DNA of 64,000 nucleotides from Undaria pinnatifida (taxonomy: Eukaryota; Sar; Phaeophyceae; Laminariales; Alariaceae), in contig JABAKD010000009.1 in assembly GCA_012845835.1 (NCBI GenBank), forward strand, positions 5,122,904 through 5,186,903, given 5' to 3'. Below the pieces are notes generated by a model that saw only the letters and a list, made by a program, of their open reading frames with translations, searched no databases and was not told where the DNA came from. Positions 1 to 64,000 of the stretch are shown here, one piece after another (positions within the stretch are counted from its first letter, which is position 1; each line of letters opens with the position of its first letter). The position numbers and the translations under genes are program-made.

Positions 1-99
1 GGTAAATCACCATGTATGCACTGCAAACGGCAGTTTTCGATGGCCAGAGCCAGTTATAAACGATCGATTAATCCCTGAAACACCAAAGGAATAACAGGC

Positions 100-640
100 A
101 TATTGTTGTTGTTGTTGTTGATCTCACATTAACTCGCATTATTAAGTCCGTGGTCACAGGACAGGCTCCAGTCACTCTGGAGTGGAAAAATACCCCACAG
201 AAAAAGCACAAGCAAAACCAAACGTGGTACACGCATATATCATAGCTGTAGCAATTCATGCCGACGCCAGAAAAATTTAAGAAAAGTTAAATTGGAAGTC
301 AGCCTACAACGTGCCAGGCCCAAACTGGTACATACGCCTCAATAGTTGTGTCTGCATGCCACCCCGAAAAGACTACTACGTATATATTACACATAGTAGC
401 TATAACTACGCATACGCACGACCGGCTCAAGTCAATATGAAAAAAAAGAAAAGAAAAGAAAAGAAAAGAAAAGAAAAGAAAAGAAAAGAAAAGAAAAGAA
501 AAGAAAAGAAAAGAAAAGAAAAGAAAAGAAAAGAAAAGAAAAGAAAAGAAAAGAAAAGAAAAGAAAAGAAAAGAAAAGAAAAGAAAAGAAAAGAAAAGGA
601 AAGGAAAGAAAAGAAAAGAAAAGAACATCAACGACAGTGC
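100..640 (+). mobile_element. Dispersed repeat R2 with internal (AAAAG)n
   Basis: The block CCGTGGTCACAGGACAGGCT...ACTCTGGAGTGG recurs at 5715-5860, 6195-6345 and, inverted, 57290-57410. The following block (300-437) and the AAAAG run (438-628) match the inverted 56930-57215, where a CTTTT-rich tract takes the place of AAAAG. So the purine microsatellite belongs to a mobile repeat of about 0.55 kb. The long Phe/Ser and Lys/Arg/Glu frames over it are artefacts. Confidence 0.75.
438..628 (+). repeat. (AAAAG)n microsatellite
   Basis: About 36 AAAAG units with a few GGAAAG interruptions near 598-612. Confidence 0.98.
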
Positions 641-702
641 TTGACGTACATAGAAATGCTCCTTTTCTCCAATGTCAGGCGAAGTCATGCTGAGGTAACA
701 TT

Positions 703-1045
703 GCCGGTCGCCCCGATGGTCTTAGTGGAAACCTCGAACACTCCTAAGTAAGGTTGGAGTCAGGGGTTCGAATCTCAGTTCTCGGTACTGTTGTAGTGTC
801 ATGCATATATATAAAAAATCACTCTTTGGTTTCAGGGATTCGGTCAGGATTTTTTTTCGTCTCGGGCTTAATATGCGATTCGATGAACCGGATTTCCCGG
901 TCAAATAGCTTCGTTCGAGCGCCGGCTTTGGGGGGCGGTTCCAACGTCCCTCGCCCTGCTGGGTCTGTTCCGCACATCGACGTGAACGCGGACGGATGTC
1001 GAGCGAGACAAGCGAGAAGTTCCAAAAGTACCGCATGTCCAGAAG
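703..1045 (+). mobile_element. tRNA-derived SINE-like copy
   Basis: The head TTGCCGGTCGCCCCGATGG...TCTTAGTGG carries a box A-like sequence, followed about 50 bases later by GGGGTTCGAATCTCAG, a perfect box B/T-arm form. The tail ...CGACGTGAACGCGGA...GCGAGACAAGCGAGAAG (978-1020) recurs at 1791-1832 as a truncated second copy. Confidence 0.65.
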
Positions 1046-1070
1046 GAATTACGTAGATTTTGGTTGTATC

Positions 1071-1362
1071 TCAATGTCTGCAGCGCCTGGATGATTTACA
1101 AAATTGGCATAATTTCCAAAGAGTAGTTGCTAATGTTGGAATTTTGCGGTGGCATTTACAACCTACTATTATTACCATTATTATGTGGTCACAGATTGTG
1201 AGACAGAGTAAACCAAATACGTCAATGTCTGCAGCGCCTGGATGATTTACAAAATTGGCATCATTTCCAAACGGTAGTTGCCAGTGTTTTGAATTTTGCG
1301 GTGGCACATACAACTTGTTATTATATGGTCACACATTGTGAGACAGAATAAACCAAACAATG
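1071..1362 (+). repeat. Tandem duplication, 2 x ~150 bp
   Basis: Units 1071-1221 and 1222-1362 both begin TCAATGTCTGCAGCGCCTGG and end ...GAGACAGARTAAACCAAA, with about 10-15% divergence. No coding signal. Confidence 0.9.
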
Positions 1363-2700
1363 GCAATTAATCAAGGTATGAAGCAAGTGAAATGCTAGCG
1401 TACCGTACGAGAACACAACAAAACAGACCAGAGACCATAACACAAATAGAAAATAAACACAACAAACAAACGGAGTGGTCGCTTTTAAATATCGCAGTAC
1501 GATTTTGAGAAGCAATGTTTCGTCAGTCTTTTTCGTCGCTGCGCCAAAGAGTCGTTCCGTATAATATATATATATATATTGGTCCACGATCAACGATCCA
1601 TCTTTCAGGACCGCATAAAAATATCCCACACGAATATCATGTATATTTATCCCCACAAACGAAACCTGGATGCACTTCTTAAGGTAGGTGTGATTATCAA
1701 GGTATTGGTGTTTCGAATGCTTTGTTGTGTGGTTGCAAGAATTGCGCTGGCTACTGACTGTCGTTTTTGTCGGTCAATCCGTTCAGCCCCTCGACGTGAA
1801 CGCGGATGGATGCTGAGCGAGACAAGCGAGAAGGGCGCCAAAAATGTATTTTGAACGGTACTCTCCAGTTTTTCTTGGGATTTATTTGGATGTACGGAGC
1901 CGTTGATAAAAAAATACTTGGCAAGACATTATTTCCAAATTGGCGTAATATTTTGTCCCAAAACTAATCGTATTTACTGTAAAAAAAATCCCCACGGTAG
2001 TGCGGTAGTTATCATAGTAATGCATTCTTTATTGAATTTCGGTATAGGTACACGTACATACATACATGGATATAGACGTGGCAAGCGGACCCATGACTAG
2101 AACGAGGAGGAGATGGTAGTCGTTACGATTGCTGCCCCAGAAAAATCCACACAGCAGCATTGCGAGTGGCTGCGTCCCCCGGGCCTCGAGGGTGGTATTA
2201 TACAAGTTCAGACAAATCGACATGGTTTGTACTCTCGTGCCAGCAATATGCTTCGAAGTAGTACGTACGAGTAAGATCACACACAGCGATGCTCTATAAC
2301 ACACAATATGCTTTTTGTCTATATTTTATGGCATGGAGCGAGGGTGTACCATACATTTTCGACACAAAAAATAAGGGGAAAAATAATCGTTCTTCCTGTT
2401 GCTAAGATGCGCCACGCGAAGGTCGTAGTGAAAGTCGACAATATCCACGGGAGAAACCAGTGAGTGACATGTGTTTGTCCCGCATTGCATCGTACGCGTT
2501 TGTGTTATTTTTTCCCCGAGATGACTTTTTGGAGCATGGCGTGCTTTGTTGTTACTGTGGTCCCTGACTCCGTTGATGTAATCGTTTGCCGGCCAAGTGC
2601 AAGCGGTCGTGTTGGTACGTAACTGACAAATAAGTTTGTGTTGCTTCGTACTTGACGTGCTCCTTGCTGCTGATTGCTGGTTGATCATCTCTTCTACCAG
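1363..2700. other. Non-coding, no recognised gene
   Basis: Contains a short (TA)n at 1563-1580, a truncated SINE tail at 1755-1850 and unassigned unique-looking sequence. Reading frames are short, overlapping and without family motifs. Confidence 0.6.
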
Positions 2701-2712
2701 TATCGATTTTTT

Positions 2713-3030
2713 CTTGTTTTTGGCACACTTCAAATTTCCAGCTTCTGGACATACAAGCCGTGAACACAGGTGTCATCCTCCCCCCCCCCGGTTATTGCCT
2801 TCATTTTGTTTTGGGGCATATGTGTTTCAGCACCCACTGATCGTCGATTTTTCATCGATTGTTGCTAACTCACGCCCTCGCGCTTTCCGCAGATCAATTA
2901 GTGCACAAGAAAAAGCCGCACGAAAATTTATACGACTACGAACTCGGGGGGATTCGAACTCACGAAATTGACCTGTACCAGGCTCGAGGATAACCTGATA
3001 CGTCATCGGGGCAGTGAGTGATATAGGGCC
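2713..3030 (-). mobile_element. tRNA-derived SINE copy (family S)
   Basis: Reverse complement of the family also at 8431-8720, 26560-26825 and (partial) 26330-26530. On the minus strand: CCTCGAGCCTGGTACAGGTC...GAGTTCGAATCCCC (box B-like), then GAAAGCGCGAGGGCGTGAGT..., ending ...ACACCTGTG...CCAGAAGCTGGAAA. Internal poly-C/G tract at 2780. Confidence 0.75.
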
Positions 3031-3035
3031 GATCG

Positions 3036-3120
3036 CCCCGGTAGTCTAGTGGGGTTGCACTAATAATACAATGAATAGCGTTGTTCCTTGGGTTCAATAA
3101 CCATCGCGTTGTGAGCTTTA
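3036..3120 (+). other. tRNA-like head, probably SINE remnant
   Basis: GCCGATCGCCCCGGTAGTCTAGTGGGGTTGCAC followed by GGGTTCAATAACC about 45 bases on has box A/box B spacing of a Pol III promoter and resembles the heads at 703 and 8431. It does not fold into a full tRNA. Confidence 0.5.
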
Positions 3121-3184
3121 TTTTTTTCATTTATTTGGAGAAATAAAACGAGAAGAAAATGATCAACAAACTGCTGAAATCGCA

Positions 3185-3365
3185 AGCAGCATGGGTAGGT
3201 ACAATTCGACGCGAATCGTCGAGGGAAGAAAATGCTGATGGATTCTTCTCGCGATAAAAATTAGGGCATGTACCGTAGTGGGGACGGGGGAGGGGAGTCC
3301 GCCAAAATGACCCCGGGTCTGAGTTATACTACTGGGAGGGCGAGAGTAGTGCGAGCATCACAATA
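3185..3365 (+). repeat. Dispersed repeat R3
   Basis: GGGTAGGTACAATTCGACGC...CGATAAAAATTAGGGCATGTA recurs at 5866-6030 and, shorter, at 6670-6725. Confidence 0.8.
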
Positions 3366-3579
3366 AATGGGATGGAAAAAAGAAAAGAAGTGAAGTGTAT
3401 CACTGCTGCTGTAATTATACGATACCAAAGCAAGTTGCACCGATCGACTCGATCTGGACCGACTGCTGTATATTATGTAGTTGGTCCGTGTACAACTTCT
3501 CTAATCACAGGCTAGTATGAGATGATAGTCATTGAACTTGCTGAACTTTTTAGTGAGTGAAGGTTTCCTCTATCCACGA

Positions 3580-4700
3580 ACCCCGGCCGAGCCGATCAAT
3601 CGAAGGTTGGGTTACACTGTGCGGGGCGGTATCGAGGCAGGGGGTCAAATGAAATGTCCGCGTATCGCGGGGTTGGGGTATACGAATAAAAAGTCAGCAG
3701 TAGCGCGAGTTGCCCCATTTGTTTCTAGTTGAAAATAACTTGAAGGGTTTCTGAACCGGGTTTTGACCCTGTTCTGTGGTGCTGGCGTTGTATATGAACC
3801 TCAGCTAGCTAAGGCTTCCACACAGTGGTGTGTGGGTTCGACCCGGGAGAAGTCGGTTTTTGTCCCCGGTTTGTTGGCGTTGATGGGGTATGGAGGGATT
3901 TCTGGAACGGCGATGGGGCCCTATCTTCATCGGATGCGTCGAAACGCCCCCCGCCCGTTTGCTGGTCTATCGCCTCACCGGGTGTCCCTGGCTCTATCTA
4001 CGAGCTGCACAGCCACTCAACGACAAGCCAATGTGCTCAACAGATTATTATCGCACCATCGTGCGGGGCTGTGTCGACCCGCGGGAGAAATCGGATATCA
4101 TCCCCGGTTTGTCAGGATTTCTGAAACGGGCACAGGACTCTATATTCTCCCATGGTGGCGTTGCCCTTATGTCCGAGCCCCAGCCAATCAGCGGTAAGCG
4201 AATATGGTTGGAGTTCCACGTCGTGCGGAGCGGTGTTGACACGGGAGGTCATCGTTATATTGTTCCCGCGTTTTTGAAGCTGTAGAGATTCCGGGGATTC
4301 ATGAATCGGGGATGGGGCCCTATTTTCCCCGTGTGTGACGGAAATGCCCCCCATTGATGGGCCTCTGCCCCTCTAGGACGGCGCTGTGGAGCTCGAACCA
4401 ATCAGCGATTATCCAACGGGATTGGGGTTTTCTCACCGTGCAGGGTGGTATCGATACCAGAAAGCTCGGTTTGCTTCCCCGGCTAATGGAACTTTTATAG
4501 ATGTGGAACGACCTCTGGACCGGGGATGGGACCCTATATCCTCCCGAGGTGGAGCTGGCTCAACATGTGAATCATGGCCAATCAGAAAGTCAGTCGGTAG
4601 GTGGGGTTGGGATTTCCACACTGTGCGGGGAGGTATCATGTGTGGATGGATTCCGATCCCGGCATGTGACCCTATCGTGCCCGGGTGACGCCTATTTTGT
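3580..4700 (+). repeat. Degenerate tandem array, ~180-215 bp period, about six units
   Basis: Recurring landmarks in fixed order: (C/A)CAATCAG, then CACTGTGCGGGG-GGTATCGA, GTTTGTCCCCGG, GGATTTCTG(A/G)A(A/C)CGG, GATGGG(G/A)CCCTAT. Units start near 3585, 3790, 4010, 4175, 4390 and 4570. The units are old and diverged. Overlapping frames of up to 144 codons are by-products. Confidence 0.75.
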
Positions 4701-5715
4701 GTATGAATCCTGTCCAACGCGCGATCAGACAAAACTGACATGTTTTTTTTTTCGTCTAACAAAACTCCAGTCTGAAATACTTAGCTGACAAAGTCGTAAG
4801 CGCTGTAGTCGCGTACTGTATCTACAAGAAGTGAGCGATCTACACAGCTAGCAACAAGCAGTAGCATTGCAATAGCATTCGAGGAGTTGAATGACGAAGG
4901 CAGTCATACCACCGTGTTTCGCGCCAGGAACAACGCACGTTTCTCCACGATCAAACAACACACAGACAGTCGATCTGGGAGGCTCGGATCAAGATGATAC
5001 TATTATATACCTGGTAATGCATTGCATACTTCAGAGAGAGGCTGGCTCAGTGCGCGTCTCTCAGTGGCTACGAAGAGGACACGCAGCGGACATGGTCAGT
5101 CACCTTACTGGCTCCGGATGCTTGATTGAGTTAAAATATATTAAGAAACGCACTCGACACGTTTCGTCTCCAGACTAAAGGGTCAGTCGGCGTGTGGTCG
5201 GATTTACCCGATCGATCGCAATCTGATGGATGAAAGTCGGAATCGGATTCATAAAAAAAACGGTACGAGCTATAAATAGTAGTACACATTGTTATGAGTA
5301 TTAGTCTTTATCGAGCTCTTGGCATTGCCTTACATACTGCACGTGCAGACTATGATTGTGTGTGGTGACTTCTTTTACTCTACCAAGTATTGAATCGAAC
5401 AATTCGAAGTGTTGCCCTGCCCTACCCGAAGCATGATCACAGCAGAAATAAGCGAAAAACGAAGACCACCACCATCATCGGGGCGCGGATCTAGATGACA
5501 ATAATAGTACGAGGTTTGTGGTGTGCAATTCCTGCTTTACGCTTGTATGATACGGATGGAAGCTCATCAATTTGGAGTGTTTGGAAACCACGTACTTTAG
5601 CTTAGATCACTCTAAAGACCATCTACTACATACAACAGGCAGTTAGTCGTAAATAGTATGTTGTGTTCAACTTCAAAATACGACATTTATTTTGCAAATA
5701 AATACATTATTAATA
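4700..5715. other. Non-coding, nothing recognised
   Basis: No family motif, tRNA, or clear repeat seen in this kilobase. Confidence 0.5.
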
Positions 5716-6345
5716 GATATTGAAACTTGTTGCTCTCACATAAAACTCGCATAATCAAGTCCGTGGTCACCGGACAGGCTCCACTCCAGCCACTCTGGAG
5801 CGGAAGACTACCCCAGGGAAAAACACAAGCAAACCAAAGGTGGTACGTGCATATGTAATGGCGCCTAGCAGCGTGGGTAGGCACAATTCGACGCGAGTCG
5901 ACGAGGGAAGAAATTGCTGAATTCTCGCGATAAAAATTAAGGCACGTAGCGTACAGTTGAGAGGGGGGAGGAGGACCCGCTATGTGGCCCTGGATCGGAG
6001 TTACTAGCTGGGAGAGAGCGTGCGCGTAGTGTGATGATTGAAGCAAAAATAACAAAGTTGGACAAATTCATGCATACGCCAACGTCCTATCTTACATTAC
6101 TTCAGACCACACTATAGTCTAGTCTACATCAGGCAATCAGTTGTTAATAGTTAGTTGTGTGTAACTTCAAAATAAGACATTTAAAAATATAGTGAAAGCT
6201 GTTGTTATTGTTGTTCTCACATTAACTCGCATAATCAAGGCCGGGGCCACAGGACAGACTCCAGTCACTCTGAAATGGAAGAATACCCCACGGGAAAAAC
6301 ACAAACAATCCAAAAGTGGTACACGGCATATTATAAAAATAAAAA
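5715..6345 (+). repeat. R2 / R3 / R2 repeat cluster
   Basis: R2 copy at 5715-5860 (CCGTGGTCACCGGACAGGCT), R3 copy at 5866-6030, then a second R2 copy at 6195-6345. The ACTCTAAAGACC...GCAGTTAGTCG segment before the first R2 and TATAGTCTAGTC...CAGTTGTTAATAG before the second are also alike, so R2 has a longer 5' part. Confidence 0.75.
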
Positions 6346-6475
6346 TGCACTCCAGCTGTGAGATCGAGGATTTTGTCGAAACTCATTTTTGCAAGTAAGT
6401 TGTGTGTGATACTCCGATCGCGCGTATTACGGGTTTTGTGTCCTCATTACGACATATATCACACACAGCTAAAGC
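6333..6475 (+). repeat. Dispersed repeat R1 copy
   Basis: Core CACTCCAGCTGTGAGATCGA...GATACTCCGATCGCGCGTAT...GTGTCCTCATTA. Same family at 7130-7290(-), 7865-8030(+), 15340-15500(+), 38500-38640(-, diverged), 56110-56262(-) and 59045-59185(-). Confidence 0.85.
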
Positions 6476-6779
6476 ATATCATGCATCCACCAGAAATGGA
6501 AGCAAAGGAAATCGAGAGTCAGTCTACGCACGTGTGCCAGGCCCATACTGGTACATACATCTCAACCAAGGGTTTGCCCTCGGGCAGCTGCTACGACGGT
6601 GCGTTCTTGACCGCAATAATAAAACATATATATATATAATCATCTGCTGAGAGCGCCTACTGCATGTATAAATAAGCGTGGGTCGGCGCAATTCGATGCA
6701 AGTCGACGGGGGAAGAAATCGAATAGTTCGTTCATAATAAGTATTACGTAGTACCTGGTGATATATCCGCCAGAGTAAT

Positions 6780-8330
6780 AAGCACTTCCACGCACTTGAT
6801 ATCACCTCATTATCTTTCTAGAGCCATCCGTACCGCTGCTGCAATTCACCCCCCCCCCCCCCGTTCCCCCCAACGTCCCCTCCTTCCCCACCACCCGCAC
6901 CATCGCCTAGAACTAGCACCACATCTATGCGACATGATTTTTTCGCCCCCCTCCCCCCCCCCTACGTCCTTCAAAACTCCGCCCTCCCCTCGCCGGTTAT
7001 CCGACTTACAGGATTGACTTGATAAACGGATGCTTTTCCTTCAACAGCTGTCAGATTTTGTTCCCCTCAGAAACGGGTTTTATAGTTTCCGCGCACAGAC
7101 TGACTAACATCACCCTGTCGACCCTGACAGCTACACTGTAGTTGCAAGGGGAATCGCCGACCTATGCCGCAATGAGGACACACAACACGTAATACGCGCA
7201 ATCAGAGCATCACACACAGCTTGCAAAGATGAGTTTCGACAAAATCTTCGATCTCACAGCTGGAGTGTATTGTTATTTTTATAATATATCTACCAGAGAG
7301 AAAAAGAGGACATTAAGTAGAAGCGTGACGTAGCAAGGTCTACATCGGGCTCAAAATCTTATAATTTCGTCGTGGTGACTGATCCGAGAGGGCTGCATTA
7401 AGGAAAGCTGTAGGTCACATTGAGGAAAGCTATAGGTAAAAAAACATCTATAATAGAAGGCTGCATCATGTTGCCAAAACATTGAAGCTAGGTGAAAAAC
7501 GATAAATATTCCGAAAGGTCCAGGCACTTCCCAGCACCGAGAATGCTCTCACAGCACACGATTCGAAAATGAGGGCGAGGACGACGCCCAGTAAACCGTC
7601 GAATAGCCTGATATCATTAAACCAATGTTTATACCTGGGACATAGACTATGGGTTTGTTCATCGGATTGCAACTAATATTATTTTGAATAAAAGTTTGCT
7701 TTTGATGATGGGGAATTGAGCTCCTCGAGTGATGAGCCCTCATAGAACGTACGCTGCTCCTCTGCTGTAGCACGCGTCCCGCTCCATCAACATTCACGAC
7801 CAATCATACCGCATTGAACCTGGGCGGTGAGGTCATCTCGAAAGATGGGCTAGATCACCGTTGATATACTAATAAAAAAATAGAAATACACTCCAGCTGT
7901 GAGATTGAAGATTTCGTCGCGCCTCTTGCAAGCTGTGTGTGTCCTCATATCGCGCGTATCACTGGGTGCGTGTCCTCATCAAGAAGATAGGTCGACGACT
8001 CCGCTTGAAATTACAGTGTAGCTTGTACCAGGGTCGACAGGGTGATGTGAACCAACGTGTGCGCAGAAACTTTCAAACCCGTTTTTGAGGGGGACAAAAC
8101 CTGACAGCTGTGGAAGGAAATGCATCAGTTTATCAAGTATATCCTGTAAGTCGTATAACTGGGGTGAGGGGAGGACGGAGGTTTCATCGGCGAGGGGCCC
8201 GAGGCGGGGGGGCGGGGTTTCTGTGCGTGGAAACTATAAATCCCTTAAGGGGACATATCTGATGGTTGTGGAAGGAATGATATACTATTGTGAGGGGATA
8301 TATCATCCATGATACACTATATTCAGTTGC
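6780..8330. mobile_element. Large inverted repeat pair formed by R1 elements
   Basis: 6780-7290 (minus orientation) and 7865-8330 (plus) are inverted copies sharing R1 plus about 300 bp beyond it (GGGTCGACAGGGTGATGT, GCGCRGAAACT, GACAGCTGT-GAAGGAAA-GCATC, CCTGTAAGTCG). They face each other across 570 bp of unrelated sequence (7291-7864). Poly-C/G tracts occur inside both arms. The structure resembles a long-TIR element or two head-to-head insertions. Confidence 0.75.
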
Positions 8331-8430
8331 CATTAGTCTACACATCGCGGGTGAAACTTCTAGCGTTTCAGCTGCTTTTACCACGAGTCATACTCCATTC
8401 GATCTTAGTCGTGAGATCAGACCTAAATGT

Positions 8431-8720
8431 TTGCCGGTCACCCCGGTGGCGTATCAGGTTTTCCTCGAGCCTGGTATAGGTCAGTTTCGTGAGTTTGAGC
8501 CCCGCCGAGTACATACTCGTATAAATTCGTTGGGACTTTTTCTTGTGCACAAATTGACTTGCGGAAAGCGCGAAAGCGTGAGTAGGCAACACTCGATGAA
8601 AAATCGACGAGCAGTGGGACTGCTGAACCCTATGCGCGACAAAGGTTGAAGGCAAGCACCGGGGGGGAGAAGGGATGACACCTGTGACCACGGCTTGTCC
8701 AGAAGCTGGAAAGTAAAAGT
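8431..8720 (+). mobile_element. tRNA-derived SINE copy (family S)
   Basis: Best-preserved copy: TTGCCGGTCACCCCGGTGGC head, CCTCGAGCCTGGTATAGGTC, GTGAGTTTGAGCCCCG (box B-like), GAAAGCGCGAAAGCGTGAGT, ACACCTGTGACCACGGC and ending CCAGAAGCTGGAAAGTAAAA. Confidence 0.75.
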
Positions 8721-9825
8721 GTGAGAAAAAAAGGGCCATGTATCACCCTTAAATGCTATATCAGCGGGCTATGTCACGCCTTGGTTTTTCAACCGTGAGA
8801 TCGCATCCAAAGATGGGTTATATCACTTATTCACATTACTTAAGCAGGCAATATAATGCATAATATTCTATATCACTACTCTACATGACGGATGATGTCC
8901 CTATCATATATCACCGCCCCATTCACGATACGTCATACTACGTTCAATATCAGCGGTGAGATCATCACTATAGCTGGGCTATATCGCCCTTGATATATTT
9001 TATCAGCGGCCTGTACTAACTCACGACCGCAGGCCTGGTGGTATCAGCTCAAAAGGCTTTCCCTCGTATGTTCGGAATGCGTTTGTCCACAATGCAATAG
9101 TTTGTTCGTTATCACACGGGGAAGTTCAATGCCATCGGCCACGCACCTTCCCGTCCATCTCTCAAAATTTCGCAAGAAACGCCAACAGCGTCAGTGGAAC
9201 TCCCTGAAAATTTGTATCCAACCATTCTATGCACGGTAAAAGTGCCCAAGGATACTACCACACAGCGATACAGCACCCTCCAAAAGCCCCTCTCGGGCTG
9301 CCAACCACAAGTTGGCTCAGGCCGGGTAACTTTGACAAATATTGCTCTCCGTACGTTGAGCAATGGTCAAGCCCAACAAATCGTGGTCAGTTTCTTAAGA
9401 TCCACCACGTTAGCTGACCGTAACGAGTGACTGTTCAGCCGCCGGGTCATCACCATTGCACCGTCAAGCACACCACGCACCACTAATCACACCTCCAATT
9501 GCGCATGCATTTTGCTGAAACCCAGACCAAACATGGAAGAACGTGCATGCATATAATAGCCACCAGTACAGCGGCAGCATTAACGGCGGACATTCTCTGT
9601 CCACACACAGTCTCGGCGATGAACCAGCAGCTGTGGCTGCAGTAGACACTATCAGCACCCTCCTCAGAAACTGCACGTAAGAAAAACTAGAAATCCAAAA
9701 TTCAGAAAAAGCAGAAAATCAGAAACGGGGAATCCGGGACTCATCTCAAACCACAATATCATGACAAACGCAGCCCATACCGTTGCAAGAGCGCCCCCGT
9801 CTGCCCCGCTTTCAGCCGCAGTGCC
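8720..9825. other. Non-coding, weak repeats
   Basis: 8740-9010 contains four or five diverged copies of GTGAGATC(A/G)(C/T)-x-AAGATGGGYTATATC (also at 7830-7860). 9.0-9.8 kb shows nothing coding; an A-rich stretch (9670-9720) lies just beyond the gypsy 3' side. Confidence 0.5.
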
Positions 9826-9900
9826 TTGAGCTCGTTTCACACCACGGCCGGTGCGTCATGGAACACGCGCGATACCGGCTCCCAGGTTCTCTCCGCCTTC

Positions 9901-11059
9901 TCAGGCCCCCTTGACGACGAACTTGTCACCGCTTGCAGCCCGCTTGATAGCCGACACGCTCCGGATGAGGTAGCCGCCCTGGTTTTTCAATTGCTGGGTA
10001 ACCTTGAGGAGCTCGCCGGTGATCTCGAGCTGGTCATCGGCGTAAAGCCGCATTCTCGCCACGTGGACGCAACGGAGTTTGCCTGTGACCAAGTGCTAAA
10101 CCGCATACACGTGCTATTACACGTCATTGGCAACACTCCACGGTCCGGTCTAAGTGCTCATGCGCTTGCGGCGCTTACCCAGCCTGGACACTCGAGCCAC
10201 CATAACGTACTCGTCTACCGTGAAATGCGGCAGAGTCCTGCTGCAACTGCTGGGCGCTCGGTGGGGACGACAATCGGCGTTGACGCTTTGTAGCACCCCT
10301 GCCAGGAGCCCCTCTTGGGTGTCCACCAGAGAAACCACCAGCTATTGGAACCTGGTTTTTAGTTAGAGGCCGTACGCAGCTCACGCGCGATAATTGCGTG
10401 GTAAGGGGTCGTTTACAGCCTTTTCCGCCACACCATGCCCATTGCTCGGCCAGTAGCACCACGCCCGACTTGCTAAGCGGCCGCCCCTTCGCGTTTAGAA
10501 TCGTTTTAGCTCCGTAGATCACTTCGCGCATCATGCGCTCGACAGTCCTGTTGGTCAACGAGCTGTTGGCCACTGAGAGCTGATGCTCAGCACCTAGTGC
10601 CTTCGCCAGTTTGCGCATTACGCGTTTGCAGAAATGGGTGGCGTTGTCGCTCAAGCATGTGGTTGGCGGCCCGAACGTGGTACATCAGCGAACAAGCTCT
10701 TCAACTGTGCCGTTCGCCGTGCACACTCTCGACGGTAGCAGCCATGTGCATCCACTCAAGTCCTCGAGAATGACCACCACGTGCTGAAATCGATCGGCAG
10801 CGTCAAGTCAGGCATCCACCACGCTCTCCCCCATGTAAAGAAAATCACAATGCACAACTGAGTTCGACTCTCGTCCATGAGGGATCTTCACCAGCGTACG
10901 TAACACGAGCGCCCCCGCCTTGGTGTCCGAACGGTACGAGCAAAGCCCAGTCGTGTCCCGCACGTCATCAGCCATGCCCTCCCATACGCAGTGCTGCTGA
11001 AGCCGAGTCATCTTTGCATCGACTCCGCAGTGTTCGGCCCCCTCCAGGTGAACACACAC
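9901..11059 (-). pseudogene. Gypsy integrase: zinc, core and C-terminal fragments
   Basis: HHCC zinc-binding pattern at 11059-10910 (His-x5-His, then two Cys), core motif MSDNATHFCKRVMRKLAKAL at 10654 retaining the DNxxxF catalytic Asp and SLTNRTVERM in place of NG-x-E-R-x-x, and a C-terminal chromodomain-like segment VHVARMRLYADDQLEITGEL at 10070. Frames are disconnected. Confidence 0.85.
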
Positions 11060-11383
11060 CAGCAGTAGTTTTCTTCGGAGAGTCGACCCCGGCTGGCACC
11101 CAGATCACGATGTGGTCATGGTACTCCACCGGTGTAACTCTTCTGGATTCTAGCGAAGCCATTCCCAACGCCGTATCGAGGGTGGGCCTGTCCCTCGCAG
11201 CGGCCGCCTGCACTCCGCGCACAACCTCTCTGGTCGGAAACTTGTCGCTCTCAGCGAAGATGACCCCCGCGTGCTAAGGTTCGCGTGCACGCCCACCGGA
11301 CCCCCCGGCCGCGTCACTCAACGCAACAGCAGGTCCACCCAGCAGTTCTCGTCGCCAGGGATGTGCTCCATAGTGTACGGGAA

Positions 11384-11725
11384 CTATCCAAGAAACACGT
11401 GCCATCCCTGCAGACGTTGTGCCACCGCCTTGGATGTGGGCGCTCCGTTCGCGCTAAAAATATACGCGAGGTTCCGATGGTCACGGTGAATCGCCACACC
11501 ACCATAAAGCAGGTATGACAGCCGCTTGAACGTGCTAACGATCCCGAAGCCATCCTTGTCCACAGTTGCCCATCGCTCCTGCGAACCCCTGAAAGGCCGA
11601 TTTAGAAATCCCAGCGGCTCATGGGACACGTCTTCGATTGCAACACTTCCCCTCAAATCGACCGTCGGAACATGGGCGATGCAGCTCCCCCAAAACGAGT
11701 TACTCGCATCATTGAACATCACCAC
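11384..11725 (-). pseudogene. Gypsy RNase H domain
   Basis: MVMFNDASNSFWGSCIAHVP keeps the first catalytic Asp in the gypsy form FxDAS. ERWATVDKDGFGIVSTFKRL is the E...D/E-E-a block, and LYGGVAIHRDHRNLAYIF ends with the DH-N-L motif. Open over 113 codons, but without an intact upstream frame. Confidence 0.85.
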
Positions 11726-11889
11726 AGGAAATCCTGGCTATAGATTATTCAAAGGCACCGCTTCGCTCACCCGTAGTCGCACAGCATCCCACGCGGCCGC
11801 ACGCTCATCCGTCCACTCATTGCTGCCCATAGCACGGCGCGCCGCCACGCGCTTGGTGCGCCGTGTGTTGCACAGGCACTAATCGAGCA

Positions 11890-12837
11890 GGCCCTGCAAC
11901 GGCGTCTCCACCCCCACGAGCTCAGACAGAGACGACCGCATCCAATCGATGGATTGAAAGAACTGCATGCACTCGCTGGCGGTTTCCGGTCGACGCAACT
12001 TACGCAGTCCCTGGGTGCGCTTGGGGTCGTGGCTCATCGCCTGTCCCTATAATATTTTCCCGAAGCACTTCATTTCCTCTCGGACGAAACGGCGTTGTCG
12101 GCGGCAGAAAGAAGACCACGCTCCAGCACGCGATCCAAAATCGCCAACAACCACTTCAAAAGAATTTCAGGTGTTTCCCCCAGATCGCGATGCCATCCAC
12201 TCACACTAATCATACCTTCTCATCGATATACCCCTCCAAGACATCACCCATCGTCGCCTGGAAATACCGGCAGCATTCAGCACCCCCGGAATAACACGTC
12301 GCGGCTTGAACAACCCCTCCAAAGTGACCATGGTGAACATCTCCTGGGCATCCTCACTCAGCGGCACCTGCCAGTAGCCTTACAGTATACCCAGCGTGCA
12401 CCATGTGGGAGCACCAGCGAACAGAGACGCTTTGTTTTCCAGGTTGGCACGGGCATAGCTGCCCGTGCGATTGTGTCGTTGACCGCCCGATGGTCCGTAA
12501 CCATGCGATAAGAGTTGGATCCCTTAGGAATCGCCGTCGTCACGCTTCCGCAGATCGCCTGCGGGTTTCAAAACACCTTTCCGGTTGTGTTCAAGTTGTC
12601 CATCATGTGCTCCTGCAGTCATGCCGCCATTACTGGCGGAGATTCACGCGATTTCGCCAGCACCGCCCTTGCACCTGGTCGAAGCCGCACCGCCATGGAC
12701 TCCACGCGCGCAGGTGGGTCGCCCAACAATGCCCGGCGGAACACGTCAAGGTGCGTGCGAAAACCGATATTACGCAGCATCTTGGCATATTCTGGCGGTA
12801 ATTCAAGATCAACAGTGTCACCGACCGCCGTCTCCAA
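11890..12837 (-). pseudogene. Gypsy reverse transcriptase fragments
   Basis: DLELPPEYAKMLRNIGFRTH (12.8 kb) is the pol linker. IPKGSNSYRMVTDHRAVND (12.5 kb) is the RT fingers motif (family K-x-x-xxR-x-x-D-YR-x-LN). KRTQGLRKLRRPETASECMQ and FFQSIDWMRSSLSELVGVET (12.0 kb) are the thumb/connection. The active-site DD box was not found intact. Confidence 0.8.
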
Positions 12838-13044
12838 CGCACCTACACGATCGAGCGTCTACACCTCGGAATTCTGGAACATCATGGGTATTTGAGATAG
12901 CGGCGTCAGTGTGACCTCATCGTCAACTTCACCTGGCGCGTCACAGCCCGGCCTTATCGCCGTGACAGACATTACCGTCCGCACCACAGCACCAGCGTTG
13001 GGCTCGTCCACAGCACGAGCTGTAAGCTCCAAGCCAGCGCCATC

Positions 13045-13440
13045 TTAACACCCGCATGCCTTCGATACAGATTCCTTGAGCTGCGCCATGACGTCGATGT
13101 CGAGCTTGTCTTTCAGCGTCTTCTGCCCGATGGTAACCGCATTGCCTCCCGCAGGGAGTACGATAAACGGCATGGAAAACCGGACCGGTCTCCGTGGTGC
13201 TTTGGTCGTTAAGTGGAGAGGACACGATGGCGTCTCATTATCACATTCCTGCCCCAACGACGTGACCACAAGCGCATTCCCAATAAACACCTGCGTTAAC
13301 GCGATGTGGGTCATCTCCGGCTGTCCCCGCAGGACCTCTACCAGCTCCTCCGACATTGCTGTACTGCCTGATCCAGAACCCATGAGTACCTTGAACTCAG
13401 TAGTCGCGGAAACATCCGGAACTGCAAGACGCCCTGTCAC
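13045..13440 (-). pseudogene. Gypsy aspartic protease fragment, catalytic Asp lost
   Basis: Retropepsin-like: EFKVLMGSGSGSTAMSEELV is the D-S/T-G active-site loop with Asp replaced by Gly. Later blocks FSMPFIVLPAGGNAVTIGQ and TLKDKLDIDV match the flap and the GxxxL region of gypsy proteases. Inactive by this substitution alone. Confidence 0.75.
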
Positions 13441-14369
13441 ATGCTACGTCAGGGCCTCCAAGTGTGGTTCGGTCTCCACCGTATCCATGCTCGTGTCACC
13501 ACGTCCGCCAGGCTGTAAAACCGAGACTCGTGCGTTTGAAATGATGATGAAATTACCACGTCACTGCTGCCACGCAGGTGCCGGCAGCTGCACGGGAACG
13601 GAGTGACACCCTGCCGCTGCATTCTGTGACCCAGAGCTCTGGGAAACCTAGTGCTGCACCGTCCCGGTAAACCCGTTGTTCGCACTATTTTTGACGAGTG
13701 CTACGATAGTCGAGAGGTAGCATTTTTGGCGTGAACGTTTGCTGGATGAGGGGTTCATTTACCCACCTTAACCCAACCAACGTCGGAATTCCGTTCTGGT
13801 TTCGCGAGTATATTTCGCTCCCTAGGCTATGGTTTAACGAGTCTCATCGGATTGCGCTTTCACTTTGGGTGGGGTGTAAAATTCCTCAAGAAACAGCCTT
13901 CAGAAGGCAAATGATGAAATGTTACCGTAGCATGTGGTGTATACTAATCGTTCAAGACACTAATTAATGACCGTATTTCGACGGAAACGATGCCGTAGAC
14001 GGGGCAGATGAACATACGTTGCGCGATGACCGCGTAAGGTGGAGCACGGGCGGCATGTTGATTGGAGCGATGCTAACCCGCGGAAGTAGGAACACAAGGG
14101 GAGGGAGAGGACCGATGCACAGGCTTCCTTTTTCGTAGGTTTCTCGTGCTTTTCTTCTACTCTCCGGGAATGGTTTGTGAGTAATCAACGCGGACTTCGC
14201 TCATGCCGCACATGCAACATTGTCGGGGATGGCGAACAAAATAACACGAATTGGCCAAATATGCGGCGATTACCACTGTCTTCCCACAGGTGGTATACGG
14301 GTGGGTTTGCCCACAGGTGGTATACGTTTGGGTTTTTCCTCCTCCGTACTCATAGAAGGGCTCACCTCT

Positions 14370-14555
14370 TGCCACGGCGATATTGCTGAAGATGTGGAGA
14401 TGAGACACGCCTTAGTAATAATACCTCACCGTGTTTGATGGTAACGATGCTGCAGATATTTAAGAGTTGATACTCGTCTTAGTACTATTACCTTACCTCT
14501 TTCCATGGTAACAACGCTGACGCTGCGGGGGTGATACACGTCTTGGTAATAGTAT
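14370..14555 (+). repeat. Three diverged ~68-bp tandem units
   Basis: Each unit has the order GG(C/T)(A/G)A-C-A(T/C)GCTG, GATAC(A/T)CGTCTT-type, then AGTA-TATTACCT(C/T)ACC. Units begin near 14375, 14435 and 14500. Confidence 0.65.
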
Positions 14556-16059
14556 GGTTTGGGTGTTCTACGTGACCGGGCGTGGGTTCAACACTGGGCA
14601 ACAACAACCAGCTATACTCGTGCGGGAGTAGATGGGCATATCTACCAATGACAACGTGTTAGGGAGACTCTTTTTGTTGTGGTCGTTTCTTCTGATTGCA
14701 TATTCTGGCGAGATAAGATATAAGGGAATAACTTGAAGATAAGAACAAAAAATCCATTTAGGGAAAAATCGTAAAATTACTTTGAATCCTAGATGCATGC
14801 TACGGCAGTGCGGACCAGGTAAAGTGCTCTCTACCCGGCCTCTCTACCCCGCCCATGACTTCATTTTTTTCAATAAACCGACTGCAAGCTACAAGAGCCA
14901 CGCTAGGGACGGGGTACCCCTTGTTTACTACTTGATTTGAGCCACTCGCGCGAGTGATTCTGTACCTCACCGACGAAAGGTCTACTCTGTACCTCACCGA
15001 CGAAAGACCTTGCAGTGACCTTGGTTTTTACGAAGGACTGCCGCGCGAGCTGCTAGTCAAAGGAGACCAATCCACAAAGCAGGGTCATCGGCCGAGAAAC
15101 TGCCGCTAACAGGACAAACTTCATAACAATGGACAAGCACCCAGTGCGAGTACGACGTCCACATTGCGTGGTCATGTTGCCATTCGTTTCTCCAGGTTTG
15201 TAAGCACATTGCTCGTTCTAACTTGGACGATATCTGCTATCTGCGCAGACACGTTTCCACATGAGGATCATTTAGAGATGTATTGTTTGCATAGGCGGCT
15301 CGACCTACTGATGTGTGCGATCTCGGCCAAGACGATCATACGATATATTATAAAAAATGAAAATACACTCCAGCTGTGAGATCGAAGATTTCGTCGAAAC
15401 TCATCTTTGCAAGCTGTGTGTGATACTCCGATCGCGCGCATTACGAGTTGTGTGTCCTCATTAAGGATATAGGTCGGCGACTCCCCTTACAACTACAGTG
15501 TAGCTATCAGGTATATATCTGGCATTTGAATACTAGCATGTGTACGACACATATTTACTTTGAATGAAGACGTTCAATTTGATAATTCGCCCTCTGGTAC
15601 TGTCCAGCTCAATGTCAATCCCTCATTGGCATATCCAGAATAAATATTACCGAACCACTGTGAAGGATGAGCTACACGATGTAGAAAAAATATCTTGCCG
15701 GCTCGCTGGTGCAGCTGGCCTACAATAGTACAGACGTAGGTTTGGCGGATCACCTAGATTAGGGCTCGAATTCGAGAACGTAGCCGGAAACATAAAAAAG
15801 CTTGATGTTTTGGTTGGTATATGTATGGCTTCCGTCAATCTCCAGAGGGAACGGTTTTGACTCATAGCTTCCGACAAACTCCAGAGGAAGCCATTTTGAC
15901 TCAAAAACCCCCCATTATAAGAAGTATGAGTCACCCCACGGTAGAGGTTGCACGTTTTGGACCAATTATTGCACGGTTCTGACCGATTGAGCTCCTCAAA
16001 TATGGAACTATCGGTTAGTATGAAAAATTACGAGTACCTTTGTTTTAGTAGTAGCGCAT

Positions 16060-17315
16060 ATGAAAGTTGGTCGGGTTGCGCGAAGGAACGTCTTCGGAAA
16101 ACTCATTATTCTGGTGAGATGCTGAGCTCCTCATGCTAGGAGTTCGGAAACGTCTGATTAAATGCTAGTGTGGGATGACTCATGCGCTATGTGTGAGCGG
16201 CCTTTTACAGCAAAAGCACCCTCACCTCACGAGTGTCGTTCGGTTCTTGCGGAGGCCAAAATACTGTGGTTGTGGTATTGGTCATGGTCTATTCCCCCGA
16301 CCCCAAACAAAGTTCGACTTCCAAAATCGGTTTTTTTTTGTTTTTTTTTTCTCGCAAACGGTCGAGCGCAACACACACCTCAACACCTGCGACCCTGAAC
16401 TTCGCAGGGGCCCGGGCCGGCATAGCTGCTCATCCAGCTTAGTGGATCTACCTAGTTCAAGAGCAGAGATAATCAAAAGTGAGTTGTTGTACCATATTCG
16501 GTGACGTTCCCTGATATCTTGCGTCTCGATTACACGTTAGGGTTCAAGTATGAATATGCATGCCCCTACGCGCCTCGTACAAATGATATATACACCTGCA
16601 TGTTTGGTTTTACTCTGTCTCGTCGCACCTTTTATTTCACATTTAAATGCGAGAGCTGTACGTAACCAGGCTTACCAAACCTAGCGTATACAAAAGTAGG
16701 CAACTCGAGGGTATGCCAGGATGTCCCAAGTCACCACAGCTTCAAAAATCGACCAAGAGGGCTCCAACGCCAGTTTCGGTCGGACTGGGCTTGGTTGGAT
16801 ATCAAACAGAAAGATGTTCAGCGCCCGCAGTTTTCTAACTGGTCAATGGTTTATGCTGAGTTTGTTTTATTGGCGGAGTAGTGTCTGTGCTCGCCAAGAC
16901 AACCCAAGTCGTCCCGAGCGAACGAGTACAGCGCTCGTAGCAAGAATTCATTATCGCATCACCATCACGCCTGTCTAGGTACTCGTACCTCGCACGGGCG
17001 ATACATGATCCGGGAGTGAGTCGAGGTGGCGACCTGTTCCATTCGCAACGGGTCGAGGTCTGCAGGACTCCGATCGGACGCCGTTTCTATAACGCGCTGG
17101 CGAGGTGCATAACTTCGCGCCAAATATCCAACACTCCATTGAGCAGTCGGGTGTATGTTTCGCGTGCATATATCCGTAACATCAGCCCACTCTGGATCCA
17201 TCTCACGATAGGGGTGCGGAACAAGTTCCTGAGCTCCCAACATGAGAAACACAATATCTCACCCAAAACATAACTTCGAAGGCATTCGTTCGCCCAACCC
17301 GACCAAGCGTCCATG
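16060..17315. repeat. Inverted repeat pair, possible MITE
   Basis: 16062-16130 (GGTCGGGTTGCGCGAAGGAA...) is the inverse of 17225-17300 (...GCCCAACCCGACCAAGC). A third copy of the right end, including CTAGTCCTAACACAA, is at 27440-27545. This suggests a dispersed element of about 1.25 kb; ends and target duplication not resolved. Confidence 0.5.
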
Positions 17316-17680
17316 CCCTAGTCCTAACACAAATTATACTCGTAAAAGTATTAGATTAACCGGTGGTTCCTCACCTGAGGAGCTAAACCGGCAAGGTATA
17401 CCTTTTTTAGGCTAAAAATGTGTACCCCATACCGTAGGATGGCTCTCTGAAAGTCCGCGCATATTTGCAAATACTGTAATTCCCAGGGAAAGGCTATATC
17501 CTAGCCGAGGCATCGGATGATTAAATCTAAATCCGGATCTTCGCAACTCCCCCCCCCACGCCTCTTGTTTTGATGTACAAGAAGACTGGTAATCGTAAAT
17601 GACGGTGCTAACAGATAACCAGCTGCATGCAGCATACCCTTAAAGACCAAAGCATTCGAAAAAAAAATGCAGACGACGTG

Positions 17681-18118
17681 TGTTATGGAAATGTTGGCAC
17701 ATAGCCATTATGATTCAATGTTCAGTAGCACTGCTCTTGTGTGCCGTAGATCTCATATGTGTCGGTTCGAGTGTAACGTACTTACGTGTGCGGAGGAATT
17801 ACTTCCGTAGGATTCTCCGCTTGATATCCAGGTAGCTCACTCTCGCGTGTGGCTCTCTCTTGTCGATCTTTCCGGATCATAGCTGTCCTGGTCATCTCTG
17901 GGAAGCAGCCGTCGTCTGGGCTCCTGCAACTCTGTGGTTTATATCTGTGTGTATTGGCCAAACTAACCGCCACTGTTGTACTGTTCAACATCTTCTCTAC
18001 ATCTCGGAAGCACTCCGTCTTCCACGATATCCTCTCGCACCGTGCCATTACCTCGACTAACGTCGACGGCACAGCCTCTCAACCCACCGTGCCAGGGTAT
18101 CACACATTATCCATGACA
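17681..18118 (+). repeat. Copia 5' LTR
   Basis: 438 bp, TG...CA ends, preceded by the ACGTG target duplication. Most of it is repeated in the 3' LTR with scattered substitutions. The sequence immediately inside (GATGATGAGC...) is not a standard TGG-type primer binding site, consistent with internal rearrangement. Confidence 0.95.
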
Positions 18119-18189
18119 GATGATGAGCTTCGAAATATCTACAAGAGAGAGCCACACGAGAGAGTGAGCTACCAGGATATGCTCCCGCC

Positions 18190-18450
18190 TATTGGTATGG
18201 ACCTTTTCGTGCACGAACGCCCGGGGCCCGATCACCCGGAGATGGCCGAGATAGGCATCCTTGTCGTAGAGCATCTTGTACGATCTCCAGTTCTGCTGCT
18301 GCGTTCCACTGGGCGGCTTCGGGCGTAGCCCGCGCTTCCTTGATTGTCCGTGGAACGTTCGGTTGCGCTGTGCCCCCAGCGTACGCGTATTCCGTGAAGC
18401 CGAATGTGCTGTCCCTGTGGGCGACGTCGGGAAACTCCCCCTTCACGCCT
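18190..18450 (-). pseudogene. Inverted chimeric fragment of copia pol
   Basis: Read on the minus strand, this block joins two distant pieces of the same element: 18200-18276 is the reverse complement of about 18872-18950 (integrase), and 18279-18450 that of about 19776-19930 (reverse transcriptase start). It replaces the expected gag/protease region. Both pieces are slightly diverged from their direct copies. Confidence 0.85.
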
Positions 18451-19791
18451 AAATCTCTGGGCGGGTTCAAATACGCCGTCAACTTCGTTGACCAGCAAAT
18501 CAAGTGGAAGGAGGTGGTTCTCATGAAGGACAATGCTTGATCTGTGGACGCCCTTGCGGTGTTCGTCAAGGAGACCGTGGTTCCTACCGGCGAGCGCATC
18601 CATACCCTCCGCGGGAACCTCGGCACGGAATTCACGAGCGCGGAGTTCCGTCAGTACTGTCAAGAAGTCGGCATCAAGCTGGCGATTGCCTCTCCGAACT
18701 CCCCTCAGCAGATCGGAGCGAACGAGCGTGCGGGCCGGATGATTTTGAACATCGTGCGCTGTTTTCTCGCCCACTCGACACTTCCGAACTTCCTTTGGGG
18801 GGAGCTGATGAAGACGGCCGTCTACCTGAGCAACCGGACTCCTCACGCAGCTTTGCAAAACGGGACGCCGTACAAGGCGCTCTACGGCAAGGATGCCTAT
18901 CTCGGCCATCTCCGGGTGATCGGGTCCCGGGCGTTCGTGCACGAAGAGGTCTACACCAATACGCTGGAGCATCGTGCTTGGGAAGGCTGGCTCGTCGGAT
19001 TCAGCGAGGAAAACAAGTCTTACCGGATCTACAACTCTGAGACGTTACGTGTGCGGGTGAGTCAAAATGTTATCTTCATGGAGACGCCTTCTGTCGCGCG
19101 CTCGTTGGACGCGCGCGGTTTTGACGAGGAGGAGTTCACGTACGATGACTACGACGACATGCTAAGAGACGTGCGAAACTGCACTTCCAACCACTCGGCT
19201 GATTCGCTCTTTCCTGACCGTGCCGTTGGGGATGCCGTCGGGGATCTGTCTGCGATTGGGCTTCTCGAAAAAAGTTGTGAGACAACCTACCGTGATCTTG
19301 GACTTGCACCTGCTGGATCTACTCCTGCCAACGATGCGCCTGGGATTGCTGGTGGTACGCCTGAGAAAGATAGCCCTGCCTCGCCGGGGGGAATCAGTCC
19401 CGCGGTGCCGGTCAACGGTGCGTCTTCTCCTGGATTGCCATCTGGTCCGGCGCCGCCGCTTGGTTCATCGCCCGCTGGTTCTGCTCCGTCTGGTATTGCG
19501 CCGCAGGGTGGTCCTGTGCGTGGACGCGGTTCGTATCGTGGTGGACGAGGTTCCACGCCGACGCCTGCCGTCACCAGGTCTGCTTTGCGTGGTGGATCTG
19601 CGCAGGGAGGCATCACGCAGCGCGGTGGACGTGGCAGCGGGTCTGCACGTGGACGTCGTGTTGGAGGTGGACGAGGTTCCACGTCGACGCCGGCAACCAC
19701 CAGGCCTGCTTCGAGCGTACCCACTGCAAAGACCATCAGCGAGCTTCGTCGCCTCTTCTACGCGTTTACCGTGAGGGGGGGGGGTTCCTGA
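18448..19791 (+). pseudogene. Copia integrase, truncated, with Gly/Pro/Arg-rich tail
   Basis: Starts within the core (GGFKYAVNFVDQQIKWKEV), is interrupted by a TGA at 18538-18540, then runs open for 415 codons: ALAVFVKETVVP, HTLRGNLGTEFTS, SPQQIGANERAGRM, FLWGELMKTAVYLSNRTP. The second catalytic Asp (family R-S-D-x-G-x-EF) is Asn here, and the catalytic Glu is present. The last ~150 residues are low-complexity Gly/Pro/Ala/Arg repeats (GGRGS, RGRG), the variable region between integrase and reverse transcriptase. Not functional. Confidence 0.9.
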
Positions 19792-19795
19792 CGTC

Positions 19796-20516
19796 GCCCA
19801 CAGGGACGGCACATTCGGCTTCAGGGAATACGCGTACGCTGGGGGAACAACGCAACCGAATTTCCCACGGACAATCAAGGAAGCGCGAGCCACGCCTGAA
19901 GCTGCCCAGTGGAACGCAGCAGCAGAACGCGGGATCGCGAGTGTTAAAGATCGTCAAGTTTACAAGCTTGTTCCGCGCTCTGCCGATCCCGCTGGACGGA
20001 AGCGAATCGATTCGAAATGGGTGTTCAAGCGCACGGCGGACGGCTCCTTCAAGGCTCGTGTAGTGGCTCAAGGTTGGAACCAAGTTCCTGGCCTTGACTA
20101 TGGCAGCATCTACGCCCCGGTATGCATGATTTACAGCGTGCGGATCATATGCTGCATAGCCGTGCCCTTCGGCCTGCTTCTACACCAGATGGACTTCTCA
20201 ACGGCCTTCCTATGCGCGGATATCCAGGAGTTGGTGTTCGTTGAGCAGCCGCCTGGCTTTGACGTCAAGGACAAGGAAGGACGGAGGTGAGCTAGTGATG
20301 CAGCTAGAGAAGAGCCTTTACGGGCTGGCCCAATGCCCCTGAAACTAGTTCAACAGCATCGATCCCACCCTTGTCGAAATCGGCTTCGTTCCGCTTCAGT
20401 CCGACACGTGTGTCTACTTGTACGTCACGACGGTGTTCGGATCTACTTGATCCTCTACGTGGACGATCTCCTTCCGGCCAGCAACAACTCTGACGCCATG
20501 GCGATGGTGAAATAAA
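19796..20516 (+). pseudogene. Copia reverse transcriptase, broken
   Basis: VYKLVPRSADPAGRKRIDSK, WVFKRTADGSFKARVVAQGW, QMDFSTAFL and LVFVEQPPGFDV are the copia RT opening blocks. The frame is lost near 20288 (TGA). The YVDD active-site box (LILYVDDLLPASNN, 20447-20490) survives in another frame, which ends at a TAA at 20513. Confidence 0.9.
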
Positions 20517-20535
20517 AGTTGAAGCAGTTTTCAAG

Positions 20536-21469
20536 ATGACCGACATGGGAGCGGTGTCGCTCGTCTTGGGCATGGAGATAAAGCGAGACCTTGAGCGTGG
20601 CACTCTCACGATCTCTCAAAAGGCTTACCCCATGTCCATCCTGGAGAGGTTCGGAATGTCGGAATGCAAGCCGACCAACACGCCGGGGTACGGTCCCGAA
20701 CTCTTCAACCAGCAGCCTGGCAAGACTCTGCTGGACGAGGAAGAAAATAAGGGCTACCAGGGCATCGTGGGGTGCCTGATGTATGTTTCCCAAGTGTTAA
20801 GGTACGACATCATGTATGCCGTTGGTCAACTGGCTCGCCCGATGGCGAAACCCAGCAATATCGACATGGTGGCGGCGAAGCACACTCTTCGCTACCTCGC
20901 GAGGACAACCGACTTTAGCATTACGTACAAGAGGGGAGGCTTCAAGCTTGTTTGCTTGCAGTCTTTTCGGACTCCAACTGGGCCAACAACCCGGACAACG
21001 GAAGGTCACCTCATGCTACTTGTCGATGCTGTGCGATGCGCCAATTGGCTTCAAGTCGGGGCTGCAAGGTCTGACTGCCATGTCGACCATGGAGACGGAG
21101 CTGGTCGCGTCGGCTTTGGCGATGAAGGAAGCAGTGTTCTGCTCAAACATGCTGACTGAGCTAGGGTTCGGCAACGACTTCGCGAACGTGCCGTTGTACT
21201 GCGACAACACAGCGATACTGCACGCGCTGGGAAACCGCTCCGTCAGCTCGAGGACGAAGCACATCGCGCTGCGCTTCTTCTTCTCCCGAGAGCTCGTGTC
21301 GGAGGGAAGGATCTCCATCGACTACATTCCGACCGACATCAACCCTGCCGTCATCGGCACAAAGCACCTGAACAAGCACCGCTTCAGGAACCTGCTGGAC
21401 ATAATCAGCAACTTCAACGTAAACGACTTCATCAACAGCCAGTTCATCATCAACAGCCAGTTCAGTTAG
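20536..21469 (+). pseudogene. Copia RT C-terminus and RNase H, broken
   Basis: SLVLGMEIKRD, YPMSILERFGM, NKGYQGIVGCLMYVS and RYLARTTDFSITY belong to the RT connection. RNase H follows in a shifted frame with the copia hallmark LTAMSTMETELVASALAMKE and the KHIALRFFFSRELV block, ending FRNLLDIISNF. Frameshift around 20950-21000. Confidence 0.9.
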
Positions 21470-21777
21470 TCGTGTTACATGTTTGTGTGTTTGTTTTGAA
21501 TGTGTTCTGTTTGTGCGAATCAACTTGCCCTTCGTGTAATCGACATTCGGCATCGCACCATCACTGGTTGAACGAGCCATGTAGGTTTGGAAGTCATGGT
21601 AGTCTGGTTTGTGCAGTAGCAGGTACTCTTGAGCAAGCGCATGAATTTATTGTTGCACGTATAGGACTAAAACATCACGTGGTACTTTAGTGGTTGAAAC
21701 ACATGAAACGAAAATACTTACTTGAATTAATCATCATTAGTTTGGCACGAGTTAGAGCAACTTCCATTGAGGGGGAG

Positions 21778-22215
21778 TGTTATGAAAATGTTGGCACATA
21801 GCCATTATGAGTCAATATTCAGTAGCACTGCTCTTGTGTGCCGTAGATCTCATATGTGTCGGTTCGAGTGTAACGTACTTACGTGTGCGGAGGGATTACT
21901 TCCGTAGGATTCTCCGCTTGATATCCAGGTAGCTCACTCTCTCGTGTGGCTCTCTCTTGTCGATCTTTCCGGATCATAGCTGTTCTGGTCATCTCTGGGA
22001 AGCAGCCGTCGTCTGGGCTCCTGCAACTCTGTGGTTTATATCTGTGTGTATTGGCCAAATTAAGCGCCACCGTTGTACTATTCAACATCTTCTCTACATC
22101 TCGGAAGCACTTCGTCTTCCACGATATCCTCTCGCACTGTGCCATCGCCTCGACTAACGTCGATGGCACAGCCTCTCAACCCACCGTGCCAGGGTATTAC
22201 ACTTTATCCATGACA
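21778..22215 (+). repeat. Copia 3' LTR
   Basis: 438 bp, same length as the 5' copy, followed by the ACGTG target duplication. A purine run (gagggggag, 21769-21777) directly before it is the expected polypurine tract for plus-strand priming. Confidence 0.95.
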
Positions 22216-22220
22216 ACGTG

Positions 22221-23994
22221 AGGTAGATACAGCGACATGAATGGCAAGAAAGAGCAGGAAATATTCATAAGAGTATACGTACATCCAGTTGTAATAACAC
22301 CCAAGTGAAAATGGGCAGAAACAAAAACCCGGGCCCGTAACAGTGCGCGACCTGCACAGCCAATACAAGGGGGGTCGACCAATATGGCAACACCCATAAC
22401 AAGCAACACGTATTCTGAGTTATTGAAATACACCTGGTATAGTAATACCCTGAACAAACGAAACTAGAATCTAAAGCACCGTCTCAGCCCATCGTAGGCG
22501 GTATATCTCATCACCCTGGGGGACCTAACGTCCTGCCAACGATGCCGTGTGAGACGAGGCGTGGTAGTTGTTAGATGATCCTCTGATGAAGTTCCCCTAG
22601 CGATTCTCACATGTGCTCATTACACATCGGCGCTTGCTCATACATGGACGATGCGGGACCAACACCCGGTGGGGACCTCTTCCACTAACCCTAACTTCGG
22701 GTCTCTTGGAATTTGTACCCCGCTTTGTCAACGCGTTAGGGAGCTGCGCAATCTCCCTCGAAATATCAGAGCACCATACGTACATATACCAACATGCCAT
22801 TTATTTGTGGCCATCGGACATGTGTTTACCGGCGTATATATCCAGTACTACAACGCATCACAGAAGAGCTGAAAATGACTGGTCTTCAAAGAGAAAGGGG
22901 TGTCGTTTGCAAACGCTAGGCAGCATAGACATAAGCAACATGATTAGAAGCGTGGAGTGTTTTTTCTTAATGCCCCAGAATATCGCTTACTGTCGCAAGA
23001 CATCAGCATGCTGATCCTCATACTAAAAACTTAGCGTACCATCCATCCATGCGTTACTTCGCGATCCCCCATACCCCCACCCACAGACAACACAACGCAC
23101 TAAGCACCACTCAAAGTCTGAACTATTCACGAAACACCGCGAAAAAAGCGAACTACCAGGTATTTACTAAACACCACAGAAGGTATTAATCGCGTCCATC
23201 ACGATGTACAACGCCATTGAATCCGCATTTTCAATCACTACGGCGGCAGTATCGACGCCATATCACCTCAACATCAGCTCAAATAATCCATCGACTCATA
23301 TTATCCCGGAGTACAGCCGAATACACACGCGACGCTACTCGGCGTTAGATATACGCTTTGCTATACCTACCGACATCTTGCAGCCGCGCTGACTGGTTTT
23401 ATCAGGGTTTGTGACAGGTCGAATCACTTTTCGCGGGCCAAGTCGGGCCAGGGGGACCACGGAACCCGACCAGTGTTATTAAACACCTCCTGACAGTAAT
23501 TAAACACCTCCCGACCCACCCGTGAGAGTCAAGAAACATCCTGAACCGACCCGGCCCCACCGTAAGGGTTTGAAAATCTCCTAGTCCGACCCGCGGGTTA
23601 GAGCGTGACCGGTGCAAAAAACGGTTTAAATCCCCCCACCCGCACCCGACATCCGAACGGGATACCGTGGACGTCATATTTTCCGACCATCAGGTTGATT
23701 GCACAATGACCGCAACCTCCTGGTGCTCGCCCGTGAAGAGCAAACTGAGCCCGACTAAAGAATCCAGAATCCAGCCTACTGCCCAAAAGACGATACCAAA
23801 AAGGTAATGTTGATTATCATAAATAAAGCAGAGCGTCCCTTCTGCCGCTCAAAACGAGATCTCAGACTAATTCCAAACATGTTCCCAAAACCGTGAGTGG
23901 GGTTCTAGAAGGACCAAGGCTTCGATTTGTCGAAGCCCTCCTCATGTGGCCTTCCCACTGTGATTCAGCGGCCGCCAGATAGGTAGAGTGAATA
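22221..23994. other. Non-coding spacer downstream of FolD
   Basis: No gene recognised. A degenerate CCGACCC/GGGTCGG-rich block occupies 23420-23640, related to 42260-42430 and 44935-45115. Short frames lack family features. Confidence 0.55.
23420..23640. repeat. Degenerate CCGACCC-rich repeat, copy 1
   Basis: Multiple CCCGACC/CCCGACCC words spaced by short variable segments with recurrent AACACCTCC and GTGAG(A/G)-TC. Other copies at 42260-42430 and 44935-45115 lie in HoxX introns. Confidence 0.6.
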
Positions 23995-24053
23995 TTACAG
24001 CTGCTTGACGCCGTGTGCTTCGAAGAGGTTGAGGGTGTTCTGAAGGAGAAGAG
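23995..24053 (-). CDS. folD: FolD exon 8 (C terminus)
   Basis: [18 protein letters not shown] and a TAA stop at 23997-23995; LLxNTLxxxE is the usual end of FolD proteins. Acceptor ctcgactag|CTC. Downstream sequence to 23.4 kb shows no further coding exon. Confidence 0.92.
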
Positions 24054-27000
24054 CTAGTCGAGCAGCAATCAAGGATAGATAGGGGAAGAGCATGGGGGGG
24101 TGGGTGAACCGGCTGCGGTTGGAAATATATCGATACCCCACGGCTAGAGGGCATAGGGCAGCACTACAACAAACAAACTGAAACAGCGGGAAGATAGTAG
24201 AATTGTCCATGCATAACTCTGACGGGGAAATGTCGTTCGTGAACGTTGTCCTGGTGACCATGACCAGATTATCGAATCATATTGTGAGCGCAGCAACACT
24301 ACAGGTGTGCATGATGTGATCTGCTTGTCGGCCTCGGTACTTTTCCAGGTCTGCTGGGAAGGATCAAGACTTCGTACAGGGGGTTGTCCTGTTAGACGTC
24401 GATCATTTGTGTCATCAAAGGGCAGAATCGAGGAAAATGCTGACGATGTTACGAGTGACAGCCAGCCAGGTGCTTGTTTTGTCGAGGCAGTGCTTGCTTT
24501 GTCGAAACATGTACACACGGCCACCTGTGCTTCGAAGAACGCCCGTGATACTTCATCTTCCTCGCCCTTTTCACTACGTTTAATTCCAGTGAAGCTTGCT
24601 TATCGTCTACACTGTACAGTACAAACCTACCTACTGTCATTGGGCCGACGCCTCCTGGCACGGGGGTGATGTAGGAAGCCTTAGAGCGGGCCATGGCGTA
24701 GTCCACATCCCCGACGACTTTCCTCTTGCCGTTGGGTGTGATGCCTGTGCCGGAGACGTATACAAACATACAGACGCATTGCCGATTAGTTAACGTTTTG
24801 TTATGGATCATGCAGATTACATTGCTTCGGTTGCCATCCCACTACGTAACGAGCATAGTCTATCTGGACACAAAAACAAGTTGAACTTAAGCATACCGAC
24901 CACCAACTAGCAACTGAAGCCTACAACTGTTGAACGGATAAAACCTAAAATGAACACAGGGAGGTGAAGACCATCCCTACGATTAGCGTTTGACGTACCA
25001 TACTTTCGACTTCAGATGAAGACGGAACGCTGACGACATGATACCCCCAGAATAACACACGAAGATAACCGAAACAGGCACCACCGCCAGGAACATGCTC
25101 AGCGCGGCGAGTAGTTGTTACCGTAGTCAAAGGAGCATTATCTACGTGCGCTCCGCAATGAGAAGTTGGCATGTGTGGCAGCGCATGCCGTAGTGTACCA
25201 GACCCATGAAAACAAAACGGGACGTTAGCTTTAGGCTAGATTCTATAGTTTGGGAGAGGTTGTGTTCTCTCTGGTCCTACGCTAAATGAAGTCTGAAAGC
25301 TGTAAGCTTCCTGATCTCCCCCCAAGTGTTTGGGTTAATTTTCTTATGGGGATCGTTCTTTTCCTATGGAAGGGCCAATATAACATATGCAGGCAGTGCG
25401 ATTATTGACCGAAACCCGGCCCTGAGGGCCTAATTCCTCTTGCCGGTGGTTTGTTGATTTCATCCCTGGATACGTTGGGTAGGTGTTTATGCTACATCTC
25501 GATTACGATTCTGGCCTCCTTCTTTCCATGGCGGCGTGTCTAGCTCTTAGTGTGGAAGCAGCAGTAAACCTTGAGCCTACCTATCAAATGCTGTTCATAT
25601 CATTGAGTGTGGCATCCAACATTGCGCAGCATGAGATTCAGCAACTATCACTTGTCGAACACCCATAAGAACTTTCGCTGTCACAACGTGGGGGTACGAG
25701 ACAACGACACTCTTCGCGAGCGAAATATTTGCGGAAAACGCATTTGAGGCGCAAGATCAACCGCATAGAGGTTTTACCTTGAGCGTTCATCCCGACATCC
25801 ACGACTACGGCTCCCGGGCGGATCCAATGCCCCTTAACCAGACCAGCTCTCCCCGCAGCCGAGACGACGATGTCTGCGTTTCGGACCTACTTGGTGGGTG
25901 CATAGCGGAGCAAGGGATTGTTGCTTAAGAACGAAATCTGCTTCACAAATGTACGCGGTGGGATCGAAAATATGACAGTTATTGCTGCTGAATCTACAAG
26001 ACTGTTCGCAAACCTGCGCAGTGGGAGCACAACAAAGTTCTGTGTCTGCGTGGCTCGTTTACGCGGGACGCATGCTGCAATACACGAAGCACCCAACCAA
26101 TAAACTTCCAGGAAAGTTAAAGCTCAACCCGAATGAGGAACCCAACGGCGTTCGGAGGAAAATACCACTAAACACGGTGACATCTCTCAACCATGTCTTA
26201 AATTTTGGGTGACTTCTTCAGTGGAGGAACCTCGTGAATGAAACGAAACGATCTCTGTATACATGAACACCTTTATCACAGCACGCGTCGCGATTCGAGA
26301 GCAAAGAAGAAAGCTATTATAGCACGTCTGAAGCTTTAGACCAAGAGTCGAAAGCTTTATGGTGGAGGTTTAATACCTCGGACCTGGCATTGATACAAAG
26401 TTCGATTAGAATCGACAAGCTGGGGGGGAATGCTGGACCCCATGCGCGATTGAAAATGAAGGTGTATACCGGAGGGGAAGGGACAATACCTGTGAAAACT
26501 GCATGTCCAGCAGCTGGTAAGTAAAATAGGTATTTGGTCGAAAACAATGCCCTCTGGGGATTCAATAGCAGCCCGAGTCACCGTTGAGGTCGATGCCATA
26601 GGTCCGAGCCCCGTGAGGGGTTCCATCTTACAAATTGATAGGCCGAATGCGCGAGAGCGCGGGTTGGTGCAATTCGATGCAATCAACGAGCATAAAAAAA
26701 ACTGGAAAGTGGAAATGCTGAACTTTACCCGAGGAGAAAACAAAGGAACCGTACCGGGGGGAAGAAAGGAAGACACCTGTGACCACTTGTTCAGAAGCTC
26801 GCTAGAACCTCTTACGAGTTGAGCTGGGAATTAAAAGTGGAGTTTAAAATAAATACACACTAGCTCTGTAGAAGGACTAGACTACGGAGCCAAACATTGA
26901 AAAAAAAAAAAACTCATGCGCAAGTGGACTTCCGCAACTACGGAGAGGTTCCAAAATATTATACCTGGTGAGGAAGTAACGGGGCCCCCAATGGCACAGA

Positions 27001-30000
27001 AATGAAACGAAGCCTAAGAATCCATGAAAGGCTCTTCTCGCCATGCTGGTTGGATACACCGTGAGGATCTCAAAGGCTATGTTTCGAGCGCTTCTTTGCC
27101 GAGAATTTATGTTCACCTTGCGTTCAAGAGTCGTTCTCTCGGTGTGGACATCGCACTGGGTAACAGTGGCTCCGCCGCTGCTAAGCATTGCCGCCATTGG
27201 AGCCCCGACCATCCTGCTCTTGCCGATCACGACCGCTGTCTGCCCCACGACGCGCACCCCGTGCATAGCAAGGAGCACGGCGATGCCGTAGGGAGTGCAA
27301 GACAGGGGCCGGAATTCCTCTGACGACCCTGCACGGTGACGGTAGTGACGTTCAGAACAGTGGAAAACAGAGCGTGCACACACAACGATTCATGATTAGA
27401 CGTCGACCGAGGCTAAACTGTTCATGAGTAGATCAAAATCTCACCCGAAGCACGACTCAAAAGATGTTCGATCGCGCAACCCGACCAACATTGTATGCGC
27501 TAGTCCTAACACAACCAACGTACTTGTAAAATATCATGTTAACCGATAGTGTCATACTTTCGATAGGGTGGTTAAATTTGGCGCGCTTTTTTAGTCAGAG
27601 CGACTTGCGCCAGTGGTTATCCAAGTCTGTAGTTAGAGACACTTGCACCAGTGGCTACCCGAGTGTGTATCTACAGGTTTACAAATGTGTGCTCTTTGGT
27701 TGCGTGATAATGCTGCGCACATCGATGGCGTTGTTTGTGACGGTGCGCCAAGAAAACATAAAGTCAAGTGCATTTTTTTAGTGGTCTAAACTCGGTAAAC
27801 CAGTAATCCAAATGATGAGGCGATACCACGATCAAACAACAACATTATACTATAATTTCGTGTCTACTCGGCGATAATTTCACACACGTATATGTTACTT
27901 GGCTAAAATTGAACGTCGTGTGTGGGCCGTGGCAGTTGGCACTCCAATGACGGTCTCGAGAACCACGCAGAAGACGCCGTGGTTCATATCGAGACCAAGT
28001 GCTAACCAATCAGCAAAATATATATCGTAGAGTTCGTTGAATCTCGGCGGCTTCCTAGCATCGATCTCCGGGCGTCTCCCCTTGCCACGAACTGCTCTAG
28101 GGAAATCAGGAATCCTCGACATTTTTTTCAACGTGTTCAACCCAGGAATATTGACCGATGTTGTCAAGACTTGAACCCGCGCGCACCTGGCTGAAAAGTG
28201 AACGAGCAGCCCTCCAAGCTATGTTCACTAAAGTTGACTCAGTGGTCGAGTTCATGTTGCAATACAATACAACAAACCGTGTTGACCCTCCTACTTGGTA
28301 TATACCTGATGGGGCTACGACGCTGGACCAGGCCTCCCCGCCGAAGACATTCGCTGCGTTGGCAGGATGACAAGCGTCCGCGTCTTTGTGCACCGCGATT
28401 GCCTTGGCCACCTAGACATGCAGGGCAGGGCCGGGCAGTGACTGATTTTGTTGGTGGGAGACTTTGGCAATTTGCGTCAGATGTCGTTTTGACTATCCTG
28501 CTGGTAAAACATTACACAGGAACGTAGAACCCTGATCACCCGCGAACGAGAATATTAAGCCGAAGGTGGGCTTCAAAGCACTATGTAGTTGTCTAATTGT
28601 AAGATAAAGTATATACTCGGTAGCAGAGAGCTTTTCTAAAGCTGATAAATTACCGTGTAGAGGCACCCCGAGCCTCGTGATGCTGGATGTCCACATATTT
28701 CTTCATTAGAAAGGCCCTATACTACCGAGTTTACATGCAACCGAGCCTCGAACGCTTTGCCCGTACAACGATTTTTTACGGCGGCGATGTATGCACAGCA
28801 GAAAGCCAAACAGCAACGGTTTCCTCGACTTGGTGTCATACGGCAATAATACTCCGTAAGATGGAGAAACGGCATGTTTAAGGCATACCAGTACGTTTTT
28901 CGCGTTCATTGTACTTTCCATGGTACCTACTGTATGTAGCACTTCGTAAGGTCGAGAGACGCGAAGCACTCTACCTTTTTCGAGTCTACTCCGGTCGGGA
29001 GAGGCATCTGAACCACGATACCATCGATGTCCGCTCGCTCGTTCAGCGCGTGCACCTCCGCCAACACCTGTGCCCATATCGCGCACCAACCAAGTCGAAC
29101 AGCGGTATGGGGGGCGGAGGAACATAAGTCGGAACACTGATCAAGTAATTTGACGACACTGCCCATCCGTATGATAAGTGTTTCAATTTAACATCGATAT
29201 GATGGACAGAGAAGAGTTTCGTCATAAACCTAATCGAATGAATACCCCTCCAAGTATGTGTATGTTCCGTTTAACGGTGGTATGAGAAGCAGAGAAGAAG
29301 GTACCGTCGAAAATCTGATGACGTGCATGCCCCTCAACATGTTCTGTTCCCATTCGTATTTGCGATGTGTGCAATATGTCTTCGAAGAAAGTGGCCACGA
29401 AACGTTTTCGTGTAGTCTACATCTATTGACTTAACATTCGGCATGTAGACACTGGGGCTGCTGGGCATATCGTAGGTAGAACACGTCCAATCTTGATGCG
29501 AGTAAGTGTTTGATGCCATCCTGTCCTGTCTGTCATCAGCCCAATGGTACCACTAACACGTTGGTTGTCGAAATGCAGATCTCTTATTCGGTGCATCCGG
29601 ATCTCCAGCGATGTTTGTGACATTTTCCATCACAGGCATTCGCTAAAATTACACCACAAATGCTTAGAACGGCACACACACGTCCACAGACACCGCCATA
29701 TCGCGTTGTGTTTTACAACTGAGGTGCTTTGAATGGCGCCGTACATTCACATCGTTTGAAGGATATACCCCCACATCGTGTGTCAACTGCACCACAGGCA
29801 AATGGTTGAAATGGCACGGTGCGTACAAATACTAGGAATTCGGGTCGCCCCACCCCCAATGGCGGACGGTCTATAACTTCGACTTACAGCAACAGCACGC
29901 GTATAACGGATCAGCAAAACATCATACGGTAGACACACGTACGTCCACATACACCGAACCTTAGTTTCCAAGGCGGCAGGTGATATATCTTCCGTGGATA

Positions 30001-30996
30001 TATCGACCAAGGCGGTCTTCATTCCCGTCTCCTTCGCAGCCCGTATCTTGGCGTCCACGTAAATGCTGGAATCCGGTCGCCTGATAGTGCAAGCGGCAAT
30101 CAGCAGTTTTGGTGATGTTGTTGTGTTCATGTAAAGCAACATACCATATGGCCATTGAGAGTACATGGCATCCAAGCTAACATGTTCTCTGTGCTTCTTA
30201 TCGATGCGGACATCCAGCCACCTCCCCACCCCCGCACCCATGTCACGGTGCCGAGATGATAATCGGATACCACGAATACGATAACGTAGCCGTCCTAGCT
30301 ATGCGTCGGTCGCCTAGAGTATGCGTGTGGATCAAGCTGTTGGAAGCTCCCTTCTACACTTTCGTCGAAGGAACAACATTCACCCGTCACCCTGGACTTC
30401 CAAGATCATCAATCTATCTGAAAGGCAGGGCCAATGTCTTTGCAAGTCTGGCGTCTACTACATATTTAGTGCATGGCCCGAAGAGAACGAGCGAGAACTA
30501 ATGTCACGTATCACTGCTGCGCTTGTATGTCACTCGCACCACGATCATGCTGCATCCCATCGCATTGTACACCTCGGCCATTCGCTTGACGCTTTCGCGG
30601 ACCTTGGAACTCCTACATTCCGGGAATTGGGCATCTACCCTCCAGGCGTGCAAGTACATATTATGGTTTAACGAGGATCAGAGCCAGAGGACACGTGAGT
30701 ACCGCTAATTTAACATAAACTCGGACTGAATCCAACGTGAGGGATACCCCACCCAACGAACCACCCACCCACCCACGCACCCACCCATTTGCCATGACGA
30801 TGCCGAGTCCGGGAACTCTGCCGCCGCAGCAGGTGCCGTCCCCGCTCTTTTCTCCTTCATCGGCAAAGAGGGCTATTCGTTCCTTGATCTGCTGCCTAAT
30901 GACCTTTGCCGCAACCCTACCGTTGAGAGACAGTGCCGGGACGGCCGATTCCCTCACCATGTGTGTTGGTGTCGTGCTTAGCGTGGGGCACTGCAT
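23995..30996 (-). CDS. folD: FolD-type methylene-THF dehydrogenase/cyclohydrolase, 8 exons
   Basis: Bifunctional enzyme family that oxidises 5,10-methylene-THF and hydrolyses methenyl-THF to 10-formyl-THF, using NAD(P). Joining 30996-30785, 30080-29960, 29067-28975, 28411-28306, 27328-27117, 25886-25778, 24744-24631 and 24053-23995 gives 341 residues with consistent phases. Conserved: SSIYVDAK (Lys82, catalytic lysine), VVQMPLP (Gln131), SCTPYG (187-192), [12 protein letters not shown] (210-221, dinucleotide site), [20 protein letters not shown] and the signature [12 protein letters not shown] (311-322). Unusual: the family DVDG motif reads DADA (152-155), a short insertion follows it, and the CHSRT-type motif reads CDVHTERT. 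The gene lies about 2.1 kb downstream of HoxX in the same direction. MQC... at 30996 is one possible start; MVRESAV 12 codons later is another; if fused, the exon begins at 30990. Confidence 0.9.
24631..24744 (-). CDS. folD: FolD exon 7 (PGGVGPMT signature)
   Basis: Residues 285-322 plus one base. [19 protein letters not shown], then [14 protein letters not shown], the second family signature. The donor is taken at GTAG|GTAGGT because it restores the expected TVALLLQNT on joining to exon 8; the nearer ACA|GTAGGT would delete two residues. Confidence 0.93.
25778..25886 (-). CDS. folD: FolD exon 6
   Basis: Residues 249-284 plus one base: [20 protein letters not shown] then [17 protein letters not shown] textbook match to the ADIVVxAxGxPxxVxxxWIKPGAVVIDVGI block. 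The preceding intron contains two SINE copies. Acceptor aagtag|GTC, donor CAAG|GTAAAA. Confidence 0.94.
26330..26825 (+). mobile_element. Two SINE copies (family S) in FolD intron 5
   Basis: 26330-26530 and 26560-26825 each end with the family tail ACACCTGTGA...CC-GCTGG and contain the (A)CCGG(A/G)GGG tract. The second has the tRNA-like head TCCGAGCCCCGTGAGGGGTT region. Inserted within intron 25887-27116, antisense to the gene. Confidence 0.7.
27117..27328 (-). CDS. folD: FolD exon 5 (dinucleotide-binding core)
   Basis: Residues 178-248. [12 protein letters not shown] (family PCTPxGxxxLL), then [20 protein letters not shown], the G-x-S-xx-VG-x-P nucleotide-binding motif, and [19 protein letters not shown]. 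In most FolD proteins the last block is ATVTxCHSxT; the His-Ser pair is absent or displaced. Acceptor ccgtgcag|GGT, donor AAG|GTGAAC. Confidence 0.93.
28306..28411 (-). CDS. folD: FolD exon 4 (divergent DVDG region)
   Basis: Residues 143-177 plus one base. [20 protein letters not shown] aligns with xIxPxKDVDGxHPxNxGxL. Both aspartates remain, but the Val and Gly of DVDG are Ala here. [10 protein letters not shown] then begins a short insertion before the CTP block. Acceptor acatgtctag|GTG, donor TCAG|GTATAT. Confidence 0.88.
28975..29067 (-). CDS. folD: FolD exon 3 (VQMPLP motif)
   Basis: Residues 112-142: [20 protein letters not shown] then [11 protein letters not shown]. Matches the strongly conserved GIxVQLPLP block; Gln131 aligns with the active-site glutamine. 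Acceptor tgtgcccacag-type (gggcacag|GTG), donor AAG|GTAGAG. Confidence 0.93.
29960..30080 (-). CDS. folD: FolD exon 2 (catalytic Lys)
   Basis: Residues 71-111. [20 protein letters not shown] holds the Y-xxx-K pair of the cyclohydrolase/dehydrogenase active site (Tyr78, Lys82), followed by [15 protein letters not shown]. Acceptor actatcag|GCG, donor AAG|GTTCGG. Confidence 0.92.
30785..30996 (-). CDS. folD: FolD exon 1 (N-terminal)
   Basis: Residues 1-70 plus two bases. [19 protein letters not shown] is the LxGxxxAxxIRxxIKE opening of Fol[10 protein letters not shown] is the first beta strand of the family. A Gly/Cys-rich insert ([13 protein letters not shown]) lies between. Immediately upstream, tattcaccatgcag is a usable acceptor, so the exon may continue from HoxX rather than start here. 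Donor GG|GTGGGT. Confidence 0.85.
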
Positions 30997-31079
30997 GGTG
31001 AATACACGTTTGCGGGGAGAAAACACTAGTATTACACAAATCTGTTTCATGTGCAGTGTATTTGAGACCCATTACCTGT

Positions 31080-31310
31080 AAATGGGGGGGCGAGGGTGTA
31101 CTCCAATCATGCATGGCCGTAGTCGTTGGACAATGGACCTTCGCACCATTACAATGCTAGGGCGGAGCACATCGGGTTTTCACCGACCAGGCTAACATTG
31201 GTTGCACCAAACGCGAAGAACTGTAACACGTTCGGTTTGTCGCATGAAGAGTGAGCTGCAATTTCGAAGAGTCTTTGTTGTGAGGCGGAATTCGGGGCCT
31301 TGTGGGTGCT
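31080..31310 (+). repeat. Dispersed repeat next to FolD exon 1 (copy A)
   Basis: GCATGGCCGTAGTCG...CACCGACCAGGC...GTTGCACCAAACGCGAAG...AGAGTGAGCTGCA...GTGAGGCGGAATT. The same order occurs at 48230-48470 (TTCATGGGCGTAGTG...CACCGACCAGGC...GCATCAAGCGCGAAG...GGGTGAGCTGCA...GTGAGGCGGAATT). It ends about 85 bp upstream of the FolD first exon. Confidence 0.7.
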
Positions 31311-33100
31311 TTCGTGTGTATGGATCACGTTGTTGGCTGATATGATGTTTTTGCTATAATGTATGTAGGGTCACAACGTCAAGCGCGTAGGACAATATTT
31401 CATCTCCGCGAAGATTCAACTCTTCTTTGGTGGTCCAGTGGTACATACGTTTGTAGTTCCGTGTATTTTTAGTCATTTAGCGTCTGGCATGAACGCTGGA
31501 AACACGGGCCATATACAGTGGTAGCTCGACATGGTGCAGGCTGGTGTTTTACTATGCATCGTCCTTTCTAAAGCTACTGCTCTGGGTTTTACAATATGCT
31601 GAAACAATAATGTCTGTTGAGGCTCTACCTCTGTGATGAGAGGTGCAGAGGCGGCTCCGAGCGTCTGTGATACCGTTGTGATGACTGTGAAAAACAAACT
31701 TGACAAGGCACACGATTGGCCAAGAGTGGAGGGAAAGAAGAGGAGAAAATGATACATTAGTTCGAGAAGGCGAAGGGGTGATAAGGAAGGGCTGGCCTTG
31801 TTGGCCTACTCATCTCGAGAAGACGCGCACACTACGGTAGATTTACTATTTCGGCTATTGCACTGGCTGATTGACCGTCCTACAGCAGCATTCCCTGAGA
31901 CCTTGGCGACAAGCCAGATGCTCTGCAACGACTCCAACGTCCTGATGCAGATTTTTTTTATGTTGAACAATGTACGAGATGACGAGGAGGAACCACATGG
32001 TAATCTCGCCGCATATTCATTCATCCGATGTCGAATTTGGATATCAAGGTACGTAGTGTATCACTGCTGTAGTGCATAGTGACTACACATAAACTATATA
32101 TACGTATGGACCTCAATGTCCGTATTGTATTACGCCACCCTTCTGGGAAGTAACTTTGCTAGAGGAACATTATTCTCAAATACCCAGACAATAAAAAGTA
32201 TGTATGAAACGATGTATTCAGTATTGTGTACAAACAGCGGCAATTGGATATAATCATCTCACAAAAACTACCCGTGGTACCACTCCGTCGAACAACAAGC
32301 TATTTCCCAGAAAATTAGGCACAAAAAAGTACTTGCGGTGCGCCTACTGCACCCCCTCAAAATAAATAAGAAATCGATCAATTTCGAGCACTTCCGTGAT
32401 ATCGAGACTAAGACGCCCAACCTGCTCGTGCATACCGACTGCCCATCAAGTAGATCCTTATGAACCTCAAAGTCCATATTTCACGGGGCTCTGTCGATCG
32501 TAAATTTAACGCGAGACATACTTGTATGTGCAGATCAGGATAACGTGGTACGAAGGCAGAGATATATTGACGACGTCAAACTCGACGCCACAGAAACATT
32601 ACGATGAATGTGCTACATCACCTTGTACACGAAGCGGCGGCGGGCGTCGTGATACCACGGACTGGAGAAGCATTCCCTCATGCGTAACAGCTCGGACGTC
32701 CTGTACCTCTCCACCTGCCCACCGTGCATTATATTATGTTGGCCGATCATGATGCAGTCGATCATGATGCAGTGACATGTTTTTGAAGCAATGCTGAACA
32801 TCCCCGCATAAGTACGTGGTGGTTGGAATTTGTGTGCACCGTGGCTGGAATACAAAACACATAAATGACACCCAACAAAACTTGACGATTGACAACAATT
32901 CCTCCATATGCGGGAATGTGTAACTGCTTGCGATGATGTGGAAAGTTGCCGACCTTTTGCCTAGTTCCAAACTTGATTGAATACTTGTCGACACAATCGT
33001 AAATTCATCATTCTTTCGAAGCATAGAAGCACTACACTGCTCAGGGTTCTACCCATATTTAATCGGCGGCATACCTGACATATGTGTACCTGTACTCTAT
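31310..33100. other. Gap between HoxX and FolD reading frames
   Basis: If the genes are separate, this 1.8 kb plus the adjoining repeat must hold the HoxX 3' end and FolD promoter; I see no obvious poly(A) or promoter motif. If fused, it is an intron comparable to the other large introns. Only weak candidate exons (31629-31664; around 31910-31950) are present. Confidence 0.5.
31629..31664 (-). other. Candidate 36-bp linker micro-exon between HoxX and FolD
   Basis: A 36-base open block reading TLGAASAPLITE, flanked by atcacag| and |GTAGAG and in phase 0 on both sides. It would join HoxX exon 11 (spliced at 33115) and the FolD first exon (acceptor at 30991) without a shift. Short flanked blocks occur by chance, so this is only a hint supporting a fused gene. 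Confidence 0.2.
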
Positions 33101-33207
33101 TAGGACGGAGTTACTGCAGATATTGAGGCTATATGTTCACTCCCAGCCACCAAAGGATATACATCGTTGGAAACATCCATCTCCTTGGCACGAAGCTCAG
33201 CCCAGAA
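33100..33207 (-). CDS. hoxX: HoxX exon 11 (C terminus or junction to FolD)
   Basis: FWAELRAKEMDVSNDVY matches the family pattern YRAEELxRM...FY and justifies acceptor tttatag|TTC after a 126-bp intron. The frame then reads YPLVAGSEHIASISAVTPS and stops (TAA TAG at 33102-33097). A possible donor, GCA|GTAACT, at 33115/33114 would skip the stop in phase 0 and allow fusion to the downstream FolD exons. The sequence cannot decide between the two. Confidence 0.6.
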   Translation of the reverse strand, partial: FWAELRAKEMDVSNDVYPLVAGSEHIASISAVTPS

Positions 33208-36200
33208 CTATAAAGGTTCCCTTTCCTTAGACTTCTCTTGGTTTTATTCTTGATATATAATGTGTTTGCGCGTGGTCGATATTCAAGCTCAAGCTGCAAA
33301 TCGTCGGATGGTAAATATAGTAACTATTTACACCAACATGCAGACACTCGCCCTCTCGAACCAGGCATCGTTTCTCTCGTGCTGCTTTTCCGAAATGATC
33401 TTGTCGCCCAGCCCGCTCGCCACCAACGACTCGGCTCGATCTCGAATGGCGCACAACTGTGTCAAGGACGAAGACGGCACACCGGACAGGTCGACGAAAA
33501 CGTCACATGGTGACGCTCAAGAAGGACACCCGCGAAGCACGGGACCGCTCGATAAGGACCCAAACCGTACACGGTGCCTCTCGGCAAGAACGCAATCGGC
33601 ACACAAAGCCCGCTCGATCAGAGCGAAAAGGGCACATAGGACTGCTCAATAAAGAAGAAAACACCACATGGAACCGCTCGACGAAGGCGCCAACAGTACA
33701 CGGGATCGATTGACAAGAAAAATAACGCCATACAGAACTGCTCAATGCCGACGAAAACGCCACAAGGGATCGTTTGGTACAGACAAAACAGCAAAAGGGA
33801 CAACACGACAAGGAGGAAACCCGCGCGTCATGGCCAAGTGACAAAAAATATTATTAAACCGCCCTGAGTGGCTGAATGTCTTAGCAAAATGGTTATGCTG
33901 TAGGACTGCTGCGTACCTCCTCGTGAAAGCTAGAGCTCGGAGAGTACTGCAATAAACCGTCCACCATGCCCATAGCGTGCGCTTGATTGGCCGTTATCGG
34001 CCGCATAGCGTCGGTAAGCTCCATCGCAGCTTCCCTACCTACCCTTCCTTGCAGGAAAAAAGTCCAGTACTCTCCCCCGGTAAGCTCCATCGTCTTGTAA
34101 CAATTGCGCGCAATAACAAGAATGTTACCGATCAGTGATGGGAAGGATGTGCGGGGTCGAGAGGCGGGGCGGGGGATTATGTGGAGGAGGTTAAAGGTAA
34201 CAAGACGCGTGCTGAGGCTCCCTGCTTGAGGAGCTCTCTATTTCACCTAAACTCGTATTTTTGATAAATAAATGGAAGCGCGATCGGACAGAGAACTTCT
34301 ATGGCCTAGGTACACTTGAAACAGTATAGTAAAAAACGCCTTCCAACGATATTTGGTGGCCCCTCAGTTGAGGAGTCTTGTTGATGAAAATACCTCGGCG
34401 AAAGCGTGCTACCCCCATCGGAGCACAAGCCACGTTATTGTGGTGGGTGGGGGCCTCACAGTTATATGCGCAAATTTTCGAATTGCCTTCACCTGGGACC
34501 AGATAATACCTCGTCCAAACAGTACAGGATACTGATATAAGAAGCAGGGATACTAACCCAGGTTGAGTTTCTGATTGACAAGGAGAGCATTGTACACCAA
34601 CTTCAACCATTGCGGCTGCGGGGTTTCCTACTTCCCTAAACATTACCAGCCAGTCTTTCTTGATACCTTGTATTCGACTAGATGTCCTGTTCTGCGGGGA
34701 TACGGCTGTATCCTAGTTCAAGGATATCGAAACTTACACCGAGAGAAACCCCTCAGAAGCGGTTGCTGGGTGTATAGTCTATGTTCTAATAAGTACTGCA
34801 GCTGCTGGGGGACTTCGTGATCTTCAAGCGCGAGCATGCCATAGTGGTGTTTCCAAGATCCTCTAGAAAACCTGGCAACCTCTAAGCATCATCACAAAAA
34901 AACATTGTACCCTGTATTGTACGTGCAGGAAAACGATATAGCAGCTATAGAAATTCTTTGTCTAGAACCTACGTTTCAACCCAACCTTCACAGTGTGCAA
35001 GGTTCGCTACGCACGAAGTGGAACGAACTTTGCATGGTATCACGTCGAGCGAAGCAAACTTCTTGTGTACGATGTTGCCGAAAAGAGCTCAGTTTAGCCT
35101 CGCAGGCCCGAATCCCCGTGTTCCTTACTCGCGTTCGACGACCGGAACTTCCCGGAAAGAACGATGAATAAATTCGAGTATTTGTGTGTGAGTGCTTTCA
35201 TGAGGTTCGACTTTTCGGCTCCCAAACAACGCGTACAATTAACGGCGGTTATAATATCCATCAGCGCGGTTTCCTACCGAGAGCTACAGTGCACCTTGTA
35301 GTGGGGGTTGATGATGACGTTTTCGTGCGCCCATACGACGTCCGATGCCATGGCTGCCATCGCCCCGCCCGCGCCGGCGTTGCCCCGCATGACGCTAACC
35401 ACGGACTTTTTCGTGATGGAAAAGGCTGCCTTGATGGAGTCGTTGATGGCGTTGATGTTTAGCCAAGATTCCTTTATTGGTTAGAGAGAAAACCAACGAT
35501 ACAAAAACGGTGAGGGTAACTTACCACTCCCTCGAGAAAATGGTTGACATACAGTGTGAATCATGTATAACCTTGACCTTTATCCTAATCCTAACACCAG
35601 CCTTAGCAGTAAGGCAAACCCTGGCCCTAACCCAATTAAACCCAACCAACCAATATATTCTCCACTTCGACTCGTCCACAGTGTGGTTCAAACACACTAT
35701 CAAATAATCGGTACCCCCTACTAGAGGTCGAAGTCGATTTCCGTGGAGTGCGTGGTAAGGAAATGATCGACCGTCGAGAGGTTTCGCAGCGAGCTGCAAT
35801 CTAACGCTAGCCTTTGTCACATATAGGTCCATGTTGTCACACATAGTCCATGTTATGCGTATAAATGAAGTCAGGGGGGCTTTCCAAACAAATACTAAGT
35901 AACAGTACGGGGTGTCATGGTTCCAGGACTTGAGAAAATAGATCGACTCAATACATTCGTTGATTTCAAGACGATTCCAACCTCGACGCGAGAAGTACCG
36001 CCGCAAGCGATAAACCGCACAAGAAGTAGGCGTGGTCGTCGCGTGACCATCACTGGGCCGTGCCCACGCTAGGGAAATATGTAGTCTACGGGCTGTTGTG
36101 TTGACGACAATCCGTATTTTAGCAACAATGTCGTATCCTTGTGGTGACAAACGAGATTACCTGCAACAACACCAAGCGTCCCGATACAGGGAAGCTGATA

Positions 36201-39200
36201 GTGTAGAACGTGCCATGTGATGGGAAACAATGTCGCAGTCTTGCGCTCTAATGCATTGATCCGATGTCCAAACAAAGATACCCAGTTCACTCCTCCTAGT
36301 AACTGCAAGTCAACTAGTTACGCATGGACCTCAAAGTCAAGGTTCAAATACGTCCCCTTGATGATAAGCCGGCAACTAGAGGAACTTCATGCTCACATAA
36401 TCAGAGTAAAAATGCGACCACACATTTAGGCCTGAGTATGAACAGCGACAATGATACTAGTAATTCAATTGCCAGCGAGAAACACTCTAGAAAAGAAAGA
36501 GCAAACGCATCTGCTAGAGGTTCAACAGCGTCCATGGTTTTGGGTTTCAGTGTTGCAATGTTTGATGCGATCGTTTGATTTTTCCTTAAGCCCAGCCATA
36601 CTACTTTCGATCCATTGCCTATGAATACTACATGCTACGATAGAAGTACCACCTTTCGTCTGAAATGGTTTTTGGATGACGGGACTCCTGAAACTCACAA
36701 CGTCGTCGAAAATAGTTTGGTTTTCTTGCATAATTCCCGTTGAATACTTGGGCCATGGGATTTTTCATCTGGTAACAGTTTTATTTCCCTCCAATACAGC
36801 TTTTGGGAGAGGTATTAGGCTCCTAAAATGAGGAAACCCGGAAAAAAAACGTGGTGTACCTCCATCGTAGCACGCGTCGAAAGGCAGACACTGAATAATA
36901 ATAGCCGATGACTCAAGAAATCGCCATTCTAAACGTGGGAGGGGGCACAAACAGCACCGCTCCAATCCCTGGATACGCAGCAGATTTGAAACCACAACGT
37001 TTTGTTACCATATTACGCAATGACACCATAGATACCTTATGTCGCTGTCATTTGGACTGACCCACTACACTGTAGCATCGACGACAATCAGCCATGCTAG
37101 AACATAAATAAGAAGCCGCTGAAAGCTGTCAGGATATTTTAATGCAAGAGGAACTGAATGTACTATATGAAGCCCCTGCAAGCTGTCAGGATATTTTTAG
37201 CGCAAGAACAACTCAATAAGCTATAGCTGGTTATGGTGTTGTGTATGTTAGTTTTCTGCATCCCACTATCATATTTGTTCTACTTCTCCAACTCCTTTCT
37301 TCTCGTAACTTAGATCCGGGCCCACACAGCGGGCATTTCTCCCCCTCCCCCACCAGCATATGCTTATGGCTTTGCTTGGGTACGGAGCCGTGCCGTTATT
37401 GCAGGCATGTTGTATTTCTGTGCCGCCAGAAGTTAGAAGAAGGCAGCGTTAGGGGGTTCACTCTTGGGTGCTTCTTTTTTTTTGTGGCTCAGAGCTCCTC
37501 GCGCGAGTGGCCACCGCTTCCGTCCTTAAGGGTAGCGAAATGCACCGCCACGGCCTATTTTTGGTACGTAGCACGCGATATCTACTTTCAAGTCAGTTTT
37601 TAAGAGGTCTAATGTATATGAGAGATAACGTGGCAATTCACGCTGCTTTTACCCTACCATACATCTACTCTACTCTACTCTCCGGCAGCAGCTGCATGCT
37701 ATACTGCTGCAACGCCGTCGCAAGCATCCTAATAGCTTCAAAAATGCACCATACTTTGAAGTATGATAACAAAATCATACTCTAATCATACTACTGTAGT
37801 TACGCTCCACCACATACGAGCTAAAAGAACAAGTCGGAAGAAAAGCACAATAGTTGATATCGTTGTTATTAATAGTATAATTGCCATTCGACAAATGTAG
37901 AACGAGCTTCAACGTCAATTGTGTACGCACATTCCAATAACGACGAACCATAATTAAGGCAAATCCCCCCTGCCCGAAAGGGAAAACCCGTTAATGTCTC
38001 ACCATTTGCGGGTCTGTGCTGGCTTCGATTGTGTTTAGGTTGATGCCATTTCCGTAGCTGTGCTCGCCGCCCATGAGCAGTATGACCCTGATATCATCTC
38101 TTTGGCCAACCTCCTGAATGGCCGCTGTCAGCCGTTCGCACTGAGAGGTGCTCGCGGCGCCGTTGTAGAAGTCGCTGTGCACGTAAGCGATTTCGTTCTC
38201 GACGGACACCCAGACCTTTCGTGGTGTGGGCCACAAAACACGGAGAGTATGGCAACCATGGCCAGTCAGTAGGCATTTGTTGCGACGCGTGGCTTGCGAC
38301 TTCTTCGTGGTGAATAAGGAATGATATATCATATAGGCCGCTCTAAGAGCCGTACCAACGCATTTATAAACAAGCCGAACGCTACATCCGGAGCGCCACA
38401 GCTGTCTGAATGGGTCCTCCGCATTGCGGGTTGGGTACAGTTTTCACGCGCAGAATTGACGTATAATGAACCGCCCTTTCGACCCTCATACTAACTACCG
38501 TAGGACAACCGGGAGTCACCGACCTATATTCTTCATGAGAGCATGCACACCCCTTGGCACGGGCGATTTGAGTATCACACACAGGTTGCAAATATGACGT
38601 TCGACGTAACCCTCACTCCAGCAGCTTAAACGTATAGACTATTTTGTTGTTATCGTAAACACACAAGGCGAGACCGTGATAAGGTTGTTCTTGATGTTAT
38701 GGTCATGCGACATGGCAGAACCGGAAGCTAAATGTTCAAAGCGTTGTTGGTGGAACTCACTACCGCTGTAACGCAGCGAGCGGCCGGTCGTGGAGCGTTA
38801 CCTTTTACTACGCCAGAGGAATACACTGCCACTATCTTACGCCGCATGGTTACGAGCTTTCAGCTGCTAGTGTGTACTACGCACTTTAGGGTGTCTACCA
38901 ACCATCAAGATCTCGCGTCACCTGCGCAAAACCACCAGTCCTCTTGTCGTCGATATTGCGGTACGTTCAAATCTACGCATTGCACGTTTCCGATCGAAGT
39001 TCAGGTGCTATGGATGATGCGCCTTCTTTTTAACAACGACCACATTTGCGTGCCCAAACGTATATCGAGACCACCCGGAATATGTGAACCTAAACGATTT
39101 ACGCTTCGGATCGACGCTACCATGTTTCGGGTGGTGAGTCTTCGTGTCAGATACTTACCGTAGGCTTTCAACCGAAGTGCAAAAATTATGGTGGTGCGAA

Positions 39201-42200
39201 TTCCTTGCACCAATCAATATATACATGTACGGCCATAAACGGCTTCAGTACGATTTCAGTACCTCCTGGAATGTGGACGGTCTCTCTCCGAAGGGCACGT
39301 AAAGAGGAGGCTCGGGGATACAAGGCAGATCATCCACAACGTCCTTTGGGAGAGCCGATGTCGATGGCAGCTTGATAGAAGGAACTTGGCATTTGTCGAC
39401 GGATTTGCTGGTGCTGCTGTGGTTGATGTTGCTGGTGCGCTTCATGTGCGAAATCCAGAGTCCCGTCCCGTCCGAGCACTTGAAAAGAACAGCTCCGTGT
39501 CGTTTACCTGTTTTCGCATTCAGGAATAATTTCGAAATTCTTGACAAATACAGTACGGTTGTAGACTATAGGCGCCTTGAACGGCTCATTGGTCCGCACA
39601 TAGTCACAATACAATGGTAAAGAGTAACCACGCTCTTAGGCGCTGTTGCGTAGCAAAGATCGAGATCCGAAAACAGCCACGTGGTGCGATACTTGTAGTG
39701 GTATCCCTTTATGGCCAAAGCATTTCCGACCGAGGGGACTCCTCAACGAAAGAAATACCCACCCACTAGTATTGGAATTTCACAGCATTTCGTGTTCTAT
39801 TGTTTTCTTCACCTAGGCTACGGGGTTGTACATCGGATTGCACCTTCGGATTTATAACCACATGCAGGTGTGGGGCTAAGCATGGACCTGGTCGAGTGAG
39901 GAGCCTCAGAAGCCATATGTGCAGCCCTACCGTGCAGCATATATCAACAAGTTGGTCTCACCCACGGGCTCCCCGCATTCATCGCTCGCCCTTGTCAACA
40001 CCCCTTCCGTTTCGCTGGCGCCACCCTCCCCTTGGGGAAAGGCGCCAAAAAGGCGGTACTTCGTGCCGCGGATAGTGTGCGGACATCCGGGGCTCGAATC
40101 GCTGAAGCGCACGGTTCGTGCCGCTTCTTCAGCGGACATTGTTTCCCAGTCCACGGCGCGGTCTGCTAGCTTCATGGTCGGCCGCAGGGTACCTATCACG
40201 TCGGAATGGCTGGAAAGCAAGCATTGGCGGAGGCAGTCATCGTTTTTGACACACAGCAAGTAGTCTTAGCATAGAGTGGACAGAGGCATCCTCTAATTTT
40301 AATATACACCAAGCGATTCTTTTAGAGCTCTGCAATCAGCGGTATATGCAAGCAGTCCATTCCACACGATTTCTATGACGGAGTTTGTTCATGTACACGA
40401 ACAGCGACGAGGGGGGGGGGAGAAGGGTTGGCGTCGGGGTAACGTCAGGGCTGCGTTGGCTCAGCGGGTTGTCGTCATCTTCCTACCACGATGCGACGTT
40501 ACCCTTACGCGATGGCGTAGCCATTGCAACCATCACCGCTTATTATGCAAAGACTTTAAAATGCCATACACAAAATGCTAAATGTAACCTTCTAGACGTA
40601 AATGTGAGAATGGTTACAGTTTCGTATTAATAACCCAGCTGTCCACATATCAACGTCCGGAAGAGGGTATAAAGCAAGCGACGCGGAACCGGTACGTAGT
40701 TTCTGTATATTCCATTGACCATCCCTGATTGTTAACCCATCCCATACCGGTATACTCGTATTCCATCACATAGTGCTAACCGGTGCCATTTTTATAACCC
40801 CTCTCATATTGCCAACCCATTCCATATCGCTAATCCATCTCACATTCCTAGTCAACCCCGAAATGTTAATCCACACCGTATCGCTGACCCATTCCGTATT
40901 GCTAACGCATCCCATGTTGCTAGCCCGTCCCATATGGCTAGCCAATGATATATTGCTAACGCATACAGTACCATGTCGCTAAACCATCGCGTGTTGACAA
41001 CCCATCCCATACTGATAGTCGTATCCCACATTATTAACCTATCTCATTCTACGAACCTATCTCATGTGGACCCGTCCCGCATGCTGCTAACCCATCCCAT
41101 ATTGATAACCCATCTCATGTTGCTAACCCATCCCATTTTGCTAACCATCCTACATTGCAACACACATTCAATTGTGCTATCCCGTCCCATATTGTCGATC
41201 CCATATCGCTCACGCAGCCCTTTGTTGCTAGCCCATTCCAAATTGTTAATCCATCCAATAATCCTAACCAATCTCTTGTTACTTATTCATTGCAAATTGA
41301 TAACCATTCCATAATGCTAACCCATCCCATATTTCTAGCCCACTCCAAATTGCTAACCATTAAATATTTCCAATACATAATATATTAATACCCCGCCCTC
41401 CAATACTAACACGCATCCCATATTGCTAACCCATCCCATATCGTTAACCCATGTTGCTAACCTGTAGTCCAAAGGCCGTGGCGGAACGCCATGCTGGAGC
41501 CTCGTGAGGGCAGCCCGAACACCAGTCAGGGCCGCTGGCACACATAGCTGCGGAATCGAGTTGTGAAACGATAAATAATATCAGAATCGAGGAATCGGGC
41601 AGCGTGCAAGTATCGGGCGTGAACGACATTGCTCGACAATCTACTACAACATATGTGGCAGTACACCTTCACCACAAGCACGGGGCAATAATGGTTACAA
41701 TAATGGCTATGTTACGTGGTGTTGTTTCGACGGATGCACTACAGCAGAAGATGAGCGGGTTTGGCCAAATATGATCCTGGCGAAGACCGACAAACGGAAC
41801 ATGCAGCAAAACATGTAGACTACGGAAACAAATAATCCTTCGATTGTCAACCAAAATTTTCCACAATAATAATGTTCATGCAATAACCGCTTGTATGCTG
41901 AAGGTCACGAACGCACACAGTTGGACAGAAAAAATAGTGATACGCATGCATCACATGACCGCGTGTGTGCTAAAACTCACTCATGCTGGATACTGTCGGC
42001 TGAAAAAAATAGCAACTTAGTAATAGCGTCAATAATGACCGCTTGTGCGTTCGTACCTTGTTGTAGAAAGCAGACTTTGTGAGCGTTGACGAGTGCGGTA
42101 CAGAGAAGTTGCACGATCTCCACACGGCCCCGGCGTCCATTTCTTCGTCAGCCTGAAGAATGGTTACCCCCCACTGTGGCAGAGAATCTGACCAAAGCAA

Positions 42201-44438
42201 GGGGGCACATTGCTTCAAAAGCGGCAAACACGAATTTCTAACTTTCAGGACTTTCCGCGCGGTCATGACCCGGTCCGCGGATCAGCAGGCTTTACTAAAC
42301 GTCGCGGGTCGAGTCGGGATAGATCAAGAGACGGTCGAACCCACACGGGTCGGGTCAGGACGTTTTCGCAAAAGTCACGGGTCGGGCCGGGTCGCCCTGG
42401 CCCGATCCGACCCGCGAGCCATGATCCGACCCGTGAAAGGCTCCGCTCATTTTGATCGCGATAAAATTAGAGACCCCTTAATATCACGTTGAAGCGAATG
42501 TGACGTCTCTGAAACGGCCTTTCCGCACGCAGAAATATTCAACAGTCGATTTTTTTTTTAGTGAACTAAAACCGCAGAAATGATGCATGAGTTTGTCGTG
42601 CAGTCAAAACGAAACGCAGAAATCACACTCGATGTTTTATAGTTACAGTGAGACCGCTTCAGAAAAAGAGGTACTTGTTCATGTTCAGCACACAAACCGA
42701 ATCAAGATCAGCGTCATCAGCACCCTCAGCATCCTCAGCACAGACAGGATGACCAGCACAGCTAGCCGCTGTGTCGAAAGCAGGTAGCACAGCACAGCCT
42801 GCGCACATGCCGTGCGTAGCCAGTGTCGGGGATGGGAGCCGCTCGCCGGGTTCGCCGGGTGGGTACTGCTGCTCTCGTGTGCCTGCTGCGATCCGAACTG
42901 CTCAGCATGTCGAGACAGCAACTACGTCGTGGCCTTGGTCAGCAAGTTAAACGCTGTGGAGAGGCCGGGGGGTTGGCCAACGATCCCGTTGCGTAAGTGT
43001 GCGAAGGAAAAGGCGGTCGCGGCCAACTTTGCACGCTCTCGGTACTTGAATGCACTACAGTGGCGGTCCCTCCGAACGCAGATACGACGGTAGTAAGCGG
43101 GGTGGGTCCCTTTTTAAGGGATTTTGTTGCCGCGCCTCGGGCGGGCACTTGCGCGAGTGACCCCCCTGTTCGTTTTGGTGCTGCTCCAGTAGGTTCTTCT
43201 CCTCTGTCCTCGATCGATGATGTGCCGGGGCACATCATCGGTCGAGGACAGAGAGGATGAGCTCACCCGACCTTGTCGCTTTTGCGACATTCATCTGCAC
43301 TGGAACAGTAAGCTGCGCCGCGCCAAAAAAAAACTCGGCTGAAGGGAGTTTTGTCGGTGAGGTGTTTGAAACAGTAATTGGTGAGCGGTGAAAACCCGGG
43401 AGCTGAAAAAAGGCTACCCCCGCCCCTACCGTTGCATTGATCCTCTGCAGCGCCGGAAGGCGCCAGCCGTAAGTGCCGGCACTATAGTGGCAACCGGCAC
43501 TACTCCGCAAACTGGTACTACTGGCTGACCCCATAAATATGAGCCAAAATATTTCACAGGCACTGTAACGGTCAACCGGCACTAACCAACCGGCACCATG
43601 GCGACAAACCCACTGTGATAAATTTCCTACCTCTGAGCGCCCAATCGATGGAGCTGATGCCCCTGTCCCCGCGGACCCCTGGGTGCACGATCAGCACTGG
43701 ACAAGTCAGGTTATTCTTCCACAAGCGGTCTGGCACGCGCTTGGTGAGGAAGGGTGCCACTATGGCGTCTGGGCCGAAGGCGTCGTGGGCGGCTAGCATA
43801 TCCTCCTCTCCTCGCGCGACGTGTAGCATAACCTTAATTTGCAAAACGATAAAGTTGCGGACGGGAGCAAACACTGTAGACTAAAGACGAACAGCAAGCA
43901 AGAAGTTGTCACAATCCGCTCACAATCAACCAAACACAGACGGGATGTGCTTCCAAGTTTAGGGAGTGAGAGCGCCACACACAAAGCGTTGGCCATAGTG
44001 TTAGATGAACGTGTTTTGAGCGTTTGAGTGTTTGAGTGTTCTCGACACGTCCTACGGTAGACGTGCACCGTTTTTTTTTTGTGAGGTCCTTCACTTCAGC
44101 GGCTCTATGGCTCACCCAAACACTGGCTTTATTTTAGCAAACCGAACGTGCAATCCGACCAAGAAATCGGTGGCGTCATTATGAAAATAATATCCTTTCG
44201 CAAACAAGAAGAAGAGCATTCCGACCATTTTGGGTCAAGGAGTGTTAAGAAGCCCCATCGTTCAGAGCAGGAAATGCCAAAAAGTCGTTTTCCTTAATGC
44301 CCCCGGTCGTATGATACGGTACCATACGGTAACACCATCACCATCGGACTGCGCATCGGTTCATTTGTTTCCCGATATCAGACTGATTCCACGATAGCCC
44401 CGGGGCCTCAAAAACCATCGATTTTCTTTAACGAACGT

Positions 44439-44515
<77 letters not shown>

Positions 44516-45316
44516 GGCTGCTCGACACAACAAGGAAATACACCGTTGAAAATAGCGTATATTTTCCTGTGTGCAAAGGTCTATCGATGGATGACGTCGG
44601 GGTGTCGAGGGACACCGCATTTCAGGAGATGCAACCGGGAGCCGGTTTTGAAACCGGCGATTTTGTTAAAGAAAATTTGGTGGGCTACCGTAGTAAGACT
44701 ACCGTAGTAAGACGCATCAGTTTGTGTGTGAGGCACAGTATAGAGCTCCCCAAGAGACCGCCCTCACAAACCCTACGTATAGACTATATGTGCATCTTCC
44801 CTCTACCATACCACGCATCACCTGAGTTACTATGTAGATAGACCCACACTCCCGTGTCGTTTTCAGTACACAGCACCGGTACGTACCACGCTTTCGTGCC
44901 GAAATAACTAAGGTTTTCCACAAGCAAATCCACTTCTCGCGGATCGGGTCGGATTAGCGTGACCCGGCCCGACCCGGCCCGTGAGATTCATAACTCTCCG
45001 TAACCCGGCCCGTGAGGCTTCTAACACCTCCTGCCCTGATCCGGCTCGACCCGCGAGGATACGAAAATAATTTTACCAGGCCCCACTCCATCCGCGAGGT
45101 TATGAACAACTCCTGACCTGCTGAGAGCCATGGAAATACCCGCAACGTCACCTGGTGGCCCTGCTCCGTAAGGTTTAGGTACAGGGCCTGACTCATGCCG
45201 TTGTGGGCGTTGGTCAGGAACAGGATGCGCATAGCGCGCGCTCTGGGTGACATCGGCAGCCTGCGCAACGTGCTCGTACTGTGTTGGTCCGGTACTCCTA
45301 GCCGGGGCATCTCCAT
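33100..45316 (-). CDS. hoxX: HoxX/HypX-like protein, full length, 11 exons
   Basis: Homologue of bacterial HoxX/HypX, which converts the formyl group of 10-formyl-THF, via formyl-CoA, to CO for the [NiFe]-hydrogenase active site (known for the bacterial family). Joining 45316-45140, 43832-43631, 42187-42057, 41547-41462, 40209-39962, 39507-39263, 38215-38003, 35471-35295, 34093-33917, 33456-33334 and 33207-33100 gives an uninterrupted 628-residue frame with GT-AG borders and matching phases. Numbering from this start, the formyltransferase-like domain begins at MRILFLT (29) and holds VHPG-x-RGDRG (108-117, His109) and EEMDAG (Asp144). A formyltransferase C-terminal-like part follows, then a crotonase/enoyl-CoA-hydratase fold with GNAGAGG (464-470) and HYK...GGEYW (491-503). 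No stops or frameshifts are seen, so the gene looks under selection. Start, last exon and final stop are the uncertain parts; it may continue into the FolD gene downstream. Bacterial contamination is excluded by the ten introns. Confidence 0.9.
33334..33456 (-). CDS. hoxX: HoxX exon 10 (C-terminal helices)
   Basis: Residues 553-593, helical (IRDRAESLVASGLGDKII, then EKQHERNDAWFERAS). It corresponds to the C-terminal helical part of HoxX (pattern RA..LA....L..L...K..R...D). Acceptor cttgacacag|TTG, donor TTG|GTGTAA followed at once by an intronic stop. Confidence 0.8.
33917..34093 (-). CDS. hoxX: HoxX exon 9 (GGEYW, active-site Glu)
   Basis: Residues 494-552. MELTGGEYWTFFLQGRVG is the HoxX hallmark (bacterial form: LYGSEYWTYLLPRRVG), with Glu501 nine residues after Tyr492. 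Then ITANQAHAMGMVDGLL, the crotonase A-x-x-x-GLVD block. Acceptor tgttacaag|ACG, donor GAG|GTACGC. Confidence 0.93.
35295..35471 (-). CDS. hoxX: HoxX exon 8 (GNAGAGG, active-site Tyr)
   Basis: Residues 435-493. ESWLNINAIND, then RGNAGAGGAMAAMASDVVWA (second crotonase glycine-rich loop) and NVIINPHYK. Tyr492 falls in the HYK motif that is invariant in HypX proteins I remember. Separated from exon 7 by the largest intron (2.5 kb). Acceptor aataaag|GAA, donor AAG|GTGCAC. Confidence 0.93.
35472..38002. other. HoxX intron 7 (2.5 kb)
   Basis: Largest intron. Contains a 209-codon minus frame (36150-35521) without motifs, diverged repeats with GTGCTACGATAG-type words near 36600-36890, a doublet AGCTGTCAGGATATTTT (37123 and 37178), and nothing recognisable as a nested gene. 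Confidence 0.6.
38003..38215 (-). CDS. hoxX: HoxX exon 7 (crotonase domain start)
   Basis: Residues 364-434. VENEIAYVHSDFYNGAAST is the HoxX-specific beginning of the enoyl-CoA-hydratase-like domain; DIRVILLMGGEHSYGNGINL is the crotonase oxyanion-hole loop (G-xx-x-x-F/Y-xx-G). Acceptor ccacgaaag|GTC, donor ATG|GTGAGA, both phase 0. Confidence 0.93.
39263..39507 (-). CDS. hoxX: HoxX exon 6 (GLWISHMKR, interdomain linker)
   Basis: Residues 282-363. GTGLWISHMKR matches the end of the C-terminal formyltransferase-like domain. It is followed by a low-complexity Ser/Asn/Lys linker not typical of bacterial members, then IKLPSTSAL and PPLYVPFGERPSTFQE, the link into the crotonase domain. Acceptor cgaaaacag|GTA, donor GAG|GTACTG. 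Confidence 0.92.
39962..40209 (-). CDS. hoxX: HoxX exon 5 (formyltransferase C-domain start)
   Basis: Completes residue 199 and codes 200-281 plus one base. Contains TLRPTMKLADRAVDW, the conserved LRP-M-ADRA-DW block, and FSDSSPGCPHTIRGTKYRLFG, the substrate-side loop of formyltransferases. Acceptor gctttccag|CCA, donor GTGG|GTGAGA. Confidence 0.92.
40730..41461 (+). repeat. Degenerate minisatellite (CTAACCCATCCCATATTG)n
   Basis: About 40 units of 15-18 bp with consensus TTGCTAACCCATCCCATA, much diverged. It fills most of HoxX intron 4 (41461-40210) and runs up to the 5' splice site, whose GTTAGCAACATGGG is itself a unit on the minus strand. Confidence 0.92.
41462..41547 (-). CDS. hoxX: HoxX exon 4 (short linker exon)
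   Basis: Residues 171-198 plus two bases: an alpha-helical segment (PAALTGVRAALTRLQ) followed by PPRPLDY, matching the end of the HoxX formyltransferase N-domain. Acceptor tccgcag|CTA, donor TACAG|GTTAGC. The donor sits at the edge of the 0.7-kb minisatellite that fills intron 4. Found by phase and family pattern, because the exon is only 86 bp. Confidence 0.85.
42057..42187 (-). CDS. hoxX: HoxX exon 3 (catalytic Asp motif)
   Basis: Residues 127-170. WGVTILQADEEMDAGAVW is the HoxX form of the WG-T...DxGD/DAG block of formyltransferases; Asp144 is the likely catalytic acid. Acceptor ttggtcag|ATT, donor AAG|GTACGA. The codon split across intron 2 reads Asp. Confidence 0.93.
42260..42430. repeat. 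Degenerate CCGACCC-rich repeat, copy 2 (HoxX intron 2)
   Basis: Dense GGTCGGGTC/GACCCG words (for example CGGGTCGGGCCGGGTCGCCC), related to 23420-23640. Confidence 0.65.
43201..43256. repeat. Near-perfect palindrome in HoxX intron 2
   Basis: CTCTGTCCTCGATCGATGAT... is followed after a 2-base centre by its inverse ...ATCATCGGTCGAGGACAGAG; arms of about 26 bp with one clear mismatch. The flanks (42.9-43.2 kb) are unusually GC-rich. Confidence 0.85.
43631..43832 (-). CDS. hoxX: HoxX exon 2 (HPG-GDRG motif)
   Basis: Codes residues 60-126 plus one base. It contains APFLTKRVPDRLW and the HoxX signature VLIVHPGVRGDRGISSIDWA, with His109 in the place of the catalytic histidine of the formyltransferase fold. 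Acceptor aattaag|GTT, donor AGAG|GTAGGA, phase 0 to 1. Confidence 0.93.
44441..44515 (+). repeat. (CAT)25 microsatellite in HoxX intron 1
   Basis: Uninterrupted 75 bp. Reading frames over it give poly-Asp, poly-Met or poly-His and are meaningless. Confidence 0.99.
44935..45115. repeat. Degenerate CCGACCC-rich repeat, copy 3 (HoxX intron 1)
   Basis: GACCCGGCCCGACCCGGCCC and CCGTGAG/CCGCGAG words with CTAACACCTCCTG; it ends within 25 bp of the HoxX exon 1 donor. Confidence 0.65.
45140..45316 (-). CDS. hoxX: HoxX exon 1 (start of formyltransferase domain)
   Basis: Residues 1-59 as counted here. The family N terminus is MRILFLTNAHNGMSQ at 45232; it is preceded by a 28-residue Arg/Ser/Thr/Pro-rich stretch starting MEMPRLGVP at 45316, which could be a targeting leader. 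The frame stays open upstream to an ATG at 45433 with a hydrophobic run (VPSVALLFMLPSLTIAYT), but that part lies in a locally repeated sequence. Alternatively an acceptor (ctgggag) just before 45317 would make this an internal exon. Donor CGG|GTATTT, phase 0. Confidence 0.8.
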
Positions 45317-46110
45317 CCTCCCAGCGTATACCGTATCCCGTTGAGCTGGCCTATTTGGGGGCATAGTGTATGCGATCGTAAGAGATGGCAGCATGAAAAG
45401 CAACGCGACAGACGGTACCATGTGCAATATCACAAGAGAAAGAGCACAATAAATAACAACGTAGCAGATAATACAATTTGTGAGAGCACAACATGTATAG
45501 GAGTGGGGAATCTACATCCTCCCAGGGCTCACGGCATCCCCTGGTGCTGATCTGTTTGGGGGCACCGTATACAACTTTCACAAACCAGAGCACGAATCAG
45601 AACAGCACGGAGAGCATTGTGTACAATACGACAAGAGAAGGCACCATACATTAGAGGACAACAGAAAACACCGATCGGGGCACCCCTCTTTTGCAGTGGT
45701 CTATTAAATACGTAGATGTGTGACCCAAACATGTAAGACGCGGCGTAATGTTAGTTATTTCATGAACTGCAGGCTGTGCCATGTCCAGACTCTCCGAACG
45801 GTGATTGGCAGACATATAGGCGACGCTTCATGAAAGCATCGCGCCTTGGATCGGGGTGTATTTTAGCGTTTTTTGCACTATGAAGTTTGGTCCTTCTGTT
45901 CTGGGTGCTGTCGAGACACGAAATAATGGAGCAATGAATGAGACGCCATGAGCTATTGAGGAGTGCGACCTACCCCGCACCCACACCCTGCGTCTCCACG
46001 GGATTCCTTAGCGCCTCCACCCTCGCAGGGTACACGGCATCCCCTTTTTTTACTGATCTACGTGTGAGGACACCATATGTAAGCATAGTACATAAAGAGT
46101 ACCATCTATC
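45300..46110 (+). repeat. Three diverged copies of a local repeat around the HoxX 5' end
   Basis: Copies near 45312-45450, 45515-45690 and 46010-46110 share CATCCTCCCAG-G...CGGCATCCC, then TTTGGGGGCA and ACAAGAGAA-...ACC(A/-)T. The first copy covers the sequence immediately upstream of HoxX codon 1, so the possible extended leader to 45433 is repeat-derived. Confidence 0.6.
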
Positions 46111-48230
46111 TACGCTGAGGCATGTTTCGAGGGGATTGGTCGGTTTGACTGTTGGTATGGATAAACCAATTTCAAACCCAAACTAAACCGTATACGATAA
46201 CATTCTACCCAGGGTATTTCCGACGACGCCATCTGACAAGGCATTATATTGTGTAAGTTCGTTTGACTGCTGGAAAGAAGGTTAACCAAATGCCTACCTA
46301 AACTAAGCCTATTGACGCGTGCTACGATAGAGGATGCACCACGTGTAATCTGAGATCCCTCACTATCGGAGATTAGGACCCCTCTCCCAAAAACTGATGC
46401 GGAAAAAAAAAAACAGCTACCAGATGAAATGCGCCATGTCCGACGTGTAGAACAAGAATCACGCAAAACAAAAATGTCCTATTATTTATTTATTTTCCGA
46501 TGATTTTGGGTTGAGGAGCCCCCTCATTCATTAATTGCTACCCCTGCCGTAGCACGCGTTCCTTGTACCACTCTACACAAGTCTTGCCGACGACGCCAAG
46601 TGCTAAACCATTTCAGCAGAGGGGTATAATGTTAGCCCAATTAACCACTGCTAAAAGGTTAGGGTTAGGCCTTTCCCAAACTAAGCGTTATAACACACCT
46701 CGAATGAGCTACTGATGACATCCGATGAGAACAAACTTGGCTTCCGGCCGCAGGCCTTGTGGTGGTAGCGACAGCTCCCATTCTTCGGTGGAGAACCATT
46801 GCAGCGGCACGTCGCCCAGTCGTGGTTACCGCTGACTTCGCCCTGAACATATTAAACCTGAAAGGCACCGTTCATTTCCGAACAGTGCGATATATCAAGG
46901 TAAACATAGCCCGCGGGGGGTTGATATCGTTAAGGTGGCGGAGATAACATAATAACAGTCACAGGTAAACAACACTACAACATCGAAGTATATACAAGGT
47001 CCAAGGTCAGAAGGTAGGCGAGCATGCTGGCCATGAAAAGGAGGGACGGAGACACACGCTACGGCGGTACGTTGACGCGCAGGGGTTTTTTAGTCGGGAC
47101 TCGTCGCTTGAGGGGCTCTATACCCTCGCCCCAAAACCGAGTTTGAAACCGAGTTTGAGCTAACAGAAAGTGCAACCCGATGAACAAGCCCGTGGTCTCA
47201 GCAAGAAAAACAATAATTTTGCAAAACAAGAATAATGGCATTCCGACGATTTTGGGTTAACGCCTTTCAACTGGAAACCTTTTCTTTGACAAATTGACTT
47301 GAAGTTAGTATAGGGAGGGGTTTTGGGGGTTAAGGAGGCCCTACCGTTTTTTCATAAATGTTTTTGCCAAAACGTGCTACCTGCTATCGTAGAGCGCGAG
47401 TTTGGAGTAACGGCAGCAGGTGGATTAGATCGGCGCAAAGGTGGAAAATAGGTACATAATTGATTTGGAATTCGTGCAGAGGCTCCCGTTTTGGGCATCC
47501 CGTAGTTAGTTGTCTCTTCTGCTCCTTCGTATATCATGCGAAATATAAAGTTGGATTCGTTGAGGCCGCCTGCCCCACAGCAGGAGGTCCAAGCTCGAAT
47601 TCGCATCTGCCATGAGCTCTGGCTCAGGGTGGTGCATTAATCCCCGGTCAACGCTGAGGTCAGCAGCTATTACATAACAGGTACCTGGTGTCCTATATAC
47701 CCTAGGTAGTCCTTGTAACATCCTCCCCCCCGGGAGCCGGATCAAAGCAACTTCATCCGACGACACATCACAGATTCGATTTTTCCACGAACAGGTGGAA
47801 AGGGGCTTTCATAAGTGCCGCCTGTGCATGAAAACACTTGTTCATTACTCCTCCTTTTACGGTCTATTCTCCTTTTTCGCTTTCCAGCTTATTATGAGCA
47901 AGCCGTGGTCACACAACAGGTGCTGTCCCTCCTCGCCCTCGGGGCGTGCCTTAATATATAGATCTATATATCCCCGGAACCCTTATCTTGAGACAGGAAA
48001 ACATTGTATCAACAGACAGACGGCACACCCTCTAGTCCACGGCCCGTGGCTTAGGCTCAAAATTGGTATCCACTATAAAAAAACTCGTACCGCAGGGGCG
48101 GGGGGGTGGGGGTGTGGGGTGGGGTACTCATTATCATGCGTGACAGTAGGCTATAGACCTATGATGTATGGATAGACTCGTATCCCGACAATGCCGGGGA
48201 AGAGCATGTCAGATAATAATAACCGATCAG
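46110..48230. other. Non-coding, dispersed R5 repeats
   Basis: Several copies of a family marked by ATTCCGACGATTTTGGGTT(G/A)A-GG and (G/C)TACC-CTACCGTAGCACGCG (46310-46560, 47080-47260, 47380; also 44195-44280, 36600-36890, 60930-61190). No convincing gene. Confidence 0.45.
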
Positions 48231-48470
48231 GCGAGGGCGGGGGGCTGGGGGGTGTAAGCATTGCCATTCATGGGCGTAGTGTCAAGACCAATATTTACCC
48301 GCGTATCCCTACATTGCCGGAAGCACGTCAGGTTTGCACCGACCAGGCAGGATGTTGCTTGCATCAAGCGCGAAGTGCCGTGAGGTTTCCAGCGACTCGC
48401 GTGAAGGGTGAGCTGCATCCTTTTAGGAAACCCCCTGTGAGGCGGAATTTGGCACCTCCTTGTACGTGAC
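48230..48470 (+). repeat. Dispersed repeat (copy B of 31080-31310)
   Basis: Same ordered motifs as the copy beside FolD exon 1, with about 25-30% divergence. Confidence 0.7.
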
Positions 48471-51078
48471 GGGATAATATATATTGAAGGAAGGATCCTG
48501 GGTTTAAGGCAAGTAAAGGTCTACAGTACCACAGGTATATGGTAGCCTCTTAACCTAGTCTCCTCTCTCAATGGCTTGAATTTCTCAACACGTGGCCTCG
48601 TCGACAGGAGAAATATTCGATTCCCACCGCGGGGTCAAAGGGCGTTATACAGTGGAAACCCCGGGGACTGTAGTTTTCATCCCCCGGTTTAAGGTCATTA
48701 CGTTCTAACTAGCTGGTGGCATCACAAACCTTGAAAGCTGATTATTGTGGGTTAAAACACCGGCAAGTAATACTGCCTCAGGTATTGTAAAAATGGTATT
48801 AATTGCAGGGGTCACTAGAAACCACCACTGACTGGCTGTTTGAAAAATTAGTGCTGCACTGATTCTTGTGGTCGAGCCAATGCGTCCGTCCGAAATTCGA
48901 TTCATGCCTACGCCGTGTCTTAGATGTGATGATAATATTATGGTCATGTATGGTACTGGCAGGCCCGCATGGTACTGCAGTGTATGATGGAATATACGAT
49001 TGTGATTTGTGAGGGCGGGGTGTTAAACAGTACCCAGCAGGTAGGATTTTCGCGAGAGTTTGTACGCATTTCATCACTACAAGTAATTGCTGAAAAAAAG
49101 GAAATCGAGAAGCACTGCGGATGAAACAATTCTGCCGCATCCATCTTGATGTAATTGTCGAAAGTTGTGACCGGCAGTTGTTTGGAGTCGTCGTGTGTTG
49201 CCGCATATACGTACATACGAGGCGTATGTTGCCGTACGAGTTCCATGTCGTTGTACGAAGCTCTGCTGTAGCCGCTGTACGTGGCGTTGGCCCGTGAAGC
49301 ATACGTAGGTCGTAGCTCTGATGACGGACGTGTGCTGGTGCGGTCGTTTGTTACGGGTGTGGATTTTCCTTCTTGCCCAATTCTAAAGTCGCAATCAATC
49401 TATTTTCTTGATTATTTACTAGACTATAACGCCGTTTCATCGACGAGTTTGGTGCACCGCACAGCGATGCTGGCCGGCCCCGTAGTCTCGTGTGGCATGC
49501 TGCTGCCGCTGCCACTGCCACCGCCACCGTTACCGCCACCGCCACCGCCGCCTCCCCCACTGCTGCTGCTACCGCTGCTACACGGGGTACTGAGTTTTTT
49601 GTTGTTACGCTGTTATAGAATTGCGAAAGTAAACAGCAAACCAGAGCCCGCAAGCACCGAAATAATTCGAGCGTAGATGTTCGTTCGTGGTGGAAAGAGG
49701 TGAGTGAGTTGGCATCCCCGGTACGTAGAAGTGTACTACCAGGTACTGAACTACAGTTCTACACAGTACTTGCTTCTTCTCTACTGGTGGTCGATGGTTG
49801 ATGGTTGCTCAGCGCCAGGTTGATGCGGCTGTTTCGGTTGCTTCTGCCGTTGCCTCCGCTGTGCTGCTTCCTACTGCTGCCCTGTTGTTGCTGCTGCGAC
49901 TGCTGCTGCTGCTGCTTGTGTGCAGGCCCAGCGTTGGTTCTGTTTATTTCCCTTGAACGAAGGCGAGTACGATGGAGCTCGAGTACAGCTGTAGACTACT
50001 TGTGCGAATATTTGCTGCATGGTATGTACTCTGTCGTAGGTTGTTTGTTTCGTGCCGTGCTGCTGCTGTCTTTGTCCCCTTGCTGGCCATGGTAGTCTGC
50101 CCCCACCTAGATATTCTCTTCCTGGGCTGGGTGTGTTTTCCGTGCTCACTCAGCATCGCGAACAGCACTACGACACTGCCGGTGTTGAGGTCGTCCTCAT
50201 TTTGCCACCAGTGATTCGAGCATACCAAATACCTACCAGGTACCAGGTAGTGCACACCTGGCATTCAGGTAGTATATTATTAATATTAATACCTCTGGAA
50301 CCAGGGTACCGGGTAGAGTAGGCGAATGCACTCGACAGTACGATATTTTGACGGTTGGCGGTCCTCACCTATCTCTCTGTTGCTGATGATGATGTGGTCG
50401 GTTGTTGTTGACGTTTCTGAGACGAATCGCGAGTCTTACAAAAGCCTGTCTTTGCCTTTGCGTTGTCCGAACACTAGCTCCCTTTACTTCCCGGCAGCGC
50501 AGGGATGGCGTCGGTCCGGGTGGGGTCAGATCCGTGTGGGATCAGGTTGATACTGCTGTGTATGTATCTACTTGGGATCAAGTGTGGGAAGCCTTTTGTT
50601 CCAAGTTCGAGCGGGACGACCGGCGCAACTGAATATATTTGCGACGACAATTCTGAAGGGTGGAGATTTTTCCCAGAAATATTACTTTTAGACAGCAACA
50701 AAACTCTCCATAAATTCTGGTGCACTACGCGCTATTGCTTCTTCTACTGCCGCTGTGTGTGGGTTTCCGGGATTTCCTCCGCTACCTTGTAGTCGCCTGG
50801 ATAACTTGAACTGCAGTCAGTGCGTGAACAATATTCGATTGGTTTCGGATCCTGAGACTGAAAGATAATCCGTTGTTTTCAAGATATACTTTTTTAATCA
50901 ATCGTCTCCTCCGCAATTTCATTCAGCTGTGCGGTAGAAAGTCGATCCACATCAAATTGCCCGGACAAGTTCAGTCAAGACTTACGTAGCGCTTTGGTCG
51001 CGCGGATCTTTGGGGCGGTGGGTTGTTAGCGTAGGAGCTAACCAGGATCTTTATATTTATTTATTAACAGGAGTTTTA
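48470..51078. other. Non-coding, triplet-rich patches
   Basis: A CCG/CTG-rich imperfect triplet run at 49500-49570 (antisense poly-Ala/Val frames) and CTG/CTGCTG runs at 49880-49920. A tRNA-like Pol III motif (GTGGCCTCGTCGACAG...ATTCGATTCCCACC) near 48590-48640. Otherwise nothing recognised. Confidence 0.5.
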
Positions 51079-51086
51079 TACTTGAG

Positions 51087-52175
51087 TAGGGTTTCGCCCC
51101 GGATAGGAAGGAACCGGGTATCCGGTGGCGGGTACTCGGAACCGCCGGAATCGGAATCGAACCGGTCCATATTTATTACCCGCGGTTATTCCGGGACACC
51201 GGGTACCCGGGTACCCGGGTCCAGACACGGGTACCCGGGTCCCGGGTACCCGGGTACCCGGACATATACGACTACGCGGAGCCCCGCTTCCCGCGCGCGC
51301 TTTCCGCGTGGGAGCACCAAACAGATCACACAGCAGACACATATTATGCATACCCCTGCAAGCCGGGGAAACTCGTAGAACGCACTGCGTACCCCTACCT
51401 ACTGCTGGCTGTGAAACTCGACAACTCGATGAGGAGCCAACACATGATAGTCGAAGGGTCACCAGCACCAGCACGTGCTGTGCAAGCATCACATATTCCT
51501 GTCTTTCCTTTCTCCTTGTCTGAATATAAATTTGAAGTTCCGTCTTAAACCTCTGAGCATTTTGCTGTTGGCCGAGCAACTGAAACGATTGCGGCTAGGT
51601 GGCCTTACCTCAAGGTTGACCGCACCATGGTATGCCCTGACCGGTGTCATGATCGCACGTGGTCTATAATTCGCTTCCTTTGTCGCGCGAGGTTTTGTCT
51701 ATTTTCGTTTCGATGTGTGCGAAATGCGTTTGCAAGGTCGTTGATGTTGTCTTTTTGAAAACGCTCCTTTGCAGTGTTTCTTTGTTGCGGGGAAATATTC
51801 TTGGAGTTTTTCGGCACGGCGAGCGCAGGACGCAATTGGGGTGGGACGTGGGACAAGGCATAAGCGCTTTAATGTAGTTAACCCTACACTGCTGTTGTTT
51901 GGTCGACCTATTCCACCCTCTGTCATTGCTAGAGGAGAGAAATCGACAACGCTTGTCTTAGGACCCATCACGAGAGACACTAAACTTGGCCTGAGGGTCT
52001 TCCAGGCGAGTACAACTACAACTAGCATGCGACAACAGCACGCTGCACCCGGGTACCCGGGTACCCGGGTACCCGGCTCTGGAGAACCGCCGGGTACCCG
52101 GTCCGGTCCTGTGAGAATCCCCCAAATCCGGTCCGGGTACCCGGTTCCCTTTTTCCTATCCGGGGCGAAACCCTA
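51087..52175. mobile_element. Non-autonomous hAT-like DNA transposon
   Basis: Terminal inverted repeats start TAGGGTTTCGCCCCGG on the left and are exactly mirrored at the right end (21 bp matching). The element is flanked by a perfect 8-bp target duplication TACTTGAG (51079-51086 and 52176-52183), the hallmark of the hAT superfamily. Inside both ends lie clusters of the palindromic word ACCCGGGT (51190-51265; 52048-52095), resembling subterminal transposase-binding motifs. 1,089 bp; no transposase recognised. Confidence 0.85.
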
Positions 52176-52353
52176 TACTTGAGGGAAGCAAAAATATTCC
52201 GGAACACGGTCAACTTCCCCCCAAAAAAAATATGAACACTTGAAGTTGACAACATAATAATCAAAATCTGAGGAGCGCTGAGAAAGGCGCTGTTCCAGGC
52301 CTACTACGAGCCCGCAACCGTCCGGAGAGGCGAATATCTTAAAGTCAGTGTTG

Positions 52354-52745
52354 TGTGGGTCACAATGCTCTAAACCCAACCTGCCTACTTGCGTCTGTAC
52401 ACAAATCCTAGAACCTTCGGGAACGTTCCGCACGTTCTTCTAGAAAGATCGTCTCTCGGAGCGATGTCGTTATCGCCAACGCTCCACGCTACAAGGAAGG
52501 GTACAACATCCCGAGGAACCTCAAGACGTCTTCCCAGACGCTTCCTCAGCTCGTTGCCCGTTGCTTTCGTCCGAGAGGAGTGCGAGGGCGCGCCCTCGCA
52601 CACCTCTCACACTTTCTACTGTCCCCATCTCAACCTGAGATTCTGTTTCTTTACCGAGCACGTCTATTCGTCCGGTGATCGTCAACACCGCCCACATTCT
52701 GCGACCGTTGCCTGAGAGGGACGATTGTACACATAGCGTTGGAGA
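52354..52745 (+). repeat. Gypsy remnant 5' LTR
   Basis: Near-identical to 55033-55424, differing at a few per cent of positions. Open frames on it (about 108 codons plus, 72 codons minus) are duplicated at the other copy and are not genes. Confidence 0.85.
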
Positions 52746-52795
52746 TTCGCACCTCCCTGCGGTGTTCTCGAGAACCAACCCTTATTGGCGTCGAC

Positions 52796-53543
52796 GGCAG
52801 GATGATGACTTGGGTTTGACGAATTGTTTTATCCCACCTAAGTGGACCGTAACTTCGGCCGATTCGTTCGGTTTTGACACACGATAAATAACAGGGGAGA
52901 GCTGAGCTCTGACGGTACACGGGCCATGCCAAGGGCTAACGAGCTTGGGGTTTGGTCTGTCAGTTTCGTGGTACGGGCGATGCAGTAATACTTTGTCGCC
53001 CACTTTAAAACTGGGGAAAGACAATTTTTTGTTTTCGACGGCTTGTTTGTCCGCTCGTTCTTGTAGATTGCGACGGGCTCACTCGTACGCGAGCTGCAGG
53101 TTTTCTACTGTGCGAGACTCCCCACACTATCTTGTGTTTGGGCGTACGGCTACTCTCCCCGTCGAAGTCATCCTCGGAGTTCCCTCTACTGATGCACCAC
53201 AAAATAAACTCGACTACTCACGTCGCACAGTAGAAAACCTGCAGCTCGCGTACGAGTTAGCCCGTCGCAATCTACAAGAACGAGGGGACAAGCAAGCCGT
53301 CGAAAACAAAAAATTGTCTTTCCCCAGCTTTAGAGTGGGCGACGAAGTATTACTGCATCGCTCGTACCACGAAACCGACGGACCAAACCCCAAGCTCGTT
53401 AGCCCTTGGCATGGCCCGTATACCGTCAGAGCTCAGCTCTCCCCTGTTATTTACCGTGTGTCAAAACCGAACGAACCCGCCGAAGTTACGGTCCACTTAG
53501 GTGGGATAAAACAATTCGTCAAACCCAAGTCATCACCTGCCCA
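52796..53543. repeat. Inverted duplication (fold-back) of integrase sequence
   Basis: The left arm (about 52796-53114) is the reverse complement of the right arm (about 53224-53543), roughly 320 bp each with few differences, around a 110-bp unduplicated spacer that is also integrase. On the minus strand the left arm encodes the same peptides (FPSFKVGDKVLLHRPY, NPKLVSPWHGPCTVRA). Confidence 0.85.
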
Positions 53544-53892
53544 TGACTTTGAGGCACTCGATGACATGTTCCTCGGAACCACCCTACCCATCCCTGATCT
53601 TGATGGCTCAGTGCACAACGTCATTATCGGCCCGTATCTCATCGAAGCAATCGATGGTCATAAGCGGGGGGTAGGTGCAGCGTCGGTGGAGAATTTCCAA
53701 TACCACCTCAAACTTAAAGGTCAACCACCACAATGTGGTGTATGGCGTCGCTACAGCATTCTCCCTCAATGCAAGGAGATGATCGAATCTTACCGTGCTG
53801 TAATTCTGTCACAAAATCCTTCGGCTTTCGACACTCTCGGGACGAAGAAGAGCACCTATTCTAGATCGGATCGCGATGAAGGTGACACGTAG
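53115..53892 (+). pseudogene. Gypsy integrase C-terminal region
   Basis: Open for about 260 codons: LVFGRTATLPVEVILGVPST (end of core), LAYELARRNLQERGDK, FPSFRVGDEVLLHR, NPKLVSPWHGPYTVRAQLSP and HLGGIKQFVKPKSS form the gypsy integrase C-terminal beta-barrel (family VGDxVxL...KLxxxxxGPYxVxxxxxxxxYxV). About 110 further residues are less conserved. The catalytic core is missing, so it is a fragment despite the open frame. Confidence 0.8.
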
Positions 53893-55032
53893 GGCATGTA
53901 TACGCGCGTTGTCATATATATATATTTTTTCCTTTGTGATTTGATCGCTTCGGTTTTGCAACAACCGATGCCCGGCGCCCACGTGTTTTAGTATTTCCTG
54001 TAGCCGTCAGCCCTTCATGGCTTCCTTTGACTTTCGTTCGCCTTTTGTCCTCCGTGTGAAGTACCGCGCACCCGTGCCCGTGGTTATCTTGTCTTTGAAG
54101 CATGACCACTGATCATGTATGTTTTTTCTATTGACTTCTTAGTGAGGTACAATAGCGCCTGTCGTACGCCAGTTGACTCCCCGCGTCGTTACGCGCCCTT
54201 GTGTCCTCGCACGAGCTTTAGGACCGGTATCAATTTGTGTACTGTAAGCAACATTGAGCGTTGCTTTGCCAGAAATCCGAGTGGAATAGCCTATTAGTCG
54301 TCTTTGTGTTGCATCGTTTACGTCGCCTGTCGGCACTTCGTCTCCACGAGACCCAGATGATTAGTCGACTACTCGTTTTTTTTCCGGAGCTTTCTTGTCT
54401 ACTGGCTTCACGGGCATCACACGCCCAGTCTCTTTCCACCGGAATGCTTTTAAGAGCCCGGGTGATTGAATATGAGACGCATGTTTGTTGCAGGATGCAT
54501 TTTTCTGCGAGGTTTAGTTCCATTTCAACCTCCAGAAAGGCAACAAACTTCGGTCTGACTTCTGGCTACATACATGCCGCCACCTAGCATCGGCCTACTC
54601 ATATTGCTGCTTTGCTTTTCGAAATGAATTTTCGTTAGTCAGTGCTTCCAATCGCATCAATTTTATCTGGCCATGATGCGTCAATGTTGCATAGCACACT
54701 CAGGATCCGTCTAAACGTCTTTCGCGCGACGCTTTCAATACGCTTTGCAAATATTTTCCGTGCTAGCCACATGTCCTGCAGGCCGCAGCAATGCTGTGTT
54801 TGGCTGAGCACAATTGCCATTACTCCTTCGTTATTCGATCCTGAACAATACTCTGGTTTACTACAAGTATTTCCGGAACCATCTCGGTACCACGTCGTTC
54901 ATACTTTCGAAGATTTTGAGGAGACTCTTCGAAATAGTGTCTTAGGAAGGTTGGATTACCAGAGCCTGAGTTTCTATTGCTCTGTAATTTTGATGGAGTG
55001 AGCGCTCTAACACCATCACAACTGGGGAGTAA
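53893..55032 (+). other. Gypsy remnant 3' interior, no recognisable coding
   Basis: Frames of up to 119 codons overlap in both directions, but none has a family motif. Could be a decayed envelope-like or untranslated region. Confidence 0.4.
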
Positions 55033-55424
55033 TGTGGGTCACAATGCTCTAAACCCAACCTGCCTACTTGCGTCTGAACACAAATCCTAGAACCTTCGGG
55101 AACGTTCCGCACGTTCTCCTTGAAAGATCGTCTCTCGGAGCGATGTCGTTATCGCCAACGCTCCGCGCTACAAGGAAGGGTACAACATCCCGAGGAACCT
55201 CAAGACGTCTTCCCAGACGCTTCCTCAGCTCGTTGCCCGTTGCTTTCGTCCGAGAGGAGTGCGAGGGCGCGCCCTTGCACACCTCTCACACTTCCTACTG
55301 TCCCCATCTCAACCTGAGATTCTGTCTCTTTACCGAACACGTCTATTTGTCCGGTGATCGTCAACACCGCCCACATTCTGCGACCGTTGCCTGAGAGGGA
55401 CGCTTGAACACATAGCGTTGGAGA
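55033..55424 (+). repeat. Gypsy remnant 3' LTR
   Basis: Second copy of the 392-bp direct repeat. It ends near ...catagcgttggaga, after which the two copies differ completely. Confidence 0.85.
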
Positions 55425-56640
55425 GTTGGGAGCAAAAAAATGGAGGCTGCTCAGGAAATCCGGCCGCACTACTGTTTAAGGCTTAGTTTGGGTAAGCTAT
55501 GGGTTAACCTTTTGCACGTGGTCAAACGGACTAATACCTCACCAAGAGCTTAACAAAAATGGCGTCGCCGACAGACCATGGGTTTTTTGGGTCGTGGGTT
55601 CAAATCCCACCATCCACAATATTATTTTATAAACATATTTCAAGGACGTCAGCCGTGAGTTCGACGAATTTCAGGTCAATACTCATATTTGCAAGCTGCG
55701 TCGTTGGTGCTTATAATATACTATATGGGTGAGTTTTTATTGGGAGGGGTCCTATTCTTTGTCCACTAGACTATAATGGTAAGTGTTGGTATTAATATTT
55801 TAGGTGGGGAATCTATTTTTTCAGACTTTCCCATTCATGTTGAACTTGAAAAATACTCTCCCCGGTATACCCAGGAAATGAAACCGCTTGGGTATTGACA
55901 GGTCTGCTCATATATCCGGCCGACCTGGTATCCCGCCGTTCCAGGGGAGAAGAGTGTTAGAAGGCTTCTTTTAGTTTGGGTAAGCTATTATTGGTGAACA
56001 TTTTGCAAGTGGTCAAACGGACTAATACCCCACTATTTCCTCAACAAATGGCGTCGTCGACAGACAATGGTTTTTTGGGGTCGTGGGTTCAAATCCCACA
56101 TCCACCATGTAGTTGTAAGGGGAGTCGCCGGCCTATATCCTTAATGAGGACACACAACTCGTAATACGCGCGATCGGAGTATCACACACAGCTTGCAAAG
56201 ATGAGTTTCGACGAAATCTTCGATCTCCCAGCTGGAGTGTATTTTCATTTTTTATAATAATATACTTGTTCAGACTTTCCCCGTGTTGAACTTGAAAAAT
56301 GCTCTCCCCGGTATACCCAGGAAATGAAACGGCTTCGATAATTGACAGGTCCGCCCGTATATCCGGCCGACCTGGTATCCCGCCGTTTCAGGGGGCGAGA
56401 GTGTTATAAGGCTTCTTTTAGTATGGATAAGATATTGGTTAACCTTTTGCAAGCGGTCAAACAAACGGACTAATACCCCAATATTACCTTGACACTACCA
56501 TACGTAGGCGGATGGCTTTCTCAACGGCTATAGGAGGGAGCCGAGTTATTCATGCGGAAATGGCATGAGGCGCAGAAACGCAGAGCTGCAGAGCGACGCG
56601 CCAAGGCCGCGGCAGCGCCATCCACCGCCGGCATCTCTAG

Positions 56641-56720
56641 ACGGCCGGGGGGAGGGGGGAGGAGGGAGAGGCGGAGGGGGGAAGGGGGGGGAGGGGGGGG
56701 GGGGGGGGTAGGGGGGGCGT
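56641..56720 (+). repeat. Poly-G-rich tract
   Basis: GGGGGG-dominated 80 bp with a run of 18 G ending in TAGGGGGGG, next to the tRNA-like array. Confidence 0.9.
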
Positions 56721-56929
56721 CCTGCCCAAGATAATTACGTCTGGGTCTGGCCATCATCGTCCTGAAGTTTTTCAGCCTTCCAATGGCCGTCACAAGCTAG
56801 CTTAGGGCCGCCCTGACTTCTTCGCCTTGTTGCGTTTCCCCCTCAGTGCCATTGACGCACTTGATACTCTCTATGAGCCCAATGCCGTCTTTTGTCAGTT
56901 CCTAGGATCTGCTGGTATGACGTTTTTTG

Positions 56930-57410
56930 CCTTTTTCTTTCCTTGCTTCCTCTTAAGATTTCTTGTCATGTACTTTCTTGTATTTTCTTCCCTTTCCTTC
57001 CCTTTTTCGCTTTCGTCACTTTTATTTCCTTTCCTTTATCTTTTGTCCTTTTCTTTTCTTTGTTTCTTCTTTCCAATTGACTTGAGTCTGACGTGCGTAT
57101 GCGTAGTGATAGGTACTACCTGTAATATGTACGTTGTAGTCTTTCCTGAGTGGCAAGCGGTAGGGTCGGTTTATCAGGCGCGAGCAGTGAGACGTATGCA
57201 CCAGTGTGGACCTTGGCTCATCGTAGTGTGACTCCTGATTTCACTTTTATTTTCTTATGGCGGAGGCACGAATCGCGTCAGCTGTGATATATGCGTGTAC
57301 CACCTTTCGTTTGTTTGTGTTTTTTCCCTGGGGTATTCCTCAACACCAGGGTGACTGGAGCCTGTCCTGTGACCACGGACTTGATTATGCGAGATAATTT
57401 GAGAACAACA
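56930..57410 (-). mobile_element. R2 element, inverted copy
   Basis: Reverse complement of 100-640: a CTTTT-rich tract (56930-57070), then ATTGACTTGAG...GCGTATGCGTAGT and ACTGGAGCCTGTCCTGTGAC at 57355. A 134-codon plus frame here is antisense to the element and not a gene. Confidence 0.75.
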
Positions 57411-57959
57411 ACAACAGCGTAGTTTTACGTACTTTGGGCAACTAAATTATTTTCCGGCGGCAGCGGGAAAAATATTTTTAGGGAACTTTTTACGTGCCTG
57501 CAATACGAACAGCTTTTGGGTCCCTTTGACTTGCCCACAGAGCATATATATAGATCAGATGATTTTGTTGAAAGGCTTGGTTTTGATAATAAGCTATTGG
57601 TTAACCTTTTGCAAGAGGTCAAGCAGACTAATACCCCACTAATACCTCAACAAATGGCGTCGTCGACAGACCATGTTTTTTTTGGGTCGTGGGTTCAAAC
57701 CCTACATCAACCATAATAAACTTTTTCAGACTCTCCCCATGTCGAACTTGAAAATTACTCTCCCCGGTATACTGGTGCCCAGGAAATGAAACGGCTTGGA
57801 TAATTGATAGGTCCGCCCATATATCCGGCCGACCTGCTATCCCGCCGTTTCAGGGGGGTAGAGTGTTATAAGGCCTAGTTTGGGTAAGCTATCGGTTAAC
57901 CGTTTGCAAGTGGTCAAACGGACTAATTCCCCACTAATACCTTAACAATTTACACTCCT

Positions 57960-59185
57960 TCTGCCTCGTTTTGCCGCTGCATATAATAAACACCTCCTTT
58001 ACGCAGTTGATATCACGTCATTATCTTTCTGACCATCCATGACGTAGTTTTCATTCTTTCCCCCCACCCCCCTCAAACCCCCCCTCCAAAGCCCCCTCTT
58101 TTCTCACCACCCGCACGATCGCCTAGACCTAGCACCACGCGTATAACAAGCCCCTACATATCTTTGATCTCACAGCCGGAGTATATCTGAATGTTATATG
58201 TGACCTAAACCTCCTAGAACCCCCCCCCCCTCTTCTCGCTCTCCCGTGCTCAAACGCCCTACCAAATACCGAAATCCGCCACATTAATAAACACTTCACG
58301 CACTGGATATCACCTCATTATCTTTCTAGAGCCATCCATGCCGCTGCTCCCCCCCCCCCCCCCCCCCCCCCTCCACCCCCCCCGCCCCGAACGCCCCCTC
58401 CTTCCCCACCACCCGCACAATCGCCTAGACCTAGCACCACACGTATAACAAACCCCTACGGGTATGCCACCTAAAGCCCTTCCTCCCCCCCCCCCCCCCC
58501 CGCCCCCACCCCCCACCTCACCACCCCCCCACCCCATCCCGCCCCCACCCCCTCGAACACTCCGCCCTCTACTCACTGATTGTACGACTTACAGGATATA
58601 CAGGATAAACTCATACATTCTTTCCAAAACCGTCACAGTTATCCCCTTGAAAGAATGTAGAGTTTCCACGCACAGATTGAGCCGCCCCACCCGCCTCACC
58701 CCCGCCCCAACCCCCCCCCCTATGATAAACTGGTGCATTTCTTCTTTTTTCCAAAACCATCAGATTTATCCCCTTGAAGGATTTATAGCTTCCACGCACA
58801 AATTGCCCGCCCGTACGCCCCCCCCCCCCCTCCCCCCCCCTCCGACCCCGCTCCCTTTTGATCAAAACCAGGCCCCCACGTCCTTAAAAAGTCCGCCCTC
58901 CCCTCACCGGTTATTCGACTTAGAGGACTCACTTGATAAACGGATGCATTTCCTTCCACAGCTGTAAGAGTTTGTCCCCCTCAGAAACGGGTTTTATAGT
59001 TTCCGCGCACAGACTGCCTAACATCACCCTGTTGACCCTGATAGCTACATTGTAGTTGCAAGGGGAGTCGCCGACCTATATCCTTAGTGAGGACACACAA
59101 CCCGTAATGCGCGCGATCGGAGTATCACACACAGCTTGCAAAGACGAGTTTCGACGAAATCTTCGATTTCACAGCTGGAGTGATT
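57960..59185 (-). repeat. R1 element with tandem poly-C-separated monomers
   Basis: On the minus strand R1 core (59185-59045) is followed by four or five monomers of ~170 bp, each with TGTGCG(C/T)GGAAACTATAAA, AAGGGGA-AAATCTGA, TTTATCA and a G-tract. Poly-C runs of 10-20+ bases at 58205, 58350, 58485 and 58820 separate them. The same organisation appears in the 6.78-8.33 kb pair. Long Pro- or Gly-rich frames here are artefacts. Confidence 0.8.
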
Positions 59186-59189
59186 TTTT

Positions 59190-62100
59190 TTTTTTTTTAT
59201 ACGAAATATATACTATTTTGCTGTTTTTCGTTTTTCGGGTTCATCGTACACTCAGGCGTGGGAAATCATTTCTGCAGCTGGTTTGAAATGCGATATATTT
59301 TTTAATTGTTTTTTTTATTATATCTCTTCGACTCAATACCTGTCTCAAAACGGTTTTTTGCATTGGATGCGGGCGTACAGCGTCCACACCATCGACATCT
59401 AGATTATCTCTAAACCGATCGAAACACGGTTGTTCGAGAACAGATTTCATGTTGCTCATGTTTGAGGAATTAGCTATCTGTTTGCTGGTCTTCCCTGCAG
59501 CGAAGAGATACGTGGCCGGGGTGACGAGGGGCGCGCTGGCGTCAAATTTGGATTGCTCGTCGCTTGTGTCATACCTACCTGCTACTTGTAGCTTAGGGCC
59601 TTTAGGAATACTTTCGAGTTCATGTCAGCGTCCGATGAGCCCGCCAATGGTTGTACTTAGCTTTGTGTGAGGAACGTCCGCGAGCAAGAAGAGCACTACG
59701 AATAAGATCATATGACCCCAACAAAAAAACACTTGTTTTAGCCAGCAGACGCTGCCCACTACATTATCGGCACAAATGAACTGCCTCGGGTGGTCTAGAT
59801 ATGGCAGCACCCTGTTTGCTGGAGACTGAAAACGCAGTCTGCTCGTGTTATATACGTGTACCCCTCGACTCGCACTACGATAGGGATAGCATATCTGCCT
59901 GGCTAAACAGTTGCTGCTGAATGACGAGGCTCCGTAAGCCAAAATCATCGGAAGCACACCCTTGCTCAGCGATTTGTTTTGTTTTCAATATCTAGGCGAT
60001 GAGTTTTCATTCGGCGGTCGCATTTTTTACTTGCGTCAGAAAGAGGTATGGGTTTAAGATGTGTTGAGATGTGTTAAGGTGCGTTGAGGGGTGTTAAGGG
60101 GTATAGAGCTCCTCAAGTGACGCTCATCGGCGCTCCTGCTCTTGGGACATGAGTGCGAGCTAACGGCCTAACATGGTTGTTTTCCCCTGCAGTGTCGGTC
60201 CAACTTTTGCGTACTAATACAGGGCTTTCACTGACCACCCATCCAGCGTGAGTCCAACTGGTAAAGCTCTACGAAGTGCCATGATGGGTGATAAAGAGTG
60301 AGCGGGAGGGCTGCTCCCGCTCATACACTAGCAGGGTAGGCTCAACTGGTGCCCGCACGATCCTGCACGTCGGAATGGACATTAAAGAAGGCGTTGCTAC
60401 CGCATCGTTACCTCGATCCTGTCAGGTGTTGGGGTTTCCAGCTTACTTTCACGTACAGTGAGTCTGCGTCTTGTTCGTGAGGCTTTCGGCACCACCGCTC
60501 GTGAATGGCTAATTGAACGGAGGGAATGGGTAACAGTTTTACTCCAGAAAAAATAAAACACATGGATAGCCGCGCTGCTTCCCCCAACAATACTACCCCC
60601 TATAAGCTCGTTCTTGCCCAAATCAGACCAACCCTCGCCTCGCTGTACACGCAGCGCCACTACTGGGCACTGGATGTCTGGCCAGTGCCACGTCGCCATA
60701 GCACTTCCATCAGAAACCCCTTTTGGCTAGCCCTTGTTAGTCTCGTGTCTTCTTTTTCGTGACAGCAAAGCTACAGCGTAACGAGAGCGAGTCGAAGCCG
60801 GAAGCCTGAGAAGGGCGACATTTTCGAGAAGGGCGACATTTTCCCTACTACAAGGTATTCGCAACGAGGAGCGGAAGCAGGGCCTTGTCGGAATCATCCT
60901 TCTCTGCCTTGGTCAAGAAAGTAGGGGGACGCGGGCTACGATAGAGGTAGCACTCTTTGGCTGAATCTTTTCGTGAATGACGGAATGACGGGGCTCCTTA
61001 ACCGAAAATCGTCCGAATTTTTCAACATTTCGTTTTCGCAACAACTTTCGTTGTATGCCTAAGCCGCGGGAATGCTCATCCCGTAGCGCTAGAAGTGTTG
61101 ACCCGGATTGTTTTTCGGGAGAGGCAAAGAGCTCCTTAATTGACGAAACCCAGAAAAAAAACTGCACCTCTGCCATACCATGCGTCGGGGACGGATGACC
61201 CTCGGGGTGTCCTCCGTGCATCTGCGCGTGCGGCGATAGGGTGGACACGCCCCGAACGTAATCGTTCCGTTTCAGCACTCACGAGAACACACATTTTTTG
61301 CACAACGATGCTTGCTCCCTGAGCGTCATTCCGCGGGAAGCTTGGCCAATCCACCCCTTTCGGACGGCGGTGGTGGTAAGTGTTGGTGCGGTAACAACAC
61401 CTGTCTTAATCGTCACTGGCCTCGCGAATTGTTTTCCGGCCTTCGTCAGCATCATTCATCATTCGACACTATGTTGAACGATCTAAGATATGCTTAATTG
61501 TGTGTGATGTCATCAACATGTACTTTGGCCGACACAGGAGCGGGCACATTTCGTAGGGCCTGCCTAGAGGTCCTCTGTCGTTTATACGCATACACAGTAG
61601 TATACATGCACCGCTATACGTCCTCGAAAGCAGCTCAGGTTCTCCTCCGTACATCACCAACCAGACCAGACCAATAAAACGCACGATATAGTGGCATTGC
61701 TTGCGCACGTTTTAAGCCACCAACAATCCCTTTATGTACTCCACACCCTCTTCGTGGCATGATGCTAGGCCTTGTAACCACCCGCATCGCATACCGAAGT
61801 CAACAGAAGATGTGAATGCTCTGCTCCACGTGCAGCGGCGCATGCTGAAGACATCATCGACAAACACATGGGTCCTCACTCGCCGAGCGGCGAACCTGCA
61901 ACGCTGAGAATGGGATATGATCAACGGAAAAAATGGCCAGGCAGTGTGCTGGTCTCTCCTTGTTTGCGGGAACTGGTATTACATGCACTTGCCTCATGGT
62001 AAGCCGCGGGACAAGATTTCGGGTGGTGGGTTGAAATTGAGAACAGGCATAAAAAAACTAGAAATTACTGCTACCATCAGCGCGTGAACCTTCCATCGGA

Positions 62101-62600
62101 ACCAGGCGTTCTACACACACAGACTGCGAACGCGCGTCCGTTGCGCTGTAACGATTCAGCGATATACTTCAGTGAATATGCCGAAGTCAAAGAGTGTAAC
62201 GTACCACAGCCACTGCAGCGTGGATTGACCGAAAACGCCACGACAAGTTGGTGTTAGGTCCCCAACTACGATTACTTAGGAGAAGTGTTGCTTGGCCTGC
62301 CTTCGCCCCTCTAGCTTTCGTGTACCTGGTATGATGCCGAGTTACAGAGCAGGATGAGATGCTTGGGGCTTATGTGTGTTGTATCGTCTGTAAGTGGGGC
62401 ATGTTTTCGCTCGGTTGAAGTGCACAAGTACGCCTAGAGTACAACTCGCCTGCGCGCCTATGATACACCCTTTTTTTCCTACTCGCGACCATTGCAAAGG
62501 CAGTGACCAACACCTACATTAGGTTATGTCCTTGGAGCTGTCGACACAATCTTTGTCGGCGCCGAGCACGGATGTGCACATTATTTTGGCTTTTGGGCGG
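59190..62600. other. Non-coding, nothing firm
   Basis: R5-type words at 59840-59990 and 60930-61190; a doublet GAGAAGGGCGACATTTTC (60809, 60827); TGTGTTGAGATGTGTTAAGG-type short tandem at 60058-60105. No family-level coding match in the open frames. Confidence 0.5.
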
Positions 62601-63910
62601 AGGTCCGCGGCAATGACCGCGGAACTTCCGTGGACTTCCGTGGGCGTTGCCACAGGCTACCGTGGAAAACCGGGGGTTTCCAAGGCACGGCTCATGGCAC
62701 TTTCATGGAAAACGCCACGGATATGGCCACGGCCGGTGCCGCGGTTTCGTCCAGGGCAAAACCCGCCGTATCAACCATGGAAACCTACGGAAGTCCGCGA
62801 CAATTGCCACGGCAGTTTCCGCGAAACCTGCCGAGGAAATTGCCACGACCATCCGCGGCGAATGCCACGGCAACGGGGCAATCACCACGGAAGTCCGCGG
62901 AAATCCGCGGCATTTTCCACAGCAGTTTCCGCGGACGTCAAGCCGAAGAAATTCCACGGCCATCCGCGGCCGTCCGCGGCCATCGCCACAGCAATCCTCC
63001 CATACGCGGCGATTACCACGGAGTTCCGTGGCAATTGCCACAGCACGTGCCGGGGTTCTGCCCGTGGCAAACCCCTTCGTACCAACCATGCCCACGGATG
63101 TCCGCGGCAAATGCCACGTCAGTTTCCGCGGAAACTGCCGAGCCACGGAAGTTCGTATGGGTTAGGGTTAGGGTTAGGGTTAGTTCCATAGTTTCGAATA
63201 TACAACAATCAAGACACCCACAGTGATGCACATTGGTTGACATTTCCAACCATTTTACCCCAGGGATGTCATCAGGGGTGACTTCGACCGGTTTTTGGTG
63301 TGGGTTAGGGTTAGGGTTGGAGTTAGGGTTAGTTCCATGGTTTTGAAAAATACATTAATGTGCGACAAGCTAAGTCCGCGGAAGTCCGCAGCAATTCCCA
63401 CTGAAGTTTCTGCGGACGGCCGACCGCAGCAATTTCTACGGTCATCCGCGGCCGTCCGCGGCCGTGGCCGTGAGTCTTGCCGTGGATGTACGCAGGCGTG
63501 TCCCATGGGTCTTTCCGTGGGTGTTTCCGATTACCTGTTCGTGGATGTCCGCGGACGTTTCCGTGGGCAAGTCCGTGGGTGTGTTCGTGGGCGTGTCCGT
63601 GGGTGTGTCCGTAGGCGTTGCCGTGGGTGCTTCCGTGGGTGACGGCGGCTTGCCGTGGTGTGCCGTGGGTGCTGCCGTGGAGATTGCCGTGGAGATTGCC
63701 GTGGAAATTGCCATGGCTAGCGCCAGAGACCTCCACGGTGTTCCGGTACTTGCCGCGTCATTCCGTGGAAGACCGTGCAATGTCCGTCGGAACCCGTGGA
63801 AGGTCCGCGGTAGCCCGTGGAATGTTCACGGTTGTCCGTCGAACGCCGTGGACATGGCCGTGGAATGCCGTGGAGGTCCATGGACACTGCCGCGGTGCTC
63901 CACCAAAAAG
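62600..63910. repeat. Dense array of degenerate CCGCGGA / TCCGTGG words
   Basis: Two blocks (62600-63150 and 63375-63910) built of variants of GCCACGGCAGTTTCCGCG / TCCGTGG(G)(T/A)G..., about 12-18 bases apart, with many CCGCGG palindromes. Frames of 147-221 codons on both strands are by-products of the lack of stop words. Confidence 0.85.
63155..63340 (+). repeat. Interstitial TTAGGG tracts, duplicated
   Basis: GGGTTAGGGTTAGGGTTAGG at 63159-63184, and GGGTTAGGGTTAGGGTTGGA plus GTTAGGGTTAG at 63302-63332. Both are followed by TTCCAT(A/G)GTTT(C/T)GAA, so the ~140-bp unit is duplicated. Four or fewer perfect units each, so not a telomere. Confidence 0.9.
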
Positions 63911-64000
63911 ACAATGTGCATCCCTCGCGACGAGCTAGATGTTCGTCCCTGCGAGTATTAAAACAGAACGCGGTGGCCGCAAGACTTCTCCCGACAGCTC

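Follow-up and report, generated by a model that had tools for sequence, protein, structure and literature searches.

A FolD-fused HypX gene in the nuclear genome of the kelp Undaria pinnatifida, a candidate hydrogenase-independent CO synthase

What might a complete homologue of the bacterial hydrogenase maturation factor HypX (HoxX) do in the nucleus of a brown alga? The question arose from a window of 64,000 nt of the Undaria pinnatifida genome (the whole stretch analyzed, to which all positions refer), in which a first-pass annotation had described an intact HypX homologue in an intron-rich gene of ten or eleven exons at 33100-45316, probably in use and with a role unrelated to hydrogenase, such as the production of formyl-CoA or CO.

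Structure of the gene

The gene lies on the minus strand and, in our full exon model, extends from 46850 down to 23995 in 20 exons (3048 nt). The encoded protein of 1015 aa opens with a basic presequence, which is followed by a complete HypX and, at the C-terminus, by a FolD (methylene-THF dehydrogenase/cyclohydrolase). All 19 introns are spliceosomal, 18 of them GT-AG and one GC-AG. Within 45316-33100, ten exons join in coherent phases to give a HypX reading frame without interruption, and the HoxX blocks named in the first-pass annotation are present; its last exon was misplaced, and both ends of the gene lie further out.

At the 5′ end, exon 1 (46699-46850) contains the predicted start and encodes the presequence MFRAKSAVTTTGRRAAAMVLHRRMGAVATTT... 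in 50 codons plus 2 nt. A like exon is found upstream of both paralogues (MFRARSA...), and additional support comes from an Ascophyllum homologue that starts MFRSGAALLVGGRRAV... The phase-2 donor of exon 1 matches the phase-2 acceptor of exon 2 (45152-45350), which encodes a linker and the start of HypX (MRILFLTNAHNGMSQ...). That the exon with MRILFL starts at 45350 is backed by the paralogues, as is exon 1, and the coding sequence upstream of MRILFL is conserved across the three genome copies. The formyltransferase domain carries His167 and Asp173 (HPGVRGDRG) in exon 3 (43631-43832) and Asp202 (EMDAG) in exon 4 (42057-42187). After a further HypX exon (exon 5, 41462-41547), its C-terminal (OB) subdomain is encoded by exon 6 (39962-40209) and, together with a linker, by exon 7 (39263-39507). 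The crotonase-like domain is represented by FYNGA in exon 8 (38003-38215), GNAGAGG and Tyr550 (NPHYK) in exon 9 (35295-35471) and Glu559 (GGEYW) in exon 10 (33917-34093).

Exon 11 (33352-33456) is followed by the GC-AG intron (33351-32715), whose donor (GCGAGT) is conserved in both paralogues. The last exon of the earlier eleven-exon model (33100-33207, minus strand) falls inside this intron and is not part of the gene; it had no match among the listed tblastn matches of the brown-algal proteins P0001, P0002 and P0003, and the homologues go on at 32714-32622. These searches and the model place nine exons (32714 to 23995) beyond the tenth exon of the earlier span. Exon 12 (32622-32714), overlooked previously, encodes the end of HypX (VERYRTSELLRMRECFSSPWYHDARRRFVYK), and exon 13 (30785-30990) the start of FolD, both recovered with the brown-algal homologues. 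The FolD residues lie in exon 14 (29960-30080; Tyr752 and Lys756 in SSIYVDAK), exon 15 (28975-29067; Gln805 in VVQMPLP) and exon 16 (28306-28411; Asp828 in KDADACHP), followed by the NAD(P)-binding part in exon 17 (27117-27328), exons 18 (25778-25886) and 19 (24631-24744), and the C-terminus with the stop codon in exon 20 (23995-24053). The first-pass annotation had not picked up FolD, the organellar-type presequence, the two other gene copies or the wide spread of eukaryotic HypX.

Domains of the encoded protein

The Undaria protein matched the solved HypX of A. aeolicus (6j0p) at 297 bits. PF00551 and PF02911, which make up the N-terminal 10-formyl-THF transferase domain, and PF00378, for the C-terminal crotonase-like domain, scored above cut-off, and all five proposed catalytic residues of HypX are kept (H167, D173 and D202 in the former domain, Y550 and E559 in the latter). 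According to an excerpt of PMC6802093, HypX function in Ralstonia in vivo needs the crotonase-domain Tyr and Glu; in the eukaryotic sequences that we compared, Tyr was found in 34/34 and Glu in 34/34. A predicted model of P0003, which is 74% identical, has a fold like that of 6j0p across 554 residues. The kelp protein thus has both domains, the proposed catalytic residues and the fold in common with the bacterial HypX/HoxX of A. aeolicus and Ralstonia eutropha, whereas its gene is nuclear, is divided into 20 exons, carries a presequence and a C-terminal FolD, and stands in a genome in which no hydrogenase or HypD was found by our searches. The kelp protein also differs in the loop before the catalytic Glu, which reads ELTGGE or ELTGSE in brown algae versus the usual GLYGSE, and in several CoA contacts. 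HypX binds CoA tightly by way of Ser194, Gln195, Asn306 and a basic patch. Aligning by eye, we found A. aeolicus R9 replaced by Ala, R131 by Asn, R542 by Lys and Q195 by Ser, with Q15, S194 and N306 retained; in the A. aeolicus variant R9A-Q15A-R131A-R542A, CoA binding persists according to the published account.

We rejected a plain enoyl-CoA hydratase, the alternative raised in the first-pass annotation: the protein has formyltransferase domains and residues specific to HypX, and every NCBIfam hydratase model stayed far below its cut-off, the best reaching 54.5 bits where 300 were required. The hydrolase domain of 10-formyl-THF dehydrogenase (1s3i, 7rlu) is homologous to the kelp N-terminal domain but lacks a crotonase domain, and matched at 41 bits versus 297.

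The FolD part is a complete domain that matched known FolD structures (4cjx and human MTHFD2, 6s4a) in structure comparison. It retains Y752, K756, Q805 and D828, which we take to be the residues of a bifunctional dehydrogenase/cyclohydrolase, and shares these and a sequence motif with FolD, MTHFD1 and MTHFD2; unlike those, it occupies the final third of a HypX polypeptide. Mitochondrial presequences are rich in Arg and Ala/Ser and poor in Asp/Glu. Read by eye, the first 50 residues of the kelp protein contain no Asp or Glu and many Arg, and are conserved in the paralogues; they are a candidate mitochondrial targeting signal.

Copies, relatives and origin

Two further copies in the Undaria genome share the exon structure of this gene, and dN/dS is 0.11-0.13. 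The gene is intact and under selection, in agreement with the earlier view that it is probably used. Full-length relatives were found in other brown algae, and because P0001, P0002 and P0003 are 73-74% identical across 99-100% of the 925-aa core, the match is far beyond chance. HypX also occurs in a dinoflagellate, a rotifer, cnidarians including Hydra, a placozoan, amphioxus, a tardigrade, a moss and others. In the HypX tree, from which the long branches P0207 and P0063 were left out and for which L083 and L088 yielded no HypX frame, eukaryotic and bacterial HypX are separated by a 100/100 branch, with the Undaria gene on the eukaryotic side. As HypX is best known from bacteria, contaminating bacterial DNA or a recently imported gene in decay might be suspected, but this explanation is refuted by the spliceosomal introns, the paralogues of like structure and their low dN/dS, the brown-algal relatives and the position in the tree. 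Judged by these sequences, eukaryotic HypX is one old eukaryotic family, and a recent algal import is rejected.

Eukaryotic HypX is already present in databases as automatically named animal records. Entries called 'hydrogenase maturation factor HoxX-like' in Branchiostoma, Montipora, Hydra, Trichoplax, Hypsibius and Bradysia belong to the same family and join the kelp gene on the eukaryotic side of the 100/100 branch, but lack the FolD fusion. We found no treatment of eukaryotic HypX among the open-licence literature matches listed.

The fusion is absent from many eukaryotic HypX. On the eukaryotic side of the HypX tree, fused proteins, which include P0001 and P0003, appear at several places and unfused ones in two groups (the labels brown alga for P0001 and P0003 and copepod for P0035 were assigned in this analysis). 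In the FolD tree, a 93/99 branch sets apart 18 eukaryotic-type fused FolD together with one free FolD of the Undaria genome, the sole free eukaryotic FolD included. This tree has two or three very long branches; P0207, P0078, P0203 and L107 were dropped, and L106 and L102 are the same genes as L009 and L036, respectively. Bacterial HypX-FolD fusions (Chloroflexi MAG L009 and metagenome proteins such as P0190) have the same domain order as the kelp protein. Their origin is separate: their HypX part groups among bacterial HypX and their FolD part among bacterial FolD; in P0190 and P0185 the FolD Lys is Ile.

Possible function

An exon-by-exon profile search of the 511 Mb Undaria genome, along the lines proposed in the first-pass annotation, gave no match to the [NiFe]-hydrogenase large subunit (PF00374; one candidate scored) or, among HypA-F, to HypD (no candidates). 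The same search recovered three FolD exons of this gene, while a search with PF00378 did not list its crotonase exons, so that divergent exons can escape. Maturation of an undetected [NiFe]-hydrogenase would agree with the role that defines the family in bacteria, where HypD or hydrogenase motifs lie close to HypX at 49/80 loci. Given the searches above, and at least nine bacterial genomes with HypX that likewise gave no HypD match, this explanation is largely refuted already and very improbable. The Undaria protein can thus be regarded as HypX by sequence and fold, with a hydrogenase maturation role that appears unsupported in its own genome, and the earlier suggestion of a role unrelated to hydrogenase fits the evidence.

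We consider it fairly probable that kelp HypX-FolD is a hydrogenase-independent CO synthase, probably mitochondrial, whose release of CO we infer from the conserved domains. Once the protein has entered mitochondria, its FolD part would convert 5,10-methylene-THF, from serine or glycine, to 10-formyl-THF. The N-terminal HypX domain would then transfer the formyl group to bound CoA through His167, Asp173 and Asp202, and the crotonase-like domain would decarbonylate the resulting formyl-CoA to CO and CoA through Tyr550 and Glu559, with THF going back into the cycle. The fusion may hold 10-formyl-THF near its user. Points against this function are the changed brown-algal loop, the replacement of some CoA contacts, the many unfused eukaryotic HypX and the rarity of FolD near bacterial HypX (2/80 loci). 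To our knowledge, Undaria has no gas floats, which also counts against it.

Alternatively, HypX may act as a 10-formyl-THF deformylase, with formyl-CoA hydrolyzed to formate and THF and the fusion tuning mitochondrial one-carbon overflow without CO. One-carbon units commonly leave mitochondria as formate, and the altered loop near the decarbonylase Glu would agree with such an activity; the retention of Tyr and Glu in every eukaryotic sequence compared, residues needed in Ralstonia, argues against it, and we regard it as rather unlikely. Still less likely is that formyl-CoA is itself the product, supplied to another enzyme such as a CoA-transferase acting on oxalate, since formyl-CoA is reported to remain bound in HypX (in an excerpt of PMC12134894) and there would be no reason for keeping the decarbonylase residues.

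If the CO-synthase reading is correct, the HypX gene becomes a candidate source of the CO found in the floats of kelps and the gas glands of siphonophores. Siphonophore CO is derived from serine, and its formation is blocked by an antifolate. The cited literature includes Wittenberg 1960, on where the CO comes from, and work by Wittenberg et al. Hydra, a hydrozoan as siphonophores are, has HypX, and its two sequences form one group of 10 with 8 other proteins (96%, quick tree); no siphonophore was named among the 120 proteins listed, which include Hydra. The kelp CO literature is cited here through PMC9601103, PMC5825054 mentions only bacterial CO dehydrogenase, and the excerpt of a siphonophore zooid RNA-seq study (PMC8844502) has no mention of folate, one-carbon metabolism, hydrogenase or CO. 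We tentatively propose, as a possibility short of an even chance, that HypX is an old haem-free CO synthase of eukaryotes, that this family makes the CO of kelp floats and siphonophore gas glands, and that CO may be a regular product of mitochondrial serine/folate metabolism in many eukaryotes. Kelps have HypX fused to FolD, and in cnidarians, whose HypX is unfused, 10-formyl-THF would come from MTHFD. If CO is made, eukaryotes would have, besides haem oxygenase, a second way of forming CO that draws on serine by way of folate, and the database name now carried by many animal proteins would be misleading.

Structure of the HypX-FolD gene

The first-pass annotation had described an intact HypX gene at 33100-45316 in ten or eleven exons. 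The ten HypX exons are correct, as their joined frame confirms, but the proposed last exon (33207-33100) has to be replaced, because brown-algal relatives aligned by tblastn continue from 33456-33352 directly to 32714-32622 and carry the minus-strand gene beyond the end first assigned to it. The intron between these two exons has a GC donor (GCGAGT). The corresponding donors of the gene's two paralogues also carry GC (GCGAGT and GCGAGC), so this GC-AG intron is real. Eight further exons follow 32714-32622, encode FolD and end at 23995. On the 5′ side, coding sequence is kept in all three copies up to a phase-2 acceptor at 45350, and an exon at 46850-46699 codes for a presequence beginning MFRAKSAV and ends in phase 2. 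An MFRARSA exon also lies upstream in both paralogues, with the donor base pattern seen in copy A, and the Ascophyllum homologue starts MFRSGAALLVGGRRAV. The predicted full model has 20 exons and 19 introns (18 GT-AG, 1 GC-AG), comprising 3048 nt and 1015 aa with coherent phases and zero stops. The brown-algal relative P0003 (911 aa) comes from contigs of at most 3,562 bases, set against about 20 kb of introns in the Undaria gene, which suggests that it derives from a transcript.

The introns hold a perfect TCA repeat of 25 copies (44440-44515, between exons 2 and 3) and an 18-bp minisatellite of about 26 imperfect copies of GCTAACCCATCCCATGTT (40883-41358, with 41414-41452, just after exon 5). 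Elsewhere in the window, open frames at 18235-21466 (+) resemble, by eye, the integrase and reverse transcriptase encoded by a copia-type retrotransposon, and further frames at 52906-53889 (+) and 10178-10684 (-) resemble, likewise by eye, retroelement remnants.

Paralogues, selection and the search for a hydrogenase

With the 925-aa core as query, the genome (511 Mb, 68 contigs) returned 49 matches at exon level: the window exons on contig C61, two more HypX-FolD genes on contig C33, and exons matching FolD alone on C26 and C25. The C33 genes (about 14990746-15018589 and 15110850-15141055; loci L118-L125) share the window gene's exon structure and the presequence exon, and each of these copies, A and B, has 19/19 core exons, with no stops in the aligned parts. 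When one of them was compared by tblastn with P0004, a EukProt protein tagged Undpi1 (Undaria pinnatifida), 5 of 11 segments, covering 272 residues, showed 100% identity; the remaining six, at 77-97% identity, probably overrun exon edges. The genome is accordingly that of Undaria pinnatifida or of something extremely near to it. Copies A and B are mutual nearest relatives and group with the window gene (99/100), separately from the brown-algal homologues P0001, P0002 and P0003. Nei-Gojobori dN/dS was 0.126 for the window gene versus copy A (905 codons; HypX part 0.116, FolD part 0.144) and 0.110 versus copy B (907 codons; 0.110 and 0.111), ratios that are approximate because dS is 0.83-0.91 for these pairs, and 0.132 between the copies (833 codons). 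Purifying selection nevertheless clearly acts on both the HypX and FolD domains.

A role unrelated to hydrogenase had been proposed, and the genome is consistent with it: exon-by-exon profile searches of all 511 Mb gave zero matches to the [NiFe]-hydrogenase large subunit (PF00374) and to HypD (PF01924), with positive controls in 5 and 4 of 14 genomes, respectively. The same method gave 12 FolD matches, and can detect multi-exon genes, since three FolD exons of the window gene were among them. Weakly conserved families can escape it, as PF00378 gave 17 matches, 0 of them on the window's contig, and missed the gene's crotonase exons. HypD is strongly conserved, with a best match of 383-542 bits in each bacterial genome that has it.

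Eukaryotic and bacterial relatives

Eukaryotic relatives were found among the best 120 of 1,154, 120 of 7,852 and 120 of 331 matches in brown algae, the dinoflagellate Togula, Chrysoparadoxa, Chara, Chlamydomonas sp. UWO 241, the moss Ceratodon, the rotifer Rotaria, corals, anemones, Hydra, Trichoplax, Branchiostoma, the tardigrade Hypsibius and the gnat Bradysia. As the first-pass annotation had advised, trees were built with bacterial HypX. A careful tree (67 rows, 551 columns) separated 34 rows of eukaryotic type (22 of them named or from EukProt, 12 unnamed) from 33 bacterial-type rows with 100/100 support and placed the window gene on the eukaryotic side. A quick tree with 103 rows gave the same split (46 and 57, 100% support). 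The kelp gene is thus a member of a single, old eukaryotic family. HypX is joined to FolD in brown algae, Togula, Chrysoparadoxa and Rotaria and in several further EukProt entries; among the matches listed, the named HypX proteins of cnidarians, placozoan, amphioxus, tardigrade, gnat and land plants are unfused. In P0005 (EukProt GILK01001918), the fused FolD has Phe for the active-site Tyr and keeps the Lys.

HypD or a hydrogenase motif flanks 49 of 80 bacterial HypX loci (27/43 among loci of at least 20 kb). For the remaining 31, whole-genome HypD searches covered the genomes of 20, some of them drafts or MAGs that may be incomplete; HypD was present in 11 and gave no match in 9, and it was present in 7/7 hydrogenase-linked controls. 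The nine are Peribacillus, four Lysobacter, Marinomonas, Methylocapsa, Andreprevotia and a Methyloglobulus MAG (L011, L021, L027, L029, L032, L034, L035, L044, L047). HypX without HypD is thus not exclusive to eukaryotes, and in bacteria, too, the protein may serve functions that involve no hydrogenase. These HypD-less bacteria are not sister to the eukaryotes in the HypX trees. FolD is rarely linked to bacterial HypX (2/80 loci). In Methylotetracoccus oryzae (L036), folD (9995-10957) lies 54 bp ahead of hypX (11012-12826); the flank examined contains no hydrogenase motif, and HypD lies elsewhere in the genome. A Chloroflexi MAG (L009, 580-3243) and metagenome relatives carry a HypX-FolD fusion whose two parts each fall on a separate branch of the respective tree. 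In L009, P0185, P0190 and relatives the FolD Lys, which we take to serve cyclohydrolase function, is replaced by Ile, so that function may be lost in these fusions.

A predicted route to carbon monoxide

FolD converts 5,10-methylene-THF to 10-formyl-THF. One polypeptide would here hold the full route from serine-derived methylene-THF to CO. Structure, domains, residues and selection are read directly from the gene, and no hydrogenase or HypD was found in the genome; we infer that the protein would form formyl-CoA and release CO, probably in mitochondria. The first 50 residues are Arg-rich and lack Asp and Glu, which points to a presequence directing the protein there. By eye, the proteins of Ascophyllum, Nematostella, Trichoplax, Branchiostoma and Hypsibius carry comparable presequences; most bacterial HypX compared start at or near MRIL.

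The best 120 of 7,852 relatives include a HypX from Hydra, a hydrozoan like the siphonophores, and no siphonophore HypX by name; Undaria, to our knowledge, has no floats, and the loop that precedes the catalytic Glu in brown-algal HypX departs from its common sequence. For these reasons we regard the window protein as a somewhat probable CO synthase, and hold only tentatively the wider idea that HypX is the source of CO in kelp floats and siphonophore gas glands. Published work describes high CO in the bulb of the kelp Nereocystis (PMC9601103) and CO secretion by siphonophore gas glands (PMC6820529, PMC3916360), for which a cited title mentions folic acid derivatives. Both the kelp float and the siphonophore CO would fit a route that leads from serine by way of folate and HypX to CO.
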